Source of the DNA: Selaginella tamariscina
Lineage: Eukaryota > Streptophyta > Lycopodiopsida > Selaginellales > Selaginellaceae
Assembly (NCBI GenBank): GCA_003024785.1
Contig: PUQB01000146.1
Span: forward strand, 365,799 to 429,798
DNA: 64,000 nt
Direction: 5' to 3'
Shown here: positions 1 through 64,000 of the stretch, in pieces
How the letters are laid out: every line of letters begins with the position of its first letter
Numbering within the stretch: position 1 is the stretch's first letter
Translations under genes and position numbers: made by a program
The notes under the pieces: generated by a model
Told to the model about the DNA's origin: nothing
The model's input: the letters and a program-made list of their open reading frames with translations, nothing else
Databases searched by the model: none

Positions 1-1983
1 CATCCATGAAACTTGTTAGTAAATCGTGTATAAAAGAAGGAGATTGAGAAGGAAGCTGTATAAGAACTGAAGGCTGTGTGGAAGAAGAGAATAAAGAGGA
101 ATTGGGAACCCTAGTGCATGTATTCGATTGGGTGCTGCCGTTTTATGCTCGGTATATTTATGGCATGTCAGTGTTTTCTGGGTAGTCCATGTATCGATAT
201 TTGATTTGTTTGCTATGTGAACACCTTGGATTTTGGTAGATTTGACAGAGAATATCTCATCATTGGATATTGTGTTTCTCGGATTTCACCATTTCTTGGA
301 TTTCGTATCCCTCTCGTGTGAATTATCTTGTCGATGTTTCAAGAAGATTCTACTTACATCTATTCTCCATATCGGTATGTTTTTCTCTGTATTTTCGTCT
401 TGGGGTTGCCGTACTACAGTGTTGTTCGGTGTGTGTTTTTGGTAAGAGGTTGCAGTTGGTGTGTTCGAGATTCTGTTCCGACTTGTTGTTGAGATTGTGT
501 TTTGGCTTGTTGTACAAGTCGTGTTTCGGGTTGTTGTCGAGATCGTCCTCTGGCTTGTTCGAGGTATACTTTCATATGTAGTTTGCACTTGTTTTAAGTA
601 GGACTCGTGTTGTATCATCCATAAGAGTGACGGTATTGTTAGCTCGTATATCCGTAATAATGTATGGTCCATATTAGACTTGAACTTATGTCCGATAGGT
701 CAGAGATTTCCTCGATAATGCCATACCATTTCTTTGACTTGGAATACGGGTTGTTGTTGTACTCTTCGGAGTTGATCGTGCCATGCCTTAATGCGGGTTT
801 GAATAGCTTGAATGTTGAAGACTACTTGCTGTCTTTTTTCATTGAGCTTTTCAAGTTGTAGTAATCATTATTTAACTTGTTCTGGTTCGTCAATATCATA
901 TTCGAGTGACATTGATAATGATGGTATGATATATTCAATGGGTGTAATTACTTCTAATCCATATGTTAGTTGAAATGGTGTAAACTTTGTTGCCACTTTA
1001 TACGTAGTACTATATGCCCATAATGTGAAAGCGAGTTTGTTCATCCTAGTTCTTGCGATTCGTGTTGACTATTTTAGTTAATATGGTTTTTAATATTTTG
1101 TTGGTAGTTTCTGCCTATCTGTTGCCTTGTGAATAATACGCTGTGGAGACATAATGTCTCACTAAGTACTCGGTACAAAGGACTTTAATAAAGTTGTTGA
1201 CAAAATGAGTTCCCTAGTCATTGATAAGTTCCATAGGAGCACCAAATCATATTATAATATTCTCGTAGATAAACTTCACGACGCGTGTTGTGCAGCAATC
1301 TTGTAGTGCGATAGCTTCTACCTATTTAGTAACATAATTTGTTAGTACCAATATATATTGATTCCTCTTGTTGCTTTTAGGATTGATTGGTTCCATAAAA
1401 TCCATTCCTCACTTCATAAATGGGGTTAATGGTTCTGTTGGACGTACTGGCTGAATTTGATGATGTGGAGCTAGTTGATGTTCATTACATTTCAAACATT
1501 TCTGGCAATATTCTATAGCATCTTTGAATAATGTCAACCACCATAATCCGGACTACAGAATTTTGTGTGTTGTTAACTTTTATGCAAAGTGTCCACCGTG
1601 TTCTCCTGAGTGAGCTTCTCGTAATATGAGTTGAACTTCCTCCAATCGTATGCATCTCCTTAAGACTTCATCCCTTCCCTTCTTTTATAGTATGTTTGAG
1701 ATCATGCAATACGGTTTGGATCATAAGACAAGTTGTTTGCGTTGTTGTGTTGATGCATATTTGTTTGGTGCTAGTCCGGTAGTTAGAAAATATTCAATAC
1801 TCGTAGATATCCATGGTGGTAGTATTGTTTTGGTTGTTCTTGTTGTATTTGAAATAAACTTGCATTTGATAGTTCATCATTAACGCCCACATCATCTACC
1901 TCATTCGTAAAACAGCTCAAGAAATCTGCTTGTTGGTGTAGCTTACTTAGTTTGTGATTGATCTGAAAATCGAACTCTTGCAA
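1..1983 (-). pseudogene. Integrase region of outer Gypsy element (decayed)
   Basis: Minus-strand pieces align to the integrase of the inner copy at 7016-8585. The end of RNase H and the zinc-binding domain lie around 1500-1983 and the catalytic core around 1080-1420. The first catalytic Asp region (GMDF) is recognisable near 1400, with a stop just before it. The second (INDxGTHF near 1190-1225) has a stop where the inner copy has Gln. The Glu region near 1100 keeps the Glu but has a stop three codons upstream. The C-terminal part, from about 300 to 900, reads as the usual KWYGPY-type tail in broken frames. The gene is dead. Confidence 0.8.
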
Positions 1984-2209
1984 TAATAAGAACCATCATA
2001 CTAACCTTCCTTCAAGCTTCGTCTTACTCAATAAATGTATAAGTGCTTGATGATCTACAATGAATTTGACCTTATTTGCTAATATAAAGTCGAAATTTCT
2101 TGGCTACACAGACCATTCCGAGTGCTTCTTTCTCCGTAGTTGTGTAATTCTCTTCTGCAAGTGCTAACTGTCGGCTCGCGTAATATAACGGACGATCTTT
2201 TCCGTCTTC

Positions 2210-3126
2210 CTATGTTTGTGTTAATATGCATTCAATGGCGTATGACGATGCGTTCACTTGCACAGCTACTAGTATAGGTGCCTTCATTAATGCTTGTTTC
2301 AATGTGTGAAAGCTTTGTTCGCATTGCAGGTTCCATATGAATGGTTGTCCTTTCCTTAATAGCTTCGCTATTGCTACATAATTTTTGATAAAACACCGAT
2401 GATATCCCATTTTACCAAGTAGTCGTCGTATTCCACTTACATCTTTAGGAGGTTGTATTGTCTGTATTACTTTGACTTTATCTTGGTCCACCATTATTCC
2501 ATCTTTGCATATAATATGCCCCAATAGCACTCCTGATTTTATAGAAAATACACACTTCTTTGGATTAAGAGCTATATTGTTCAATCGACACTTCCCAAAA
2601 CACTTTGCTAAATAATCCAAATGATCGTCTTTCGTGCCATAAATGCTAAAATCATCCAAGAAAACCTCATAAATGTTGTTAAGTAATTGCGGAATGTTTC
2701 ACTAACCAACCGCTAGAAAGTGAATGGCTCATTACATAACCCAAAAGGCATAACGCAATATGAATATGTACCCCAAGGACTAATGAATGCTATTTTTGAT
2801 TGATATGCTCAATAACTCTTTGGTGAAGGGTATTGGGTATGTATCCCGTCTAGTTACATTATTCAATTTCTTATAATTGACGCAAATACACAATTTGTTG
2901 CTTTTTTTTTTGGTAGTAATTCTATCTTGTGTGTACAGATTGTTGGTGGAACTCCCTTGAGATCTTCATAACTCCAAGCAAAGACATCAGCATTTTGACA
3001 TAGTACATTTATCAATTGCTTTCGGTATTCCAATTCGAGGTTGACTGTTATTCGTACTTTGCGTGGTTCGTATTCACTTGTTTTGACTTCTACTTCTTCA
3101 GTCTTCTCATTAGTCATAATTTCCAA
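2210..3126 (-). pseudogene. Reverse transcriptase / RNase H remnant of outer Gypsy element
   Basis: The piece 2863-3126 is the N-terminal connection of RT (NADVFAWSYEDLKGVPP). The piece 2210-2659 begins at the catalytic box (MDDFSIYG) and runs through the thumb into RNase H (QVNASSYAIECILTQT). Between them the fingers and palm are shortened: the text goes from the TYPIPF stretch almost directly to a PWGTY-like stretch, so the segment that holds FSGYNQ in the inner copy is missing. It cannot encode a working polymerase. The family call is strong; the deletion is seen by comparison with 9305-9813. Confidence 0.85.
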
Positions 3127-3168
3127 TCTCTATTGAGTCTGTGCTATTTGTTTGCGCTCTATTTCAAA

Positions 3169-4216
3169 TTATAGTTGTTGTTGTGTGGGTTGTTTGAACT
3201 TGTTTGTTAATCCAAGAATGTTCATATGTTGTTGTTGTTGGTCATTAGTGGTCGTAATTTCTTCACTCTCATCCTCTGGTGTCATTTGATATAAATCAGC
3301 TTGTGCTATCTTTATGAGTTCTGGGTTGCTATCGAATAGGACTTTTTTTTCTTTTGTGTTCAAACTGTAATGCCAGTTGGAATCTTCCATTCGTAATGGT
3401 CGGGTTGGTCGTTCAATTGGCTTCTTCTGTTGTGTTCTAATGACTGCTTCTTGTTCATGCTTATACAGTACCATTTCATCGTCTTCCTAATTTTGGCGTC
3501 TCATAACTAGGGTCTTCCTAATAAAATTTGGTATCGTTTGCTCATCTGCTCGATATTACGTAGTACGACTAAAGACACCTTAAACTTGATCTCTACAATT
3601 TCTATACATACGGATCTGATTATACCAACGGGTCGTACTTTCCTCTAGTCAGCCATTTGTACCAAGAATGGCACATTTTCTATGGGTCCTAAACCTAGTT
3701 CCTTGCAAGTCTGTTCTTCAATAATGTTGCCCCTTGAGCCCCCATCAATGGGTATGTTCTAAATGTTGTTTTGCCAACACGAGTGGTAATCATTGGCACC
3801 TCTTCATCAATGGGTATGTTCTAAATGTTGTTTTTGCCGACACGAGTGGTAATCATTGGCACCTCTTCATCTCAATCCTTTTCATCTTTAAGAACTTTGG
3901 TCGTATTCACTTCGACTTGATTGGTATCATGTTGGATATTGCTTATGGCCAAAGTGTTATTTATTTGTGTTCGCAAAAATAGTGCTAATATCAGTAACTC
4001 TCCTATAGTTAATTGGACATGTTGTTGCAAGATGACGGTGACAATACAATCTCCAAGAGGTACTGCTGAAGTGGATTACATGCTAGCTTCATTAGGCATA
4101 GGATCATGCTTTTCTTCTTGCTGTATTTTTTGAATTTGATCCGCCACCCTTTGAATTGTCGCTTTTTCTTTTTCCCAATTTTTGCGTATTGGCTCTTCTT
4201 TGCTTAGTTCTACTCG
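3169..4216 (-). pseudogene. Protease and gag-pol linker of outer Gypsy element
   Basis: Minus-strand open pieces include 3169-3474 (101 codons, Gln-rich tail) and the retropepsin-type region from about 3480 to 3760, which is frame-broken. It is colinear with 9900-10990 of the inner copy. The last gag residues before the nested insertion are encoded just right of 4140. A local direct duplication of about 77 bp, with the text 'atgggtatgttctaaatgttgtttt', occurs at about 3740-3870. No intact protease can be read. Confidence 0.6.
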
Positions 4217-4221
4217 TACTC
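4217..4221. repeat. Target-site duplication TACTC, left copy
   Basis: TACTC lies immediately left of the inner element and is repeated at 13422-13426 immediately right of it. Removing one copy and everything between restores a continuous outer gag sequence, which proves the nesting. Confidence 0.9.
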
Positions 4222-4830
4222 TGTTGAACCATAAAATCCTACCCTCTGTACATAGGTAAGATTGCCTTTGATAAACCCGTATTAAGGGTCTACCGTAATA
4301 AGATAGAGAAGAAATCAGCCATCAGAAGGTTGGGAAAGGGTAAGGATGGCAAGGTGTATAACAGGCAGCAGTACTATGGATCCCGTCACAATACTGGAAA
4401 TAAGATTAGTATACCACAAATCAGAAATATGAGTAAGAAAGAGACGTATTGAGAGAGGAAGGAAACTTATATTATGTCCTCGCACGGCACATAGTACAAA
4501 ATAACAATATACTCAGGATGCCCTTTTAGTCCTAATCTGGTCTATTTATACCCATACTCTAGGTCCCGTATTGATAGTTATCGCAACTGCCTCTCAACCT
4601 TATTCATTCAGTTACTGAAACTCCTTTTTATCCTTATTCAAACATGCCGTACTCCGCTTGTATCGTATTGCGGTGATGACTCATATTGCAGTATTGCATT
4701 AGTAACTCGTACTTTGATATATCCTTCCCACTCTCGGTTTTCCACAATATATATTGTGTTTGATATTTTCTCATTATATTGCCCATGAAATAACAAGAAA
4801 TTCTATCAATGTCTAACTATGATCCTAACA
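4222..4830 (-). repeat. 3' LTR of inner Gypsy element
   Basis: About 609 bp, starting TGTTGAACC and ending CCTAACA on the plus strand. A TATA-like box (TATAAATAGA on the minus strand) lies at about 4547-4556, where transcription would start. It matches 12814-13421 along its full length. Confidence 0.95.
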
Positions 4831-4840
4831 TCCCCCCAGA
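4831..4840 (-). other. Polypurine tract of inner element
   Basis: Directly next to the 3' LTR, the minus strand reads TCTGGGGGGA. This is the normal position and composition of the plus-strand-DNA primer of LTR retrotransposons. Confidence 0.85.
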
Positions 4841-4867
4841 CTAGAAGTGTTGCATTGCCCCGATGCA

Positions 4868-6691
4868 ACCTTACGATGTGCCCACTGTTCCACACATAGA
4901 AGCAACAAAGTTCTTCAGCTTGAGGTTCTCCTCGCGTAATTTACGTATTTCGTCTGCATCATCTGATGTTGGAGTAGCTACCGGATTGAACTCGCTTATC
5001 TTCTCACAGACTTGGTCAACTAGTGTGTGTACAGTATCCATGAGTACCTTGTTCTGGTCATACAAATGCCGTATGATGTTTGAGTGCTCCAAGAATTGCT
5101 TGTCGATCGTATTATAGCAGTCATGAAGCTGCTGACTGAAAGTAGCGTCTGCTCATTGAAGTGCTACCTACTAGGTGATAGAATCAATGACACTACGAAG
5201 GTGGGAAAGCTGACCTTCGAGAGTCGTATCTTGTGGTGGGTCTTGCGGTGGTAGTCCGAGTGAAGCATTCTGATCATGAGTGCACTTTGAACCCCTTGAG
5301 ATATCCCGCTCATGACGATATGAAGCGTGATGTCCCATTTGTTGTATTGGTGAATAAGGCTGCTGGTCCTGCTCTTTATTGTAGATGCCGTTCTTGGCAG
5401 AATTGTCCAAGTGTCGGCTCTACTAAATCCGGTTCTTGTCCTGACTGCCGTACTACTGACTCCCGTACTTGTTGTGCTGGAGGTACTACCTATGGCGGTA
5501 TGATATGAGAAGATGTACTTGCCGTAGTTTGATGTTGAACTGATGGTGGTGATGGAACTATGGTAAGACCCGTATTGTTGAATGGCACAGAATCCCCATA
5601 CTCCATAGGTGTTGTTGAAGTTGGTGTTGTGGGCTGACTACGCTCCGGTAGTGTTGTGTCTTCACACTCTGTGTGTGGTACAGAAGTTGCTGCCGTGGCC
5701 TTGTTCCGCATCCTCTGCTGGTCTCCTCGAGGTAAAGGTCTCCTCTGCAATACTCGATCATTGTCTTCCTCCTCGTCCACAAACTTGAGTATGATTTTGG
5801 GTTCCTTTGACTGCGACTCCTCTGGCTTCTTTGCTTGCGTACGTGGTCATTTCATCAGCTTAGTTGGTAGTGGCGCATCCAAATTACGAACGTCAAAAAC
5901 ATTATTCGAGTACTAATTGGTAAGACCTAACCAAAAGCCCATCCTTGTTGTGAGTACTGGTGTACCTGTCGGTACATAATGTTGATAGTTGTCAAAATGT
6001 GATGAAGCACCAAAAATACAGACGTCTCCTTGTCCTTGCTTTTGGGGTTGTGCAGAGTGTTCAACTCACGTTGTAACCCTAATACAACTAGCTCCTCCCA
6101 ATCCGGTTTTTGTCCCTGTTCAGATAGATGATATACATACCCAATCTCCTTATTGAATCCTATCGGCGTTTTGCGGGAAAGCGAATGCAGTGGTAATAGC
6201 TTTGATACGACTCTTATGAGGTTCGCGCAGTATTGATGTTGGTGCCGCATTCGCCGTCTTTTGCTTTTGGCGAAACTTGTTCAGATTATCAGTATAGTGA
6301 TGAACGTATGTGTTGACTTGTGGAATTGGATTGTAGGAGATGTCTGGATCTGGGAATTCAAAGACATCTCGAATAAGCTTACTTGTGAATGCAATGCGCC
6401 GCCCTGTAGTTGTAGAGCCTTGTATTGTGGTAGGTATGCCTTGATTGCCTGGTCGATTAAGTGTTCACCTTGCTGATCCAATCGTTTGTGTACGAACATT
6501 TTGAAATATCGCTCCAACTGCATCATTTGGATCCATTCTTGTATGTCCCGAGATGAGTGTTGGTGCCGGACGGACAAATGATAAAGGATTGGCGTAAGAG
6601 GAATTGAAACCGCCGGTTCTGATTGAGATGCCATATTGACGGCTGTTGCAGAAGTACTCGTCGTATCTGTGTACTCGTCCATCGATTCCAT
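4868..6691 (-). pseudogene. Extra ORF (ORF3) downstream of integrase in inner Gypsy element
   Basis: Between integrase and the polypurine tract is about 1.8 kb of sense-strand coding-like sequence. It starts at ATG 6691 (MESMDEYTDTTS), runs to a single in-frame stop at about 6281, reopens in the same frame at 6250-5927, then shifts frame to an acidic and Pro/Thr/Ser-rich stretch (5490-5780). It ends in a heptad-like coiled-coil piece (4871-5092) whose stop is about 30 bp from the polypurine tract. I see no transmembrane segment or signal peptide, so there is no support for an envelope protein. The element at 39779-46444 has a coiled-coil ORF in the same place. Function unknown. Confidence 0.65.
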
Positions 6692-7015
6692 ATGCGCCCG
6701 CCCAATAAAGGAAGAAAAGGACGAAGGACTTAAAAATCGGAAAAAGAAGAAGAACTAAAGAAGAATTCTGAAACCCTAAGATGTGCTCTCGACTGAGTGA
6801 TGCTCCTATTTTATCCTTGGAAAATTTATGGTCTTTCAGTGTCTGTGCAGTTGTCCACGTGTCGATATCAGATTGGTTGGGTGTGTGAATACCTTGGTTT
6901 TCGATAGATTTGACAGGGAATATCTCATTATTGGATTTGTATTCCTTGGATTTCCCGATTTCTTGGATTTTGATATTCGCTCGTGTGGGTGATCTTGTCA
7001 ATGTTTCCAAAAGAT

Positions 7016-8585
7016 TCAGCTGACGTCTACTCGCCGTGTGTCCACATGCTTTTCCATGCCTTTCTCCGACTTATGGAACCACTGTTTAGTGCAGATGTTT
7101 CTGGGTCCAGTGTATTGTGCAGTTTGTATTCGGGTTGTTGTCAAGATCTTCCTTTGGCTTGTTAGATGTATATTTCCATATGCGATTTGTATTTGTTGTA
7201 AGTAAGTCTTGTGTTGTAGCATCCATAAGAGTGACAGTGTTGTTATCTTGTATATCGGTAATAATATATGGTCCATACCATTTGGACTTGAATTTATAAC
7301 CGATGGGTCGAAGATTTCCTTGATAGTACCATACCTTTTCTCCAACTTGGAATATGGGTCGTTGTTGTACTCGTCGTAATCGATTGTGACATGCCTTAAT
7401 ACGTGTTTGTATTGCTTATATATTAAAGACTGCTTGCTATCGTTTCTCATCAAGTTTTTCCAGTTGTAATAATCATTGCTTAACTTGCTCTGCTTCCCCA
7501 ATGTCGTATTCGAGTGACATCCGCAATGATGGAATGATATACTCTATAGGCATAATAGCTTCTAATTCATATGTAAGTTGAAATGGAGTGAATTTGTCGC
7601 CACTTTATACGTAGTACGGTATGTCCATAATGTTGATGGAAGTTTTTTATCCCAGTTTTTGCGATTGGTATTTACTATCTTGGTTAATACAGTCTTTAGT
7701 ATTTTGTTAGTAGCATGTGCTTGTCCATTGCCTTGCGGATAATACGTAGTAGAGACGTAATGCTTTACTAAATATCCGTTGCAAAGTACTTTGATGACGT
7801 TGTTGACAAAATGAGTTCCTTGATCATTGATAAGTTCCATTGGAGCCAAATCGTACTATGATATTCTCGTAGATAAACTTAGCTACACGTGTCGCGCAGC
7901 AATCCCGTAATGCAATAGCTTCTGCCCATTTAGTAACATAATCCGTAAGTACCAATATATACTGATTTCTCTTGCTGCTTTTAGGATTAATTGGTCCCAT
8001 AAAATCCATTCCCCATTTCATAAATGGAGCTAATGGTTCCGTTGGATGTAATGGTTAAACTTGATGGTGTGGAGCTGGTTGATGTTCGTTGCACTTCAAA
8101 CATCTTTGACGATATTCGATAGCATCCTTGAATAACGTGGGCCATCATAATCTGGACTGTAATATTTTTTGGGCTGTTAACATTTTTGCAAAATGTCCAC
8201 CGTGTTCCCCTGAGTGAGCTTCCTGTAATACAGTCTGAACTTCTTCCATTGGCACACATCTCCTTAAAACTTCATCTTTGCCCTTCTTATATAGTATACC
8301 TGACACAATGCAGTATGGCTTACATCGTAAGACGAGTTGTTTGTGTTGTTGCATTGTTGCGTACTTATCTGGTGCTGTTCCAGTAGTTAAAAAGTGTTCA
8401 ACATCTTGTAGATATCCTTTATAATCCATATTTGGTTGTTGTTCTTGTTGTATTTGAAATAAATTAGCATCTGGTAGTTCATCATTCACACCAACACCTT
8501 TCTTCATTTTAATACGACTTAGGAAATCTGCTTGTTGGTGTAATTTGCCTGGTTTGTGAATGATTTGAAAGTCGAACTCCTGCAA
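7016..8585 (-). pseudogene. Integrase of inner Gypsy element
   Basis: The piece 8145-8585 holds the end of RNase H (HKPGKLHQQADFLSR) and the integrase zinc-binding region. 7824-8021 starts MKWGMDFMGP with the first catalytic Asp. 7562-7849 has INDQGTHFVN with the second Asp. The third acidic residue is replaced: the minus strand reads GQAHATNK, with a CAT codon at about 7715-7717 where the outer copy and the family have Glu. The C-terminal domain (about 7150-7450) reads KSKWYGPYII in one frame and is interrupted elsewhere. No chromodomain was recognised. Confidence 0.85.
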
Positions 8586-8639
8586 TAATAAAAACCAGTA
8601 CTAATCTTCCTTCGAGCTTAGTCTTGCTTAACAAATGTG

Positions 8640-9813
8640 TCAAAGCTTGATGATCGACAATGAACTTGACTTTTTGCTAGCAGATAATGTCAAATTTCTT
8701 CTGCATAAACCATTCCAGTGCCTCCTTTTCCGTAGTCGTGTAATTTTCTTCTGCAGTGCTAACCGCCGACTCCGTAATATAATGGTCGATCTTTTTCGTC
8801 TTCCTGGGTTTGTGTTAATATGCATCCGATAGCGTATGACGATGCGTCCACTTGTACATGAAACTCCTGCTGCCAATTTGGACTAGCTAAAATAGGAGCC
8901 TTCATTAATGCCTGCTTTAACGTATTGAAACTCTGTTCACATTGCGCATCCCATTTGAATGGTTGTGTTTTCCTCAAAAGCATAGTTAATGGCTTCGCTA
9001 TTGCTGCGTAATTTTTGATAAATCTTCGATGATATCCCATTTTCCCAAAGAAGCTCGTACTCCGCTTACGTCTTTAGGAGGTTGCATTGTTTGTATGACT
9101 TTGATTTTATCTTGATCCACCATTATTCCATCCTTGCATATAATATGCCCAGCAAAATTCCTGATCTCAGAAAACACGCACTTTTCCGGATTAAGAGCTA
9201 TATTATTTAATCGGCATTTTCCAAAACACTTCGTTAAACAGTCCAGGTGTTATCTTGTGCTCCATAAATGCTAAAATCATCCAAGAAAACTTTCATAAAC
9301 GTGGTCAAATAATCCCAAATGTTTCACTAACCAAACGTTGAAAGGTAAATGGTGCATTGCATAGCCCAAAAGGCATAACGCGATACGCATATGTACCCCA
9401 AGGACTAATGAATGCCGTTTTTGGTTGATCCTCTAGATCTACTTGTACTTGGTTATATCCTGAAAATCCGTCCAAAAAGGAGTACATTTCGTGTCTGCTA
9501 CTATATCCAACAATTCTTCGGTGAATGGTATTGGGTACGTATCCCGCTTCGTTACATCATTCAATTTCTTATAATTGACATAGATACGTAATTTACCGTT
9601 CTTCTTTGGGACTACGACAATTGGTGATAACCATTGCGGGTTTTCAATTGGATATATGAATCCGGCCTGTAATAACTTGTCCACTTCTTCTCTAACTTTC
9701 GCCAAAAACGTTGGATTCATTCGGTATGCTTGCTGTTTCCTGGGGATGCATGTGGTAATAATTCTATTTATGGTACAATGGGTGGAACTCCCTTGAGATC
9801 TTCGTAACTCCAT
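8640..9813 (-). pseudogene. Reverse transcriptase / RNase H of inner Gypsy element
   Basis: 9439-9813 contains the RT fingers and palm start (PIENPQWLSPIVVVPKKNGK). 9305-9487 continues FLDGFSGYNQVQVDLEDQPK and the VMPFGLCNAPFTFQRLV box. The catalytic FLDD box is readable just below 9305, near 9275-9290, in a shifted frame. 8759-9040 covers thumb and RNase H start (VDASSYAIGCILTQ). Small indels break the frame at about 9460, 9300, 9040 and 8760, but the catalytic motifs survive better than in the outer copy. Confidence 0.9.
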
Positions 9814-9907
9814 GCAAAAACATCTGCATTTTGATGTAGTATCGTATCAACTGTCTTCGGTATTCTGGCTCGAGATCAACTGCTATTCGTACTTTTCGTG
9901 GCCATAT

Positions 9908-10990
9908 TCACTTGTTTAATTTCAACTTCTTCAGTCTTCTCATTTGTAGTAATTTCCAATTTTTGTTGAGTCCGTATCTCTGTTCATGCTCTGTCTCGAA
10001 TTGTAACTGTTGTTGAAAAGGTTGTTTAAACTTATCCATCAGTCCAAGAGTATCCATATGTTGCTGTTGTTGATTACTAGTAGCTGTATTTTCCGGATTT
10101 TCCTCTTCTAGTGTCATTTGGTATAAATCAGCTTATGCTATCTCTATGAGGTCTGGATTACTTTTGAAAAGGAGTTTTTCTTCTTCCTTGTTCAAGCCGT
10201 AATGCCAGTCAAAATCCTTCATTTGTAATGGTCGAGTTGGTCGTCTAATTGGCTTTTTCTGCTATGTTCGAACAACTGCTTCTTGTTCACTCTTATGAGT
10301 ACCATTTCGTCATGCTCCCAATTATGTCGTACTTTTGCATCTCTTAACCATGGTTATCCTAGTAATATTTGGTATGTTTTACTCGTCTGCTCGATATGTA
10401 ATATGACCAAAGACACTTTAAACTTGATTCTTGCAATTTCCATACATACATATCTGATTATACCAATGGGCCTGACTTTTCCTCTAATCAACCATCCGTA
10501 CCAAAAAAGGTGCATTTTTAATAGGCCCAAGACCCAATAGTATGCAAGTCTGCTCTTCAATTATATTCACTCCTGAACCTCCATCAATAGGTATATTCTA
10601 AATATTATTTTTGCCAATTCTAGCCGTAATCATTGGCACTTCTTCATCCTAGTCCTTTTTGTCTGTAAGAACTTCCATTGTATTCACTCCTACTTGACTA
10701 TATCAGTCTGAATATTGCTCACGTCCAAAGCATTTGTTATCTATGTTCACAAAAATGGTGCTAATGTCAGTAACTCCCTTATAGTTAATTGTACAGGTTG
10801 TTACAGAATCATAGCAACAATACGATCTCCAAGTGGTACTGTTGATGTGGATTGCTGTGAATGCATGCTCATTTATTAGTCATAAAGTCTTGATTTTCCT
10901 CTTGTTGCATTTTTTGAATTTGATTAGTCACTCTTTGTACTGTAGCCTTTTCTTTCTCCCAATTCTTGCGTATTGGTTCTTCTTTTGCTG
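9908..10990 (-). pseudogene. Protease and gag-pol linker of inner Gypsy element
   Basis: A Gln-rich linker (9908-10117) precedes RT. Upstream, near 10340-10360, the minus strand reads the retropepsin C-terminal box ILLG followed by RPWL in a neighbouring frame, as in the GC-rich element at 42249-42599. The protease active-site triad could not be read with confidence because of frameshifts. Confidence 0.6.
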
Positions 10991-12790
10991 GTTCAACCTG
11001 TACTCTTGGCCATGTTACTGCATACGTCTCATTGAGGGTAGTTCTGTATCTTGCTCCCATTTGCACTCGTAATTTTGTTTGTGATGGTCATCTGCTAGAT
11101 CATTCTCTTGTTGAACTTCAATTCTCCGTGTCGCTGGTTCAGTGGAAGATGTTCGGTGTTAAATTCGTTTGGACATTCTGGTGAATAATGTCCCATCTCA
11201 CCACATGTGTAACAATGAATACTTGAGTCTATTACATTCAGTAGAATAGTGTCCTTTTTTCCACATCTAAAACATGTCACATTAGGATTCTGACCTCGTA
11301 ATGCTGGTGGAGGTGGTATTGGGGTAATAACGGTGGTCCTGTCTGTGCTGGGGCTGGTAACAAAGGCTGTCCTCTACGTGCTACTCCGTATTATTACCTT
11401 GTAGTAGAATGCTCCGGATTCACGGGGAAATCTCCTTCCATTACCATTTCTGCATTCCCCATTATACGCTCTTTGTGGATAGTCGTATGAATTAGCATTT
11501 GTGGTTATGGATAATCGTATGAGTTAGCATTCCGATTGTTGTTCCATCTAGTGGTGGTGGAAAATTCTCAGTACGTCCCATTCCGACATTGTCTTGCTTC
11601 ATGGCCTATCCTCCACACATATGACACTAGGTACTTTACATTCAGAAGCATTATGTCCTTCATTTTTGCATGTTGTACAAAATATTGTTTTAGTTTTGAC
11701 CGTATTTGCTCTCCTTTGGTATTGTCTTCTTGATTCTCGTTCATCCTCATCTACGTATTTTGGAGGTATCAACACTTCAAGTTGTTCTACTTCTTTAATT
11801 GCTTCTCCTAAGTCAAGCAGCCATATCAGTTGTACTTGAAGCTGTAAGTTGTCCCGTAATCCATTTATATACCATTTCTTTGCCAATTTATCACTGACAT
11901 CTCCGACCTCGTAGTGGTTGTATAATCTCTGGAATCATCGAGTGTAATCCTCCACTGCCTCAGTAGGTCCTTGCCATATTTCCTGTAACTGCACTATCGG
12001 GTCTCACTTCCGATATTTTGTACATAATAATTCCTGAATAATGCAAGTAATACGTTGTACTTATCGATTGTGTTAGCATTTTCGTAATACCAATCGCTAG
12101 CGTCTCCCTTCAATGTAAATGGAAATATTCGTAGTTTCTCATATTCATCCTTGATTTCATTGGCTTCACATGCCTTCTCAAATTGCTGTATATGCCGATT
12201 CATATCCTCATTCTCAAGACCTGAAAAAGTAGATGGTATAACCTTCCTCGTAATTGTTAATGTTCCCATCTCGTTCGATACTTCCACTGACAACAGATCC
12301 CAGTTTCCTTGCGTTGATATTCGTTGCCCGTAATCCTCACTCCCCTGATTAGTATCCTTTTCTTCTGTAACCTCGTCGTACTTTGTCGTTTGTTGCAAAT
12401 GTCCTCGAGCTTCAACTTGTTCCTTTCTTCTTTGTTCCTCACGCTCTTCAATCCTCTTCCGTGTCTCTATTACTACTTGTTGTCATAAATATCGCTCCTC
12501 ACGCTCTCTTTGTTGTCTCTGCTTAATTTCTTCATATCTTTGGCATTCTGCAAGAATATGTCGATAATCATCCATTCACTTACTACTATATGCTGCAGGT
12601 CCATTCTCACGCGGTCTTTGGTGCACGTTCTTCCATTTCCACAATAGCTACGCTGATCGTATGGACTCTTGCCTATCCTCAATCTTTTTCTTTCATCGCA
12701 ATTTCTCTTAAAACTCCAACACTCCTTTGGGTATCGGTCTACCCATCCTGATACATTCTATAAACACATTATTAGTTACCTACTAACACG
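10991..12790 (-). pseudogene. gag of inner Gypsy element
   Basis: Capsid-like sequence is in 11994-12398 (FPFTLKGDASDWYYENAN, the usual retrotransposon gag signature). 11599-11886 continues it and ends in a zinc knuckle, CTTCKNEGHNASEC. 11095-11280 has a further knuckle, CYTCGEMGHYSPEC. An N-terminal charged, helix-rich part lies at 12257-12682. At least three frameshifts separate these pieces. Its homologue in the outer element is 13427-15240. Confidence 0.85.
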
Positions 12791-12793
12791 ACC

Positions 12794-12811
12794 ATCCCTC
12801 CATGGTTGCCA
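12794..12811 (-). other. Primer-binding site of inner element
   Basis: Two bases inside the 5' LTR the minus strand reads TGGCAACCATGGAGGGAT. It begins with TGG, as a site for a tRNA 3' CCA must, but it is not the common initiator-Met type. The outer element (15267-15284) and the GC-rich element (45747-45762) have the related TGGCGACCACGG and TGGCAACCACGATGGG. The tRNA is not identified. Confidence 0.6.
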
Positions 12812-12813
12812 TA

Positions 12814-13421
12814 TGTTGAACCATAAAATCCTACCCTCTGCACATAAGTAAGATTGCCTTTGATAAACCCGTATTAAGGGTTTACCGTAATAAGATAGAG
12901 AAGAAATCAGACATCAGAAGGTTGGAAAAGAGTAAGGATGGCAAGGTGTATAGTAGGCAACAGTACTATGGATCCTGTCACAGTATTGGAAATAAGATTA
13001 GTATACCACAAATCAGAAATATGAGTAAGAAAGAGACGTATTGAGAGAGGAAGGAAACTTATATTATGTCCGCGCACGCACATAGTACAAAATAACAGTA
13101 TACTTGGGATGCCCTTCTAGTCCTAATCTGGTCTATTTATAACTATACTCTAGGTCCCGTACTAGCAATTATCGCAACTGCCTCTCAACCTTATCCATTC
13201 AATTACTGTAACTCCTTCTTATCCTTATTCAAACATACCGTACTCCGCTTGTATCGTATTGCGGTGATGACTCGTATTGCGGTATTGCGTTAGTAACTCG
13301 TACTCCGATATATCCTTTCCACTCTCTGTTTTCCACAATATATATTGTTTTTAATATTTTTCCATTATATTGCCCATGAAATAACAAGAAATTCTATCAA
13401 TGTCTAACTATGATCCTAACA
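12814..13421 (-). repeat. 5' LTR of inner Gypsy element
   Basis: 608 bp, TGTTGAACC to CCTAACA. It has a TATA-like box (TATAAATAGA on the minus strand) at about 13131-13140. It is immediately followed by the TACTC duplication. Confidence 0.95.
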
Positions 13422-13426
13422 TACTC
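13422..13426. repeat. Target-site duplication TACTC, right copy
   Basis: This is the partner of 4217-4221. Outer gag resumes right after it. Confidence 0.9.
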
Positions 13427-15240
13427 GTTTAGCCTGTGTTATTGCATATGTTTCTGTTGAGGGTAATTCCGTATCTTCTTCCCATTTGCATTTGAGATGT
13501 TACTCTTCACGGTCATCCTTTTGATCATCTTCTTGTTGGACTTCAATCCTTCGTGTTGTTGGTTCTATGGATGGTGCTCTTGTGTTAAATTCGCGTTATG
13601 GACACTCCGTTGAATAATGTCCCATCCCTCCACACGTGTAGCATCGAACATTGTTGAGTCTATTACATTCAGTGGAATAATGTCCTTTCTCTCCGCATCT
13701 AAAACATGTCACATTTGGATTCGGACCACGTAATGCTGGTGGAGGCGGTATTGGTGGCAATAAAGGTGGTCCGACTTGTGCTGGGGCTAGTAATAGAGAT
13801 TGTCCTCCTCGCAGTATCTCTGTATTATTGCTTTGTCGGTAAAACGCCCCTGGTTTGTAGGGAAATCTCCTTCCATTGCCGTTTCTTCATTCCCCGTTAT
13901 ATGGTCTTTGTGGATAGTCGTATGGGTTGGTATTCCGAGATTGTGAATAGTCATATGGGTTCGTATTCCTCATGTTGTCCCATGGTGGTGGTGGGTAACC
14001 TTCAATGCGTCCAATCATTGGTTGGGGTTTATATCCCATACTTTGGCATTGCCTTGCTTCATGACCTATTCCTCACACATTTGACACTTGGGTACTTTAC
14101 ATTTAGAAGCATTATGTTCTTCATTCTTACATGTTGTACAAAATATTTCTTTGGATCTCACATGTATCTCGTTCTCCTTCTGGTGTTGCCTTATTGATTC
14201 TCATTCATCATCGTCTATGTATCTTGGTGGTATCAGTATTTCAATTTGCTCAGCCTCTTTTATTGCATCTCTTAAGTCATGTGGTTTTATCAATCATACT
14301 TGAAGTTGTAAGTTGTCCTGTAGTCCGTTGATATATCATTTCCTTACCAATTTATCACTGACGTCTCCCACCTTGCAGTGATTGTGTATCCTCCAAAATC
14401 TACACATGAGTCTTCCATTGCCTTCGTAGAACCTTGCCATAATTCATGTAGCTAGAGACTGTTGGATCTCATTTGTGATACTTTCATACATAGTAGTTCC
14501 TAAATAGTGCAAGTAGTGTGTTGTACTTATCAATTGTGATGGCATTCTCATAATACCAATCACTAGCATCTCCCTTCAGTGTAAATAGGAATATTCATAG
14601 CTTCTCGTTTTCATCCGTAATTTCATTAGCTTCACATGCCTTCTCAAATTGCTGAATATGGTGATTTGTATCCTCGTTCTCCAAGCCTAAAAAGGTAGAT
14701 GGTACTACTTTTCTCATAATTGTTAATGTTCCCATCTTCTCAAGTGTTTCAATTGTCAACAAATCTCAGTATTCTCGCGTTGGTACGTGTTTTCCGTTGT
14801 CGTAGTTTTGTTGGTTGATGTCCTCTTCCTCAGTAACCCCATCGTACTTGTCTACTATTGCTCTTCTCTTCGTGCTTTGGATTGCTCCTTCCTCCTCTGT
14901 TCGTCACGTTCCTCCAACCTTTTTTGAATCTCAATTACTGCTTGTCGTCGTAAGTATCGCTCCTTGCACTCTCATTGTTGTCTCTTACTTATCTCTTCAT
15001 ATTGTTGACGTTCTGCAAGAATACACTGGTAATCATCTATTCACTTACTACTAGATGCAACAGATCCATTCTCATGCTGTCTTTGTTGGGCGTTCTTCCG
15101 TCTCTGCGATAGTTGTGTATTAAGTACTCGCTTCGAAGTCTATGGAAAGCTTCAAATTTCTTCTTCTGCCCTAATTTCTCTTTAAACTCCAACACTTCTT
15201 TGAGTATCAGTCTACCCATCTTGGTACATCCTATAGACAC
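13427..15240 (-). pseudogene. gag of outer Gypsy element
   Basis: The N-terminus (15037-15240, MGRLILKEVLEFKEKLGQKK) is helix-rich and charged. The capsid and zinc-knuckle parts are readable in several frames from about 14700 to 13500 and align with 10991-12790. There are many stops, which fits its greater age. It is truncated at 13427 only because the inner element landed here; its remainder is at 4140-4221. Confidence 0.8.
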
Positions 15241-15266
15241 ATTGTTAGTTACCTACTAATACGACC

Positions 15267-15284
15267 ATCTGTCCGTGGTCGCCA
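15267..15284 (-). other. Primer-binding site of outer element
   Basis: The minus strand reads TGGCGACCACGGACAGAT, two bases inside the LTR. It is the same type as at 12794-12811. Confidence 0.55.
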
Positions 15285-15286
15285 TA

Positions 15287-15906
15287 TGTTGAACACATAT
15301 AATCCTAACACTAAATCGTAACAGTGGTCACCACTAACAATCCCATAATAAGGGACTATCGAAATAAGGGAACTGATATAGAAATCATGTCAAACTTCAG
15401 AAGGTCGGAAAAGGATAAGGATTGCAAGGTATGTAGCAGGTAGTAGTACTGCGGATCCATCACAGTACTAAGAAAAGAATAGTATACATCAAAGTAGAAA
15501 GACAAGCAAGAAATAACTATATTGAGAGTGAAAGGAAACTTATATTATGTCCGCACACAGTACATAGTACAAAATTATAGTATACTCAAGATGCTTTCTT
15601 AGTCCTAGTCTGGTCTATTTATACTTATACTCTTGGTCCCGTACTAGTAGTTATTATAACTTCTTCTTAGCCTTATCCATACAGTTACTGTAACTCCTTA
15701 TCCTTATCCTGATATTCTATACTCCGCCTCAAACATTGTATTGCGATAGTGAATCATTCGTATTATGATAGTGACTTGTACTTCTATATTTCCATCCGAC
15801 TTTTATTTTTCCATAATATATACTTTTTTTGTGTTTTTCCCATTATATGTGCCCATGAAATAAACATAACTAGGAATCTTCTACATGACTAATTACGATC
15901 CTAACA
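15287..15906 (-). repeat. 5' LTR of outer Gypsy element
   Basis: 620 bp, TGTTGAAC to CTAACA, clearly diverged from the two inner LTRs but alignable throughout. A TATA-like box (TATAAATAGA, minus) lies near 15624-15633. Confidence 0.9.
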
Positions 15907-16770
15907 GTAGTGTCGATTGATGGGCTCCAAAGTTCTCAAACTAGAGCACTTCCAATGTGTTGCAATATTCTCAAAATAAGTCCAACGTTGCAACTGTCTA
16001 GCCATTTGTCCTGCTCCAATCATATGGTATCCTTGTCAATTCAGTCAACAAGGTGCATATACGGAAATGGCTATTGTTGATTAAGCCGTCAACCACATAA
16101 CTCATATACCATTGCATGAAGTCCTGGTATTCTTGTGCATGACAAAATCCCAATCAAGTAAGTGGATGGTCTAGCTGCCTTCCTTTCTTCATGTAGCTCA
16201 TCATGCACTTCAACAGAGTCTCCATCCTTGCCATCACTATTGAGCCTTTGCCTGTCTCTTCAATTGTTGTAAATAGATGTTCATTATATTGCTTTAGCAC
16301 ATTCAAGCATCGTAGGTGCATCACGTCAAATGTTGAAACCTTTAACAAATTCAATATGAAAGCCAACATCAAAGAATACAATAATATTAGTAAACAAGTG
16401 CAACAAAAGCCACAAATATGATCAAATTTCCTCTTGGACCTTAGCCTGTTGCTCCAATCTAGCATTGTAGGAAGAATGCAAGTGCCTATAGAAGCTAGAT
16501 TTGCTCCAATGCCTTCCCTCAATTCCATGAGAACTCACACAATCACTACATTCACAAACATAAATTGTTGAAGAAATCGATCTTCCAATTGGTTCTTGTA
16601 ATTACTCTCTAGCATATTTGAATGATGCCACCTCCAAGCTGATCTTGTGACAACCTTGCCATTGACAATATACTCCCTTGATTGAGTCATATGTGTAGCA
16701 TCATGGTTTTTTTTTTTTTTTTTTTTTTTTAGCAAATTTGGGGCTTTTATTGATGAATTTTCATTCATGC
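15907..16770 (-). pseudogene. Unrecognised decayed coding-like region
   Basis: Two minus-strand open pieces, 16535-16768 (77 codons) and 16154-16528 (124 codons), follow each other closely and could be one broken gene. The first contains RSAWRWHHSNMLESNYKNQL. The second has a hydrophobic stretch (CTCLLILLYSLMLAFIL) and a charged end. Codon-like sequence continues to about 15930 (FCHAQEYQDFMQWYMSYV in one frame). I do not recognise the family. A T24 tract at about 16706-16729 lies inside the first piece. Confidence 0.35.
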
Positions 16771-16799
16771 AAGGATTAACAATTGTACCATGGTTTAAA

Positions 16800-17060
16800 C
16801 CATCAAATAAACCATAGTGGTTTAAATTAATAAATTTTAAACTAATTTATATAATGATTTTTAATTATTTTAAATTAAATTAAATATTTAAATTTAATCT
16901 TATATTCTTTAATTTAATCTTATATAAATACCTTTTCAATTTATTCAATATATAAATTATTAATATAATTTTTTTTAATTAAAAACAAGGGTTTTCTAAG
17001 CCAAAAAAGGTTAATTCATGCATTCATGGCAGGCGACTAGTCAGCTAAGCACACGAACAC
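16800..17060. other. AT-rich spacer
   Basis: This is AT-rich sequence with TTTAAATT-like words. I see no gene in it. Confidence 0.6.
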
Positions 17061-17186
17061 AATTAATTGCAGGTTTGCAAATCACAAGGCATGATAGGTT
17101 TTGAGTTTGAAACTAGCCCCCAATGTTTTCCTTTTTTCTATCTTCCCACTCATAGGGTTTAGTGAGTAGGGTTTTTGTCGACTGCC

Positions 17187-18163
17187 ATGAAGAAAGGAGT
17201 TCTTTGGTTGCCAATTTGGAGCATGGATCTCAAAAGTAGCATGATTGAAGAGGTAGACAAGTTGTTGCAGTCCCATTTTGGAGATGTTAGGATCGACTTC
17301 AAAACCCTTGCCCATGAGGAAAAGATCGATGGTCGTGGCCTCTTGGGTTTGACATTTGATGCCTAGGTGATTCTTGGATGCAAGCGCAGCACTGCGCAAG
17401 GTATTGTTCATTTTGTGTAGACAAGTTCTATGACCCCAGATCATTTTATTCCCTAGGATGGAGCAAGGCAATGTCCCTTGTCAAAGTTAGCTATTGTGCA
17501 TTCATTGAGTGGTACCCCTTTAGGCAGCAATTTGAGCATGAAGAGGCATGCACAAAAAGGCACATAGAAGCGCACATGAGCACTTTTGAAACTCCAACAC
17601 TAGAAGTGAAGAAAGACAAACTTGTCTCAGCAAAGGAGATATGTACCCAAGTGAAGCAGGCTTTTCCAAACTACAAGTTCAAAGGACAAGAAAATGAACC
17701 ATTTGTATGGTGCAAAATGTTCAGCTGAAACAAGGCTCAATGTAGAAAAAAAAATAAGCTGCAAACTTACAAGCATGTGGCACACCATTACTTGTAAAAA
17801 GGCAATTCTTAGACTGCAAGGAAGATTGGAAAGGTGGTATGAGTGGGGCACCACAACGGTGGATTTTTTGTCATATGGATGGAAGTTCAATCCCTCCAAC
17901 ATGGATTTCTTCATCAACTTGCATGCTGCTCGCTTTCCTAAACCAACTGTGTTCAAGGAAGGGAAGGTTCTTTTATTATTTGACTTTTTTGTTGTATTGG
18001 AGTTTTTGTAGGTTGGTACAACTGGGTTCTAAAGAAATTCTTATTGGATGGTCACCCTTACCAAATGTTGCAGTTGAAAGTTGTCACCAAGGTCGATAAA
18101 TTAGAGAACAAGCATTTGCCATTCCAGTTGAGCATACCTGCCTTAGAAAATGATCATCCAACC
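17187..18163 (+). pseudogene. Unrecognised multi-exon gene remnant
   Basis: Plus-strand coding-like sequence starts at ATG 17187 (59 codons), continues in another frame at 17378-17728 (HEEACTKRHIEAHMSTFETP), then at 17694-17960 (CKKAILRLQGRLERWYEWGT). A GT...AG interval at about 17967-18011 would join FPKPTVFKEG to WYNWVLKKFLLDGHPYQMLQ, ending at TAG near 18163. The splice-like signal and the coherent polar protein text support a real ancestral gene, now frameshifted. I do not recognise a domain. The antisense ORF 17082-17471 is probably a shadow. Confidence 0.4.
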
Positions 18164-18169
18164 TAGACT

Positions 18170-18697
18170 GTTTTAAATATTGCAAAGCAGCTTATAATGT
18201 AGTTGACAGAATATAGCACTTTCAAAAGCTAAAAAAAAACACATTCAAATACTATATTTCACGCTTTAAGAGCCACATTTTGTTGTCACTGCAACTTTCC
18301 TCTTTCAAAATCCACTTTCATATAACACTATAATTAACAATATATCTCCACAATAAAGTCCACTATAAAATCCACTACAAGAAGCTGATAGTGGAAAATC
18401 AAGACCCAAAGGTGTCCATAAAACTTTCAGAGTGGCTTATGGAGAGACAGCCACAATAAGAAGTTCATTGTGTTTATGCTCTCATGTTGCCAAGGGCATG
18501 CCATGTTCAAAATACTTTTAAGTCATTAAGGCCATCATATAAAGTTTGAAATACCAAGATACCTTTTCAAACAACATTCACCATCCATTGTAAGTCCAAA
18601 TAAAAAGTATAGTGAAACAAACAAGGTTGTAGATTATTACTTGTTGATCTTCTAGGTATAAAAGCATTTTCTTCCTAACAAGCATTTATATGTTCAT
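18170..18697. other. Spacer left of the large transposon
   Basis: This stretch has no recognisable gene. It is moderately AT-rich. Confidence 0.5.
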
Positions 18698-18717
18698 GTT
18701 ATAACTAAAATGGGCAT
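18698..18717 (+). repeat. Left terminal inverted repeat of large transposon
   Basis: GTTATAACTAAAATGGGCAT. The second family copy begins GTTGTAACTAAAGTGGGCAT at 58360, and homology to it starts here and not further left. Confidence 0.75.
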
Positions 18718-20769
18718 AATACATGAAATTGAGAATATAAAATAAATTACTAATTAATACTTAAGTTTTAATTATTAATTAGTTATTTAATAAATATATA
18801 ATTAAGCCTTAAGTATTAATTAATTAACAAATTAATCCTTCATTAACCTTACTTAGTAAGGAATATTCTTAAAATATTTTAGAATATTCGTATTATTCTT
18901 TATTGAATATTTTACAATAATTAATAAATACTATCACACATAATTACAAATGAAATCATTTCCTTATCAACCTGTTAATTTATTTATGAATACTTTCTCC
19001 TTAATTATATAGAGAAAACTCCTCATTTTATTTAAGTCATCACTCTCTGGATTAATCAAATCATTTTGGTCAATATCTTTATGTTGTTGCCACCACCTAA
19101 CACTCTCATGAATGCAATTAGAAGTTGCCATGCTTGTTAATACATAAATTATAATAAGAACAGGAATGCATAAAGGCTTATTTAAAAAATGACATTCCTT
19201 AATAACTGGCAATATTGTAGTGCCAAGTTGCTCTCTTTTAATTTAAAAAATTTAGAATCACGAAAAAGAAAAGCGTCAGGGTATGTTTGATATAACAGAT
19301 ATTGCTCACAAAATTTTTTAAAATTCTTCTTTCTGAAGCACTTCCAAGTAGTTCATTAACTCATCCATGGTATTGATATCAAAATATGAGTTGAAAGTGA
19401 TTGGATGAATACAAGTAATGTTTTGGTTGAGTATAGCCTTTTAAGGAGAGTCATCTAGCACTAAGATATGTGCGTTTTCATTATCCTTAACTGATTGATC
19501 TTTTAATGAAGCCCAATTAATCTTTCATTCTTGAAGAAGTATGGCTTGCTTTCCTTTCTTATATTGTAAAATTCAAGAGGTTTATAACATATTCGCTGGT
19601 CAAAAATCCAATCTTTACAAATCACCTCTTTTGCAACACTACAATGTTTGTTAAGTAAATTCAACAGCAGTGTCAAGTTGTGAATCTACATGCCTGACCA
19701 AATCCCCACAAGTGCACCCATCTCCTTAAGCTTTTGAAAGAGACGGTCTAACCTAGAATGAAAATGTCAAAATTTACCATAACAACAAATGAAATCCCCT
19801 TATTTGATTTCTTTTTCTCTATCCTCTCGCCTTTGTTAATGAAGCAAAACACCATTGACATCCAACAACACAATATAACCATGAGTAACAAGGGGTAGCG
19901 TTGCCTCTTGAATGCTTTGCAACTCACTTGTTTGGTCCCTTTTACATTTATCTTTTGACGCTATATTGTTGCCGATCCCTTTATCATTTACTTGTACATC
20001 ATCCTTACAAGATTCAAATATTGCAAGCGCTAAAAGGCAATAGAAATGGTGATGTAGAAACTGAAGTGGTCCCCATAATAAGGATGTTTTGAGCTGCATT
20101 ATTATCCATTTCCTACATGAACTCTGTCATTTTCACATGTGACACAAAATTTTTTTGCCAAACCCCTCTTTTACCTCATGCCACTACTAAAAATCCAAGT
20201 TCTTTAACTGTTTCATTACATCTGCAAAATGATATTTACCTGGCCTTATAATTAGCAAGGTATATTATTTACCTTGTTAATGTGTGACCCATGTTTAAAC
20301 TAAAAGCTTCTTTAATCCTTGAGAATTTATTTTCTATACAAATATAAACGAAATATACAAAAATGCTTTATGTTACACTCATTTACAATTATTCATCACT
20401 TTAACAATTCATTAACAATTTTTCTTTGTTGTTACCTTTTGAGTGAGGCGAAAATGGTTTTAGCCGCTTAAAAGATCGTTCAACATTTCTCATTTCTTCT
20501 GTTGATGTTTCCATGATCAATGGAGTAAGTGAATGTTCTGTACTCCTTCAGATAACTTATGGTCTAATATTTAGTTCAAGATCATTCTTAGACTCCGACA
20601 TTGAACCAGATTCCTTCTCAGAACTATCACACCTCTTGAGAGAGAACTTTCCCAAATACTCCTATATGGGTTTGTTGAGTTAGTTGAGAACCTCTTTATC
20701 CACTTGTTCAAGTACTCAACCATGGTCTTATCCTTTTCAATGGCAAACATACATGAGGTAACACTCCTT

Positions 20770-20830
20770 CAAGATGAATCCTCTAGTGCAGTAGTCAAAA
20801 ATCCATGCATCAATGTGAGGACCCCTGATC
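20770..20830 (-). other. Methyltransferase motif I-like site in left cargo gene
   Basis: The minus strand reads DAWIFDYCTRGFILKECYL, then EKDKTMVE after a small deletion. This is the D-x-[FY]-x-x-G-[ST] glycine loop followed by the acidic residue that binds S-adenosylmethionine in permuted N6/N4 DNA methyltransferases (PF01555-type). The right copy at about 60400-60480 is less damaged. Confidence 0.5.
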
Positions 20831-22016
20831 AAGTTGAGGATGCTCCGTGCAGCCTAACTTGTAATGTTTGGATAACATAAATTGCCGAATACGTCCCTCT
20901 CAGCTATCATGTATCGGATGGAGGTTCAGGCCCATTGGAGTGAAAACAAATGCTTGGCTAGCCATTTGGAAGTTTGAAATTGTTTGGCGCATTCCTAACA
21001 AACCAAGTGAACAACCATATCAATACACTTGGGATCAACATCGTTCATATAAAATCCAGTCTAATGATGTCTATTCTTTTTTGTGAAGATGAAGGCAAAA
21101 GTATCGGTGACATGAGCTAGAATCAAGAAATAAATATCTGAAAACGTAGGTATCAATTAAATGTGCAAAAATTCAATAATAAATATTTTCTCTTACATGC
21201 TTGCACGGCTAAGTTTCTCCACCAAATCCTCTAGTGCCTTTTCTAATGAAGGATTGTTTGACACCCGCCAATCCATCACGAACATTTGAAACGGTTTCCT
21301 GCAAGCTGTTACCCCATAAAGTCTCTAAATCCAATAAAAAAACATCTGTAAGGCTTGTCATGATTTGTAGCATCCTCCTTTATAAGGTTTAACTCGGTTC
21401 TTTACTGCTGAAGGACTACCATATGAGAAGGTGTCATCGCAATGTTCTCCTTTCTGGCATTAGCATGCAATAGATTTTTGCCCAGATCTTCCGATTTGTT
21501 CACCCATTGGATAAGCATATCATCATTTGTCACATGCAGATATTTGCTAACTTTGTATGTTGAAGCTAATTTCCAACCCAGTTTATGATAGTGTATTCCC
21601 AACCACTCCTTAAAGTGTCTGATCATCTTCATCTCCATTGCCTTGAGATGAAAAGAAAAGGTGGGGCTATTGTTATTAATTTGTAGTTTCCATCAACCAC
21701 CAAATCAACTAAGACATCCATCTCCTCCATTGTTGTTCTGTTCAAAGGCTTCAACCATGTGAGTTTGAAGTCGTTGTCTACATTTTTTGCAGATTGAACA
21801 GACTTAGCTTTCGCCATCTTACTGGGTTCTTTTACAAACTTCTCCGAGGGCTCCATTTGTTTGCTTCTTCTTCAGTGTTCCTTTTCCAAACAATTCCATA
21901 ATCCCCACCCATTTGGCAAAGACCTTATCCTCGAGGCAAGAAATCAACATCATCAAAATAGATATTTCCTTCCCATCTACCTGGGCAAAATCAGCTGTTG
22001 CAATTTCTTCAGCTCT

Positions 22017-22083
22017 CTAAAGATTAAAAAAGAGACATATTAATATGCTGGCGAGATAAATCCCGCCAAGACAATTTACTTAC
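22017..22083 (-). other. Intron of left cargo gene carrying the palindromic core
   Basis: A 67-bp GT-AG intron (GTAAGT donor, TTTTTTAATCTTTAG acceptor) contains GGCGAGATAAATCCCGCC at 22050-22067. This is the same palindromic core that makes up the arrays at 23951-24716 and 27633-28536. The right copy has the same intron and motif at 62326-62343. Confidence 0.75.
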
Positions 22084-23460
22084 CTGGTATTCCGCACTTT
22101 GTTTTCTCTCTGCAATAGCTCTTTATGGTCACCCAAGATTTTCCCACATGGATCGCGTGTGTTTGAACTTCTCCCATATTTTGCTGTTGTAGTGGTTGGT
22201 GTCGGTAGCATCCCATTCCATTAATAACTTATGGTACTACTCGATTGTGAGATTCAGATTAGCTAAAAATGCCAATTCTTTTGTCAGCTTCTCATGGGTA
22301 TGCTTGAAAGTTTTATTACCATCTTTCCTTTATTGTGTTCATCAAGAAGTCATTGGGATGCCGTTATTATGTGTTAGCCACTAATAACGTAATACTTGAT
22401 TAATTTTTTATTCTTCGTTTAGATCTTTGTGATTTGTTCTGGTGTTGTCACCCACACTATCTTAGTGCCTTTCTTTCTTTCATAGTATGGGCACAAAACA
22501 GCATTATGTGGAACGGTATAAAAATTGTTGTTCATATGCTCAGCTACACGTTCCTGGTTGAGTAGCATGTAATTGAAGTTGGGGTTAATGCTACAATACT
22601 TAACTCTGCACTCGTAAATCCTATCATCCAGCATCATTTCCTTGTGGCTTATTGCAGTATGGGATGCCATAGGTGTAGCTAACAAAACGATAAATGATTT
22701 TTTTCTACGATCTAAATTAACATGTATGAGCCTCGACTGCAGCTGTTCTAATGTTCTTGCCAGCTTCCAAAGATTCTTAAGCAAATTGAACATGATCTGT
22801 AAAGAACCTGGGATTGAGCCACCTTATGAATCTCCCTAATGATGTTGTTGTGTTCTTCTTTAATAAGAAGAGGCTTCACTTGTGAATGTTCTATATTGTG
22901 AAGCAATATATGCTGCAAATACACCTACTTAACGAGTATTGAGATCCTCGAAGTAAATATTTAATTTGATCCCCTCCATATATGGGCTTTTGTTTAGTTG
23001 AAGAAGAACTCCATGGTAAACATCATTAGTGAACACATAAATGTCATAATCTATAAGCCAACATAACCACCCGAGGTTCTTATTGTATCTCCGATCCTTT
23101 GGATTCGAGAACGTAACATTGGATGGAACAAGGTATATATTTCGAGCATTGTCCAATCTCGATTCATAGCCTGCCCTTGGGTGCTTGACTAGTGAATCTA
23201 CTTTCCATTGTTTTGCTTGTTCATGCGATGTAACAAAGGTTAGTTTAACAACAACTATGGTTGATCCAATGCGCTTCTCATTTATTTTAAAATATAAACA
23301 TGTTGATTCTAGAATCCCCTACCCATCTCATCTCCTACTGTTATCTTCAGTGTCACCTCAATTCCACATCTGAATACAAAAATGATAAGTTCTTCAAACA
23401 CATATCCGAGTATAACATATTTTATTTTAATTCTTACCCAAAATTTAATGACAACTTCAT

Positions 23461-23669
23461 ACTAATGATTAAATTTCCTTATTTGATCAATTTGTCTTTT
23501 TGTACAATAATACACTATGAATACAATTCATAAAAACACACACACACTCGTATAAACCTAAATATACAAATACACTATTAAAACTTTACAGAGTCTATAC
23601 ATGTTTTTCTCTGAAGTGTTCAGACTATTTAAATAGCGAGAAATTATAATATACAAACAAACATGTGCT

Positions 23670-23706
<37 letters not shown>

Positions 23707-23950
23707 TTGGTAAATTCACATACACCCTTCTTTGTTTCGGAGAGAAGTGGACGAGATTAAGTGTCCAAAGTTCACATTTGTAATAGTGCAAAAAACTAGT
23801 ATCATTTGGTTTTAGAACCACCACAAATGTGAGTTTTATACAATTTTATATGGTTTACTAGCTTTTATTCAAAATATTATTATAAGATTATAGAAGTAAA
23901 TAAAAGGAAATAAAGAATTTATATACTAATACACATGTACATTCACATAA
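23461..23950. promoter_or_regulatory. Upstream region of cargo gene
   Basis: This AT-rich sequence upstream of the ATG at 23460 includes a (TA)n run at about 23673-23700. It is conserved in the second copy up to the window end (63764-64000 aligns with 23461-23826). A promoter is likely by position only; no box was identified. Confidence 0.35.
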
Positions 23951-24716
23951 AGTGTGGGGCAAGATTAATCCCTCCACCTTTTTCCATTTCACAGAGAAGT
24001 GGACAGGATTGATCTCGCCTACCATTTTAGGAGGCAGTGGCGGGATTAATCCCACCACCACTTTCATGATTCCTAAAATGATGGGTGAGATGAATCCCAT
24101 AAGATGGAAAAGGGTGATAGGATTAATCCCATCCCACACTCTTTAAGACATAAAGAGTGGTGGGATTAATCCCGCCACCCCTTCCATACATGGTGAGAGG
24201 GATTAATCCTGCCACCCTTTATGTCTTAAAGAATGTCGGGCTTAATCCCACCCACCACCTTTATCCATATGAGAGAGTTGTGGGCAGAATTAATCCCGCC
24301 ACCCCTTCCATGCCTGATGGTCGGGATTAATCCTGTCCACAACTCTCTCATATGGATAAGGATGGTGGGCGAGATTAAGCCCACCCCACATTCTTTAAGA
24401 CATAAAGGGTGGCGAAATTAATCCCGCCCTCCAGGCATGGTATGGGTGGCGGGATTAATCCCACCACCCTTTAAGCATGACATGGGTGGTGCAATTAATC
24501 CATGCAAGGCATGGGTGGCATGATTAATCCCCCCACCCTTTAGGTAGAGCATGAGTGGTGGGATTAATCCCGCCACCCTTTAGGTAGGGCATGGGTGGGG
24601 GATTAATCATGCCACCCTTTAGGCAGGGCATGGGTGGTTGGATTAATCCCGCCACCCTTTAGGCAGGTCGTGGGTGGCGAGATTAATCCTGCTGCCCTTT
24701 GATTAATCCCGCACAT
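23951..24716. repeat. Palindromic array I (GGCGGGATTAATCCCGCC cores)
   Basis: About twenty near-palindromic cores, consensus GGYGGGATTAATCCCRCC, are spaced irregularly at the left and every 40 bp or so at 24500-24700. Spacers themselves form inverted repeats (for example CCCTTTATGTCTTAAAGAAT and its complement). The second transposon copy enters the same type of sequence at 63920-63945 (GACGGGATTAACTATCC). The array lies 490 bp upstream of the cargo gene start. Confidence 0.9.
24211..24413. repeat. Long imperfect palindrome inside array I
   Basis: The left arm from 24211 (GCCACCCTTTATGTCTTAAA) pairs with the right arm ending at 24413 (TTTAAGACATAAAGGGTGGC), and pairing continues inward through GAGAGAGTTGTGGGC and GCCCACAACTCTCTC-type sequence to about 24300/24320. 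Arms are near 90 bp with a short centre, so it could form a hairpin or cruciform. Confidence 0.8.
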
Positions 24717-24720
24717 TGGG

Positions 24721-25125
24721 CAAATGCGCGCGCACACACACACACATATACATATATATATGTGTGTGTATGTATATGTATATACATGAGTGTGCGAGAG
24801 ATAAATAAAAAAAATTAAATTATACAGAGACACACTCGTATATGTGTGTGTGTGGTGTGTGTGTGTATCGTGTGTGTGTGTGTGTATGTGTATATGTATA
24901 TCGTGTGTGTGCATGTGTGAGCTAAATAAATAAAATTATACAGATACACACACACATATATATATATGTATGTATATGTATATATATAGGAGTGTGAGAG
25001 AAATAAATAAATAAATTTATTATAGATACACACACATAAATGTATATATAAATATAGACAAATAAATAAATTATCTATCACACACAGAAATATATGTATA
25101 TGTATACATAGGAGTGTGCATGTGA
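24721..25125. repeat. CA/TG/TA microsatellite tract
   Basis: These are alternating (CA)n, (TG)n and (TA)n runs with interspersed AAATAAATAAA words. ORFs here are products of the simple repeats. Confidence 0.9.
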
Positions 25126-27632
25126 GAAAGAGATTTCATCTGTGTGAATGCACCTTCAAACCCTACTGCACCGCCACACCTTCTATGAAAAAGAGATTTA
25201 TTGATTTATTACACATTCCACCACCGCAACGTCTTTCACCTTGAAACCTAAGAATATACCTAAACCTTAAAAGGAATAAAAATAAATATTCTTTATTATA
25301 TTATCATAATCTTAAATTTGTGTGTGTCTGGGTGTGTGGTGTATCACATACACTCCAAAAATATAAAACATGCAGGGGTTTAACATATGTGTGTCTATGA
25401 GAGTGTTAAATTTTCACGTGCAGTAATACATACATACACACATATAATATACATATAAACATACGTACATAGTACATAATATTGTACACGTCAGTACATA
25501 TTATGGATCATGCATGGTATGTATATATGAGAGAGAGTGCTAAAAAAATAATTTCGCACACATTGCATACATTAGTATATACACACAGTGTCACACATGT
25601 ATACACATAAACATGTGTGAATTCAATGTGTTACATACACACAGACTGAGTACATATAAAACGTACATGCATTTAACATGATGTTTTAATTAAAGAAGCA
25701 ACATATCTTCCTAGTTTGGTTTAGGGTTTAAACCCAATGCAAGTATTTTATTAATAAATTTTAATGTCTGTATAAAAAATTTATTATTCATATACAAATA
25801 CACAAGAAAATATGCATAAAGAATTGTTGATAATCAAGTAGATAAACATAAAATCATAAATCATTCTATTAATTTGTCAATTATTTTAAAAACTTTATTT
25901 TTAAAAATGCAAATTATAATTTGCTCATATTTTAAAATTGTATGTATATATTTGAAATTTACTCAATTTTAACTTAAAATGACATAATGATATTAAAACA
26001 CATTTGAAAGCAATCCTAGCACATAATATATATATTAGTATAAAATCTTTATACTAATATAAATTAAATCCATGCACATTTTTTTAATTATTTAATATAA
26101 ATTTACTCTCAACACTAAACATAGATATATGGATGTTTTGTGTGTATATATGTAAGTCCTAGTATAGAGTATAAATGCTTGGTTTAGGGTTTAAACCCTA
26201 AACCCTACCCCTAAACATTTAATTATTTGTATCATAGTTAACTCATCGATGTGCATATGTGTCTTTGTAGGTGCTTTTAATGCATATTGTGGGATGCTTT
26301 TTAAGGGGTGTGTTGTGTGCATGTAAAAGTTTATAAATATTTCGTGTATTTATATGTAAGCCTCAGTGTAGAGTGTGTGTAACTATAACTGTTTGGTTTG
26401 GAATTTAAACCCTAAATTGTAAATACAAAACTAGATCCTAAACCCTTAAACATTTATTTATATCGTGATCCACTCATCGACTTGTGTATGTTGTGTGCAT
26501 GTGTCTTTGTAAGTGCTTATAATGCATGTGCACGTGTATATATAAATTTTTTATTGTGTTATATATGTGTGTAAAAGAAACATTGAATTAAAGTGAAAAT
26601 AATATTAATATACACATTATGAACATATTTTAAATTATACATAATAATATATCATTTATTTAATATAGTATATATAGTTTTAATAAAATATAATAATTTA
26701 ATATTGATAATAAAGTTTAACATTGGATTATTCTTGAAATATTAAGAAAATAATTGAGAAATCCCATTAATATAAACACATGTAGAATAATTACTCAAAT
26801 AATTAAGAATATATACTAATTTAATTAAGATAATTAGGTTTAATATTAGAATATTCTTGGAATAAAAAGAAAATAATAAAGAATATCCCATTAATATAAG
26901 AAATGAAGATTAATTACTTGAATAATTAAAACATAACATTAATATACACACTATGAATATATTTAAAATGATACATAATAAATTATCATTTTATCTTTGT
27001 ATAAGTATATATATTTATAATATATATTGGAATATTAAGAATGTAGAATAACTACTAAAATTTTGTAAAATTAAACAGCTTGAATCTATACATAATAATA
27101 TATCATTTTATTTAATATATAGTCATATATAGTTTTAATAATATATATTAATTTAATATTGATAATAAGGTTTAACATTGGAATATTCTTAAAATATTAA
27201 GAAATTAATTGAGAAAATCCCATTAATATAAACAAATGTTGAATAATTACTCAAATAATTAAGAATAATTACTAATTTAATTAAGATAATCAGGTTTAAT
27301 ATTGGAATATTCTTGGAATAAAAAATAATAATAAAGAATATCTCATTAAGATAAAGAAATGTAGATTAATTACTTGAATAATTAAGAAAACATATTAATA
27401 TACACACTATGAATATATTTAAAATGATACATAATAATATATCATTTTATCTATTGTATAAGTATATATATTTATAATATATATTGGAATATTAAGAATG
27501 TAAAATAATTACTAAATTTCGTAAAATTAAACAGCTTGAATCATTTGCTAATGTTAAATGTAATTTATAAAATCATTATAATGAGAGAGTATATATATAT
27601 TAATTCGGCTAATGCTTCTCCGCCTCTTAAAA
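25126..27632. repeat. AT-rich central region with tandem duplications
   Basis: No gene is visible. A duplication of roughly 215 bp is seen at about 26120-26345 and 26346-26560; each copy contains a TTTAAACCCTAAA-type word and a TCATCGA...GTGTCTTTGTA stretch. A second duplication with period about 455 bp is at about 26635-27089 and 27090-27545, with repeated GATAATAAxGTTTAACATTGG and GGAATATTCTTGGAATAAAA. Confidence 0.7.
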
Positions 27633-28536
27633 AGGGTGGCGGGATTAATCCCACCGACAACTCACTAAAACGATAAAGAGTTGGCAGAATTAGTTATGAG
27701 CGGAATTAATCCCACCCACCATTCTAGGAGGTAGGGAAGGGTGGCGGGATTAATCCCGCCACCCCTTCCCTATTTTAAAGAATTGTCACGCCAACCAGTT
27801 TAGGAGGTCGGAAAGCATTAGTGGGATTAATCCTAACACCCTTTGAGATCTCTCTGAAATCTTGGTTAGCTAAAAATTTTAATTAAAGAGGATATGTGAA
27901 CAGGATGAATCCATAATGGATTCTAGTGCAGTCCTAATGGATCTTAAACCCCTAAAGAAATTTCACCAAATGGCACATCATAACAAGCCAATATGTAATC
28001 ACACCCACCATTTTTAGAGGTGAATTAACCTTGCCAATGCTTTCTGTCTCCTAAATGGTGGACGGGATTAATCCCGCCCCCAATTCTAGGAGGTGAGAAA
28101 GCATTGGCGGGATTAATCCCGCCACTTCTTCCCTATTGGAGAGAGTTGTGGGCAGGATTAATCACGCTGATCTCTTCCTCGTTGTGAGGAAGTATTGGCA
28201 GGATTAATCACGCTGATCTCTTCCTCGTTGTGAGGAAGTATTGGCAGGATTAATCTCGCCAACCTCTTCCCCATCGAAAAAAAGCATTGCTGGGATTAAT
28301 CCCACCGACTCTTCCTCATTGGAGAGAGTTGTGGGCGAGATTAATCCCGCCGACTCTTCCTCGTCAAAGACAGTCACAGGTGGGATTAATCCTGCCGACT
28401 CTTCCTCGTCGGAGACAGTCGCAGGCGGGATTAATCCCGCCGACTCTTCCTCGTCAAAGAGAGTCATGGGTGGGATTAATCCCATCCACCATTCTATTAG
28501 GCGGGAAGGGTGGTGGGATTAATCCCGCCACCACTT
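27633..28536. repeat. Palindromic array II (GGCGGGATTAATCCCGCC cores)
   Basis: About sixteen cores are present. From about 28150 to 28500 the unit is regular at 45 bp, with the spacer GACTCTTCCTCGTC. The 45-bp period keeps both strands open, giving repeat-derived ORFs. It ends about 145 bp before the start codon of the transposase-like gene. Confidence 0.9.
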
Positions 28537-30576
28537 GTATTAATCAAGAATGATAATCTATACTTATACATAATATATATATTACACATACATATATATT
28601 ATGCACCCTCGATTCAAATTTTTTCGTATATTGCATAAATAGATATTATAAATGACACAATTATTTATGTGCAGGACAATATGTTTAATATTGAAGATAA
28701 AGTATATCTTCTTTGGAACAACGAGATAGTTAGCACTGGAACTATGGAAGTTCGAGATGAGAATGTATCATGTCATAATATTGCCCAAAGATCTTGTGTG
28801 TATGTATAGGTGAACACCATTTGCAAGCATGTTGAGGTTCCTAAAATGGAATTTGAAGAGGGTTCTCCTGTATTGTGGAATATGGATAAAGTCAAGGCTT
28901 ATACAGAGAATGCAGAGTCACAAAAAATAGTAGTACAAGTTTATTAGATGATGGCTTGCTTACTGTGATGAATGAGGTGATTCTCTTTCTTTATGAGATC
29001 GAGGTTGGGAAAGGCATCATCACAATTGTAAATCTAATGGAAGCCGTATCAGAAGAGAAACTAGGGGCCTACTTCGTGGGTGTAGTTGTGATGAAGTTTC
29101 ACCTAATGACACATTGCATCCTGGATCTCTCATGAGGTGGCAAACATTTGAATTTAGACGAGATGGTTCAACATATTCTGGGTTGGATTTCAATAATAAC
29201 AACCCGGAAGAACAACCATATTTGAAGAGGTTCCTTGCATTGGTCCTATAAAAAAAGGCGATTCATGTGTTGCAGATCTTCCCCTGCAAGTTCGGCAAGA
29301 GGGTAAGATGGATCCTACATCTTCGCCAAGTTGCTAGCATTTCCACGATTGACTGCTGCAAGAAGAAGTGTTGTCAGATGGCAACCGGAATGAAATTACC
29401 CAATGTAACATGTCTTTCGTATGCTCACCCAAAAGCAAAGGCATGAGTTTGTATATGCTGCACTAACTGGGTGTATTGATGGAATGGCCTGGACACAGGT
29501 TATAGAGTACATCCATGGTATTTAATAAGGTGGCCATCTGCTTCAAAGCTTGGTACAGTATATACGGGATCCCAAAGACCACGTTCTACCGTCGGAGATG
29601 AGTGGCTAGATGGACGCACCTCAGTACATGGGAACACTCTTGGTCAAAACCCGCTCTCACATCATGGCAGCCATAGAGATACTCAAGGCTTTTGTGGAAG
29701 CAAATGCAGACAGGATGCCTCACAAATGCCGAACCACAAATGCAGGGTCAGGGAAAATCTCAAGGTTTTGCCTTCAATCTACACTCAATTGAAGCTGTGT
29801 GAACATGTGAACAAGTGCCTCAGTTTGATGGGGCTGCAAGCAATCTGCACTGGTACCTTCAACAACATATGGAATACTCATTTTAAGGATGTGGAGATTG
29901 CAAAACACTCTAGCTTTTCCAAGTGTGACACTTGTACATCATTGAAGGCTGCAGAGGCTTGTGCAAAAACCTTGGTGGAGATCACTGCCATTCAAAAGAA
30001 GATGGAGGCCCACATGATTGACAAACTTGCCGTCTCAGTACTATGCGCATGCTTTTGTGTCACGCCCATCAGATACCTGTGCTTGATCCATGACAAGATG
30101 GATCATTCAAAGACCAGCATTCCAAAGCTCGTTGCAACACCAAAGTGCCTTGGAAATGTCATGAAACTTCCGATTTCATTGACAGGTGTGCTAACACATG
30201 GACACGGTTGTGAATCATATGGACACTTTTCACTTCCACATTGGTCTAGCGACTCCAATTTCACTATTGGGTCGTTGGCCATGTGTTTCAAAACCTTGAA
30301 GCCCACTCACAAACAAGTCCTATCAGTGATCTCAAAGTGAAGAAACAACACCTTCAACCTTTACATAATGCTCTCATGAAACATCTGCACTTGAGGCTAC
30401 TTGGGAATATGAGAGGCATTGTCAGCAGCTGCACAAAAAATAGATGGCCCTGTTGAGAGTTCTGGTTCAGTGGAGGGATCTAGCTCAAATAGTGTACATG
30501 TGTCCTCAACATCAAATAAGCTTCCTCGTCATTTGCTTTTACAGATGGATAATTGTGCAGGCGAGAAAAAAATAGG

Positions 30577-30629
30577 TAAATCATTTTACTTAAGGGTTTC
30601 TCAAGCTCATACTTACTTTTATTTTCTAG
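30577..30629 (+). other. Intron in transposase-like gene
   Basis: The GTAAAT donor follows the codons for the MDNCAGE-KKN stretch, and a pyrimidine-rich TTTTCTAG acceptor precedes YVLAYLSMLVAKGVF. Removing it restores the expected family sequence across the junction. The start may be one or two bases off. Confidence 0.7.
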
Positions 30630-31208
30630 ATATGTGCTAGCATACTTGTCAATGCTTGTTGCCAAAGGTGTGTTTGAGACAATCACGCTCAGTTTCCTTA
30701 TGGTTGGTCACACTCATGAAGATATTGATGCGTTCTTCAGCAAGGTCTCCAACTCTACAAAAAGGACAAGTGCACTTACCTTACCGCATATGATGATTTT
30801 TTGAAAATTGCATCTCCAAAAAAAGTTGTGCTTTGCTTGTGACTGAGGTGCCAGACTTAAAAAATTTCTCAAGGAGTATATAAAAAGGGAGAGATTCTTT
30901 ATTGGTCACCTTGTGCCACTATAATTCTTTTTCTCCATAAGAGATGGTATATCTATTATGTAGTACAAGTTATGCCATTAGAGCAAGAGTGGTTACTAAA
31001 AGAAGGCTTAATGCTCTTCAAAAGTGGAGAGGATGGAAAGCCACTTCTTCCAGAAGGACAATCAAACCCTATTCCATTGAGTGTCCAGTTCAAGGAACAA
31101 GAGCTTATTATTAATGGCATTAAAAAATATGTGACATGGGTTCAAAAATTAATGTTAAAGAATTTTAATAAGGCAACTGGTTACTCAGAACTATATAAGC
31201 ATATGGTC

Positions 31209-31372
31209 TGTCATAGTTTTAACCTAGTGGGTTGACTACTTAGGTAAAGATTGTGGGATATGTGGGTAAAAAGACTTAAGCGTAACTGAGTCATCATGAC
31301 CAAGGGTTCTCTCATAAACACCAATTGGCCCTTTGCCTAGTTGGCATAAGGGGAGAGGGAAAGGTTGTTACA
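31209..31372 (+). repeat. Left LTR of TRIM
   Basis: 164 bp, starting TGTCATAG and ending GTTGTTACA. It is repeated at 31781-31951 with small indels. Confidence 0.9.
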
Positions 31373-31373
31373 T

Positions 31374-31387
31374 TTGGTATCATAACG
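31374..31387 (+). other. Primer-binding site of TRIM (initiator Met type)
   Basis: TGGTATCATAACGG begins two bases after the LTR. It matches the start of the common plant TGGTATCAGAGC site with one change in the first nine bases. Confidence 0.7.
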
Positions 31388-31780
31388 GTCTCGGGTTTGA
31401 TTCTCATCAGGGGATGAACTTTGAGTAAAGTTCACACCACTAAGGTTGCACTTGTCCTTGCCTAACTAAACTCCTCGATCATATGTGTATAGCCAAGCGG
31501 CTTTGTGATCCTCTCTGGCCTGATTGACATGTGATGTGAGTACAGCCAAGTGGTCACACAATGTGGGTATTGCCTCTGAACTAGGCGTGACTAGAAATGC
31601 CTCTAGTTGCACCCATGAGTCAAGCTTAAGTAGAGCCAAGCGTGAGTAGAAACGCCTCTAGTTGCACCTTCTAGGAGGGAGGGCATGAGTAGAAATGCCT
31701 CTAGCTGCACCTTTTGAAGAAAGGCATAGTAGCATTGAGTCTATGGATGAGGACATCCACTTTCTGAAATGGGTATAGAG

Positions 31781-31951
31781 TGTGATAGTTCTAACCTGGT
31801 GGGTTGACTACCTAAGTAAAGATTGTGGAATATGTGGGATATGTAAGCAAAAAGACTCAAGCGTAACTAAGTCATCATGACTAGGGGCTCTCATAAACAC
31901 CAATTGGCCCTTTGCCTAGTTGGCATAAGGGAAGAGGGAAAGGTTGTGACA
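31781..31951 (+). repeat. Right LTR of TRIM
   Basis: 171 bp, TGTGATAG to GTTGTGACA, followed by the TGGTC duplication. Confidence 0.9.
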
Positions 31952-32402
31952 TGGTCGACTATTGGGAGATTGTTGTTTGAGAGTTAGAAGGGTCTATTAT
32001 CACAAGTACATAATTACAAAACCCTTTTTGGTTTAAAACAAGGTGGCAGAAGGAGATTGAAATGACATCAATGAGCACAGACGACATAAAAGTCAGTAGT
32101 GATGTGGAAATGCAAACCCCACACTTTGTTAGACAAAGGAACCAAAAACCTAAACCATACTTTGATTTCTGCAAGGATCTTCAAAAACTAATGATCATCC
32201 TCATTACTCCAGATGTATCATATAATCAACCTATTTAGATGGGTCAAATTATCGACACACCTAAAGTTATCACAAAAAATAATATAGTAAAGGTTGTATG
32301 GTTCAAACCACAAAAAGACGACATGAAAAAGATAGCAAAAGATATAATGGATGCTTAGAGAAAACATGGTCTCCCAATCAAAAAGACCCAACATATTTTA
32401 TA

Positions 32403-33015
32403 AATGTTAAATCTATTTAATATGGGTGAATGTCAAAAAACGTTGATAAAGTCATGATTAACAAAACTGCAAGAAAATGTATGTTTTCTTAAGCTTAAAA
32501 CAATTACAAAATTATAAAATATAGTATATTTAATATAAATAGTTATGAAAAACTCTTTAATAATAATACCAAATTGTTTACTTAACTATATATTTGTAAA
32601 AAGATATGGAAGATTGACTATATAGGATTTTGTATATTATATATATATTATTACTAGTATAAATTTTAATTAATGTTATATTTAAATATTAATATTTTAA
32701 TAACAACATAAATATTTATATAATGTACCTCTCATATAATTTTTATATTAAGCCCATACAATCTTAAATATAATATATTATATAACTTAATACCTTCTAC
32801 TTTTATAATGTTATTAATTTTTGGTCCATCAATGTTATAATTTATTAAAGGGTTAATTATAAAAATATAATGTTCTAAAAAATATTTTGCCTTCAAACAT
32901 ATATTTTAAAGAATTTTTTTTTAAACATTATTATTTTAAAGAATATTTCTTTAATATTAGAAAATGCTAATTAAATAACTAAAATTGCTAATTATTAAGA
33001 AATAGAATTATAAAC
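32403..33015. other. AT-rich subterminal region of large transposon
   Basis: No gene is visible. It is very AT-rich, with TTAGTTATTTAAT- and GAATATTCTT-type words shared in inverted orientation with the left subterminal region (18720-18910). Confidence 0.5.
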
Positions 33016-33035
33016 ATTCCCATTTTAGTTATAGC
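33016..33035 (-). repeat. Right terminal inverted repeat of large transposon
   Basis: The minus strand reads GCTATAACTAAAATGGGAAT, matching the left end at 18 of 20 positions. Confidence 0.65.
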
Positions 33036-34234
33036 TTGCATATATCTTCTAGTACAAGGGTATGCTCTTGAACTTCATTGGAAAAAAGGAGGCATGGACA
33101 ACCATAACAATGTATAACTTCAGCATATCCATATAATACTATTGTGGACTTATTATTTATGTTACTATGTGACCAACAATTTAGTCGCTCCATCGATTAT
33201 GACATGCATGTCAACACCCCAAGGCACAAATTCATAATAAGTTGCATACATATAGATGTAAAAGAGGCCTTTGAATGTGTTATATACCTCATTGTCCATG
33301 TGCCATAAAAGCATATTCCTAGTCATTATGTAAACATATGTTGGAACTCTTTGGCAAATGCAATCAAATTACAGCCTATTCAAAATTCGAAAACTTTGTT
33401 TGATAAAATCTTATACCCTAGCTAGTCTTATTCTTGTACAAAGGGATGAATAAAAGATTGAGTAATGCAATCATAAGGATATTCTTATAAGGATACACTC
33501 CCTTCTAACTGAGATTGGTAAACCCTCATCATAAAATCACTTTCCCACACCCAATGCTTTTGCAATGTCCTTCATTAACTATCCTTCTTTCTTTTTATTA
33601 TAAATCCAATTAACCAAATCATTTTTTATACTTAAATTCATGCACCTCAAAAGTCTTCTTTAGAGACAAGCAATTCTGCCATCCCAAATCATATAATCCA
33701 ATGTAAGAAAATTATAATTGAATTTTAATGTATGTTGAATTTGTAAGATGGACCGTTATTAAATCTTCTTGTTGTTTATCCAATAAATAAGATCTTCATT
33801 TTAGCAAAATGGCAATGCCTCAGTATTGTTTGTTCATTCTCGTACATGTGAATCAACCAAATCTAAACACATGACTTTAAGAATTTCAAATCAAAAAGTT
33901 TTTCATGTAATCTCTATGTCAAGTCATAAATATATTACATGTCAATTTAAAATTTTTGTCATCACCCCACTTGAACATATTTTAAATTTTCCAACAAATA
34001 GGGTTTATATTGTTCTCGTACTCCTTTCCTACAATTTGTACTAAATTGAGTTCTTTCTATTAAGTTATAATTTATTACATATTTTTGTAGTATTGTAAAT
34101 AAACTCTCTTAAAGATGTTCAATTATTTGAATTATTTAATGTTTAAAACATTCATTTATTTTTCTTCTTTAACATATTTATATAAATTAAATTTCTTCAA
34201 TCTTTGTTTAAATGCAAAGTTTATCAGGATGGTT
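33036..34234. other. AT-rich intergenic sequence
   Basis: No coding domain was recognised. The short ORF at 33826-34044 has no family features. Confidence 0.5.
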
Positions 34235-34412
34235 GCCAACATGCACACGTGGGAGCTCATAAGTCTCTAACGGCTGTATACGAGAGTTTTAAGTTAGGGT
34301 TACATTCTTATGATTTGGCATTTCATTTTTGAAAGATTTTATTTTATATTTAAAAATCTTCAGAAGAGGTAAATTTTTGAGTTTATATGATAAATATTCT
34401 TTATACATTAGT
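34235..34412 (+). repeat. Duplicate of the DRB gene upstream region
   Basis: About 175 bp match 35308-35482: GCACACGTGG, TCTAACGGYTGT, AGTTAGGGTTACA, CTTATGATT and TTTTTGAGTTYATA in the same order and spacing. The copies are about 1.07 kb apart. The second lies just upstream of the DRB-like start codon, so this is probably a duplicated promoter or 5' UTR. Confidence 0.7.
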
Positions 34413-35125
34413 ACACATGCCCATAGTTGGTGGGCTTAACTAATTTACTAATAATTTATTATGTAATCAATTATTATTCTTAACTTAGTGAGTTCATATT
34501 TAAGTTAGACCCTTAATGCAACTGTTAAACATAATGAGTTTATCTTTAAACTCTTAGGTTTATTTATGTCTAGGTTTAACTATTTAACAACTCTTAACAT
34601 AATTATTGATTTTATTCATAAGTTAGACCCTTAGTTAGTTTATCATTAAGCTAGATACTTAACTTAGTTATTGTTTTTAAATTGATGAGTTTATTCTTAA
34701 GATTGATTCATAACCCCAATTATTATGACTTTATCCTTAAACTTATGCTTGGGCTTAACTATTTAATAATTCTTTATTATTTATAACATAGTGAATTTAT
34801 TTCTAAACTAAACCCTTAACTTAGTTGTTATTCTTAATATAACCACCAAATGCGTAGAATATCAATAATCAAATGATGAGTTTAGAATAATCGTCAAATA
34901 TCAATGATGTGTTAAGAACACATAGATACACACAACATACATATACACAATATAATTTATTATTATCCTTAGCCTAATGGATTTCTTAACCCAATTGTTA
35001 TTTTTAACTTGTAACTTTATTTTTAAATTAGATCCTTAACATAATGAATTTTTCCTTAAAATGGATTTTTAAGTTAGACTCTTGAGTTAAAGATAATCAT
35101 TTAAAATAATTATTAATGGAATTTA
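34413..35125. other. Spacer with repeated 'TTAGACCCTTAACTTAGTTATT' words
   Basis: This is AT-rich sequence with a degenerate repeated theme (AGTTAGACCCTTA, ACTTAGTTATT, GAGTTTATTCTTA). No gene is seen. Confidence 0.5.
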
Positions 35126-35307
35126 GGATGGCCGTGATGGCGTTGACAAACACATATACACATGTACACACTAAATCACAGCATGCACTCGTGGACACAT
35201 ATACACACGAACACACTAAATTATAGAATACACATGACACACGTACACACACTAAATCATAGCATGCACACATGGACACATATACACACATACACACACT
35301 AAATCAT
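35126..35307. repeat. Minisatellite of CACACTAAATCATAGCATGCAC type
   Basis: Three to four imperfect copies of a unit near 55 bp contain ACACACTAAATCATAGCATG and GGACACATATACACAC. The minus-strand Cys-rich ORF here is a by-product of the repeat. Confidence 0.8.
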
Positions 35308-35569
35308 AGCATGCACACGTGGATGCTCACGCGTTCTAACGGTTGTTTTAGAGAGTTTTAGGTTAGGGTTACACTCTTATGATTCCGCATTTCATTTTTG
35401 ACAGAAGTTTTTTTTTTTCATAAAGCTTCAAGGAGAGGTAATTTTTGAGTTCATACGATAAATATTCTGTATACATGTTTCGATTTTATCAGTGAGCAGC
35501 ATAGTTAAGATTAAGAGGGTAATAATTTAAGGGAAATTCATATATGAAATAAACTTTGATAGATAACAG
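35308..35569 (+). promoter_or_regulatory. Probable promoter / 5' UTR of DRB-like gene
   Basis: The sequence contains AGGAGAGGTAATTTTTG, a possible 5' UTR splice donor, and TTTGATAGATAACAG directly before ATG 35570, a possible acceptor. A leader intron is therefore plausible. The first 175 bp are duplicated at 34235-34412. Confidence 0.4.
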
Positions 35570-36777
35570 ATGTACAAGAGTAGACTGCAGGAGATTACAC
35601 ACAAGAAGTTGTGGGCGCGTCTAGTTTACCAACACGTAAGAGTAGGGCCATTAAATAGTCCTCGGTTTAAGGCTGTTGTTGAAGTCAATGGGTCAAAATA
35701 TGAATTTGATTTTGGTACATATATAGAATATATATATATATATATATATCATAGCAGCTTATACATATTTGTGTAACAGCTTACCCAAATACATACATAC
35801 ATACATATATATTTTATTATGTATACACATACATACATGTGTGTGTTACATTGAAACAGGATTTGACAATCTCAAGGAAACCGAGAATGCTGCTGCAAAA
35901 AAAGCTATAGAAGCAAACGGTGAAAGCTCTCAACCACAATCTATGGTAAAGTAAAATAAAAATATAAAGAAAATTTACAAAATTACAAGATTCAAATATA
36001 CAAAATTTACAAAGAAATTTTTTAAAAACAATCATATAACACCCAATTGTGCTAGTGTATTAAGCTTTAGAGGGTCATTCTATCTTATTATTGTTTTATA
36101 GTATGCATAAATAAAGCAAATATCATTGCCTTACACTTGTATTGATTTTCGTTTATTATTGCAGCTATATACTGGGCTAGTGAAGACTAGACTGCAACAA
36201 TATACTCAGGAAAATGGTCTTCAACGTCCAGTGTATTCAGTAATTGAAGCTGCCATAAAAATCCTCCAATGTACACTGGGACAATGGAGATTAATGGATT
36301 CAAGTACATTGGAAGCTATGCAACAATCCAAAAACAAGCTGAAATTGGTGCAGCAAGAGTTGCTATGATCTGCATCAAACGTGATCAAAGTAAGTTTCAC
36401 ATGTTTAGTTTTCTCAGTTAATCTGTGTAAATTATTATAATTTAGGTATATGGGAAAATCTGAAAAGAAGAAGAAGAGAAGAATTCATCAAGAGTTGAGG
36501 CATGGTAAAAATTGTGATAGAAGTAAATTATAAGTAGAATCTCTTGGATGCTGTGACATGTTTGTTAACAGGTACTAGAAGAACCAAGGTACAGAAAACA
36601 TATGCAGATAATAATTCAAAACAAGCACGAGGGTATGTTAATACTAATTTACAAGAGATTCCACGCCAGCAACAACGTGCACAAATGTATCTTCCTAATG
36701 TTTTCCCTCCTGCTCCATATGGTTACTATCCTCGTTCTCGGTCGTACACTCCACCTCAGCCACATTATTATTTTTAA
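35570..36777 (+). CDS. DRB-type double-stranded-RNA-binding protein gene, one apparent frameshift
   Basis: This is a plant DRB/HYL1-like protein with two dsRNA-binding domains, which act with Dicer-like enzymes in small-RNA production (family knowledge). Exon 1, 35570-35714, starts MYKSRLQEITHKKLW and holds SPRFKAVVEVNGSKYEF. Exon 2, 35860-35945, gives ETENAAAKKAIEANG, the end of domain 1. Exon 3, 36165-36389, starts domain 2 (GLVKTRLQQYTQENGLQRPV); after a 1-nt loss near 36250 the other frame reads MEINGFKYIGSYATIQKQAE and IGAARVAMI. A further exon lies near 36446-36510, and the last, 36572-36777, is Pro/Tyr/Arg-rich, ending PPQPHYYF. Introns are GT-AG; the phase at exon 4 is uncertain. The frameshift could be real decay or a base-calling error. 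This is the best candidate for a host gene in the window. Confidence 0.75.
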
Positions 36778-36964
36778 TTTTCTTATTTGTTCTGGGTTTC
36801 AATAAAAATATTTTATTTTATGAAAACTATTTCATCCCATCAACTCAAAATAAACTCCAAACATTATAAATGATAAGATATGGTTTATGAGTTATTCCTG
36901 ATTATAACTAACATTAGTTTTCTTACCCAGGTTTCTTTACTACAACTATAATTGCATTATATTT
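36778..36964. other. 3' flank of DRB-like gene
   Basis: AT-rich; an AATAAA signal lies near 36800 (CAATAAAAATA), in a good position for polyadenylation of the DRB-like transcript. Confidence 0.45.
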
Positions 36965-38165
36965 TACTTCACATGTAGATGAAGTCACACTACGCCACTT
37001 CTTGGAACACCACGATACAGCTCCCCCTATGTACGTATAACACCACCTCGTTTGTGATTTCTTATCATCTAAGTCTCTAGCCCAATCATCATCAACAAAG
37101 CCTTAGACTTTGGTCCTCCCCCACATACCATATTGCTAAGTCTTTAACAAAGAATTTAACCAACATGATACCAATGCTTAAGTCCAAGTTTTAACATGTA
37201 CCTCCTCACATTAACAACATAAGTTAAAATATCAACCACAAACATACCAATGCTTAAGTTCATGTTTTAACATGTACCTCCTCACTAGCAACATAAGCTA
37301 AAATATCAAGATGATTAGAATTTGCTAAATACATAAGGCTCCTACAATATTTTGATACGGTTTATCAAACATTTCACATCTTGGCGTCAAACTCTTAGAG
37401 AGTTCAAATTTGGAGTTCTACACTACATGTGTATGGACAATCCATATAAAAATATGTTGAACAAACTTGTCTAATATAGTATCTATATATTTTCTTTGAT
37501 GCAGATATATAATATGCTCATATTTATTACTTAATATTTTTCAATCCTAAACGATATATAAGTTTACTTAAATATGAAATTTTAAACCCACTTATAAGTT
37601 TAAAATTTGATGTTTTGAAGAATATTCTTAGTGACAGCAAGAATGAGATCATTTAGGTATATGATAATTATGCATATAAAAGATGTGTTTCTAAATATAT
37701 ATGAAACGTGTGTACTATATAAATCTATTTAACTTATAAATAAGATATTCTTGATCCTCAATCTCAAAAATATATGATTGTTTCCTATGTAAGTTCACCA
37801 TTTTAAAATGCATTCTTCACATACATTTGATGAAGTTTCAAATTTAACTTTGTTGCAATTGCAAGTATAATTCAAAATAAAAATTAATTTTGCAATAAGA
37901 AAATTCTTTATGTATAATCAAACTCCTTTGTCACAAAATGAGTTTTAAACTTGTTGATACTTTCATTGTCACAGTACTTAGGACTTTGTACACCCATTTG
38001 CAAGTGATCACATTTCTCCCATTTGGCAACATTGTATAAACTTAAGTTCGATATGCCATCTAGACATCAAATTCATCTTGCATAGCAACATGTCATTTAT
38101 CCACTAAGTGTTTTGTGTAAAGTGTCTAACTCATTTAACATTAGTACAATTAAAGTAAGAAATTG
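36965..38165 (-). pseudogene. Ty1/Copia RT-RNase H remnant
   Basis: On the minus strand the right end reads PNGRNVITCKWVYK (about 37990-38080), the usual start of Copia RT. The left end reads DDDWARDLDDKKS, then GGAVSWCSKKWRSVTSST (about 36970-37100), the RNase H core of Copia elements. Between them are stops, AT-rich gaps and a local tandem duplication of about 77 bp (37175-37305). No LTRs were recognised. Confidence 0.75.
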
Positions 38166-39525
38166 AAGGTACCAAGATGTAAGTTTCCATTATATATTAA
38201 GTAGGATATATAGTGGGAGTTCATTTGTTCATGACTAAGCTTGTTATTTTTTTAATCAAATTCTAGGTTGTATCGTTAAGGCACAACTCTTTTTATTGTG
38301 CTGCCTCAACTTCCAAACCATAAGGGTATGTCCCTACCCTTAATATTTTCAAATTTGTGTTTGGGAGGTCTTGTCAGAGTGAACGTTCCAATCAAATGTT
38401 GAGGCATGTTTCCAACCTCCTCCTCCACGTCAAACTAAGAGTAACACTCATAGCTAAGCAGGGCATATTTGTATCTTTATTCAACTATGGGTGTGGGATC
38501 TTAGTTGACAGGTTCTTTTTATGAAGTTCCTAAGAGTTCATAGTAGGGTTCTATAGGTGGCATATGTGAGTCACATTTGTGGCACTAGATGTCACTCTTG
38601 AATCTGAGTAGCTATGGCAAGATAGCCCACATCTTGAAATATAGTGTGACACTAGGCTAGATGGCACACGGTACAACGCTTGAACATTGAGGTTGTCTTC
38701 ATGGGCTTAACATCGAGGAGTTGAATACTTTAACAAGCAAGCATGCTTGTGCTCGTGCTAAGCCTTGAACATCTACTTAAGGGAGGTTAGATCTCATAAT
38801 TGGATGTGTATTGGCACACTTGATTGGAAAGGGAGGTGTTCTCCTTGGGATCTAAGGATTAAATGACCTAAGCTCATTGGAGACACTCACAAGGTCATTG
38901 TGACAATTTAACTTCATCACACAAATACAAATATGGATATGATACGGATATGAATAAGGATACGGATAAAGATATAAATAAGGATATGGATAAGGATCAT
39001 TAAAATTAACTAAGTTCAGGATAGGAATATGGATAAGAGTCACTAAAATTAACTAAGTCTAGATTTGGCTTCCCTTATATATTATAAGGGTGGACATGAT
39101 CAGGGTTAAATATCTCAGTTCACCACCAGTTTAGGAGCTAAGCCTGTTGTTTTGTTTTGATCTTTGTAATTCAGTTTGTTTCATTTTTTCTTAACTTGGT
39201 TTTTGATAGTTTAAACAGGAATACTTCTCCATTCCTTAGTTTTGAACTTTCAAGTTTCTTAATATGTCTTTTATCGATGTAGAACTCCTTGTGCAATAGT
39301 TTTAACAACTATACCTTAAGAATCAACAGTTATGATAGGAACTACAGCAACAATCATTCTCATCATGGGTTTTAGAATGAACATGAACACGAGCCATAGA
39401 TTTCAGGAACCCGACCACAGAACATGATCACGGCTCACAATGGCTCACGAATATTCTAGTGAATATTGTAAGAATATTCTAATTTTAATTCTAGGAAATT
39501 ATTATATATAAACTACTCAAACATC
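38166..39525. other. Intergenic sequence with a GGATA-rich tract
   Basis: No gene was recognised. At 38930-39045 there is a degenerate run of ATGGATA/AAGGATA units. Near 39380-39450 the text ATGAACACGAGCCAT resembles text near 56030-56080 on the other side of the hAT-like gene and could be a hAT subterminal repeat. Confidence 0.45.
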
Positions 39526-39778
39526 CTACAAATCATCATTATCTTCAACCTCACAATCTTCGACATTGTCTCCATCTTCCTCTTTCTTTCCTGACTCAAA
39601 CTTGTCTTTCAAATGAGGAATTTTTCTCTAGTACTTTGTAGCTCAGAAACTTGTCGCAGTCATGGTCATTTTTGCAGGTTAACAACTTACTATTGCAAGC
39701 CACAAAAACCAAATTTGTTGTCATGTCCATAGTAAGTCTGTTCCTCTTCTTTGAAGATACATGTTCGAAAGTGCTAAA
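39526..39778 (-). pseudogene. hAT-like gene, C-terminal segment 3
   Basis: Minus-strand text STFEHVSSKKRNRLTMDM and NLVFVACNSKLL is the end of the hAT C-terminal dimerisation domain. It follows directly on ERLF at 46450 once the element 39779-46444 and one CTAAA copy are removed. After a frame shift it ends in an acidic tail (EDGDNVEDCEVEDNDDL) with a stop at 39526-39528. Confidence 0.85.
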
Positions 39779-40459
39779 TGGTCATCGGGGACTCTGCAGG
39801 CCAGATGTGGTGTTGCTCAGGAAGTTGCAGTGGTTGCCAGGACGCTGTTGAGGGTGTCCAACCCCCGGGGTTCTGCCGGTACGCCGGCTTGACCTCAGAA
39901 GTAATGGAAAGTATTGGGATGGCCTTTACCCGGACGCCGCGAGGGTTCGTGTACAGGTGAGAGGGGAGTTCTATTGAGATGACTGGGCAGAGAGGATTGC
40001 GGGACCCAGGAGTCGGCAAGCAGGGGAATGTTCGCTTGTCGGGAGAATAGAAGGAAATGGATATATATTGCCTGCCTGAGTACAACTATCTCCGATAGTG
40101 GAGTAATCTATAAGACACAGACTTGACTCCAAAAAGACCCTGACCCACTACCAGCCTTCCGGCTTATATAGTGGGTACCTACCACTAGTCCCTAGCTACA
40201 GGTGGTGCTCTCTCACTGGTCCGCCGCCTGGTGACAGAGTCCTGCCTGTCACATTTATGCGCCTCCCACGCGTGTTGTCCTACATACCTTGGGTAGTTGG
40301 TCCGGACGATTGGATCTTCGCCCGCTTACGCCGCCGCCTGACACTGGTTGCCATCAGTCCGTACCTGCAGTACCTCCCTTATCCGGCATTTCGTCCAGCC
40401 GCTTGTCTGCACTGGTGGCGACTTGCCGGATGGCTGCGATGATGGGCCACCGTCAACTA
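39779..40459 (-). repeat. 3' LTR of GC-rich element
   Basis: About 681 bp. A TATA-like box (TATATAAGCC on the minus strand) lies at 40161-40170. The end nearest the body is CAACTA here and CAACCA in the other LTR. No clear polypurine tract is seen inside it. Confidence 0.85.
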
Positions 40460-40488
40460 GATGCCCGGGCTTGTTCGTTGGCACGTCC

Positions 40489-41673
40489 TCAAGCCATGAG
40501 CTCCCGGTACATGGCGATCTCGCTCCTTGTCGCCGCTAGCGTGGTCTTTAATGTGGTGATGGTCGCCTCTCGAAGCGCAATCACCCAGCGGAGCCTTGCC
40601 TCAGACCCTGTCTGTTGCTCCCAGGCCTGCTGGAGCTGACTCTCCAACTCCTGTACCCGTTCTCGTGAGTGTTGCAACTCCTGTTCCCTTGCCGCGAGGA
40701 GCTGGGCCTGTAGCTGGGTGTGTACCTCTAGCTCCGAGTCCTGACTCGGGCTGGATGGCCTGGGGGCGCTCGCTTTTGGCCTCCTGAGTATGGGTTCCGA
40801 TTGGATGGCTACAGGTGCGGTACTGGTTTTGGAGAGTTGCGTCCTTGTTAGTAATTCCCTTCTGATCGCCGTTAGTTCTGCTTGTGCCTCAGCGAGTTCC
40901 CTACACCTTCGTTCTAACCGAGCTTTGCATTCCTGTATCTGTTGTTCCCTTCCGGCTATGACTTGGTTGTGGGCGTGCTGGTCATTGTTGAGTAGCCCTA
41001 GGAGGGTTTCGCACTCACTGTACAACCACTGGAAGTCCGCTCTCCTTTCGCTCTAGCTTTCCCAGGCGTCCTTCATTCTCTTCATTGTCATCATACACAG
41101 TCGGCCTCCTTCACTCAGTAGCTCCTTAGCCCTTTGGGCGACTTCCCGGGCTTCCTGCCGCCGCTCCGTGAGTTCTGTCACTATGTCGTTGTGTTCCCTT
41201 GCCACCGCTGGGAGGTCAAAGCCGTCATATCTCGCTATGGCTTCGTCTAGCTGGTCGAAGACCCCCGCGAGCCTGGTATAGACCGTGGAGGTCCATCGTC
41301 CGTTGGCCTGGAAGTGTTGATAGCTACTCTCGTATTCGTCCTCGGGCTTGTCCTTCTTCCCTCCTTGGCTGGGTCTGGTAGATTGCTCAATTGCTTCTGA
41401 CGAGGATTCCGGTAGTGGGGGTCCTATAGCCAAGGGAATCGCGTGGATGGGTTCTTGCGGTACATACCCTGGTGATTCTTGGTCCGGAAGGAGACTACCC
41501 TCCGCCTGCTCCTCTGTTGATGCATGTTCTTCTATTGAGCCCTGTTCTTCTGTAGACGCCGTTCCCTCCGTTGAATCTTGTTCTTCTGTTGACTTTGGGG
41601 GTTCTGGATGTTCCCCCATTTGGAGTGGCGGTGGTGCTTTTACTATCGTTCGGCCGAACGAGCCCGTGGTCAA
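40489..41673 (-). pseudogene. ORF3, coiled-coil protein of GC-rich element
   Basis: Two minus-strand pieces, 41053-41673 (206 codons) and 40489-41025 (178 codons), are in the same frame, separated only by a stop at about 41053. The first has repeated STEEQ motifs (STEEQDSTEGTASTEEQGS) and acidic character. The second is a long Glu/Gln/Arg-rich coiled coil (EQELQHSRERVQELESQLQQ). It lies between the pol position and the 3' LTR, as ORF3 does in the inner Gypsy element. No membrane segment was seen. Function unknown. Confidence 0.7.
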
Positions 41674-41825
41674 AATAACAATGTGTCCAGCCGTGGGTAG
41701 CCTTTGCTCCGTGCCGACTCGAACCCCGTGAGTCCCACTAGTTAGAGCCGGAATCAGGTACTGCTTAAGGCAGTCAGCCCAATTTATCGCGACTCCCTCC
41801 CATGCCCTGCAAAGACCGTACTCTG

Positions 41826-42181
41826 GGCCTACGTAAAGGAGCTAGGGATCGCAGAAGCAACCCAAGCCCGAGACTATCCGGCACCGGAACGTTGGTTCCC
41901 AAACCACCAAGACAAGTCCGGAGGGCCTGTGTGGACATACCCAAGCCAGACGGCCACCCCAATCAAGCGAAGCCACTCCAGAGCCAGGACCGTAAAAGGG
42001 CTGTCGATCCCTGACGATACCGGCTTTGGAGTGGCTCCGCTTGATTGGGGTGGCCGTCTGGCTTGGGTATGTCCACACAGGCCCTCCGGACTTGTCTTGG
42101 TGGTTTGGGAACCAATGTTCCGGTGCCGGATAGTCTCGGGCTTGGGTTGCTTCTGCAATCCCTAGCTCCTTTACGTAGGCC
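41826..42181. repeat. 160-bp inverted repeat (large hairpin)
   Basis: Arm 1, 41826-41985, and arm 2, 42022-42181, are reverse complements over 160 bp with four mismatches that I can see, all transitions. The spacer is 36 bp (41986-42021). The arm encodes AYVKELGIAEATQARDYPAP on the minus strand, so it is element coding sequence present once in each orientation. A transcript would fold into a long near-perfect stem. Confidence 0.95.
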
Positions 42182-42248
42182 TGCCTCTGATGCGAGGCCT
42201 CTTGTCTGGCGCGACCCAATCCCGGGGGGCGTCCTGTGAAGGTCGCTG

Positions 42249-42990
42249 TTACGCCCTTGCTCCATCCCCAGTGCCCGCTAGGCCCCTGATACTCCATCGC
42301 CCCGAACCTCCGTGTGGGGCCTGGGTTTTGCCTGTGGGTATGGACCTTATTGCCCGTCTGGTGCAGAACTGTATCTGTTGGTGCTCCCAGTTGTGCTGTA
42401 CCTTTGCACCCCTGAGCCAGGGTCGATCGAGGAGTAGGTCAAATCCCCCCTGGCGTGCATATCCAGGACCACAACGTTGATCCAAAATTTGACCGTTTGG
42501 ATCTCGACCTCCATTGCCCTCAGAATGCCCTTGGGCACCACCTCGGCCTAATTGGCCATGCATACTTGAAATGGGGTGGGTTTCGGAGTTGGCATACATA
42601 ATTTTCTGTGGAGCTCTGCTGACATGACATTGACTGCAGACCCCCCATCTATAATTACTTCGCTAATTGTGTGTCATGCCATGTGAACCGGGATAGTCGG
42701 TACGTCGTTCACGTAGTCCACTATGGTTGTGGTGCCTCTTTGGGGGTCTTGCTGCTGGTCGTACCCGATTCTCCCATTGTGCGGTGGGAACCAGCGGCAT
42801 TTCCTGTTCTGACCCCTTCTGGGCCTCCCCCCTTACGAATGCGCAGTTTCGCCTTCTCCTTAGTTTTCTTAGCGATTCCTAACCTCGGTTGGGCTCCACA
42901 GGTTCCGAGACTATCAGTTTTTGCATTTGCTTCCTTACCCACTGCTTTAAAACCGGGGTGTTTATTGCCTGTCTTCTCTTTTTGCACCTT
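42249..42990 (-). pseudogene. Protease region of GC-rich element
   Basis: Minus-strand pieces include DLLLDRPWLRGAKVQHNWEH, the C-terminal retropepsin box, in 42249-42599, and a basic linker in 42721-42987. The same box occurs in the 4222-13421 element. Frames are broken. Confidence 0.65.
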
Positions 42991-43072
42991 TGCGCCCCCT
43001 AGTTCTCCACCTTTGGGTTTCCCTTGTTTTGTCTGCCGAGGGAGCCTGCGGTACTATGTCTGTCCTAACGTC

Positions 43073-44491
43073 CTATTCTAGTGGTACCACCGTTACTTGG
43101 TTTACTTGCGGTGTGGAGTTTGGAATTGGGTTGGCGGGGATCTGCCCATTACTCGTCCTAGAGAGGCCGGCTGCTTGCGCTTCTAGCATTGGTTTGATCA
43201 ATGATACCCATGAACAACGATAGAGTGGGTGTGGGCCTCCGCACAGTGCGCACAACACCTCCTTGCGTTCCAGTCGTCTCTCTCTGTCACCATACCTGGG
43301 TCGGTACAGTGGCCGTTCTCGAAAGTGGGGCCTACGATTTCGGTCCCCTAAACGGGACCTCCTACGGGGTTGGTTGTCCCCCTCTGTCCTATGGCCGTAG
43401 CTCCTTCGGCCATCTGTACCCTCTTCGATTCCTCGTTCTACTGCCAGTGTGGCTACCTGTGGTGGCCTTTTGCTTAGGAGTTCGGCCAGTCGGTAGCAAT
43501 CGTCCGTGTTGTGAGATCCGCGGATGTTACACACCCGATAGTACTTATCCCTCCGCGCGGTGTATCCCATTTGAGCCAGTGTCATGGATAAGTCTTCCTT
43601 CCGCGTGGCCTCTCGTAGGGCTTCCCCCCGCTGCAGCTGCCTGTGTCCCTTGGTACCCGACCGGCTTTCTTTTTTGGTCGGCCTTGGAGTATCCGAGAGG
43701 TTTTCCTCATCCGATGCAGTATCGTTTGCCTCCTTTGTATCCTGTGCCTTCCTTTCTTGGCGTCTTTCGGCCTCCCGCTTTTCGGCCTTCTTGGCATACC
43801 GGAGTAACTTGTCAAATGTTCGGTCGTTGTCCAAGCTGCGGATCTCTGGCCGAAGTCCCTTTCGGTACCACATTTTCTTGGTCATGTCAACTGGGGCGTC
43901 TCTTAGCTGGGTGATATATCCCAGCATGCGGACCATGTACTCGTCAACCGACTCTCCTACTTTCTGTTTTAAGCTCGTTAGCTTGTGGATCACCTCCTCT
44001 TCACTCTTTTCTTCCCGGAAGGTATCCAGAAATGCCCTTCGTGCGGTCTCCCAATGGGCTCCTTCGTTTGCCTCGTGGAATTGCATCCACCAGGCATGTG
44101 CCTTCTTGTCCAGAGTGCATGCAAAGGAACTCAACTTCTTGTGATTGTCGCTCACACTCCAGAGTTCGCACACCTGTTCAAACTTGTGTACGTGTTGGTC
44201 TACGTCTTCCCCCTTCACTCCACGGAACGCGGGTAAGGGCACTATTACAGTGCTCTCTTGCATCCGATGGAGTACTTGGGCTAATAAGGTGACCAGGTCG
44301 GCTCCCATGGCGTCCTGTTGTGCCTGAGAGTTGTTCCGATCTGGGCCCTCCGCTTCGAATGTGGTGTAGTCCACGTCCTGGTATTCTGCGGCCACCCTTC
44401 TCCTTCCTCGCGGCCCTGCCCTCCCATTGAGGGTTGGTGATGAGGACGAGCTTCTCTCGGCTGTCCCTCGGGGGCCCCACCGTGGGACCAT
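43073..44491 (-). CDS. gag of GC-rich element, 472-codon open frame
   Basis: This is the longest open frame in the window. Order of parts: basic N-terminus; conserved retrotransposon-gag region (LPAFRGVKGEDVDQHVHKFE, KAHAWWMQFHEANEG, VGESVDEYMVRM) at residues about 90-210; a Lys/Glu/Arg-rich linker; a CNIRGSHNTDDC site at about residue 320; an Arg-rich stretch; a second CALCGGPHPLYRC knuckle at about 420; and a C-terminus leading to protease. It would form the element's particle and package RNA. An overlapping frame from ATG 44859 to 44281 supplies a further Arg/Pro-rich N-terminal part, so the original start was probably 44859, with one frame change near 44500. Confidence 0.85.
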   Translation of the reverse strand: MVPRWGPRGTAERSSSSSPTLNGRAGPRGRRRVAAEYQDVDYTTFEAEGPDRNNSQAQQDAMGADLVTLLAQVLHRMQESTVIVPLPAFRGVKGEDVDQHVHKFEQVCELWSVSDNHKKLSSFACTLDKKAHAWWMQFHEANEGAHWETARRAFLDTFREEKSEEEVIHKLTSLKQKVGESVDEYMVRMLGYITQLRDAPVDMTKKMWYRKGLRPEIRSLDNDRTFDKLLRYAKKAEKREAERRQERKAQDTKEANDTASDEENLSDTPRPTKKESRSGTKGHRQLQRGEALREATRKEDLSMTLAQMGYTARRDKYYRVCNIRGSHNTDDCYRLAELLSKRPPQVATLAVERGIEEGTDGRRSYGHRTEGDNQPRRRSRLGDRNRRPHFRERPLYRPRYGDRERRLERKEVLCALCGGPHPLYRCSWVSLIKPMLEAQAAGLSRTSNGQIPANPIPNSTPQVNQVTVVPLE

Positions 44492-44859
44492 CCTGACGGC
44501 TGGTGGCGCGGCTTACCTTGGCTGGACGGTTTTCCCTCCTCCAGCGAGTAGTTTTGTATGATCGTGCGCAGATTTCCCTCGCGACGTCTAGATGGTCGTG
44601 ATCGATGGGGCGATTCCTCCTCACCCCAAGATGGTATCCCCCCTTCTGGTAATGGTTGCAGCTCTGCCGTGTGCCCTGGCGGATTTCCCTCGCGGGGCTG
44701 GTGCGATACAAGTCGCTCGGGCGAATCTCTCCTGCCCCTGGACGAATTCCTCTCGTCCCTTCTCCAAGGTAGCCACTGTGCGGCCCCTCTTCCTGGTGCC
44801 TCCTCCCAGTCCGTCAGCTCGTCGACGTCCAGTCGCCTCCGCGCAGGCGGTCGTCCCAT
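44492..44859 (-). pseudogene. gag N-terminal extension in another frame
   Basis: ATG 44859 opens MGRPPARRRLDVDELTDWEE and an Arg/Pro/Gly-rich sequence that runs into the gag region in a different frame. It fits a gag start separated by a 1-2 nt indel from the 43073-44491 frame. Confidence 0.5.
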
Positions 44860-45746
44860 GTGTACCCCGGCCTTCCAAAGCCTTGGGTTCTAATCTTGGT
44901 AACCACCCTGACCTGCTGCATTGTCTGATCGGCTAAACTCCTGGTGAAGAGGTTGCCTTGTTGGCAATCGATGCCCCTCCCTATGGGGGCTTCCCGGATG
45001 AGGCTCTTCCTCCCCTCTTTCCGGGCAGACACGGGCCCCATGCGTCACCCTGATGGGTGACGATGGCCCTGGGTTTCCTAACTTACCTCCATCGTGGCGC
45101 TGGTCATGCTGGGCTTCTGGCTCACGTCCCCCGTCGCAATCCGTGTTGCTTTAGCCCCCTCGAGATTCTTGCCTCCGTCGTAGGGTTGCCCTCTCCTAGG
45201 GTTGTCCTGGGCGAAGTTTCCTCCTTTGGGGGTACTCGTCAAATACTGATTCTGCTTGTTGGTATGGGAGCTCTTCGTGGCCATCACTTTCACCTACGTC
45301 GAGAGACAGAGGGCTTTCGTCGTCTCGCCATCTGTCCCACTCTACTTCGTAGGTTACTGTCGGGCGAAGTCGCCCGTCCGAGTGCTGATCATGCCTACAT
45401 GCTGCCGTACCTGGATTGTTGCCCGGATGTGCTGCGGTTCCTTCATATCCTTCTTCGTTGTTAGCAGTGTGTGACTGCCTCTACCGCTGGTGTGTCGAGT
45501 TTACCACTGCTCGGAGATTTAGCCATGCGGCGTTACCGTTGTTCCCTCAGTTAGGTGAGGTAGGGGCCGATTGCGGCAACCGAGGTGCCTCGCCGCCGTC
45601 CATCAATCTCCCTCGGCTGGCCCGTCGCATTCTCCTGGTCAGTTGTTGCTCATCAATTTCTATTTGCTCGAATGATCTAATCCCGACTCTTCGTCGGGCC
45701 GCCACTCTACTTGCTACAGTGAACTCCATCTATGTGTACTATCTAT
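44860..45746 (-). other. Leader region of GC-rich element
   Basis: An untranslated leader between primer-binding site and gag, rich in C and T on the plus strand. ORFs on the plus strand here look like shadows. Confidence 0.5.
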
Positions 45747-45762
45747 CCCATCGTGGTTGCCA
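45747..45762 (-). other. Primer-binding site of GC-rich element
   Basis: The minus strand reads TGGCAACCACGATGGG, four bases inside the 5' LTR. It resembles the sites at 12794-12811 and 15267-15284. Confidence 0.6.
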
Positions 45763-45766
45763 CAAA

Positions 45767-46444
45767 TGGTCGTCAGGGACTCCGCAGGCCATATGTGGTG
45801 CTACTCAGGAAGATGCAGTGGTTGCCAGGACACTGTTGAGGGTGTCCAACCCCCGGGGTTCTACCGGTACGCCAGCCTGACCTCGGAAGTAATGGGAAGT
45901 ATTGGGATGGCCTTTACTCGGATGCTGCGAGGGTCCGTGTACAGGTGAGAGGGAGTTCTATTGAGATGACTGGGCAGAGAGGATTGCGGGACCCAGGAGT
46001 CGGCAAGCGGGGGAACGCCCGCTTGTTGGGAGAATAGAAGGAAATAGATATATATTGCCTACCTGAGTACAACTATCTTCGACAGTGGAGTAATCTATAA
46101 GACGCAGACTTGACTCCAAAAAGACCCCGACCCACTACCAGCCTTCCGGCTTATATAGTGGGTACCTACCACTAGTCCCTAGCTACAGGTGGCGCTCTCT
46201 CACTGGTCCGCCGCTTGGTGACAGAGTCCTACCTGTCACATTTATGCGCCTCCCCACACGTGCTGTCCTACGTACCCTGGGTAGTTGGTCCGAACGATTG
46301 GATCTTCGCCCGCTTACGCCGCCGCCTGACACCGGTCACCATCAGTCCGTACCTGCAGTACCTCCCTTATCCGGCATTTCGTCCAACCACTTGTCCGCGC
46401 CGGTGGCGACTTGGCGGATGGCCGTGATGGGCCACTGTCAACCA
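45767..46444 (-). repeat. 5' LTR of GC-rich element
   Basis: 678 bp, TGGTCGTC to GTCAACCA, with the four-base inverted ends TGGT/ACCA. A TATA-like box (TATATAAGCC, minus) is at about 46149-46158. It is followed by CTAAA. Confidence 0.9.
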
Positions 46445-46899
46445 CTAAACAATCTCTCTACTGAGGATGATGAGTATGCCTGACTTAGAACTAGAATGGC
46501 CAACTTTTGAAGAGTTAGAAATTTCATAACCATAGTCCTCCTACCAACATACAGCTCCCTTCTTAGTGCGATCAGCCTTAGCATTAATCAATTTGAAAAT
46601 GCCTTCTATCCTTCGGTAAGTTAAAAGCTCATCTTGTATCACATCCCTCTCATTGGATGAAAACTTGGCCAACATATAAGCATTCTAATCCTTCATGACT
46701 TCTCTATTGGCATGCTTTTCATGCTCTTGAAAGTCAAGGTCCAGCATATATGCCACTAAGTGCATGAGCGAGTGATACTCATGCCACTAGTTAGACATGA
46801 TTTGATGAAGTTCTATGTACCTGCCATAATCCGATTGTCCTTCCTTTAAACTTGCATCCAACCTGTTCATACACTCATATATTTTTCCAATCACATGTT
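46445..46899 (-). pseudogene. hAT-like gene, segment 2
   Basis: Minus-strand text includes KIYECMNRLDASLKEG, HLVAYMLDLDF and, after frame changes, LQKLAILVLSQAYSSSSVE followed by RLF, the start of the hAT dimerisation domain. It is bounded on both sides by retrotransposon target duplications (CTAAA left, CATGT right). Several stops are present. Confidence 0.85.
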
Positions 46900-47110
46900 G
46901 TTAGGCACCACTAGGTACAAACTAAAGACCCTCACAAAACCACCCGACCTCCCCCAAGCTGTCTCTAGTCTTCAGACGCTGCTCTCTCCAAAAAGACTTC
47001 CAATCTTAGTGTGTCCTTAATTCTCTTACATCTAGGTATAGCTCTTTAGGAATATTCTAGCTTATACCTTTCTGGGGAATATTCTTTGATTTGTTATACG
47101 GGTCGTAACA
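46900..47110 (-). repeat. 3' LTR of duplicated Gypsy element
   Basis: 211 bp, ends TGTTAGGC and CGTAACA. Exact edges may be off by one base. Confidence 0.9.
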
Positions 47111-47275
47111 ATCCTCCCCACATTAGCAAGTCCTTGTCCTCAAGGGCAGTATAACTTACTTAACTGGTCCTGTATTACATCCACAAAGAATCTACCCGGA
47201 ACTTATTCCTTGTGAGTACTCTCTTTAACTGGCTAACATGAAACACTGGGTGCACCCTCACTCCTTCTGGCGGCC

Positions 47276-49490
47276 GTAGTCGATATGTCACCTTATCGAT
47301 ACACTCCAGAATCTCATAAGGACATGAGTACCTTATCATTGTGTCCCTTCCGTAAGGCCATAATAGTGTTCCGCCTTACATGTGTGGCAAATACCACTTA
47401 GAGATATACATAATCTCCCACCTGGAACTCTTGGAAGCTTCTATGCTCATTAACAAACTTGATAGCTCGGCTCTGAGCTACTTGAATGTTTCTAAGCTCA
47501 ACACTCAGATCTTTAGCTTCCTCATCCATGTTGCCTTGAGCTTTCTTACTTGCTAAACCCAGCTCAAAAGCTATCTTGGAATGCCGTCCAAACATAGCAT
47601 AATATGGACTCATTCCAATGCCACTGTGTCCTTGGCAAATGGGTGACAAAGTCCATAGAGATACTGCCCCATCACCTGTCTAGAATAGGCAATGGTACTA
47701 ATAGCCCACCTGGTTTTTCCCTAGGCACCTTTACTTGCTTACACTTGTCACAAGTCCTGTAGTACTCTATGATATTAGCTTTCATATTCCTCCAATAGAA
47801 CCTTCTCTTGATCAACTCATACGTTTTCCTCCCCCCAAAATGACCAACCTCTGGGTGATCATGATGGAAATATAGTACCTGGTTGATTAAATGTCCACAC
47901 GAGGAAGATACACATGGCCATTGTAGTACAAAACTCCATCCTAAAATGAGAATGGTGGCTCTAGCTGTCCTCTGAGCTCCTGCACCTCAGCGTCTTGTGC
48001 TTGAGCATGTTGAACTACCTGGCTAAAGTCATTGACCGTCCTTGTTAATGCATTACATAAGCGTGTTTGGAATTCTCCAATTACGGTGGGTCTCCTAACG
48101 TGACAAAGCATCTGCCACCATGTTAACCTTCCCCCACGATGCTCAATAGGAAATTTGCCAAACTCCATGAGCTTAACCTTCCAGCGAGCTTGTCAACAAC
48201 TCTTTTTATGTGAACAATATACCAAAGCTTGTGATTTGTAAACACTTGAAACTTGCACCATAAAGATAGTGCCTCCAAACTCATAATGCATTAACAATAG
48301 CCAGTAGTTTTTGCTCATACATTGAGTATTGCTCTGCAGGATTCAAGTACAACTCTTTAAACAATAGGCCTTCCCTCTTGCATAAGTACAACTCCAATGG
48401 CCACTCCACTTGCATCACATGATACTTCATAAGGCTTAGAGGGATCTGCAATACATAAAACTAGTGCACGTACCAAAGCTTGTTTCAAAGCTTGGAAACT
48501 GCTCTTCTCTGAAGCACTTCATGCAAAGGGAACGTCCTTCCTCAGCAACCTAGTTAACGGAGAAGCTTTCTTGGCATAATCCTTAACATACCGCCAGTAA
48601 TAACCAGCCATGCCCAAGAAACTCCGTAACTTTTACATTGCTAGGAACTGGCCATTGTTCCACCACTGCCACCTTCTGTGGATCAGTCTTCACTCCACTT
48701 GGCATCACAATGTGACCCAAATACTCCACTTTGCACTGAGCAAATGCACATTTGCTCTTCTTTGCATAGAGATTGTTCTCCCTTAACAACTGAAGAACTC
48801 TTCCAAATGCTGCACATGCTCCTTCATATTCTTACTGTAAATAAGAATATCGTTGAGGAAGATCTCCACAAAGTCATGCAAGTAGTCACCAAACACCTCA
48901 GTCGTCAACCAAGTGAATGTGACAGGGGCATTTGTTAAGCCGAATGGCATAACAATGAACTCGAAATGCCCAACTATCTTGATGAACACTCTGGCTCCAT
49001 CGAGATGATCCATGATAGTATCCACACATGGCATGGACATCTGTCCTTCATTGTTTGCTTGTTGAGAGCTCTGTAGTCTATGCACATCCTCATGGTGCCA
49101 TCCTTCTTCCTAACAAGCAATACTAGTGCACAAATGGAGACTTAGTTGTATGAAGCCATATTCCAATAGCTCCATCACTTGTCTCTTAACCTCTTGCTCC
49201 TTAGCATGGCTCAGTCGGAATGGCTTACGGTAAATGGCTTTCATACCCTATTCCAACTCCACACCTCTTGCATGTGGTAAGCCATGAGGTAGCTCGGGAG
49301 GGAAGACATCAGCAAACTCCTTGCACAACAGCTTTGCTCAAGGTGACAGTAAAAGAACTTGTTTGGAGACTCAAGCTTTGTTCCAAACCAAGTGTCTTTC
49401 ACTTCACTATACTCAAGCTTCATGTGCTTGGTGCTCACTAGATCTTAGGATCCACACGCACTAGCTTCGCAAGAAAGAAAGTCTCCACCA
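47276..49490 (-). pseudogene. pol fragment, copy 1
   Basis: From right to left: RT connection; RT palm ([16 protein letters not shown], 48783-49085), where the catalytic box reads FLNDILIYS, i.e. Asn in place of the first Asp; thumb (YAKKSKCAFAQCKVEYLGHI, 48583-48789); RNase H end (GKFPIEHR, 47941-48168); integrase zinc region; first catalytic Asp (ISMDFVTHLP near 47645); then directly the integrase C-terminus (MSPYYAMFGRHSKIAFELGL, 47398-47649). The core part with the second Asp and Glu is deleted. It is inactive. Confidence 0.85.
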
Positions 49491-50453
49491 GCTGGGTTTT
49501 GCCAACCTCTAGCTGTAACTCCTCCACACAAGCAATTTAGCTTTGTGTGACAACTAAGCCCTCAATCTCGTATTGAGGCACAGTCTTCGTGCAGCTCCAC
49601 TAGCTGGGTTTTGCCAACCTATAGCTGTAACTCCTCCACACAAGCACTGTAGCTCTGTGTGATAGCTGAGCCCTCAATCTCGTATTGAGGCACAGTCTTC
49701 GTGCAGCTCCACCAGCTGGGTTTTGCCAACCTACAGTTGTAACTCCTCCACACAAGCACTGTAGCTCTGTGTGATAGCTGAGCCCTCAATCTCGTATTGA
49801 GGCACAGTCTTCATGCAGCTCCACCACTGGGTTTTGCCAACCTACAGCTGTAACTCCTCCACACAAGCATGTATAGCTCTGTGTGATAGCTAAGCCCTCA
49901 ATCTCGTATTTCTTCGTGCAGCTCCACTAGCTGGGTTTTGCCAACCTATAGCTGTAACTCCTCCACACAAGCACTGTAGCTCTGTGTGATAGCTGAGCCC
50001 TCAATCTCGTATTGAGGCACAGTCTTCGTGCAGCTCCACCAACTGGGTTTTGCCAACCTACAGCTATAACTCCTCCACACAAGCACTGTAGCTCTGTGTG
50101 ATAGCTGAGCCCTCAATCTCGTATTGAGGACAGTCTTCGTGCAGCTCCACCAGCTGGGTTTTGCCAACCTACAGTTGTAACTCCTCCACACAAGCACTAT
50201 AGCTCTATGTGATAGCTAAGCCCTCAATCTCGTATTCTTCGTGCAGCTCCACCAGCTGGGTTTTGCCAACCTACAGCTGTAACTCCTCCACACAAGCACT
50301 GTAGCTCTGTGTGATAGCTGAGCCCTCAATCTCGTATTGAGGACAGTCTTCATGCAGCTCCACCAGCTGGGGTTTTGCCAACCTACAATTGTAACTCCTC
50401 CACACAGCACTATAGCTCTATGTGATAGCTAAGCCCTCAATCTCGTATTCTTC
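49491..50453. repeat. 112-bp satellite array, copy 1
   Basis: About nine units of a 112-bp repeat, some shortened to about 101 bp. The unit contains CACCAGCTGGGTTTTGCCAA, GTAACTCCTCCACACAAGCA and CCCTCAATCTCGTATTGAGG. The unit derives from element coding sequence (minus strand SYSACVEELQLxVGKTQLVE), expanded in tandem. Confidence 0.95.
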
Positions 50454-52680
50454 GTAGTCGATATGTCACCTTATCGATACACTCCAGAATCTCATAAGGA
50501 CATGAGTACCTTATCATTGTGTCCCTTCCGTAAGGCCATAATAGTGTTCCGCCTTACATGTGTGGCAAATACCACTTAGAGATATACATAATCTCCCACC
50601 TGGAACTCTTGGAAGCTTCTATGCTCATTAACAAACTTGATAGCTCGGCTCTGAGCTACTTGAATGTTTCTAAGCTCAACACTCAGATCTTTAGCTTCCT
50701 CATCCATGTTGCCTTGAGCTTTCTTACTTGCTAAACCCAGCTCAAAAGCTATCTTGGAATGCCGTCCAAACATAGCATAATATGGACTCATTCCAATGCC
50801 ACTGTGTCCTTGGCAAATGGGTGACAAAGTCCATAGAGATACTGCCCCATCACCTGTCTAGAATAGGCAATGGTACTAATAGCCCACCTGGTTTTTCCCT
50901 AGGCACCTTTACTTGCTTACACTTGTCACAAGTCCTGTAGTACTCTATGATATTAGCTTTCATATTCCTCCAATAGAACCTTCTCTTTGATCAACTCATA
51001 CGTTTTCCTCCCCCCAAAATGACCAACCTCTGGGTGATCATGATGGAAATATAGTACCTGGTTGATTAAATGATCCACACGAGGAAGATACACATGGCCA
51101 TTGTAGTACAAAACTCCATCCTAAAATGAGAATGGTGGCTCTAGCTGTCCTCTGAGCTCCTGCACCTCAGCGTCTTGTGCTTGAGCATGTTGAACTACCT
51201 GGCTAAAGTCATTGACCGTCCTTGTTAATGCATTACATAAGCGTGTTTGGAATTCTCCAACTACGGTGGGTCTCCTAACACGTGACAAAGCATCTGCCAC
51301 CATGTTAACCTTCCCCACACGATGCTCAATAGGAAATTTGCCAAACTCCATGAGCTAACCTTCCAGCGAGCTTGTCAACAACTCTTTTTATGTGAACAAA
51401 TATACCAAAGGCTTGTGATTTGTAAACACCTTGAAACTTGCACCATAAAGATAGTGCCTCCAAACTCATAATGCATTAACAATAGCCAGTAGTTTTTGCT
51501 CATACATTGAGTATTATTGCTCTGCAGGATTCAAGTACAACTCTTATAAACAATAGGCCTTCCCTCTTGCATAAGTACAACTCCAATGGCCACTCCACTT
51601 GCATCACATGATACTTCATAAGGCTTAGAGGGATCTGCAATACATAAAACTAGTGCACGTACCAAAGCTTGTTTCAAAGCTTGGAAACTGCTCTTCTCTG
51701 AAGCACTTCATGCAAAGGGAACGTCCTTCCTCAGCAACCTAGTTAACGGAGAAGCTTTCTTGGCATAATCCTTAACATACCGCCAGTAATAACCAGCCAT
51801 GCCCAAGAAACTCCGTAACTCTTTTACATTGCTAGGAACTGGCCATTGTTCCACCACTGCCACCTTCTGTGGATCAGTCTTCACTCCACTTGGCATCACA
51901 ATGTGACCCAAATACTCCACTTTGCACTGAGCAAATGCACATTTGCTCTTCTTTGCATAGAGATTGTTCTCCCTTAACAACTGAAGAACTCTTCCCAAAT
52001 GCTGCACATGCTCCTTCATATTCTTACTGTAAATAAGAATATCGTTGAGGAAGATCTCCACAAAGTCATGCAAGTAGTCACCAAACACCTCAGTCGTCAA
52101 CCAAGTGAATGTGACAGGGCATTTTTAAGCCGAATGGCATAACAATGAACTCGAAATGCCCAATTATCTTGATGAACACTCTGGCTCCATCGAGATAATC
52201 CATGATAGTATCCACACATGGCATGGACATCTTGTCCTTCATTGTTTGCTTGTTGAGAGCTCTGTAGTCTATGCACATCCTCATGGTGCCATCCTTCTTC
52301 CTAACAAGCAATACTAGTGCACTAAATGGAGACTTAGTTGTATGAAGCCATATTCCAATAGCTCCATCACTTGTCTCTTAACCTCTTGCTCCTTAGCATG
52401 GATCAGTCGGAATGGCTTACGGTAAATGGCTTTCATACCCTATTCCAACTCCACACCTCTTGCATGTGGTAAGCCATGAGGTAGCTCGGGAGGGAAGACA
52501 TCAGCAAACTCCTTGCACAACAACTTTGCTCAAGGTGACAGTAAAAGAACTTGTTTGGAGACTCAAGCTTTGTTCCAAACCAAGTGTCTTTCACTTCACT
52601 ATACTCAAGCTTCATGTGCTTGGTGCTCTATTAGATCTTAGGATCCACACGCACTAGCTTCGCAAGAAAGAAAGTCTCCA
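50454..52680 (-). pseudogene. pol fragment, copy 2 (segmental duplicate of copy 1)
   Basis: Near-identical to 47276-49490, offset about 3178-3192 bp. It has the same integrase deletion and the same FLND box. Differences are mainly 1-2 nt indels, and in several places (51708-52100, 52090-52311) copy 2 keeps a longer frame than copy 1, so copy 1 has more small lesions. Confidence 0.9.
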
Positions 52681-53985
52681 CCAGCTGGGTTTTGCCAACC
52701 TCTAGCTGTAACTCCTCCACACAAGCAATTTAGCTTTGTGTGACAACTAAGCCCTCAATCTCGTATTGAGGCACAGTCTTCGTGCAGCTCCACTAGCTGG
52801 GTTTTGCCAACCTATAGCTGTAACTCCTCCACACAAGCACTGTAGCTCTGTGTGATAGCTGAGCCCTCAATCTCGTATTGAGGCACAGTCTTCGTGCAGC
52901 TCCACCAGCTGGGTTTTGCCAACCTACAGTTGTAACTCCTCACACAAGCACTATAGCTCTGTGTGATAGCTGAGCCCTCAATCTCGTATTGAGGCACAGT
53001 CTTCATGCAGCTCCACCAACTGGGTTTTGCCAACCTACAGCTGTAACTCCTCCACACAAGCACTATAGCTCTGTGTGATAGCTAAGCCTCAATCTCGTAT
53101 TCTTCGTGCAGCTCCACTAGCTGGGTTTTGCCAACCTATAGCTGTAACTCCTCCACACAAGCACTGTAGCTCTGTGTGATAGCTGAGCCCTCAATCTCGT
53201 ATTGAGGCACAGTCTTCGTGCAACTCCACCAACTGGGTTTTGCCAACCTACAGCTGTAACTCCTCCACACAAGCACTGTAGCTCTGTGTGATAGCTGAGC
53301 CCTCAATCTCGTATTGAGGACAGTCTTCGTGCAGCTCCACCAGCTGGGGTTTTGCCAACCTACAGTTGTAACTCCTCCACACAAGCACTATAGCTCTATG
53401 TGATAGCTAAGCCCTCAATCTCGTATTCTTCGTGCAGCTCCACCAGCTGGGTTTTGCCAACCTACAGCTGTAACTCCTCCACACAAGCACTGTAGCTCTG
53501 TGTGATAGCTGAGCCCTCAATCTCGTATTGAGGACAGTCTTCATGCAGCTCCACCAGCTGGGGTTTTGCCAACCTACAATTGTAACTCCTCCACACAAGC
53601 ACTATAGCTCTATGTGATAGCTAAGCCCTCAATCTCGTATTCTTCGTGCAGCTCCACCAGCTGGGTTTTGCCAACCTATAGCTGTAACTTCTCCACACAA
53701 GCACTATAGCTCTGTGTGATAACTGAGCCCTCAATCTCGTATTGAGGCATAGTCTTCGTGCAGCTCCACCAGCTGGGTTTTCCCAGCCTACAGCTGTAAC
53801 TCCTCCACACAAGCACTGTAGCTCTGTGTGATAGCTGAGCCCTCAATCTCGTATTGAGGACAGTCTTCGTGCAGGTCCACCAGCTGGGGTTTTGCCAACC
53901 TACAGCTGTAACTCCTCCACACAAGCACTGTAGCTCTATGTGATAGCTGAGCCTTCAAATTCGTATTGAGGCACAGTCTTCATGG
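52681..53985. repeat. 112-bp satellite array, copy 2
   Basis: About twelve units of the repeat described at 49491-50453. It extends three or so units further than array 1, up to the gag remnant. Confidence 0.95.
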
Positions 53986-54064
53986 GCAAGCTGCACTCCT
54001 CCACTAACTAGTCGTCTCTCCATCACAGTAGCACGTGTGTGTGGCTCCTCCCGTGCCATATAGT

Positions 54065-54274
54065 TTACCTAATGAGCAAGAACAAATAGAAATTTACCTT
54101 GTGGTTTAGAGAAGTCTCTTTTGTGTTCCTCTCCACACTCCATCTCCTAAAGCTTCTTAAGTGTTTATTTGTCTTTGCTGCCATTGAAACTTTTGCCCTT
54201 GGGCTTGCTTCTCCTTGGACAATTTGCCTTTTAGTGTCCAACGTCTCCACATAGGTGGTATTATCCCTTCCCAC
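54065..54274 (-). pseudogene. gag N-terminus of duplicated Gypsy element
   Basis: 70 codons from ATG 54274 (MGRDNTTYVETLDTKRQIVQ) lie just downstream of the primer-binding site, so this is the gag start. The rest of gag is replaced by the satellite array. Confidence 0.5.
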
Positions 54275-54295
54275 CAGGCACTCATCTCGAACCTT

Positions 54296-54308
54296 GCCTC
54301 CGATACCA
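54296..54308 (-). other. Primer-binding site (initiator Met type)
   Basis: The minus strand reads TGGTATCGGAGGC, two bases from the LTR, close to the common plant TGGTATCAGAGC type. Confidence 0.85.
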
Positions 54309-54310
54309 AT

Positions 54311-54521
54311 TGTTAGGCACCACTACGTACAAACTAGAGACCCTCACAAAACCACCCGACCTCCCCAAGCTGTCTCTAGTCTTCAGACGCTGTTCTCTCC
54401 AAAAAGACTTCCAATCTTAGTGTGTCCTTAATTCTCTTACATCTAAGTATAGCTCTTTAGGAATATTCTAGCTTATACCTTTCTGGGGAATATTCTTTGA
54501 TTTGTTATACGGGTCGTAACA
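54311..54521 (-). repeat. 5' LTR of duplicated Gypsy element
   Basis: 211 bp, TGTTAGGC to CGTAACA, followed by the CATGT duplication at 54522-54526. Confidence 0.9.
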
Positions 54522-55760
54522 CATGTATATCACCGTCCACAAGACGAAGTAGTAGCATAACATCCTCAGACACCTTTAACATGTCCTTAACCTATTCCCA
54601 AAAATGGTCATTAAAAATAGTTTCATAATTGTCTCTGCCTGCTCTTGTCTTCGACTAAGGCCTTGCTTTGTATGCAGGGCATACAAACATCTATTGTAGA
54701 GCTTCCCGAAGCTCCATCAGCCTCTCCATCATAATGAAGCTATGGCCAAACCTCATATCATAATAGCGTAGCATTCGCTTGTGAGTAAATTCCACCAGCA
54801 GTGCCACTATATGAGAGTGGTTCCTAACGAAGCTCACCAAAGCCTTTCCTTGCTCTAGAAGTGTTACCATCCATGGAAGTTCACCAAAGTCTTTCAAAGC
54901 ATTGTTCAAGAAATGGGCAAAACATGCTTCCCATTGAATCTTTGGATATCTCTATTTCAGAATTGTTGCTACTGCTCTATTCACATTTTCCTCATTTGTT
55001 ACAACCATGAAAACGTTCTCTACACCCATAATGCTAATGCCTTTTTCCCAACAATGCAAAGTATTCTCAAGTGTTTTTTTTGTTGAGGAAATATCGATAG
55101 CCTTCAGAAAAGCTACCCATCCTTGACTATATGCCACAAGCCTCATGATATGCCAATTCCTCCTATCTGCCCACTCGTCTGTGCATATGGTTACACCCCT
55201 CTACTCCCACTGCTTCCTTATGGATGCCATCTCAACGTCAATGAATCCTTTCTCTTTCAAAAAAAGCTTCTCCCAAAGATCATCATATTTTGGTGGTGCA
55301 TAAGGCACACCATGCATGGCAACTTCCTGGATCATGTTGAGGAAGTAAGGGGACCGAGCTTTCACAAATGGAATGTGTTCATTCCAAAAAACCTTCCAAT
55401 TGCTACATCAACTTGACTCTTCCGCTCTAGATCCATCGAATCTACAATATGGACTTGGCTCTACTTGCTAAACAACAAGGAAAGGCAACCACTTCCACTT
55501 GCCTGGGATGATACCACTGGCATTGATACCCCCTTGTGCCTTTTCCAGAGTCAATAATCTTTTGCATGTTAACTAGCTCTGCCTTTTTATTACCTAAAAC
55601 TCACAATATCCTGGCTACTTGGGCCTTCTCCCAACAGATGAGCTCACACACGATCAACACCATTGAGCTTGTTCACCATTGTGCAATATTTGCATGACCA
55701 CAGTTTGTGGCCATGCCCTCTGCTCTCAAGCACCCACCACTGTGAAGAAGGATGACCCCT
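54522..55760 (-). pseudogene. hAT-like gene, segment 1 (BED finger and DUF659 region)
   Basis: Minus strand. A BED-type zinc finger at about 55620-55750 reads GHKLWSCKYCTMVNKLNGVD then RV-stop-AHLLG; the stop (TGA) stands where the family has Arg. A DUF659-like part follows in broken frames (54952-55146, AFLKAIDISSTKKTLENTLH and VENVFMVVTNEENV; 54691-54909, GKALVSFVRNHSHIVALL). It continues at 46899 after the inserted element. The order BED, DUF659, hAT dimerisation is the normal one for plant hAT-derived genes. The start codon was not determined. Confidence 0.8.
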
Positions 55761-55964
55761 GCAGTATGCTGGATCTTTGCGCCATGCTTCGCAACAACAA
55801 GGCAGACAAACCTCCTCTCCTCCAATCCGTAGCGAATGGAGCGACAGAGGCAACTGCTGCGCCACTAGAATTGGTTGTGGTAGCGGCAGTGAGCAAGATC
55901 GAGAGCTTGGAGGAGATGGAGTCGAGATATGGTGCACCCTAGATTGTTGTGTGCACCCTAAGTT

Positions 55965-56110
55965 GGTGTTATGAACACATGCCATGATCCCAGCAACCAC
56001 GGTTGGGATTGCAACCCGTGTTTGTACTATACTGTTCATGAACACGGCCGTGGGAACACGACCCATGGCCGTGTTCATAAACACAGTGAACACAGCTGGG
56101 ATCCCAAGTT
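55965..56110. repeat. Inverted-repeat region, possible hAT subterminal end
   Basis: GTTCATGAACACGGCC and GGCCGTGTTCATAAAC pair across 17 bp at about 56034-56083. A related word (ATGAACACGAGCCAT) lies near 39388 on the far side of the hAT-like gene. A terminal repeat with target duplication could not be confirmed. Confidence 0.4.
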
Positions 56111-56299
56111 TGACATCTCAAGGTCACAATTTTGGGGTTTCATAAATCAAGTTTAGATGGTCTTTTGCTTATACCTACACTAATACCTTATGGCTATAGC
56201 ACAAGTGGGTCTTGTAGGCACACTCCTCACTAGTGCAGCTTTTGTAATCATGAGCTATGTTTTTCTAAGCCTTTGAAGCTACCTTTGGCAATCTTAACC

Positions 56300-58359
56300 A
56301 TGAATGCATAGTGGTAATCAAGTTTCAACAACTATGGCAAGGTTCATGTGCAGCATCTGAATATGCTTTTGATTTTTTATTACTTTCATGCAACATCAAT
56401 TGGGATGACATTTCCCTTCGTAATCAATTTAGGGAAGGTGTTCATGATGATGTTAAGGATCTTCTATTGACTCTCAAGGACCCAAATTCTATGGACAAAG
56501 CTATTGCTTACGTAATTTATTGCGACAATTGATTTTTTGAGTGACATCAAGAGAAACGTTCTTGACAAATATTTTGACCATGAGGACCACTGACACAAGT
56601 TGTGTGACAATGACGTCTTTAAGCAAACTTATGTTTATACTATGGTAAGGACAAACACTAAATTGCTAGGTGCCCAAATCAATAATGAATTCAAGCTAAG
56701 GTGGTGGATGGTCCCTCGGTTGAATCAGGAAATGAAGAGGTCTAGTCTAAATAGGAGCATTCTAATTATACTATTGCAAATTTGCTGCAAATATCTCTTC
56801 CTTGATGGTTGTTCTACATGTCATCCCTTGACATTTAACAGTATTCAAGTTAATGTAGTAGCTCTACTTGATGTGGTGTAACTAACAACTTGACTGACTG
56901 CCTTTTCGTCCAACAACATAATTTAAAGCTTTGTTTGCATTCCGATTCAATTAAGTTGATAATTGTTAATGGAAGACTAATGATATTTGGTGATATTATT
57001 AAAGAAATGGTGTCTTTCACGGTCACCCTCAATAATATCTTGTGCTTGATCTCCTTCAACGTCACTTCAATTCCCAACACTCTTGTTATTCTTGGTCTTC
57101 CTTGGTTCGAGACCCTTAATTCACAACTTGATTGAACAACTCGTATCTTGGTTGTTTTTATTTTAGCTTTTGTTCCGTCTTTGACTCTTGGCCATATCCT
57201 GGTAACTTTGGCTCTTGGAATACCTCTGCAATTTTGACTTCTAGCAGTGTCTCAGCAACTTTGACTCTTGGTAGTACCTTTACAACTCCAACTCTTGGTT
57301 GCATTTTGACACATTTGGTTCCTAGCAGCATTTTTGCATCTCCATCTCTAGCTCTAACTCTGACTTCAACTTTGGTTCCGACTTTAACTTTTTTTTGGCT
57401 TTGATCACAACTCTAGCATGGCAATATCTTGCATCTCTAAAGACATCAGCTCTGACTTTGATTTTGACTCTAACAACATCCCAATCCGTATTCTCAACTA
57501 TTTCATTTGCAAAATTTATCAGTGCTGACTGTACTCAACCGGACACAGTTTTTGCAACGATGGTGACTTCATTTTCAACATTTGCTCCTAGTTTCTTGCC
57601 ATATGCATACCACAAGTTTACAAATGTATTCAACAAGGTCCAAGCTAGTCGTCTTCCTAAACATCGTTTGTATGATTGTCTGATTGATATTATTGAAGAT
57701 AAGACACCTCCATTTTGTCTAATTTATGATCTTTGTTCACTCGAGCTTGAAGCTTTGCAGGAATATATTAACAATAATCTGGCTACCAATTAACTATTGC
57801 GAGTTGAACAAGATCATCATTCACAATCGATATTCTTTACCTCTATCTTTGAGATTCTTGAGCATCTTCATGGGGATCGTTACTTTATGAAAATCGACCT
57901 TCGAGGTGCCTACAATTTGCTCTGTATTTGCCATGGTGATGAATAAAAAACTGCTTTATGTACACACTATGGGCATTTTAAGTACACATTGATGCCTTTT
58001 GGGTTAACCAATGCCCTTATAGTTTTCCAGCATATGGCCAACGACATCTTTCACGACTTTTTTGATTGATTTGTGATTATTTACTTGGATGACATTCTTA
58101 TTTTTTCAAAAACATAGGAGGAACATCAGCAACACGTTCATTAGGTTCTAGACATACTTCGGCAACATGGTCTCTATGCCAAGTTGGAGAAGTGTTAATT
58201 TCACTAGGAATAGGTCAAGTTTCCGGAATACATGGTGTCATGCACTGGAATCTCTATGGACCCAGCGAAGGTGTGCATAGTTCTTGAGTGGAAAATGTTG
58301 AAGTCAACTTGAGACGTCCAATGTTTTCTCGGCTTTGCTAGTTTCTACCAATGATGCAC
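56300..58359 (+). pseudogene. Plus-strand Ty3/Gypsy gag-pro-RT remnant
   Basis: gag: 56311-56532 (DISLRNQFREGVHDDVKDLL). Protease end: 56890-57135 (VILGLPWFETLNSQLD). A Thr/Leu/Ser-rich linker built from 'tttgactcttgg'-like units covers 57180-57480. RT start: 57600-57793 (RLPKHRLYDCLIDI, then LELEALQEYINNNLA). RT palm: about 57880-58180 in broken frames (MPFGLTNA, then YLDDILIFSKT). The frame stops at 58359 in the FLGFASFY stretch because the large transposon begins at 58360. No LTR was found to the left. Confidence 0.85.
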
Positions 58360-58739
58360 GTTGTAACTAAAGTGGGCATGTTACGTGAAAATGGGAATAT
58401 AAAATAAATTACTAATTAATACTTAAGTTTTAAGTATTAATTAATTATTTAATTAATATGTAATTAAGCCTTAAATATTAATTAATTAATAAATTAATCC
58501 TTCAATAACCTTACTTAGTAAGGAATATTCCTAAAATATCTTAGAGTATTCATATTATTCTTCATTCTAAAAATAGTTTACAATAATTCTATCAAACTGA
58601 ATTACAAACGAAATCATTTCCTTATCAACATGTTAATTTTTTTTAAATACTTTCTTACTATACAAAGAAATCTCTTCATTTTGTCTAAATCATCACTCTC
58701 TAGATTAATCGAATCATTTTGGTCAATATCTTGATATTA

Positions 58740-59877
58740 TTACCACCACCTAACACTCTCACGAATGCAATTGGGAGTTGCCATCCTTATTAATACATAA
58801 GATGTAATGAGACCTGGTCTGCATAAAGGCTCATCTAAAAAATGACGTTCTTTAAGAATAATATTGTAAAGCGCCCAATTGCTATCCTTCATTTTATAAA
58901 ACTCAAAATCAAGAAAAAAAAAACCTTTAGGAAATGTTTGATATGGTGGATACTGCTCATAAAAGTTTTTGAGATTCTTCTTTCTGAGGCACGTATCCAA
59001 GTAGTTCACTAGCTCATCCATGGTATCGGTATTAGAATATGGGTCGAAAGTGATTGGATGAATACAAGCAATGTTTTGGTTGAGCATAGCCTTCTGAGGA
59101 GAGTCATCTACCACTAAGATATGTACGTTCTTCATTATCCTTAAGTGACTAATCTCCCCATGAAGGCCAATTAATCTTTCATTCTTGAAGAAGTATGGCT
59201 TGCTTTCCTTTCTTATATTGTGAAATTCGAGAGGTTTATAACATACTCGTTGGTCAAAAATCCAATTTTTACGAATAACCTCTTCTACAACACTACAATG
59301 TTTTTTAAGCAAATTCAGTAACGGTGTCAAGTTATGAATTTGCATGCATGACCAAATCCCCACAAGCACATCCATCTCCTTAAGCTTTTGAAAGAGACGG
59401 TTCAACCCTAGACGAAAAATAATATTATATCAAAATTTACCATGACAAGGAATGAAATCTCCTTGTTTGATTTCTTTTTTCCTATCCTCGGGCCTTTGTC
59501 GATGAAGCAAAACACCATTGACATCTAACAACACAATATGGCTATGGGTAACATGGGGTAGCGTTGTCTCTTGAATACTTTGCAACTCACTTGTTTGGTC
59601 CCTTTCACATTTATTTGTTGACACTATATTGTTACCTATCCTTTATCATTTAATTGTACATCATCCTTACAAGAAAGTGATTTCGAACTAAAGCCAATAG
59701 AAATGGTGATGAAAAAACTAAAGTGGTCCCCATGGTAACGATGTTTGAGCTGCATTATTATCCTTTTCCTGCATGAACTCTGTCATTCTGACATGTGGCA
59801 CAAGAAATTTTTTGCCAAACCCCTCTGTTACCTCATGGCAATGCTGAAAATTCCATGTTCTAACTGTTTCATTACAT
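58740..59877 (-). other. FCP1/NIF-like HAD phosphatase domain in right cargo gene
   Basis: The open frame 59430-59624 and the open frame 58740-59405 (221 codons) are the same frame, separated by one TGA. HAD motif I is VLLDVNGVLL: nucleophile Asp present, second Asp replaced by Asn as in many plant NIF-like proteins. Then come FRLGLNRLF, LVGIWSCMQ (motif II region) and VVDDSPQKAMLN (motif III, Asp-Asp). Domain length is normal. Carboxy-terminal-domain phosphatases of this fold dephosphorylate phospho-Ser; activity here is not established. Confidence 0.8.
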
Positions 59878-60394
59878 CTGCAAAATGATAGTTAGCTGAC
59901 CTTATAATTATCGAGGTATATTATTTACCTTGTTAATGTGTGACCCATGTTTGAACTAAAAGCTTCATTAATCCTTGAGAATTTATTTTCTGTACAAATA
60001 TAAACGAAATATACAAAAATGCCTTATGTTACACTTATTTACAACTATTTGTCACTCTAAGAACTCATTAACAATTCTTTTTCGCTATTACCTTTTGAGT
60101 GAGGCAAAGAAGGTCTAAACCGCTTGGTAAATCGTTCATGATCTTTTGTATCTTTTGTTGATGTTTCCATAGGTAATGGAGTATGTGAATGTTCTGTACT
60201 CCTCGAGATAACTTTTGGTCTAATATCTGATTGACGTTCGTCCTCAGACTGACATTGAACTAGATTCGTCTTCAGAGCTATCGCACTTCTCAAGAGGGAA
60301 CTTTCCAAATACTCCTGTATGGTTTGGGGTAGTCAATTGAGAACCTCTCTATCCATTTATTTAGGTCCTCAACCATGGTCTTATCCTTTTCAAC

Positions 60395-60490
60395 AGCAAA
60401 CACACATGTATTAAGAAGGTAACACTCCTTCAAGACAGACCCCCTAGTGTAGTAGTCAAAAACCCATGCATCACTGTGAGGACCCCTGAT
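60395..60490 (-). other. Permuted methyltransferase motif X-I region in right cargo gene
   Basis: The minus strand of 60290-60622 reads RYPNITSQAAWSIVNLIRG, then WVFDYYTRGSVLKECYLL and AVEKDKTMVEDLN. This has the layout of the C-terminal end of permuted N6/N4 methyltransferases: an anchor helix, a D-x-[FY]-x-x-G-[ST] loop and an acidic residue 16-18 positions on. No DPPY/SPPY box was seen upstream; LLLDSETLWGN stands at about the right distance. Confidence 0.55.
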
Positions 60491-61641
60491 CAAGTTGACG
60501 ATGCTCCATGCCGCTTGACTTGTGATGTTTGGATAACGTACATTGCCGAATACATCCCTCTCAGCTACCGTTGTATCAGATGGAGGTTCAGGCCAATTGG
60601 AGTGCAAACAGATGCTGGCCAATCATTTGAAAGTTTGAAATTGTTTGGCACATTCCTAACAACCAAGTGAACAACCGTATCAATGCACTTTGGATCAGCA
60701 TCATTCATATAAAATCCTGTCCAACGATGTTTATTCTTCTTGGCGAAGGTGAAGGCAAAAGTATCGATGACATGAGCAAGAATCAAGAAATAAATACCTG
60801 AAAACATAGGTATCAGTAAAGAGTGCAAGCATGAATTCAATAATAAATACCTTCTTTGTACATGCTTACACGGCTAAGTTTCTCCACCAAATCCTCTAGT
60901 GTCCTATTTGTTGAAGGATTTTTTGACACCCGCCGATCCATCACGAACAATTGAAACAGTTTCCTATAAGCAGTGATGTTACCCCATAAAGTCTCCGAAT
61001 CCAATAACAAACATATGTAGGACTTGTCGTGATTCGTAGCATCCTCCTTTATAAGGTTCAATTCGGTTCTCCGTTGCTGAAGGACTGCCATAAGAGAAGG
61101 TGTCATCGCAATGTTCTCCTTTTTTTGCATTGGCGTGCAATAGATTCTTGCCCAGATCTTTCGATTGATTCACCCATTTGACAAGCATATCATCGTTTGT
61201 CACATGCAAATATTTACTGACCTCTTCGTATGTTGAAGCCAAGGTCCAATCCAGTTTGTGTAGTGTATTCCAACCACTCTTTGAAATGCTTGACCGTCTT
61301 CAACTCCATTGCCTTAACATGAAAAGGAGAGGTGGGGCTATTGTTGCTAATTTGTAGTTTGCCATCAATTGCCAAATCAGCCAAGACTTCCATCTCCTTC
61401 ATTGTTGTTCCATTTAAAAGCTTCAACTATGTGAGCTTGAAATCATTGTCTACATCCTTTGTAGATTGAACAGACTTAGCCTTCGGCGTCTTACTAGGTT
61501 TCTTTGCAGACTTTTCTGACGGCTCCTCTTCACTTGTCTACTTCTTCTTCAATGTTTCTTTTGAAAAGGATTCCATAATCCCCAACCATTTTGCAAAGAT
61601 CCTATCCTCAGGACAAGAGATTTACATCATCAAAAAGGATG

Positions 61642-62240
61642 TATTAACACGTAATTTCCTACCCTCCGTACATCGATAGGATTGACGTTGATAAACCCAT
61701 ACTAAGGGTCTACCGGTTTGAGTTAAGGACATAATTAGACATCAAAAAGTCAGGAAAAGGGTAAGGATGGCAAGGTGTATAGCAGGTAGTAGTATTATGG
61801 ATCCCGTCATAGTACTAGAATATAAGAACAGTATACTACATCACAGAAATATGAGTAAGAGATAGACGTATTGAGAGAGAAAAGAAACTTATATTATGTC
61901 TGCTCACGGCACATGGTACAAAATAACAGTATACTCGGGATGCCCTTCTAGTCCTAATCTGGTCTATTTATACCCATACTCTAGATCCCGTATTAGTAAT
62001 TATCACAACTACCTCCTAGCCTTATCCATTCAGTTACTGTAACTTTATCCATACATGCCGTACTCCGCTGACATCGTATTGCGGTGACACCCCGTATTGC
62101 GGTGGTGCATCAGTAACTCGTACTCCGATATTTCTTTCCACTCTCGATTTTCCACAATATATATTGTTTTTGATATTTTCCCATTATATTGCCCATGAAA
62201 TAACAAGAAATTCTACTAATGTCTAATTATGCTCCTAACA
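61642..62240 (-). repeat. Solo LTR of the 4222-13421 Gypsy family
   Basis: 599 bp, TATTAACACG...CCTAACA, alignable to 4222-4830 and 12814-13421 throughout, with the TATA-like box near 61963-61972. It is flanked by GGATG (61637-61641) and TGATG (62241-62245), a target duplication with one change. The left transposon copy has the empty site near 21975 (AAAATAGATATTTCC). It cuts exon 3 of the cargo gene. Confidence 0.9.
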
Positions 62241-62296
62241 TGATGTTTCCTTCCGCCCATCTGGGCAAAATCAACGGCTACAATTTCTTCAACTCT

Positions 62297-62359
62297 CTAA
62301 AAAAAAAGAGATAGATTAATATACCGGCGAGATAAATCCCGCCCAGACAAATTACTTAC
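62297..62359 (-). other. Intron of right cargo gene carrying the palindromic core
   Basis: A 63-bp GT-AG intron contains GGCGAGATAAATCCCGCC at 62326-62343, identical to the motif in the left copy at 22050-22067. Confidence 0.75.
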
Positions 62360-64000
62360 CCGGTACATCGCACATTGTGTATTCCCTATAGTAGCCCTTT
62401 ATGGTCACTGAAGAAATTCCCACACGACTCGCATATGTTTGAACTTCTCCCATATTTTGCTGTTGTAGTGGTTGGTGTCGGCAGAGTCCTATTCTGCCGA
62501 TAACTTGTGGTACTGCTTGATTGTGAGATTTGGCTTAGCTAAAAATGCTGATCTTTTTGTCAGTTTCTCACGGGTATGCTTGAAAAGTTTTGTTGTCATT
62601 GTTCCTTTGTTGTGTTCATCAAGAAGTCATTGGGCTGCCGTTATTGTGTGCTGGCCATTAATGATGTAGTAATTAATTGATTTTCTATTCTCCGTCTGAA
62701 TCTTCATGATTTGTTCTGGTGTTGTGATCCACACTTTGTCAGCGCCTTTGTTTCTTTTGTAGTATGAGCACAAATAGCATTATATGGAACGGTGTAAGAA
62801 TTGTTGTTCTTCATCTTCTCCATGAGCTCAGCTACACGTTCCTGGTTGAGTGGCCTGTAATTAAAGTTTGGGCTGACGCTGCAATACTTAACCCTACAGT
62901 CATAAATCTTATCATCCCAACATCTTTTTTGTGGCTTATTGCAGCATGGGATGCCACATGTGCAACTGACAAAACGACTAATGATTTTCTTCTACGATTT
63001 GAATCAACATGTGTTATCCTTGATTGATGCTATTCTAATGTTCTCGGCAGACTCTTCCAGCTCCCGAAGTTTTCTAAGCAAATTGAACGTGACTTGTAAA
63101 GAATCTGAGACCAAGCCACCCTCTCAATCTCCCTTATGATGTCGTTGTGTTCTTCTTTAATGTGAAGAGGGATGATTGCTCCACTTGTGGATGTTCTGTA
63201 TTGTGAAGTAACTCTGCTGAGAATACACCTACTCAATGAGTCTGAAGATCTTCGAAGTAGACATCTAATTGGATCCCCTCCATATATGGGCTTTCGTTGA
63301 ATTGAAGAAGAACTCCATGGTCAACATCATTAGTGAACACGTGAACATCATTATTCACAAGTCGACAAGACCACCCGAGATTAATGTTGTAACTGGCGAC
63401 CTCTGGATCCGAGAACGTGACATTGGATGGAACAAGGCATATGTGTCGAGCATCGTTCAATCTGGGTTCGCAGCATGCTTTCGGATGCTTCACTAGCACA
63501 TCCACTTTCCTTGTTTTGCTTGGCCATGCGATGTGATAGAGGTTAGTTTAACAGCAGCCATGGTTGTCCCAATGCGCTTCCCGTTTAGTTTGAAATATGG
63601 CCAAATTGATTTCAGAATCCCCCTGCCCATCTCTTCTCCTGCTCTCGTCTTCAATGTCACCTCAATCCCATAACTGAATACAAAAATGATTAGTTTTCAA
63701 GCACATATCCAAATATAACAGATTTTATTTTAATTCTTACCCAGAATTTAACGACGACTCCATACTAATGACTGAATCTCCTTGTTTGATTAAATCGTTC
63801 TTCTACAAAATAATACACTATGAATACAAATCATATAAAAATGCACACACACTTGTATAAACCCGAATATACAAAATTAATACACTGATAAATTCACACC
63901 CTGCTTTGTCTCAGAGAGAAGTGGACGGGATTAACTATCCAAAGCTCATGTTTGTGATAGTGCAAAAGACAGATAACATTTGGTTTTAGAACCACCACAA

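Follow-up and report, generated by a model that had tools for sequence, protein, structure and literature searches.

The 64-kb window, i.e., the whole stretch of DNA analysed in this study, carries a decayed DNA transposon that was once complete (copy A), together with a second copy of its left part (copy B). The window thus holds one complete copy and two copies of the left part, and every gene that we detected in copies A and B is broken. The explanation that we favour for the element as a whole, and regard as reasonably probable, is a Sola-1-type giant transposon in decay, which would have encoded a DUF7869 transposase and an accessory protein with ParB, methyltransferase and NIF parts, and whose promoters would have been bound through palindromes. 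The features on which this explanation is built are listed in Table 1.

Table 1. Positions of features in the window. TIR, terminal inverted repeat.
Feature	Position	Strand	Details
Copy A, giant TIR DNA transposon	18698-33035		14.3 kb
Left TIR, copy A	18698-18717	+	18/20 match with right end; A/B homology from 18695
Left gene, copy A	18970-23390 (approximate)	-	Two-copy alignment and frame reading
NIF/FCP1-like part, copy A	19080-19970 (approximate)	-	Placed by homology with B; PF03031 (about 19327-19512) E=0.2
Methyltransferase motif-I-like stretch	A 20690-20802; B about 60350-60463	-	Weak, pattern match
Single palindrome, 2 mismatches	22051-22066		Apparent intron (read by eye) of left gene, copy A; copy B counterpart 62327-62342
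ParB-like part, copy A	22333-22640 (approximate)	-	PHROG 1033
Palindrome cluster 1	23959-24712		17 sites of GCGGGATTAATCCCGC, <=4 mismatches; upstream of left gene
Tandem duplication	26636-27542		Period 456, 2 copies; AT-rich spacer between clusters
Palindrome cluster 2	27639-28528		15 sites, <=4 mismatches; upstream of right gene
Right gene, copy A, DUF7869	28677-32417 (approximate)	+	Broken; PF25273 and tblastn
Small LTR element, TRIM-like	31209-31951		Within right gene of A; terminal direct repeats of ~170 bp; TGGTC on both sides
Right TIR, copy A	33016-33035	-	TATA at 33030-33033
Copy B, left part only	58360-64000		Cut by window end; three pieces, 84%, 80% and 82% identical to A
NIF/FCP1-like part, copy B	58743-59642	-	PF03031 E=1.9e-9
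Probable solo LTR in copy B	about 61637-62241		Matches repeats at 4237, 12829 and 15394 (75-84%)

Ends and copies of the element

The two ends of copy A, which read TATAACTAAAATGGG, are 20 bp long, inverted with respect to each other and identical at 18 positions. Inverted ends of this length and match were part of the original prediction, and both the alignment and the pattern counts bear them out. With up to three mismatches the end pattern occurs at three places in the window (both ends of copy A and the start of copy B), against 0.01 expected; the right end is the only place with up to two mismatches in its orientation. Among 40 simulated windows, the pattern was found at no place with up to two mismatches and at four with up to four. 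TATA is present at both ends of copy A (18700-18703 and 33030-33033), and the left end of copy B has TGTA. One possible reading of the TATA at 18700-18703 is a 4-bp target duplication, and a TIR at 18704-18717 would then be left; in copy A this reading is indistinguishable from one that counts TATA as part of the TIR, because TATA, being its own reverse complement, is equally compatible with the inverted repeat.

The second copy, predicted to start at position 58360, was recovered by alignment: homology between the copies begins at 18695 in copy A and 58357 in copy B and extends to the window end at 64000. Copy B is cut there at the point equivalent to 23826 of copy A, with neither a palindrome cluster nor the right gene reached, and the homology is interrupted by the probable solo LTR.

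The right gene

The gene reading toward the right end is of the DUF7869 type, as had been predicted: PF25273 was detected on the plus strand in two frames, with E=1.3e-19 and 5.7e-10. A tblastn search with query P0004 placed matches at 29315-30634 (E 4e-51), 30625-31229 (E 1e-30), 31951-32244 (E 4e-4) and 28687-28893 (E 0.009). The reading is damaged by frameshifts, stops and the inserted small LTR element. A search of 5.8 billion proteins yielded 730 candidates, five of which are DUF7869 relatives (642-1144 amino acids, 41-63% identical). Candidate catalytic acids in the stretches HDKMDQ, LDNC and GHTHEDIDA are invariant in all five, and copy A retains them as HDKMDH, MDNC and GHTHEDIDA. On these sequence grounds the DUF7869 protein is probably a DDD transposase, which would act on the short inverted ends. 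One of the five relatives matched TNP1/EN/SPM below the threshold (E=0.023). No relative was confirmed in viral or prokaryote contigs, whether among 211 pattern matches or among 48 others, and two structure predictions from five-sequence alignments were too poor to use (mean pLDDT 34 and 31).

The left gene

Alignment of copies A and B gave a largely consistent minus-strand reading of the left gene with many frameshifts, on the strand opposite to the DUF7869 gene that we take to encode the transposase. In copy A it is broken by frameshifts, stops and apparent introns. Most of the frames that we read contain far fewer stops than the off-frame readings; in the ParB part, for instance, there are four in-frame stops in A and three in B, against 18-24 and 12-20 off-frame, respectively. 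From the gene start, an N-terminal part to which we assigned no family is followed by ParB-like, methyltransferase-like and NIF-like parts. Substitutions between A and B, counted by codon position, number 27, 17 and 37 in the N-terminal part, 39, 39 and 48 in the ParB part, 26, 25 and 43 in the middle, and 18, 14 and 23 in the motif-I part, and selection on the gene between the two copies is not clear from these counts.

The C-terminal NIF/FCP1-like domain is recognised through its Pfam match in copy B (Table 1). The usual nucleophile motif of NIF/FCP1 proteins is DxD. At this site both copies read DVNG, so that the second aspartate is replaced in both. Among solved phosphatases, none matched the NIF part by sequence (seven hits, the best being a kinase inhibitor with E 0.14). 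NIF domains are common in eukaryotic host proteins, a point in favour of a captured host gene, which we weigh below.

The ParB-like part is modestly supported. A two-copy consensus of the left gene matched PHROG 1033, a ParB-like partition protein, with E=0.0016, and unrelated families came near this score with the same consensus (PHROG 21535, E=0.0093; NF045969, E=0.012; PHROG 29454, E=0.015). The Pfam ParB family had no match in the left gene; Pfam gave DUF6551 alone, whose E-values of 0.05 and 0.03 did not reach the cutoff of that family.

Amino-methyltransferase domains are marked by motifs IV and I, and the stretch between the ParB and NIF parts presumably resembles motif I. The motif-I-like pattern, which was designed after the stretch had been seen, matches just two places in the six frames of the window, and these are homologous between A and B. 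Motif IV ([DNS]PP[YFW]) is absent from the left gene of both broken copies; a looser match, SLPWG, is confined to copy B and lies well away from where the motif would be expected. Pfam, PHROGs and NCBIfam profiles, solved structures, phage proteins and protein matches gave no support for a methyltransferase. We infer this part from the motif-I-like stretch together with a published algal parallel, and it is putative.

No protein homologue of the left gene was scored among 3583 and 6671 candidates; this is weak evidence of absence, because the length filter drops short fragments. Neither tblastn against phages (one match with E 2 and two with E 9) nor the search of solved structures returned anything meaningful. 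The claim of a ParB/methyltransferase/FCP1-like gene reading toward the left end is thus upheld for its FCP1/NIF part and modestly for its ParB part, and the methyltransferase part went without a profile match. Likewise, a TIR transposon with a divergent gene pair stands for one complete copy, through its ends, the DUF7869 gene, the NIF part and, modestly, the ParB part; its methyltransferase cargo is putative.

Palindrome clusters and CpG decay

Palindromic arrays had been predicted between the two gene starts, and we found GCGGGATTAATCCCGC with up to three mismatches at 31 places in the window, against 0.08 expected. Twenty-nine of them lie in the two clusters of copy A beside the gene starts and one in the left gene of each copy, so all 31 are inside copies A and B. 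That each gene has a cluster beside it, and that the left gene itself contains a further site in A as in B, speaks for the unity of the element. Adjacent sites (up to four mismatches) are separated by 37-48 bases in 24 of 30 cases and by 20-241 bases in the remainder. Tandem repetition, in units of 40 and 45 bp that have the palindrome in common, makes up parts of the clusters. Between the clusters, core identity (0.80) exceeds flank identity (0.35-0.39), a difference that is partly an artefact because the sites were picked by core match; the same selection applies to ATTAAT, which is nearly invariant across the 32 sites.

The four CpG positions of these 32 sites differ at 37 of 128 letters, mostly by C-to-T or G-to-A changes (31 of the 37); at the other positions 27 of 384 letters differ, 15 of them by transitions. 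The changes at the CpG positions follow the pattern of methylated CpG in decay. The observed/expected ratio of CpG is 0.44 in copy A and 0.63 in copy B, and 0.54 and 0.70 for two stretches elsewhere in the window. Such depletion makes it probable that the host methylated the element, with the qualification that its surroundings are depleted as well. Bacterial ParB loads on clustered 16-bp palindromes, and a protein of the element itself might bind the palindrome described here. The exact 21-base palindrome had no match in viral contigs.

Comparison with known transposons

Sola1-1_Ec32 of the brown alga Ectocarpus is a 21.5-kb transposon encoding, on the strand opposite to its transposase, a protein of 1104 amino acids with ParB-like and 4mC/6mA methyltransferase parts (PMC12477816). 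Similar proteins are cited in the same report for transposons of green and red algae, and its authors proposed that the ParB + methyltransferase proteins act on the very transposon that encodes them, by binding and marking it. Likened by layout, copy A and Sola1-1_Ec32 are both giant TIR transposons with an opposite-strand accessory gene; the ParB-like part, modestly supported in copy A, and a putative methyltransferase-like part would also be in common. Copy A differs in being 14.3 kb long, in that its methyltransferase part is putative, and in two features on which the accessible text about Sola1-1_Ec32 is silent, namely a NIF/FCP1-like part at the C-terminus and palindromes in clusters (PMC12477816). 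Since a ParB + methyltransferase gene opposite the transposase is on record in Sola1-1_Ec32, the layout is already known, and so is the gene set, for which the original prediction could name no described plant transposon. The NIF domain and the promoter-side palindrome clusters may be the points of novelty; no ParB + FCP1/NIF fusion appears in the titles and opening abstract text of the papers listed for this combination.

Members of the Sola superfamily are described as having a DDD transposase, 4-bp target duplications and TIRs of at least 11 bp; most are 2-9 kb long, some exceed 15 kb, and they are present in moss (PMC10741241). The size of copy A and the length of its TIR (18 of 20 bases matching) fit the ranges given there, and large size and a short TIR are common to both, as may be the DDD-type pattern and a 4-bp TATA duplication. 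Judged by its layout and traits, the element is probably Sola-1-like, and DUF7869 would then belong to the Sola superfamily.

Two other assignments were rejected. Fungal KDZ and other transposons carry TET/JBP dioxygenases, one example (Dileera) having 8-bp target duplications (PMC12730594), and such elements had been named as the nearest parallel. Copy A is like them in being a DNA transposon whose cargo may act upon DNA marks; the transposase and the enzyme are different, Pfam scans of the broken gene regions show neither a KDZ transposase nor TET/JBP, and Sola1-1_Ec32 is closer by layout (PMC12477816). CACTA/EnSpm was discarded on account of the ends, which do not read CACTA/CACTG.

Possible function of the accessory gene and palindromes

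Under the Sola-1-type explanation, the DUF7869 protein would be the transposase, and the left gene would encode an accessory protein of the ParB + DNA-methyltransferase kind that ends in an FCP1/NIF-like domain. Either of the two proteins may bind GCGGGATTAATCCCGC just upstream of both genes, and the binding could control, or chemically mark, the element's own two promoters. From this arrangement we infer an anti-silencing role, in which the marking would probably keep both promoters open against silencing by the host. It is attractive to speculate further that a ParB + methyltransferase + NIF protein encoded by the element itself recognises the palindrome; this protein would load on both promoters and mark them with a non-standard base such as 4mC or 6mA while its phosphatase-like domain acts on the transcription machinery, and the whole would be a module for self-recognition and self-marking taken over from prokaryotes. 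In this full form the proposal is unlikely. A report on 4mC in rotifers is available (PMC8885841).

VANC binds tandem repeats with short motifs in the noncoding parts of VANDAL elements and causes loss of DNA methylation, the activation of Spm by TnpA is accompanied by demethylation (PMC10398659), and CACTA helpers bind repeated subterminal motifs (PMC2613891). Copy A has in common with VANDAL/VANC and Spm/TnpA the clustered short noncoding motifs, possibly bound by an element-encoded protein; it differs in the proteins and in the 16-bp palindrome beside both gene starts, as opposed to the subterminal arrays of Spm. By analogy, the left protein of the same transposon could be a TnpA-/VANC-like DNA-binding helper without methyltransferase activity, which binds the palindromes and lifts silencing or aids excision, and the lack of a methyltransferase profile and of motif IV agrees with such a helper, as do the precedents cited above. 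Nevertheless, we think it rather less likely than a ParB-methyltransferase relative, as (i) the order of the ParB and motif-I-like parts fits published ParB-methyltransferase proteins (PMC12477816), and (ii) the motif-I-like pattern, albeit designed afterwards, is unique to the two homologous places in the window.

It is improbable that two unrelated elements, nested or adjacent, are involved, i.e., a left one with the ParB/NIF gene and a right one with DUF7869, paired by chance. Both genes are visible in copy A only, since copy B stops too early to show a palindrome cluster or the right gene, which would suit this reading; against it, matching ends enclose both genes, the palindromes that cluster beside both recur within the left gene in each copy, and Ectocarpus provides a published precedent for the opposite-strand layout (PMC12477816). 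Equally improbable is a left gene that is a captured host gene fragment (Pack-type), with palindromes that amount to simple tandem repetition and have no role: the commonness of NIF domains among eukaryotic hosts, the tandem repeats in parts of the clusters and the unclear selection between copies are in its favour, and it is opposed by the sharing of the gene between A and B, whose left ends agree, by two arrays of different unit with one common palindrome, and by the algal parallel (PMC12477816).

Returning to the Sola-1-type explanation, the Ectocarpus proposal, in the accessible text of that report, names no target site for the ParB + methyltransferase protein (PMC12477816), and copy A offers a candidate, a single palindrome with 32 sites (up to four mismatches) beside both gene starts. 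With such a candidate target visible, the idea of self-binding and self-marking is directly testable. The host is a land plant, and if the explanation is true, ParB + methyltransferase modules extend beyond the algae.

Other repeats in the window

The element spanning 39776-46442 is likely an LTR retrotransposon, with a repeat pair (39776-40457 and 45764-46442) of 92% identity and a gag domain at 43073-44512 (Retrotrans_gag, E = 1.8e-12). We also noticed a self-inverted repeat of 92.7% identity at 41826-42181.

Multiple diverged and mutually related repeat pieces (74-93% identity) lie within 1-15906; these are probably LTR elements, and a sub-threshold reverse transcriptase match was found among them at 2210-2698. 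The small element in the DUF7869 gene, a broken gene for a probable transposase, contains a sequence similar to a Met-tRNA primer site.

Small LTR element in the window
Feature	Position	Remark
TRIM-like small LTR element	31209-31951	insertion within DUF7869 gene

A 3.2-kb tandem duplication (98.8% identity) lies at 47275-53984, with arrays of ~110-bp tandem repeats.
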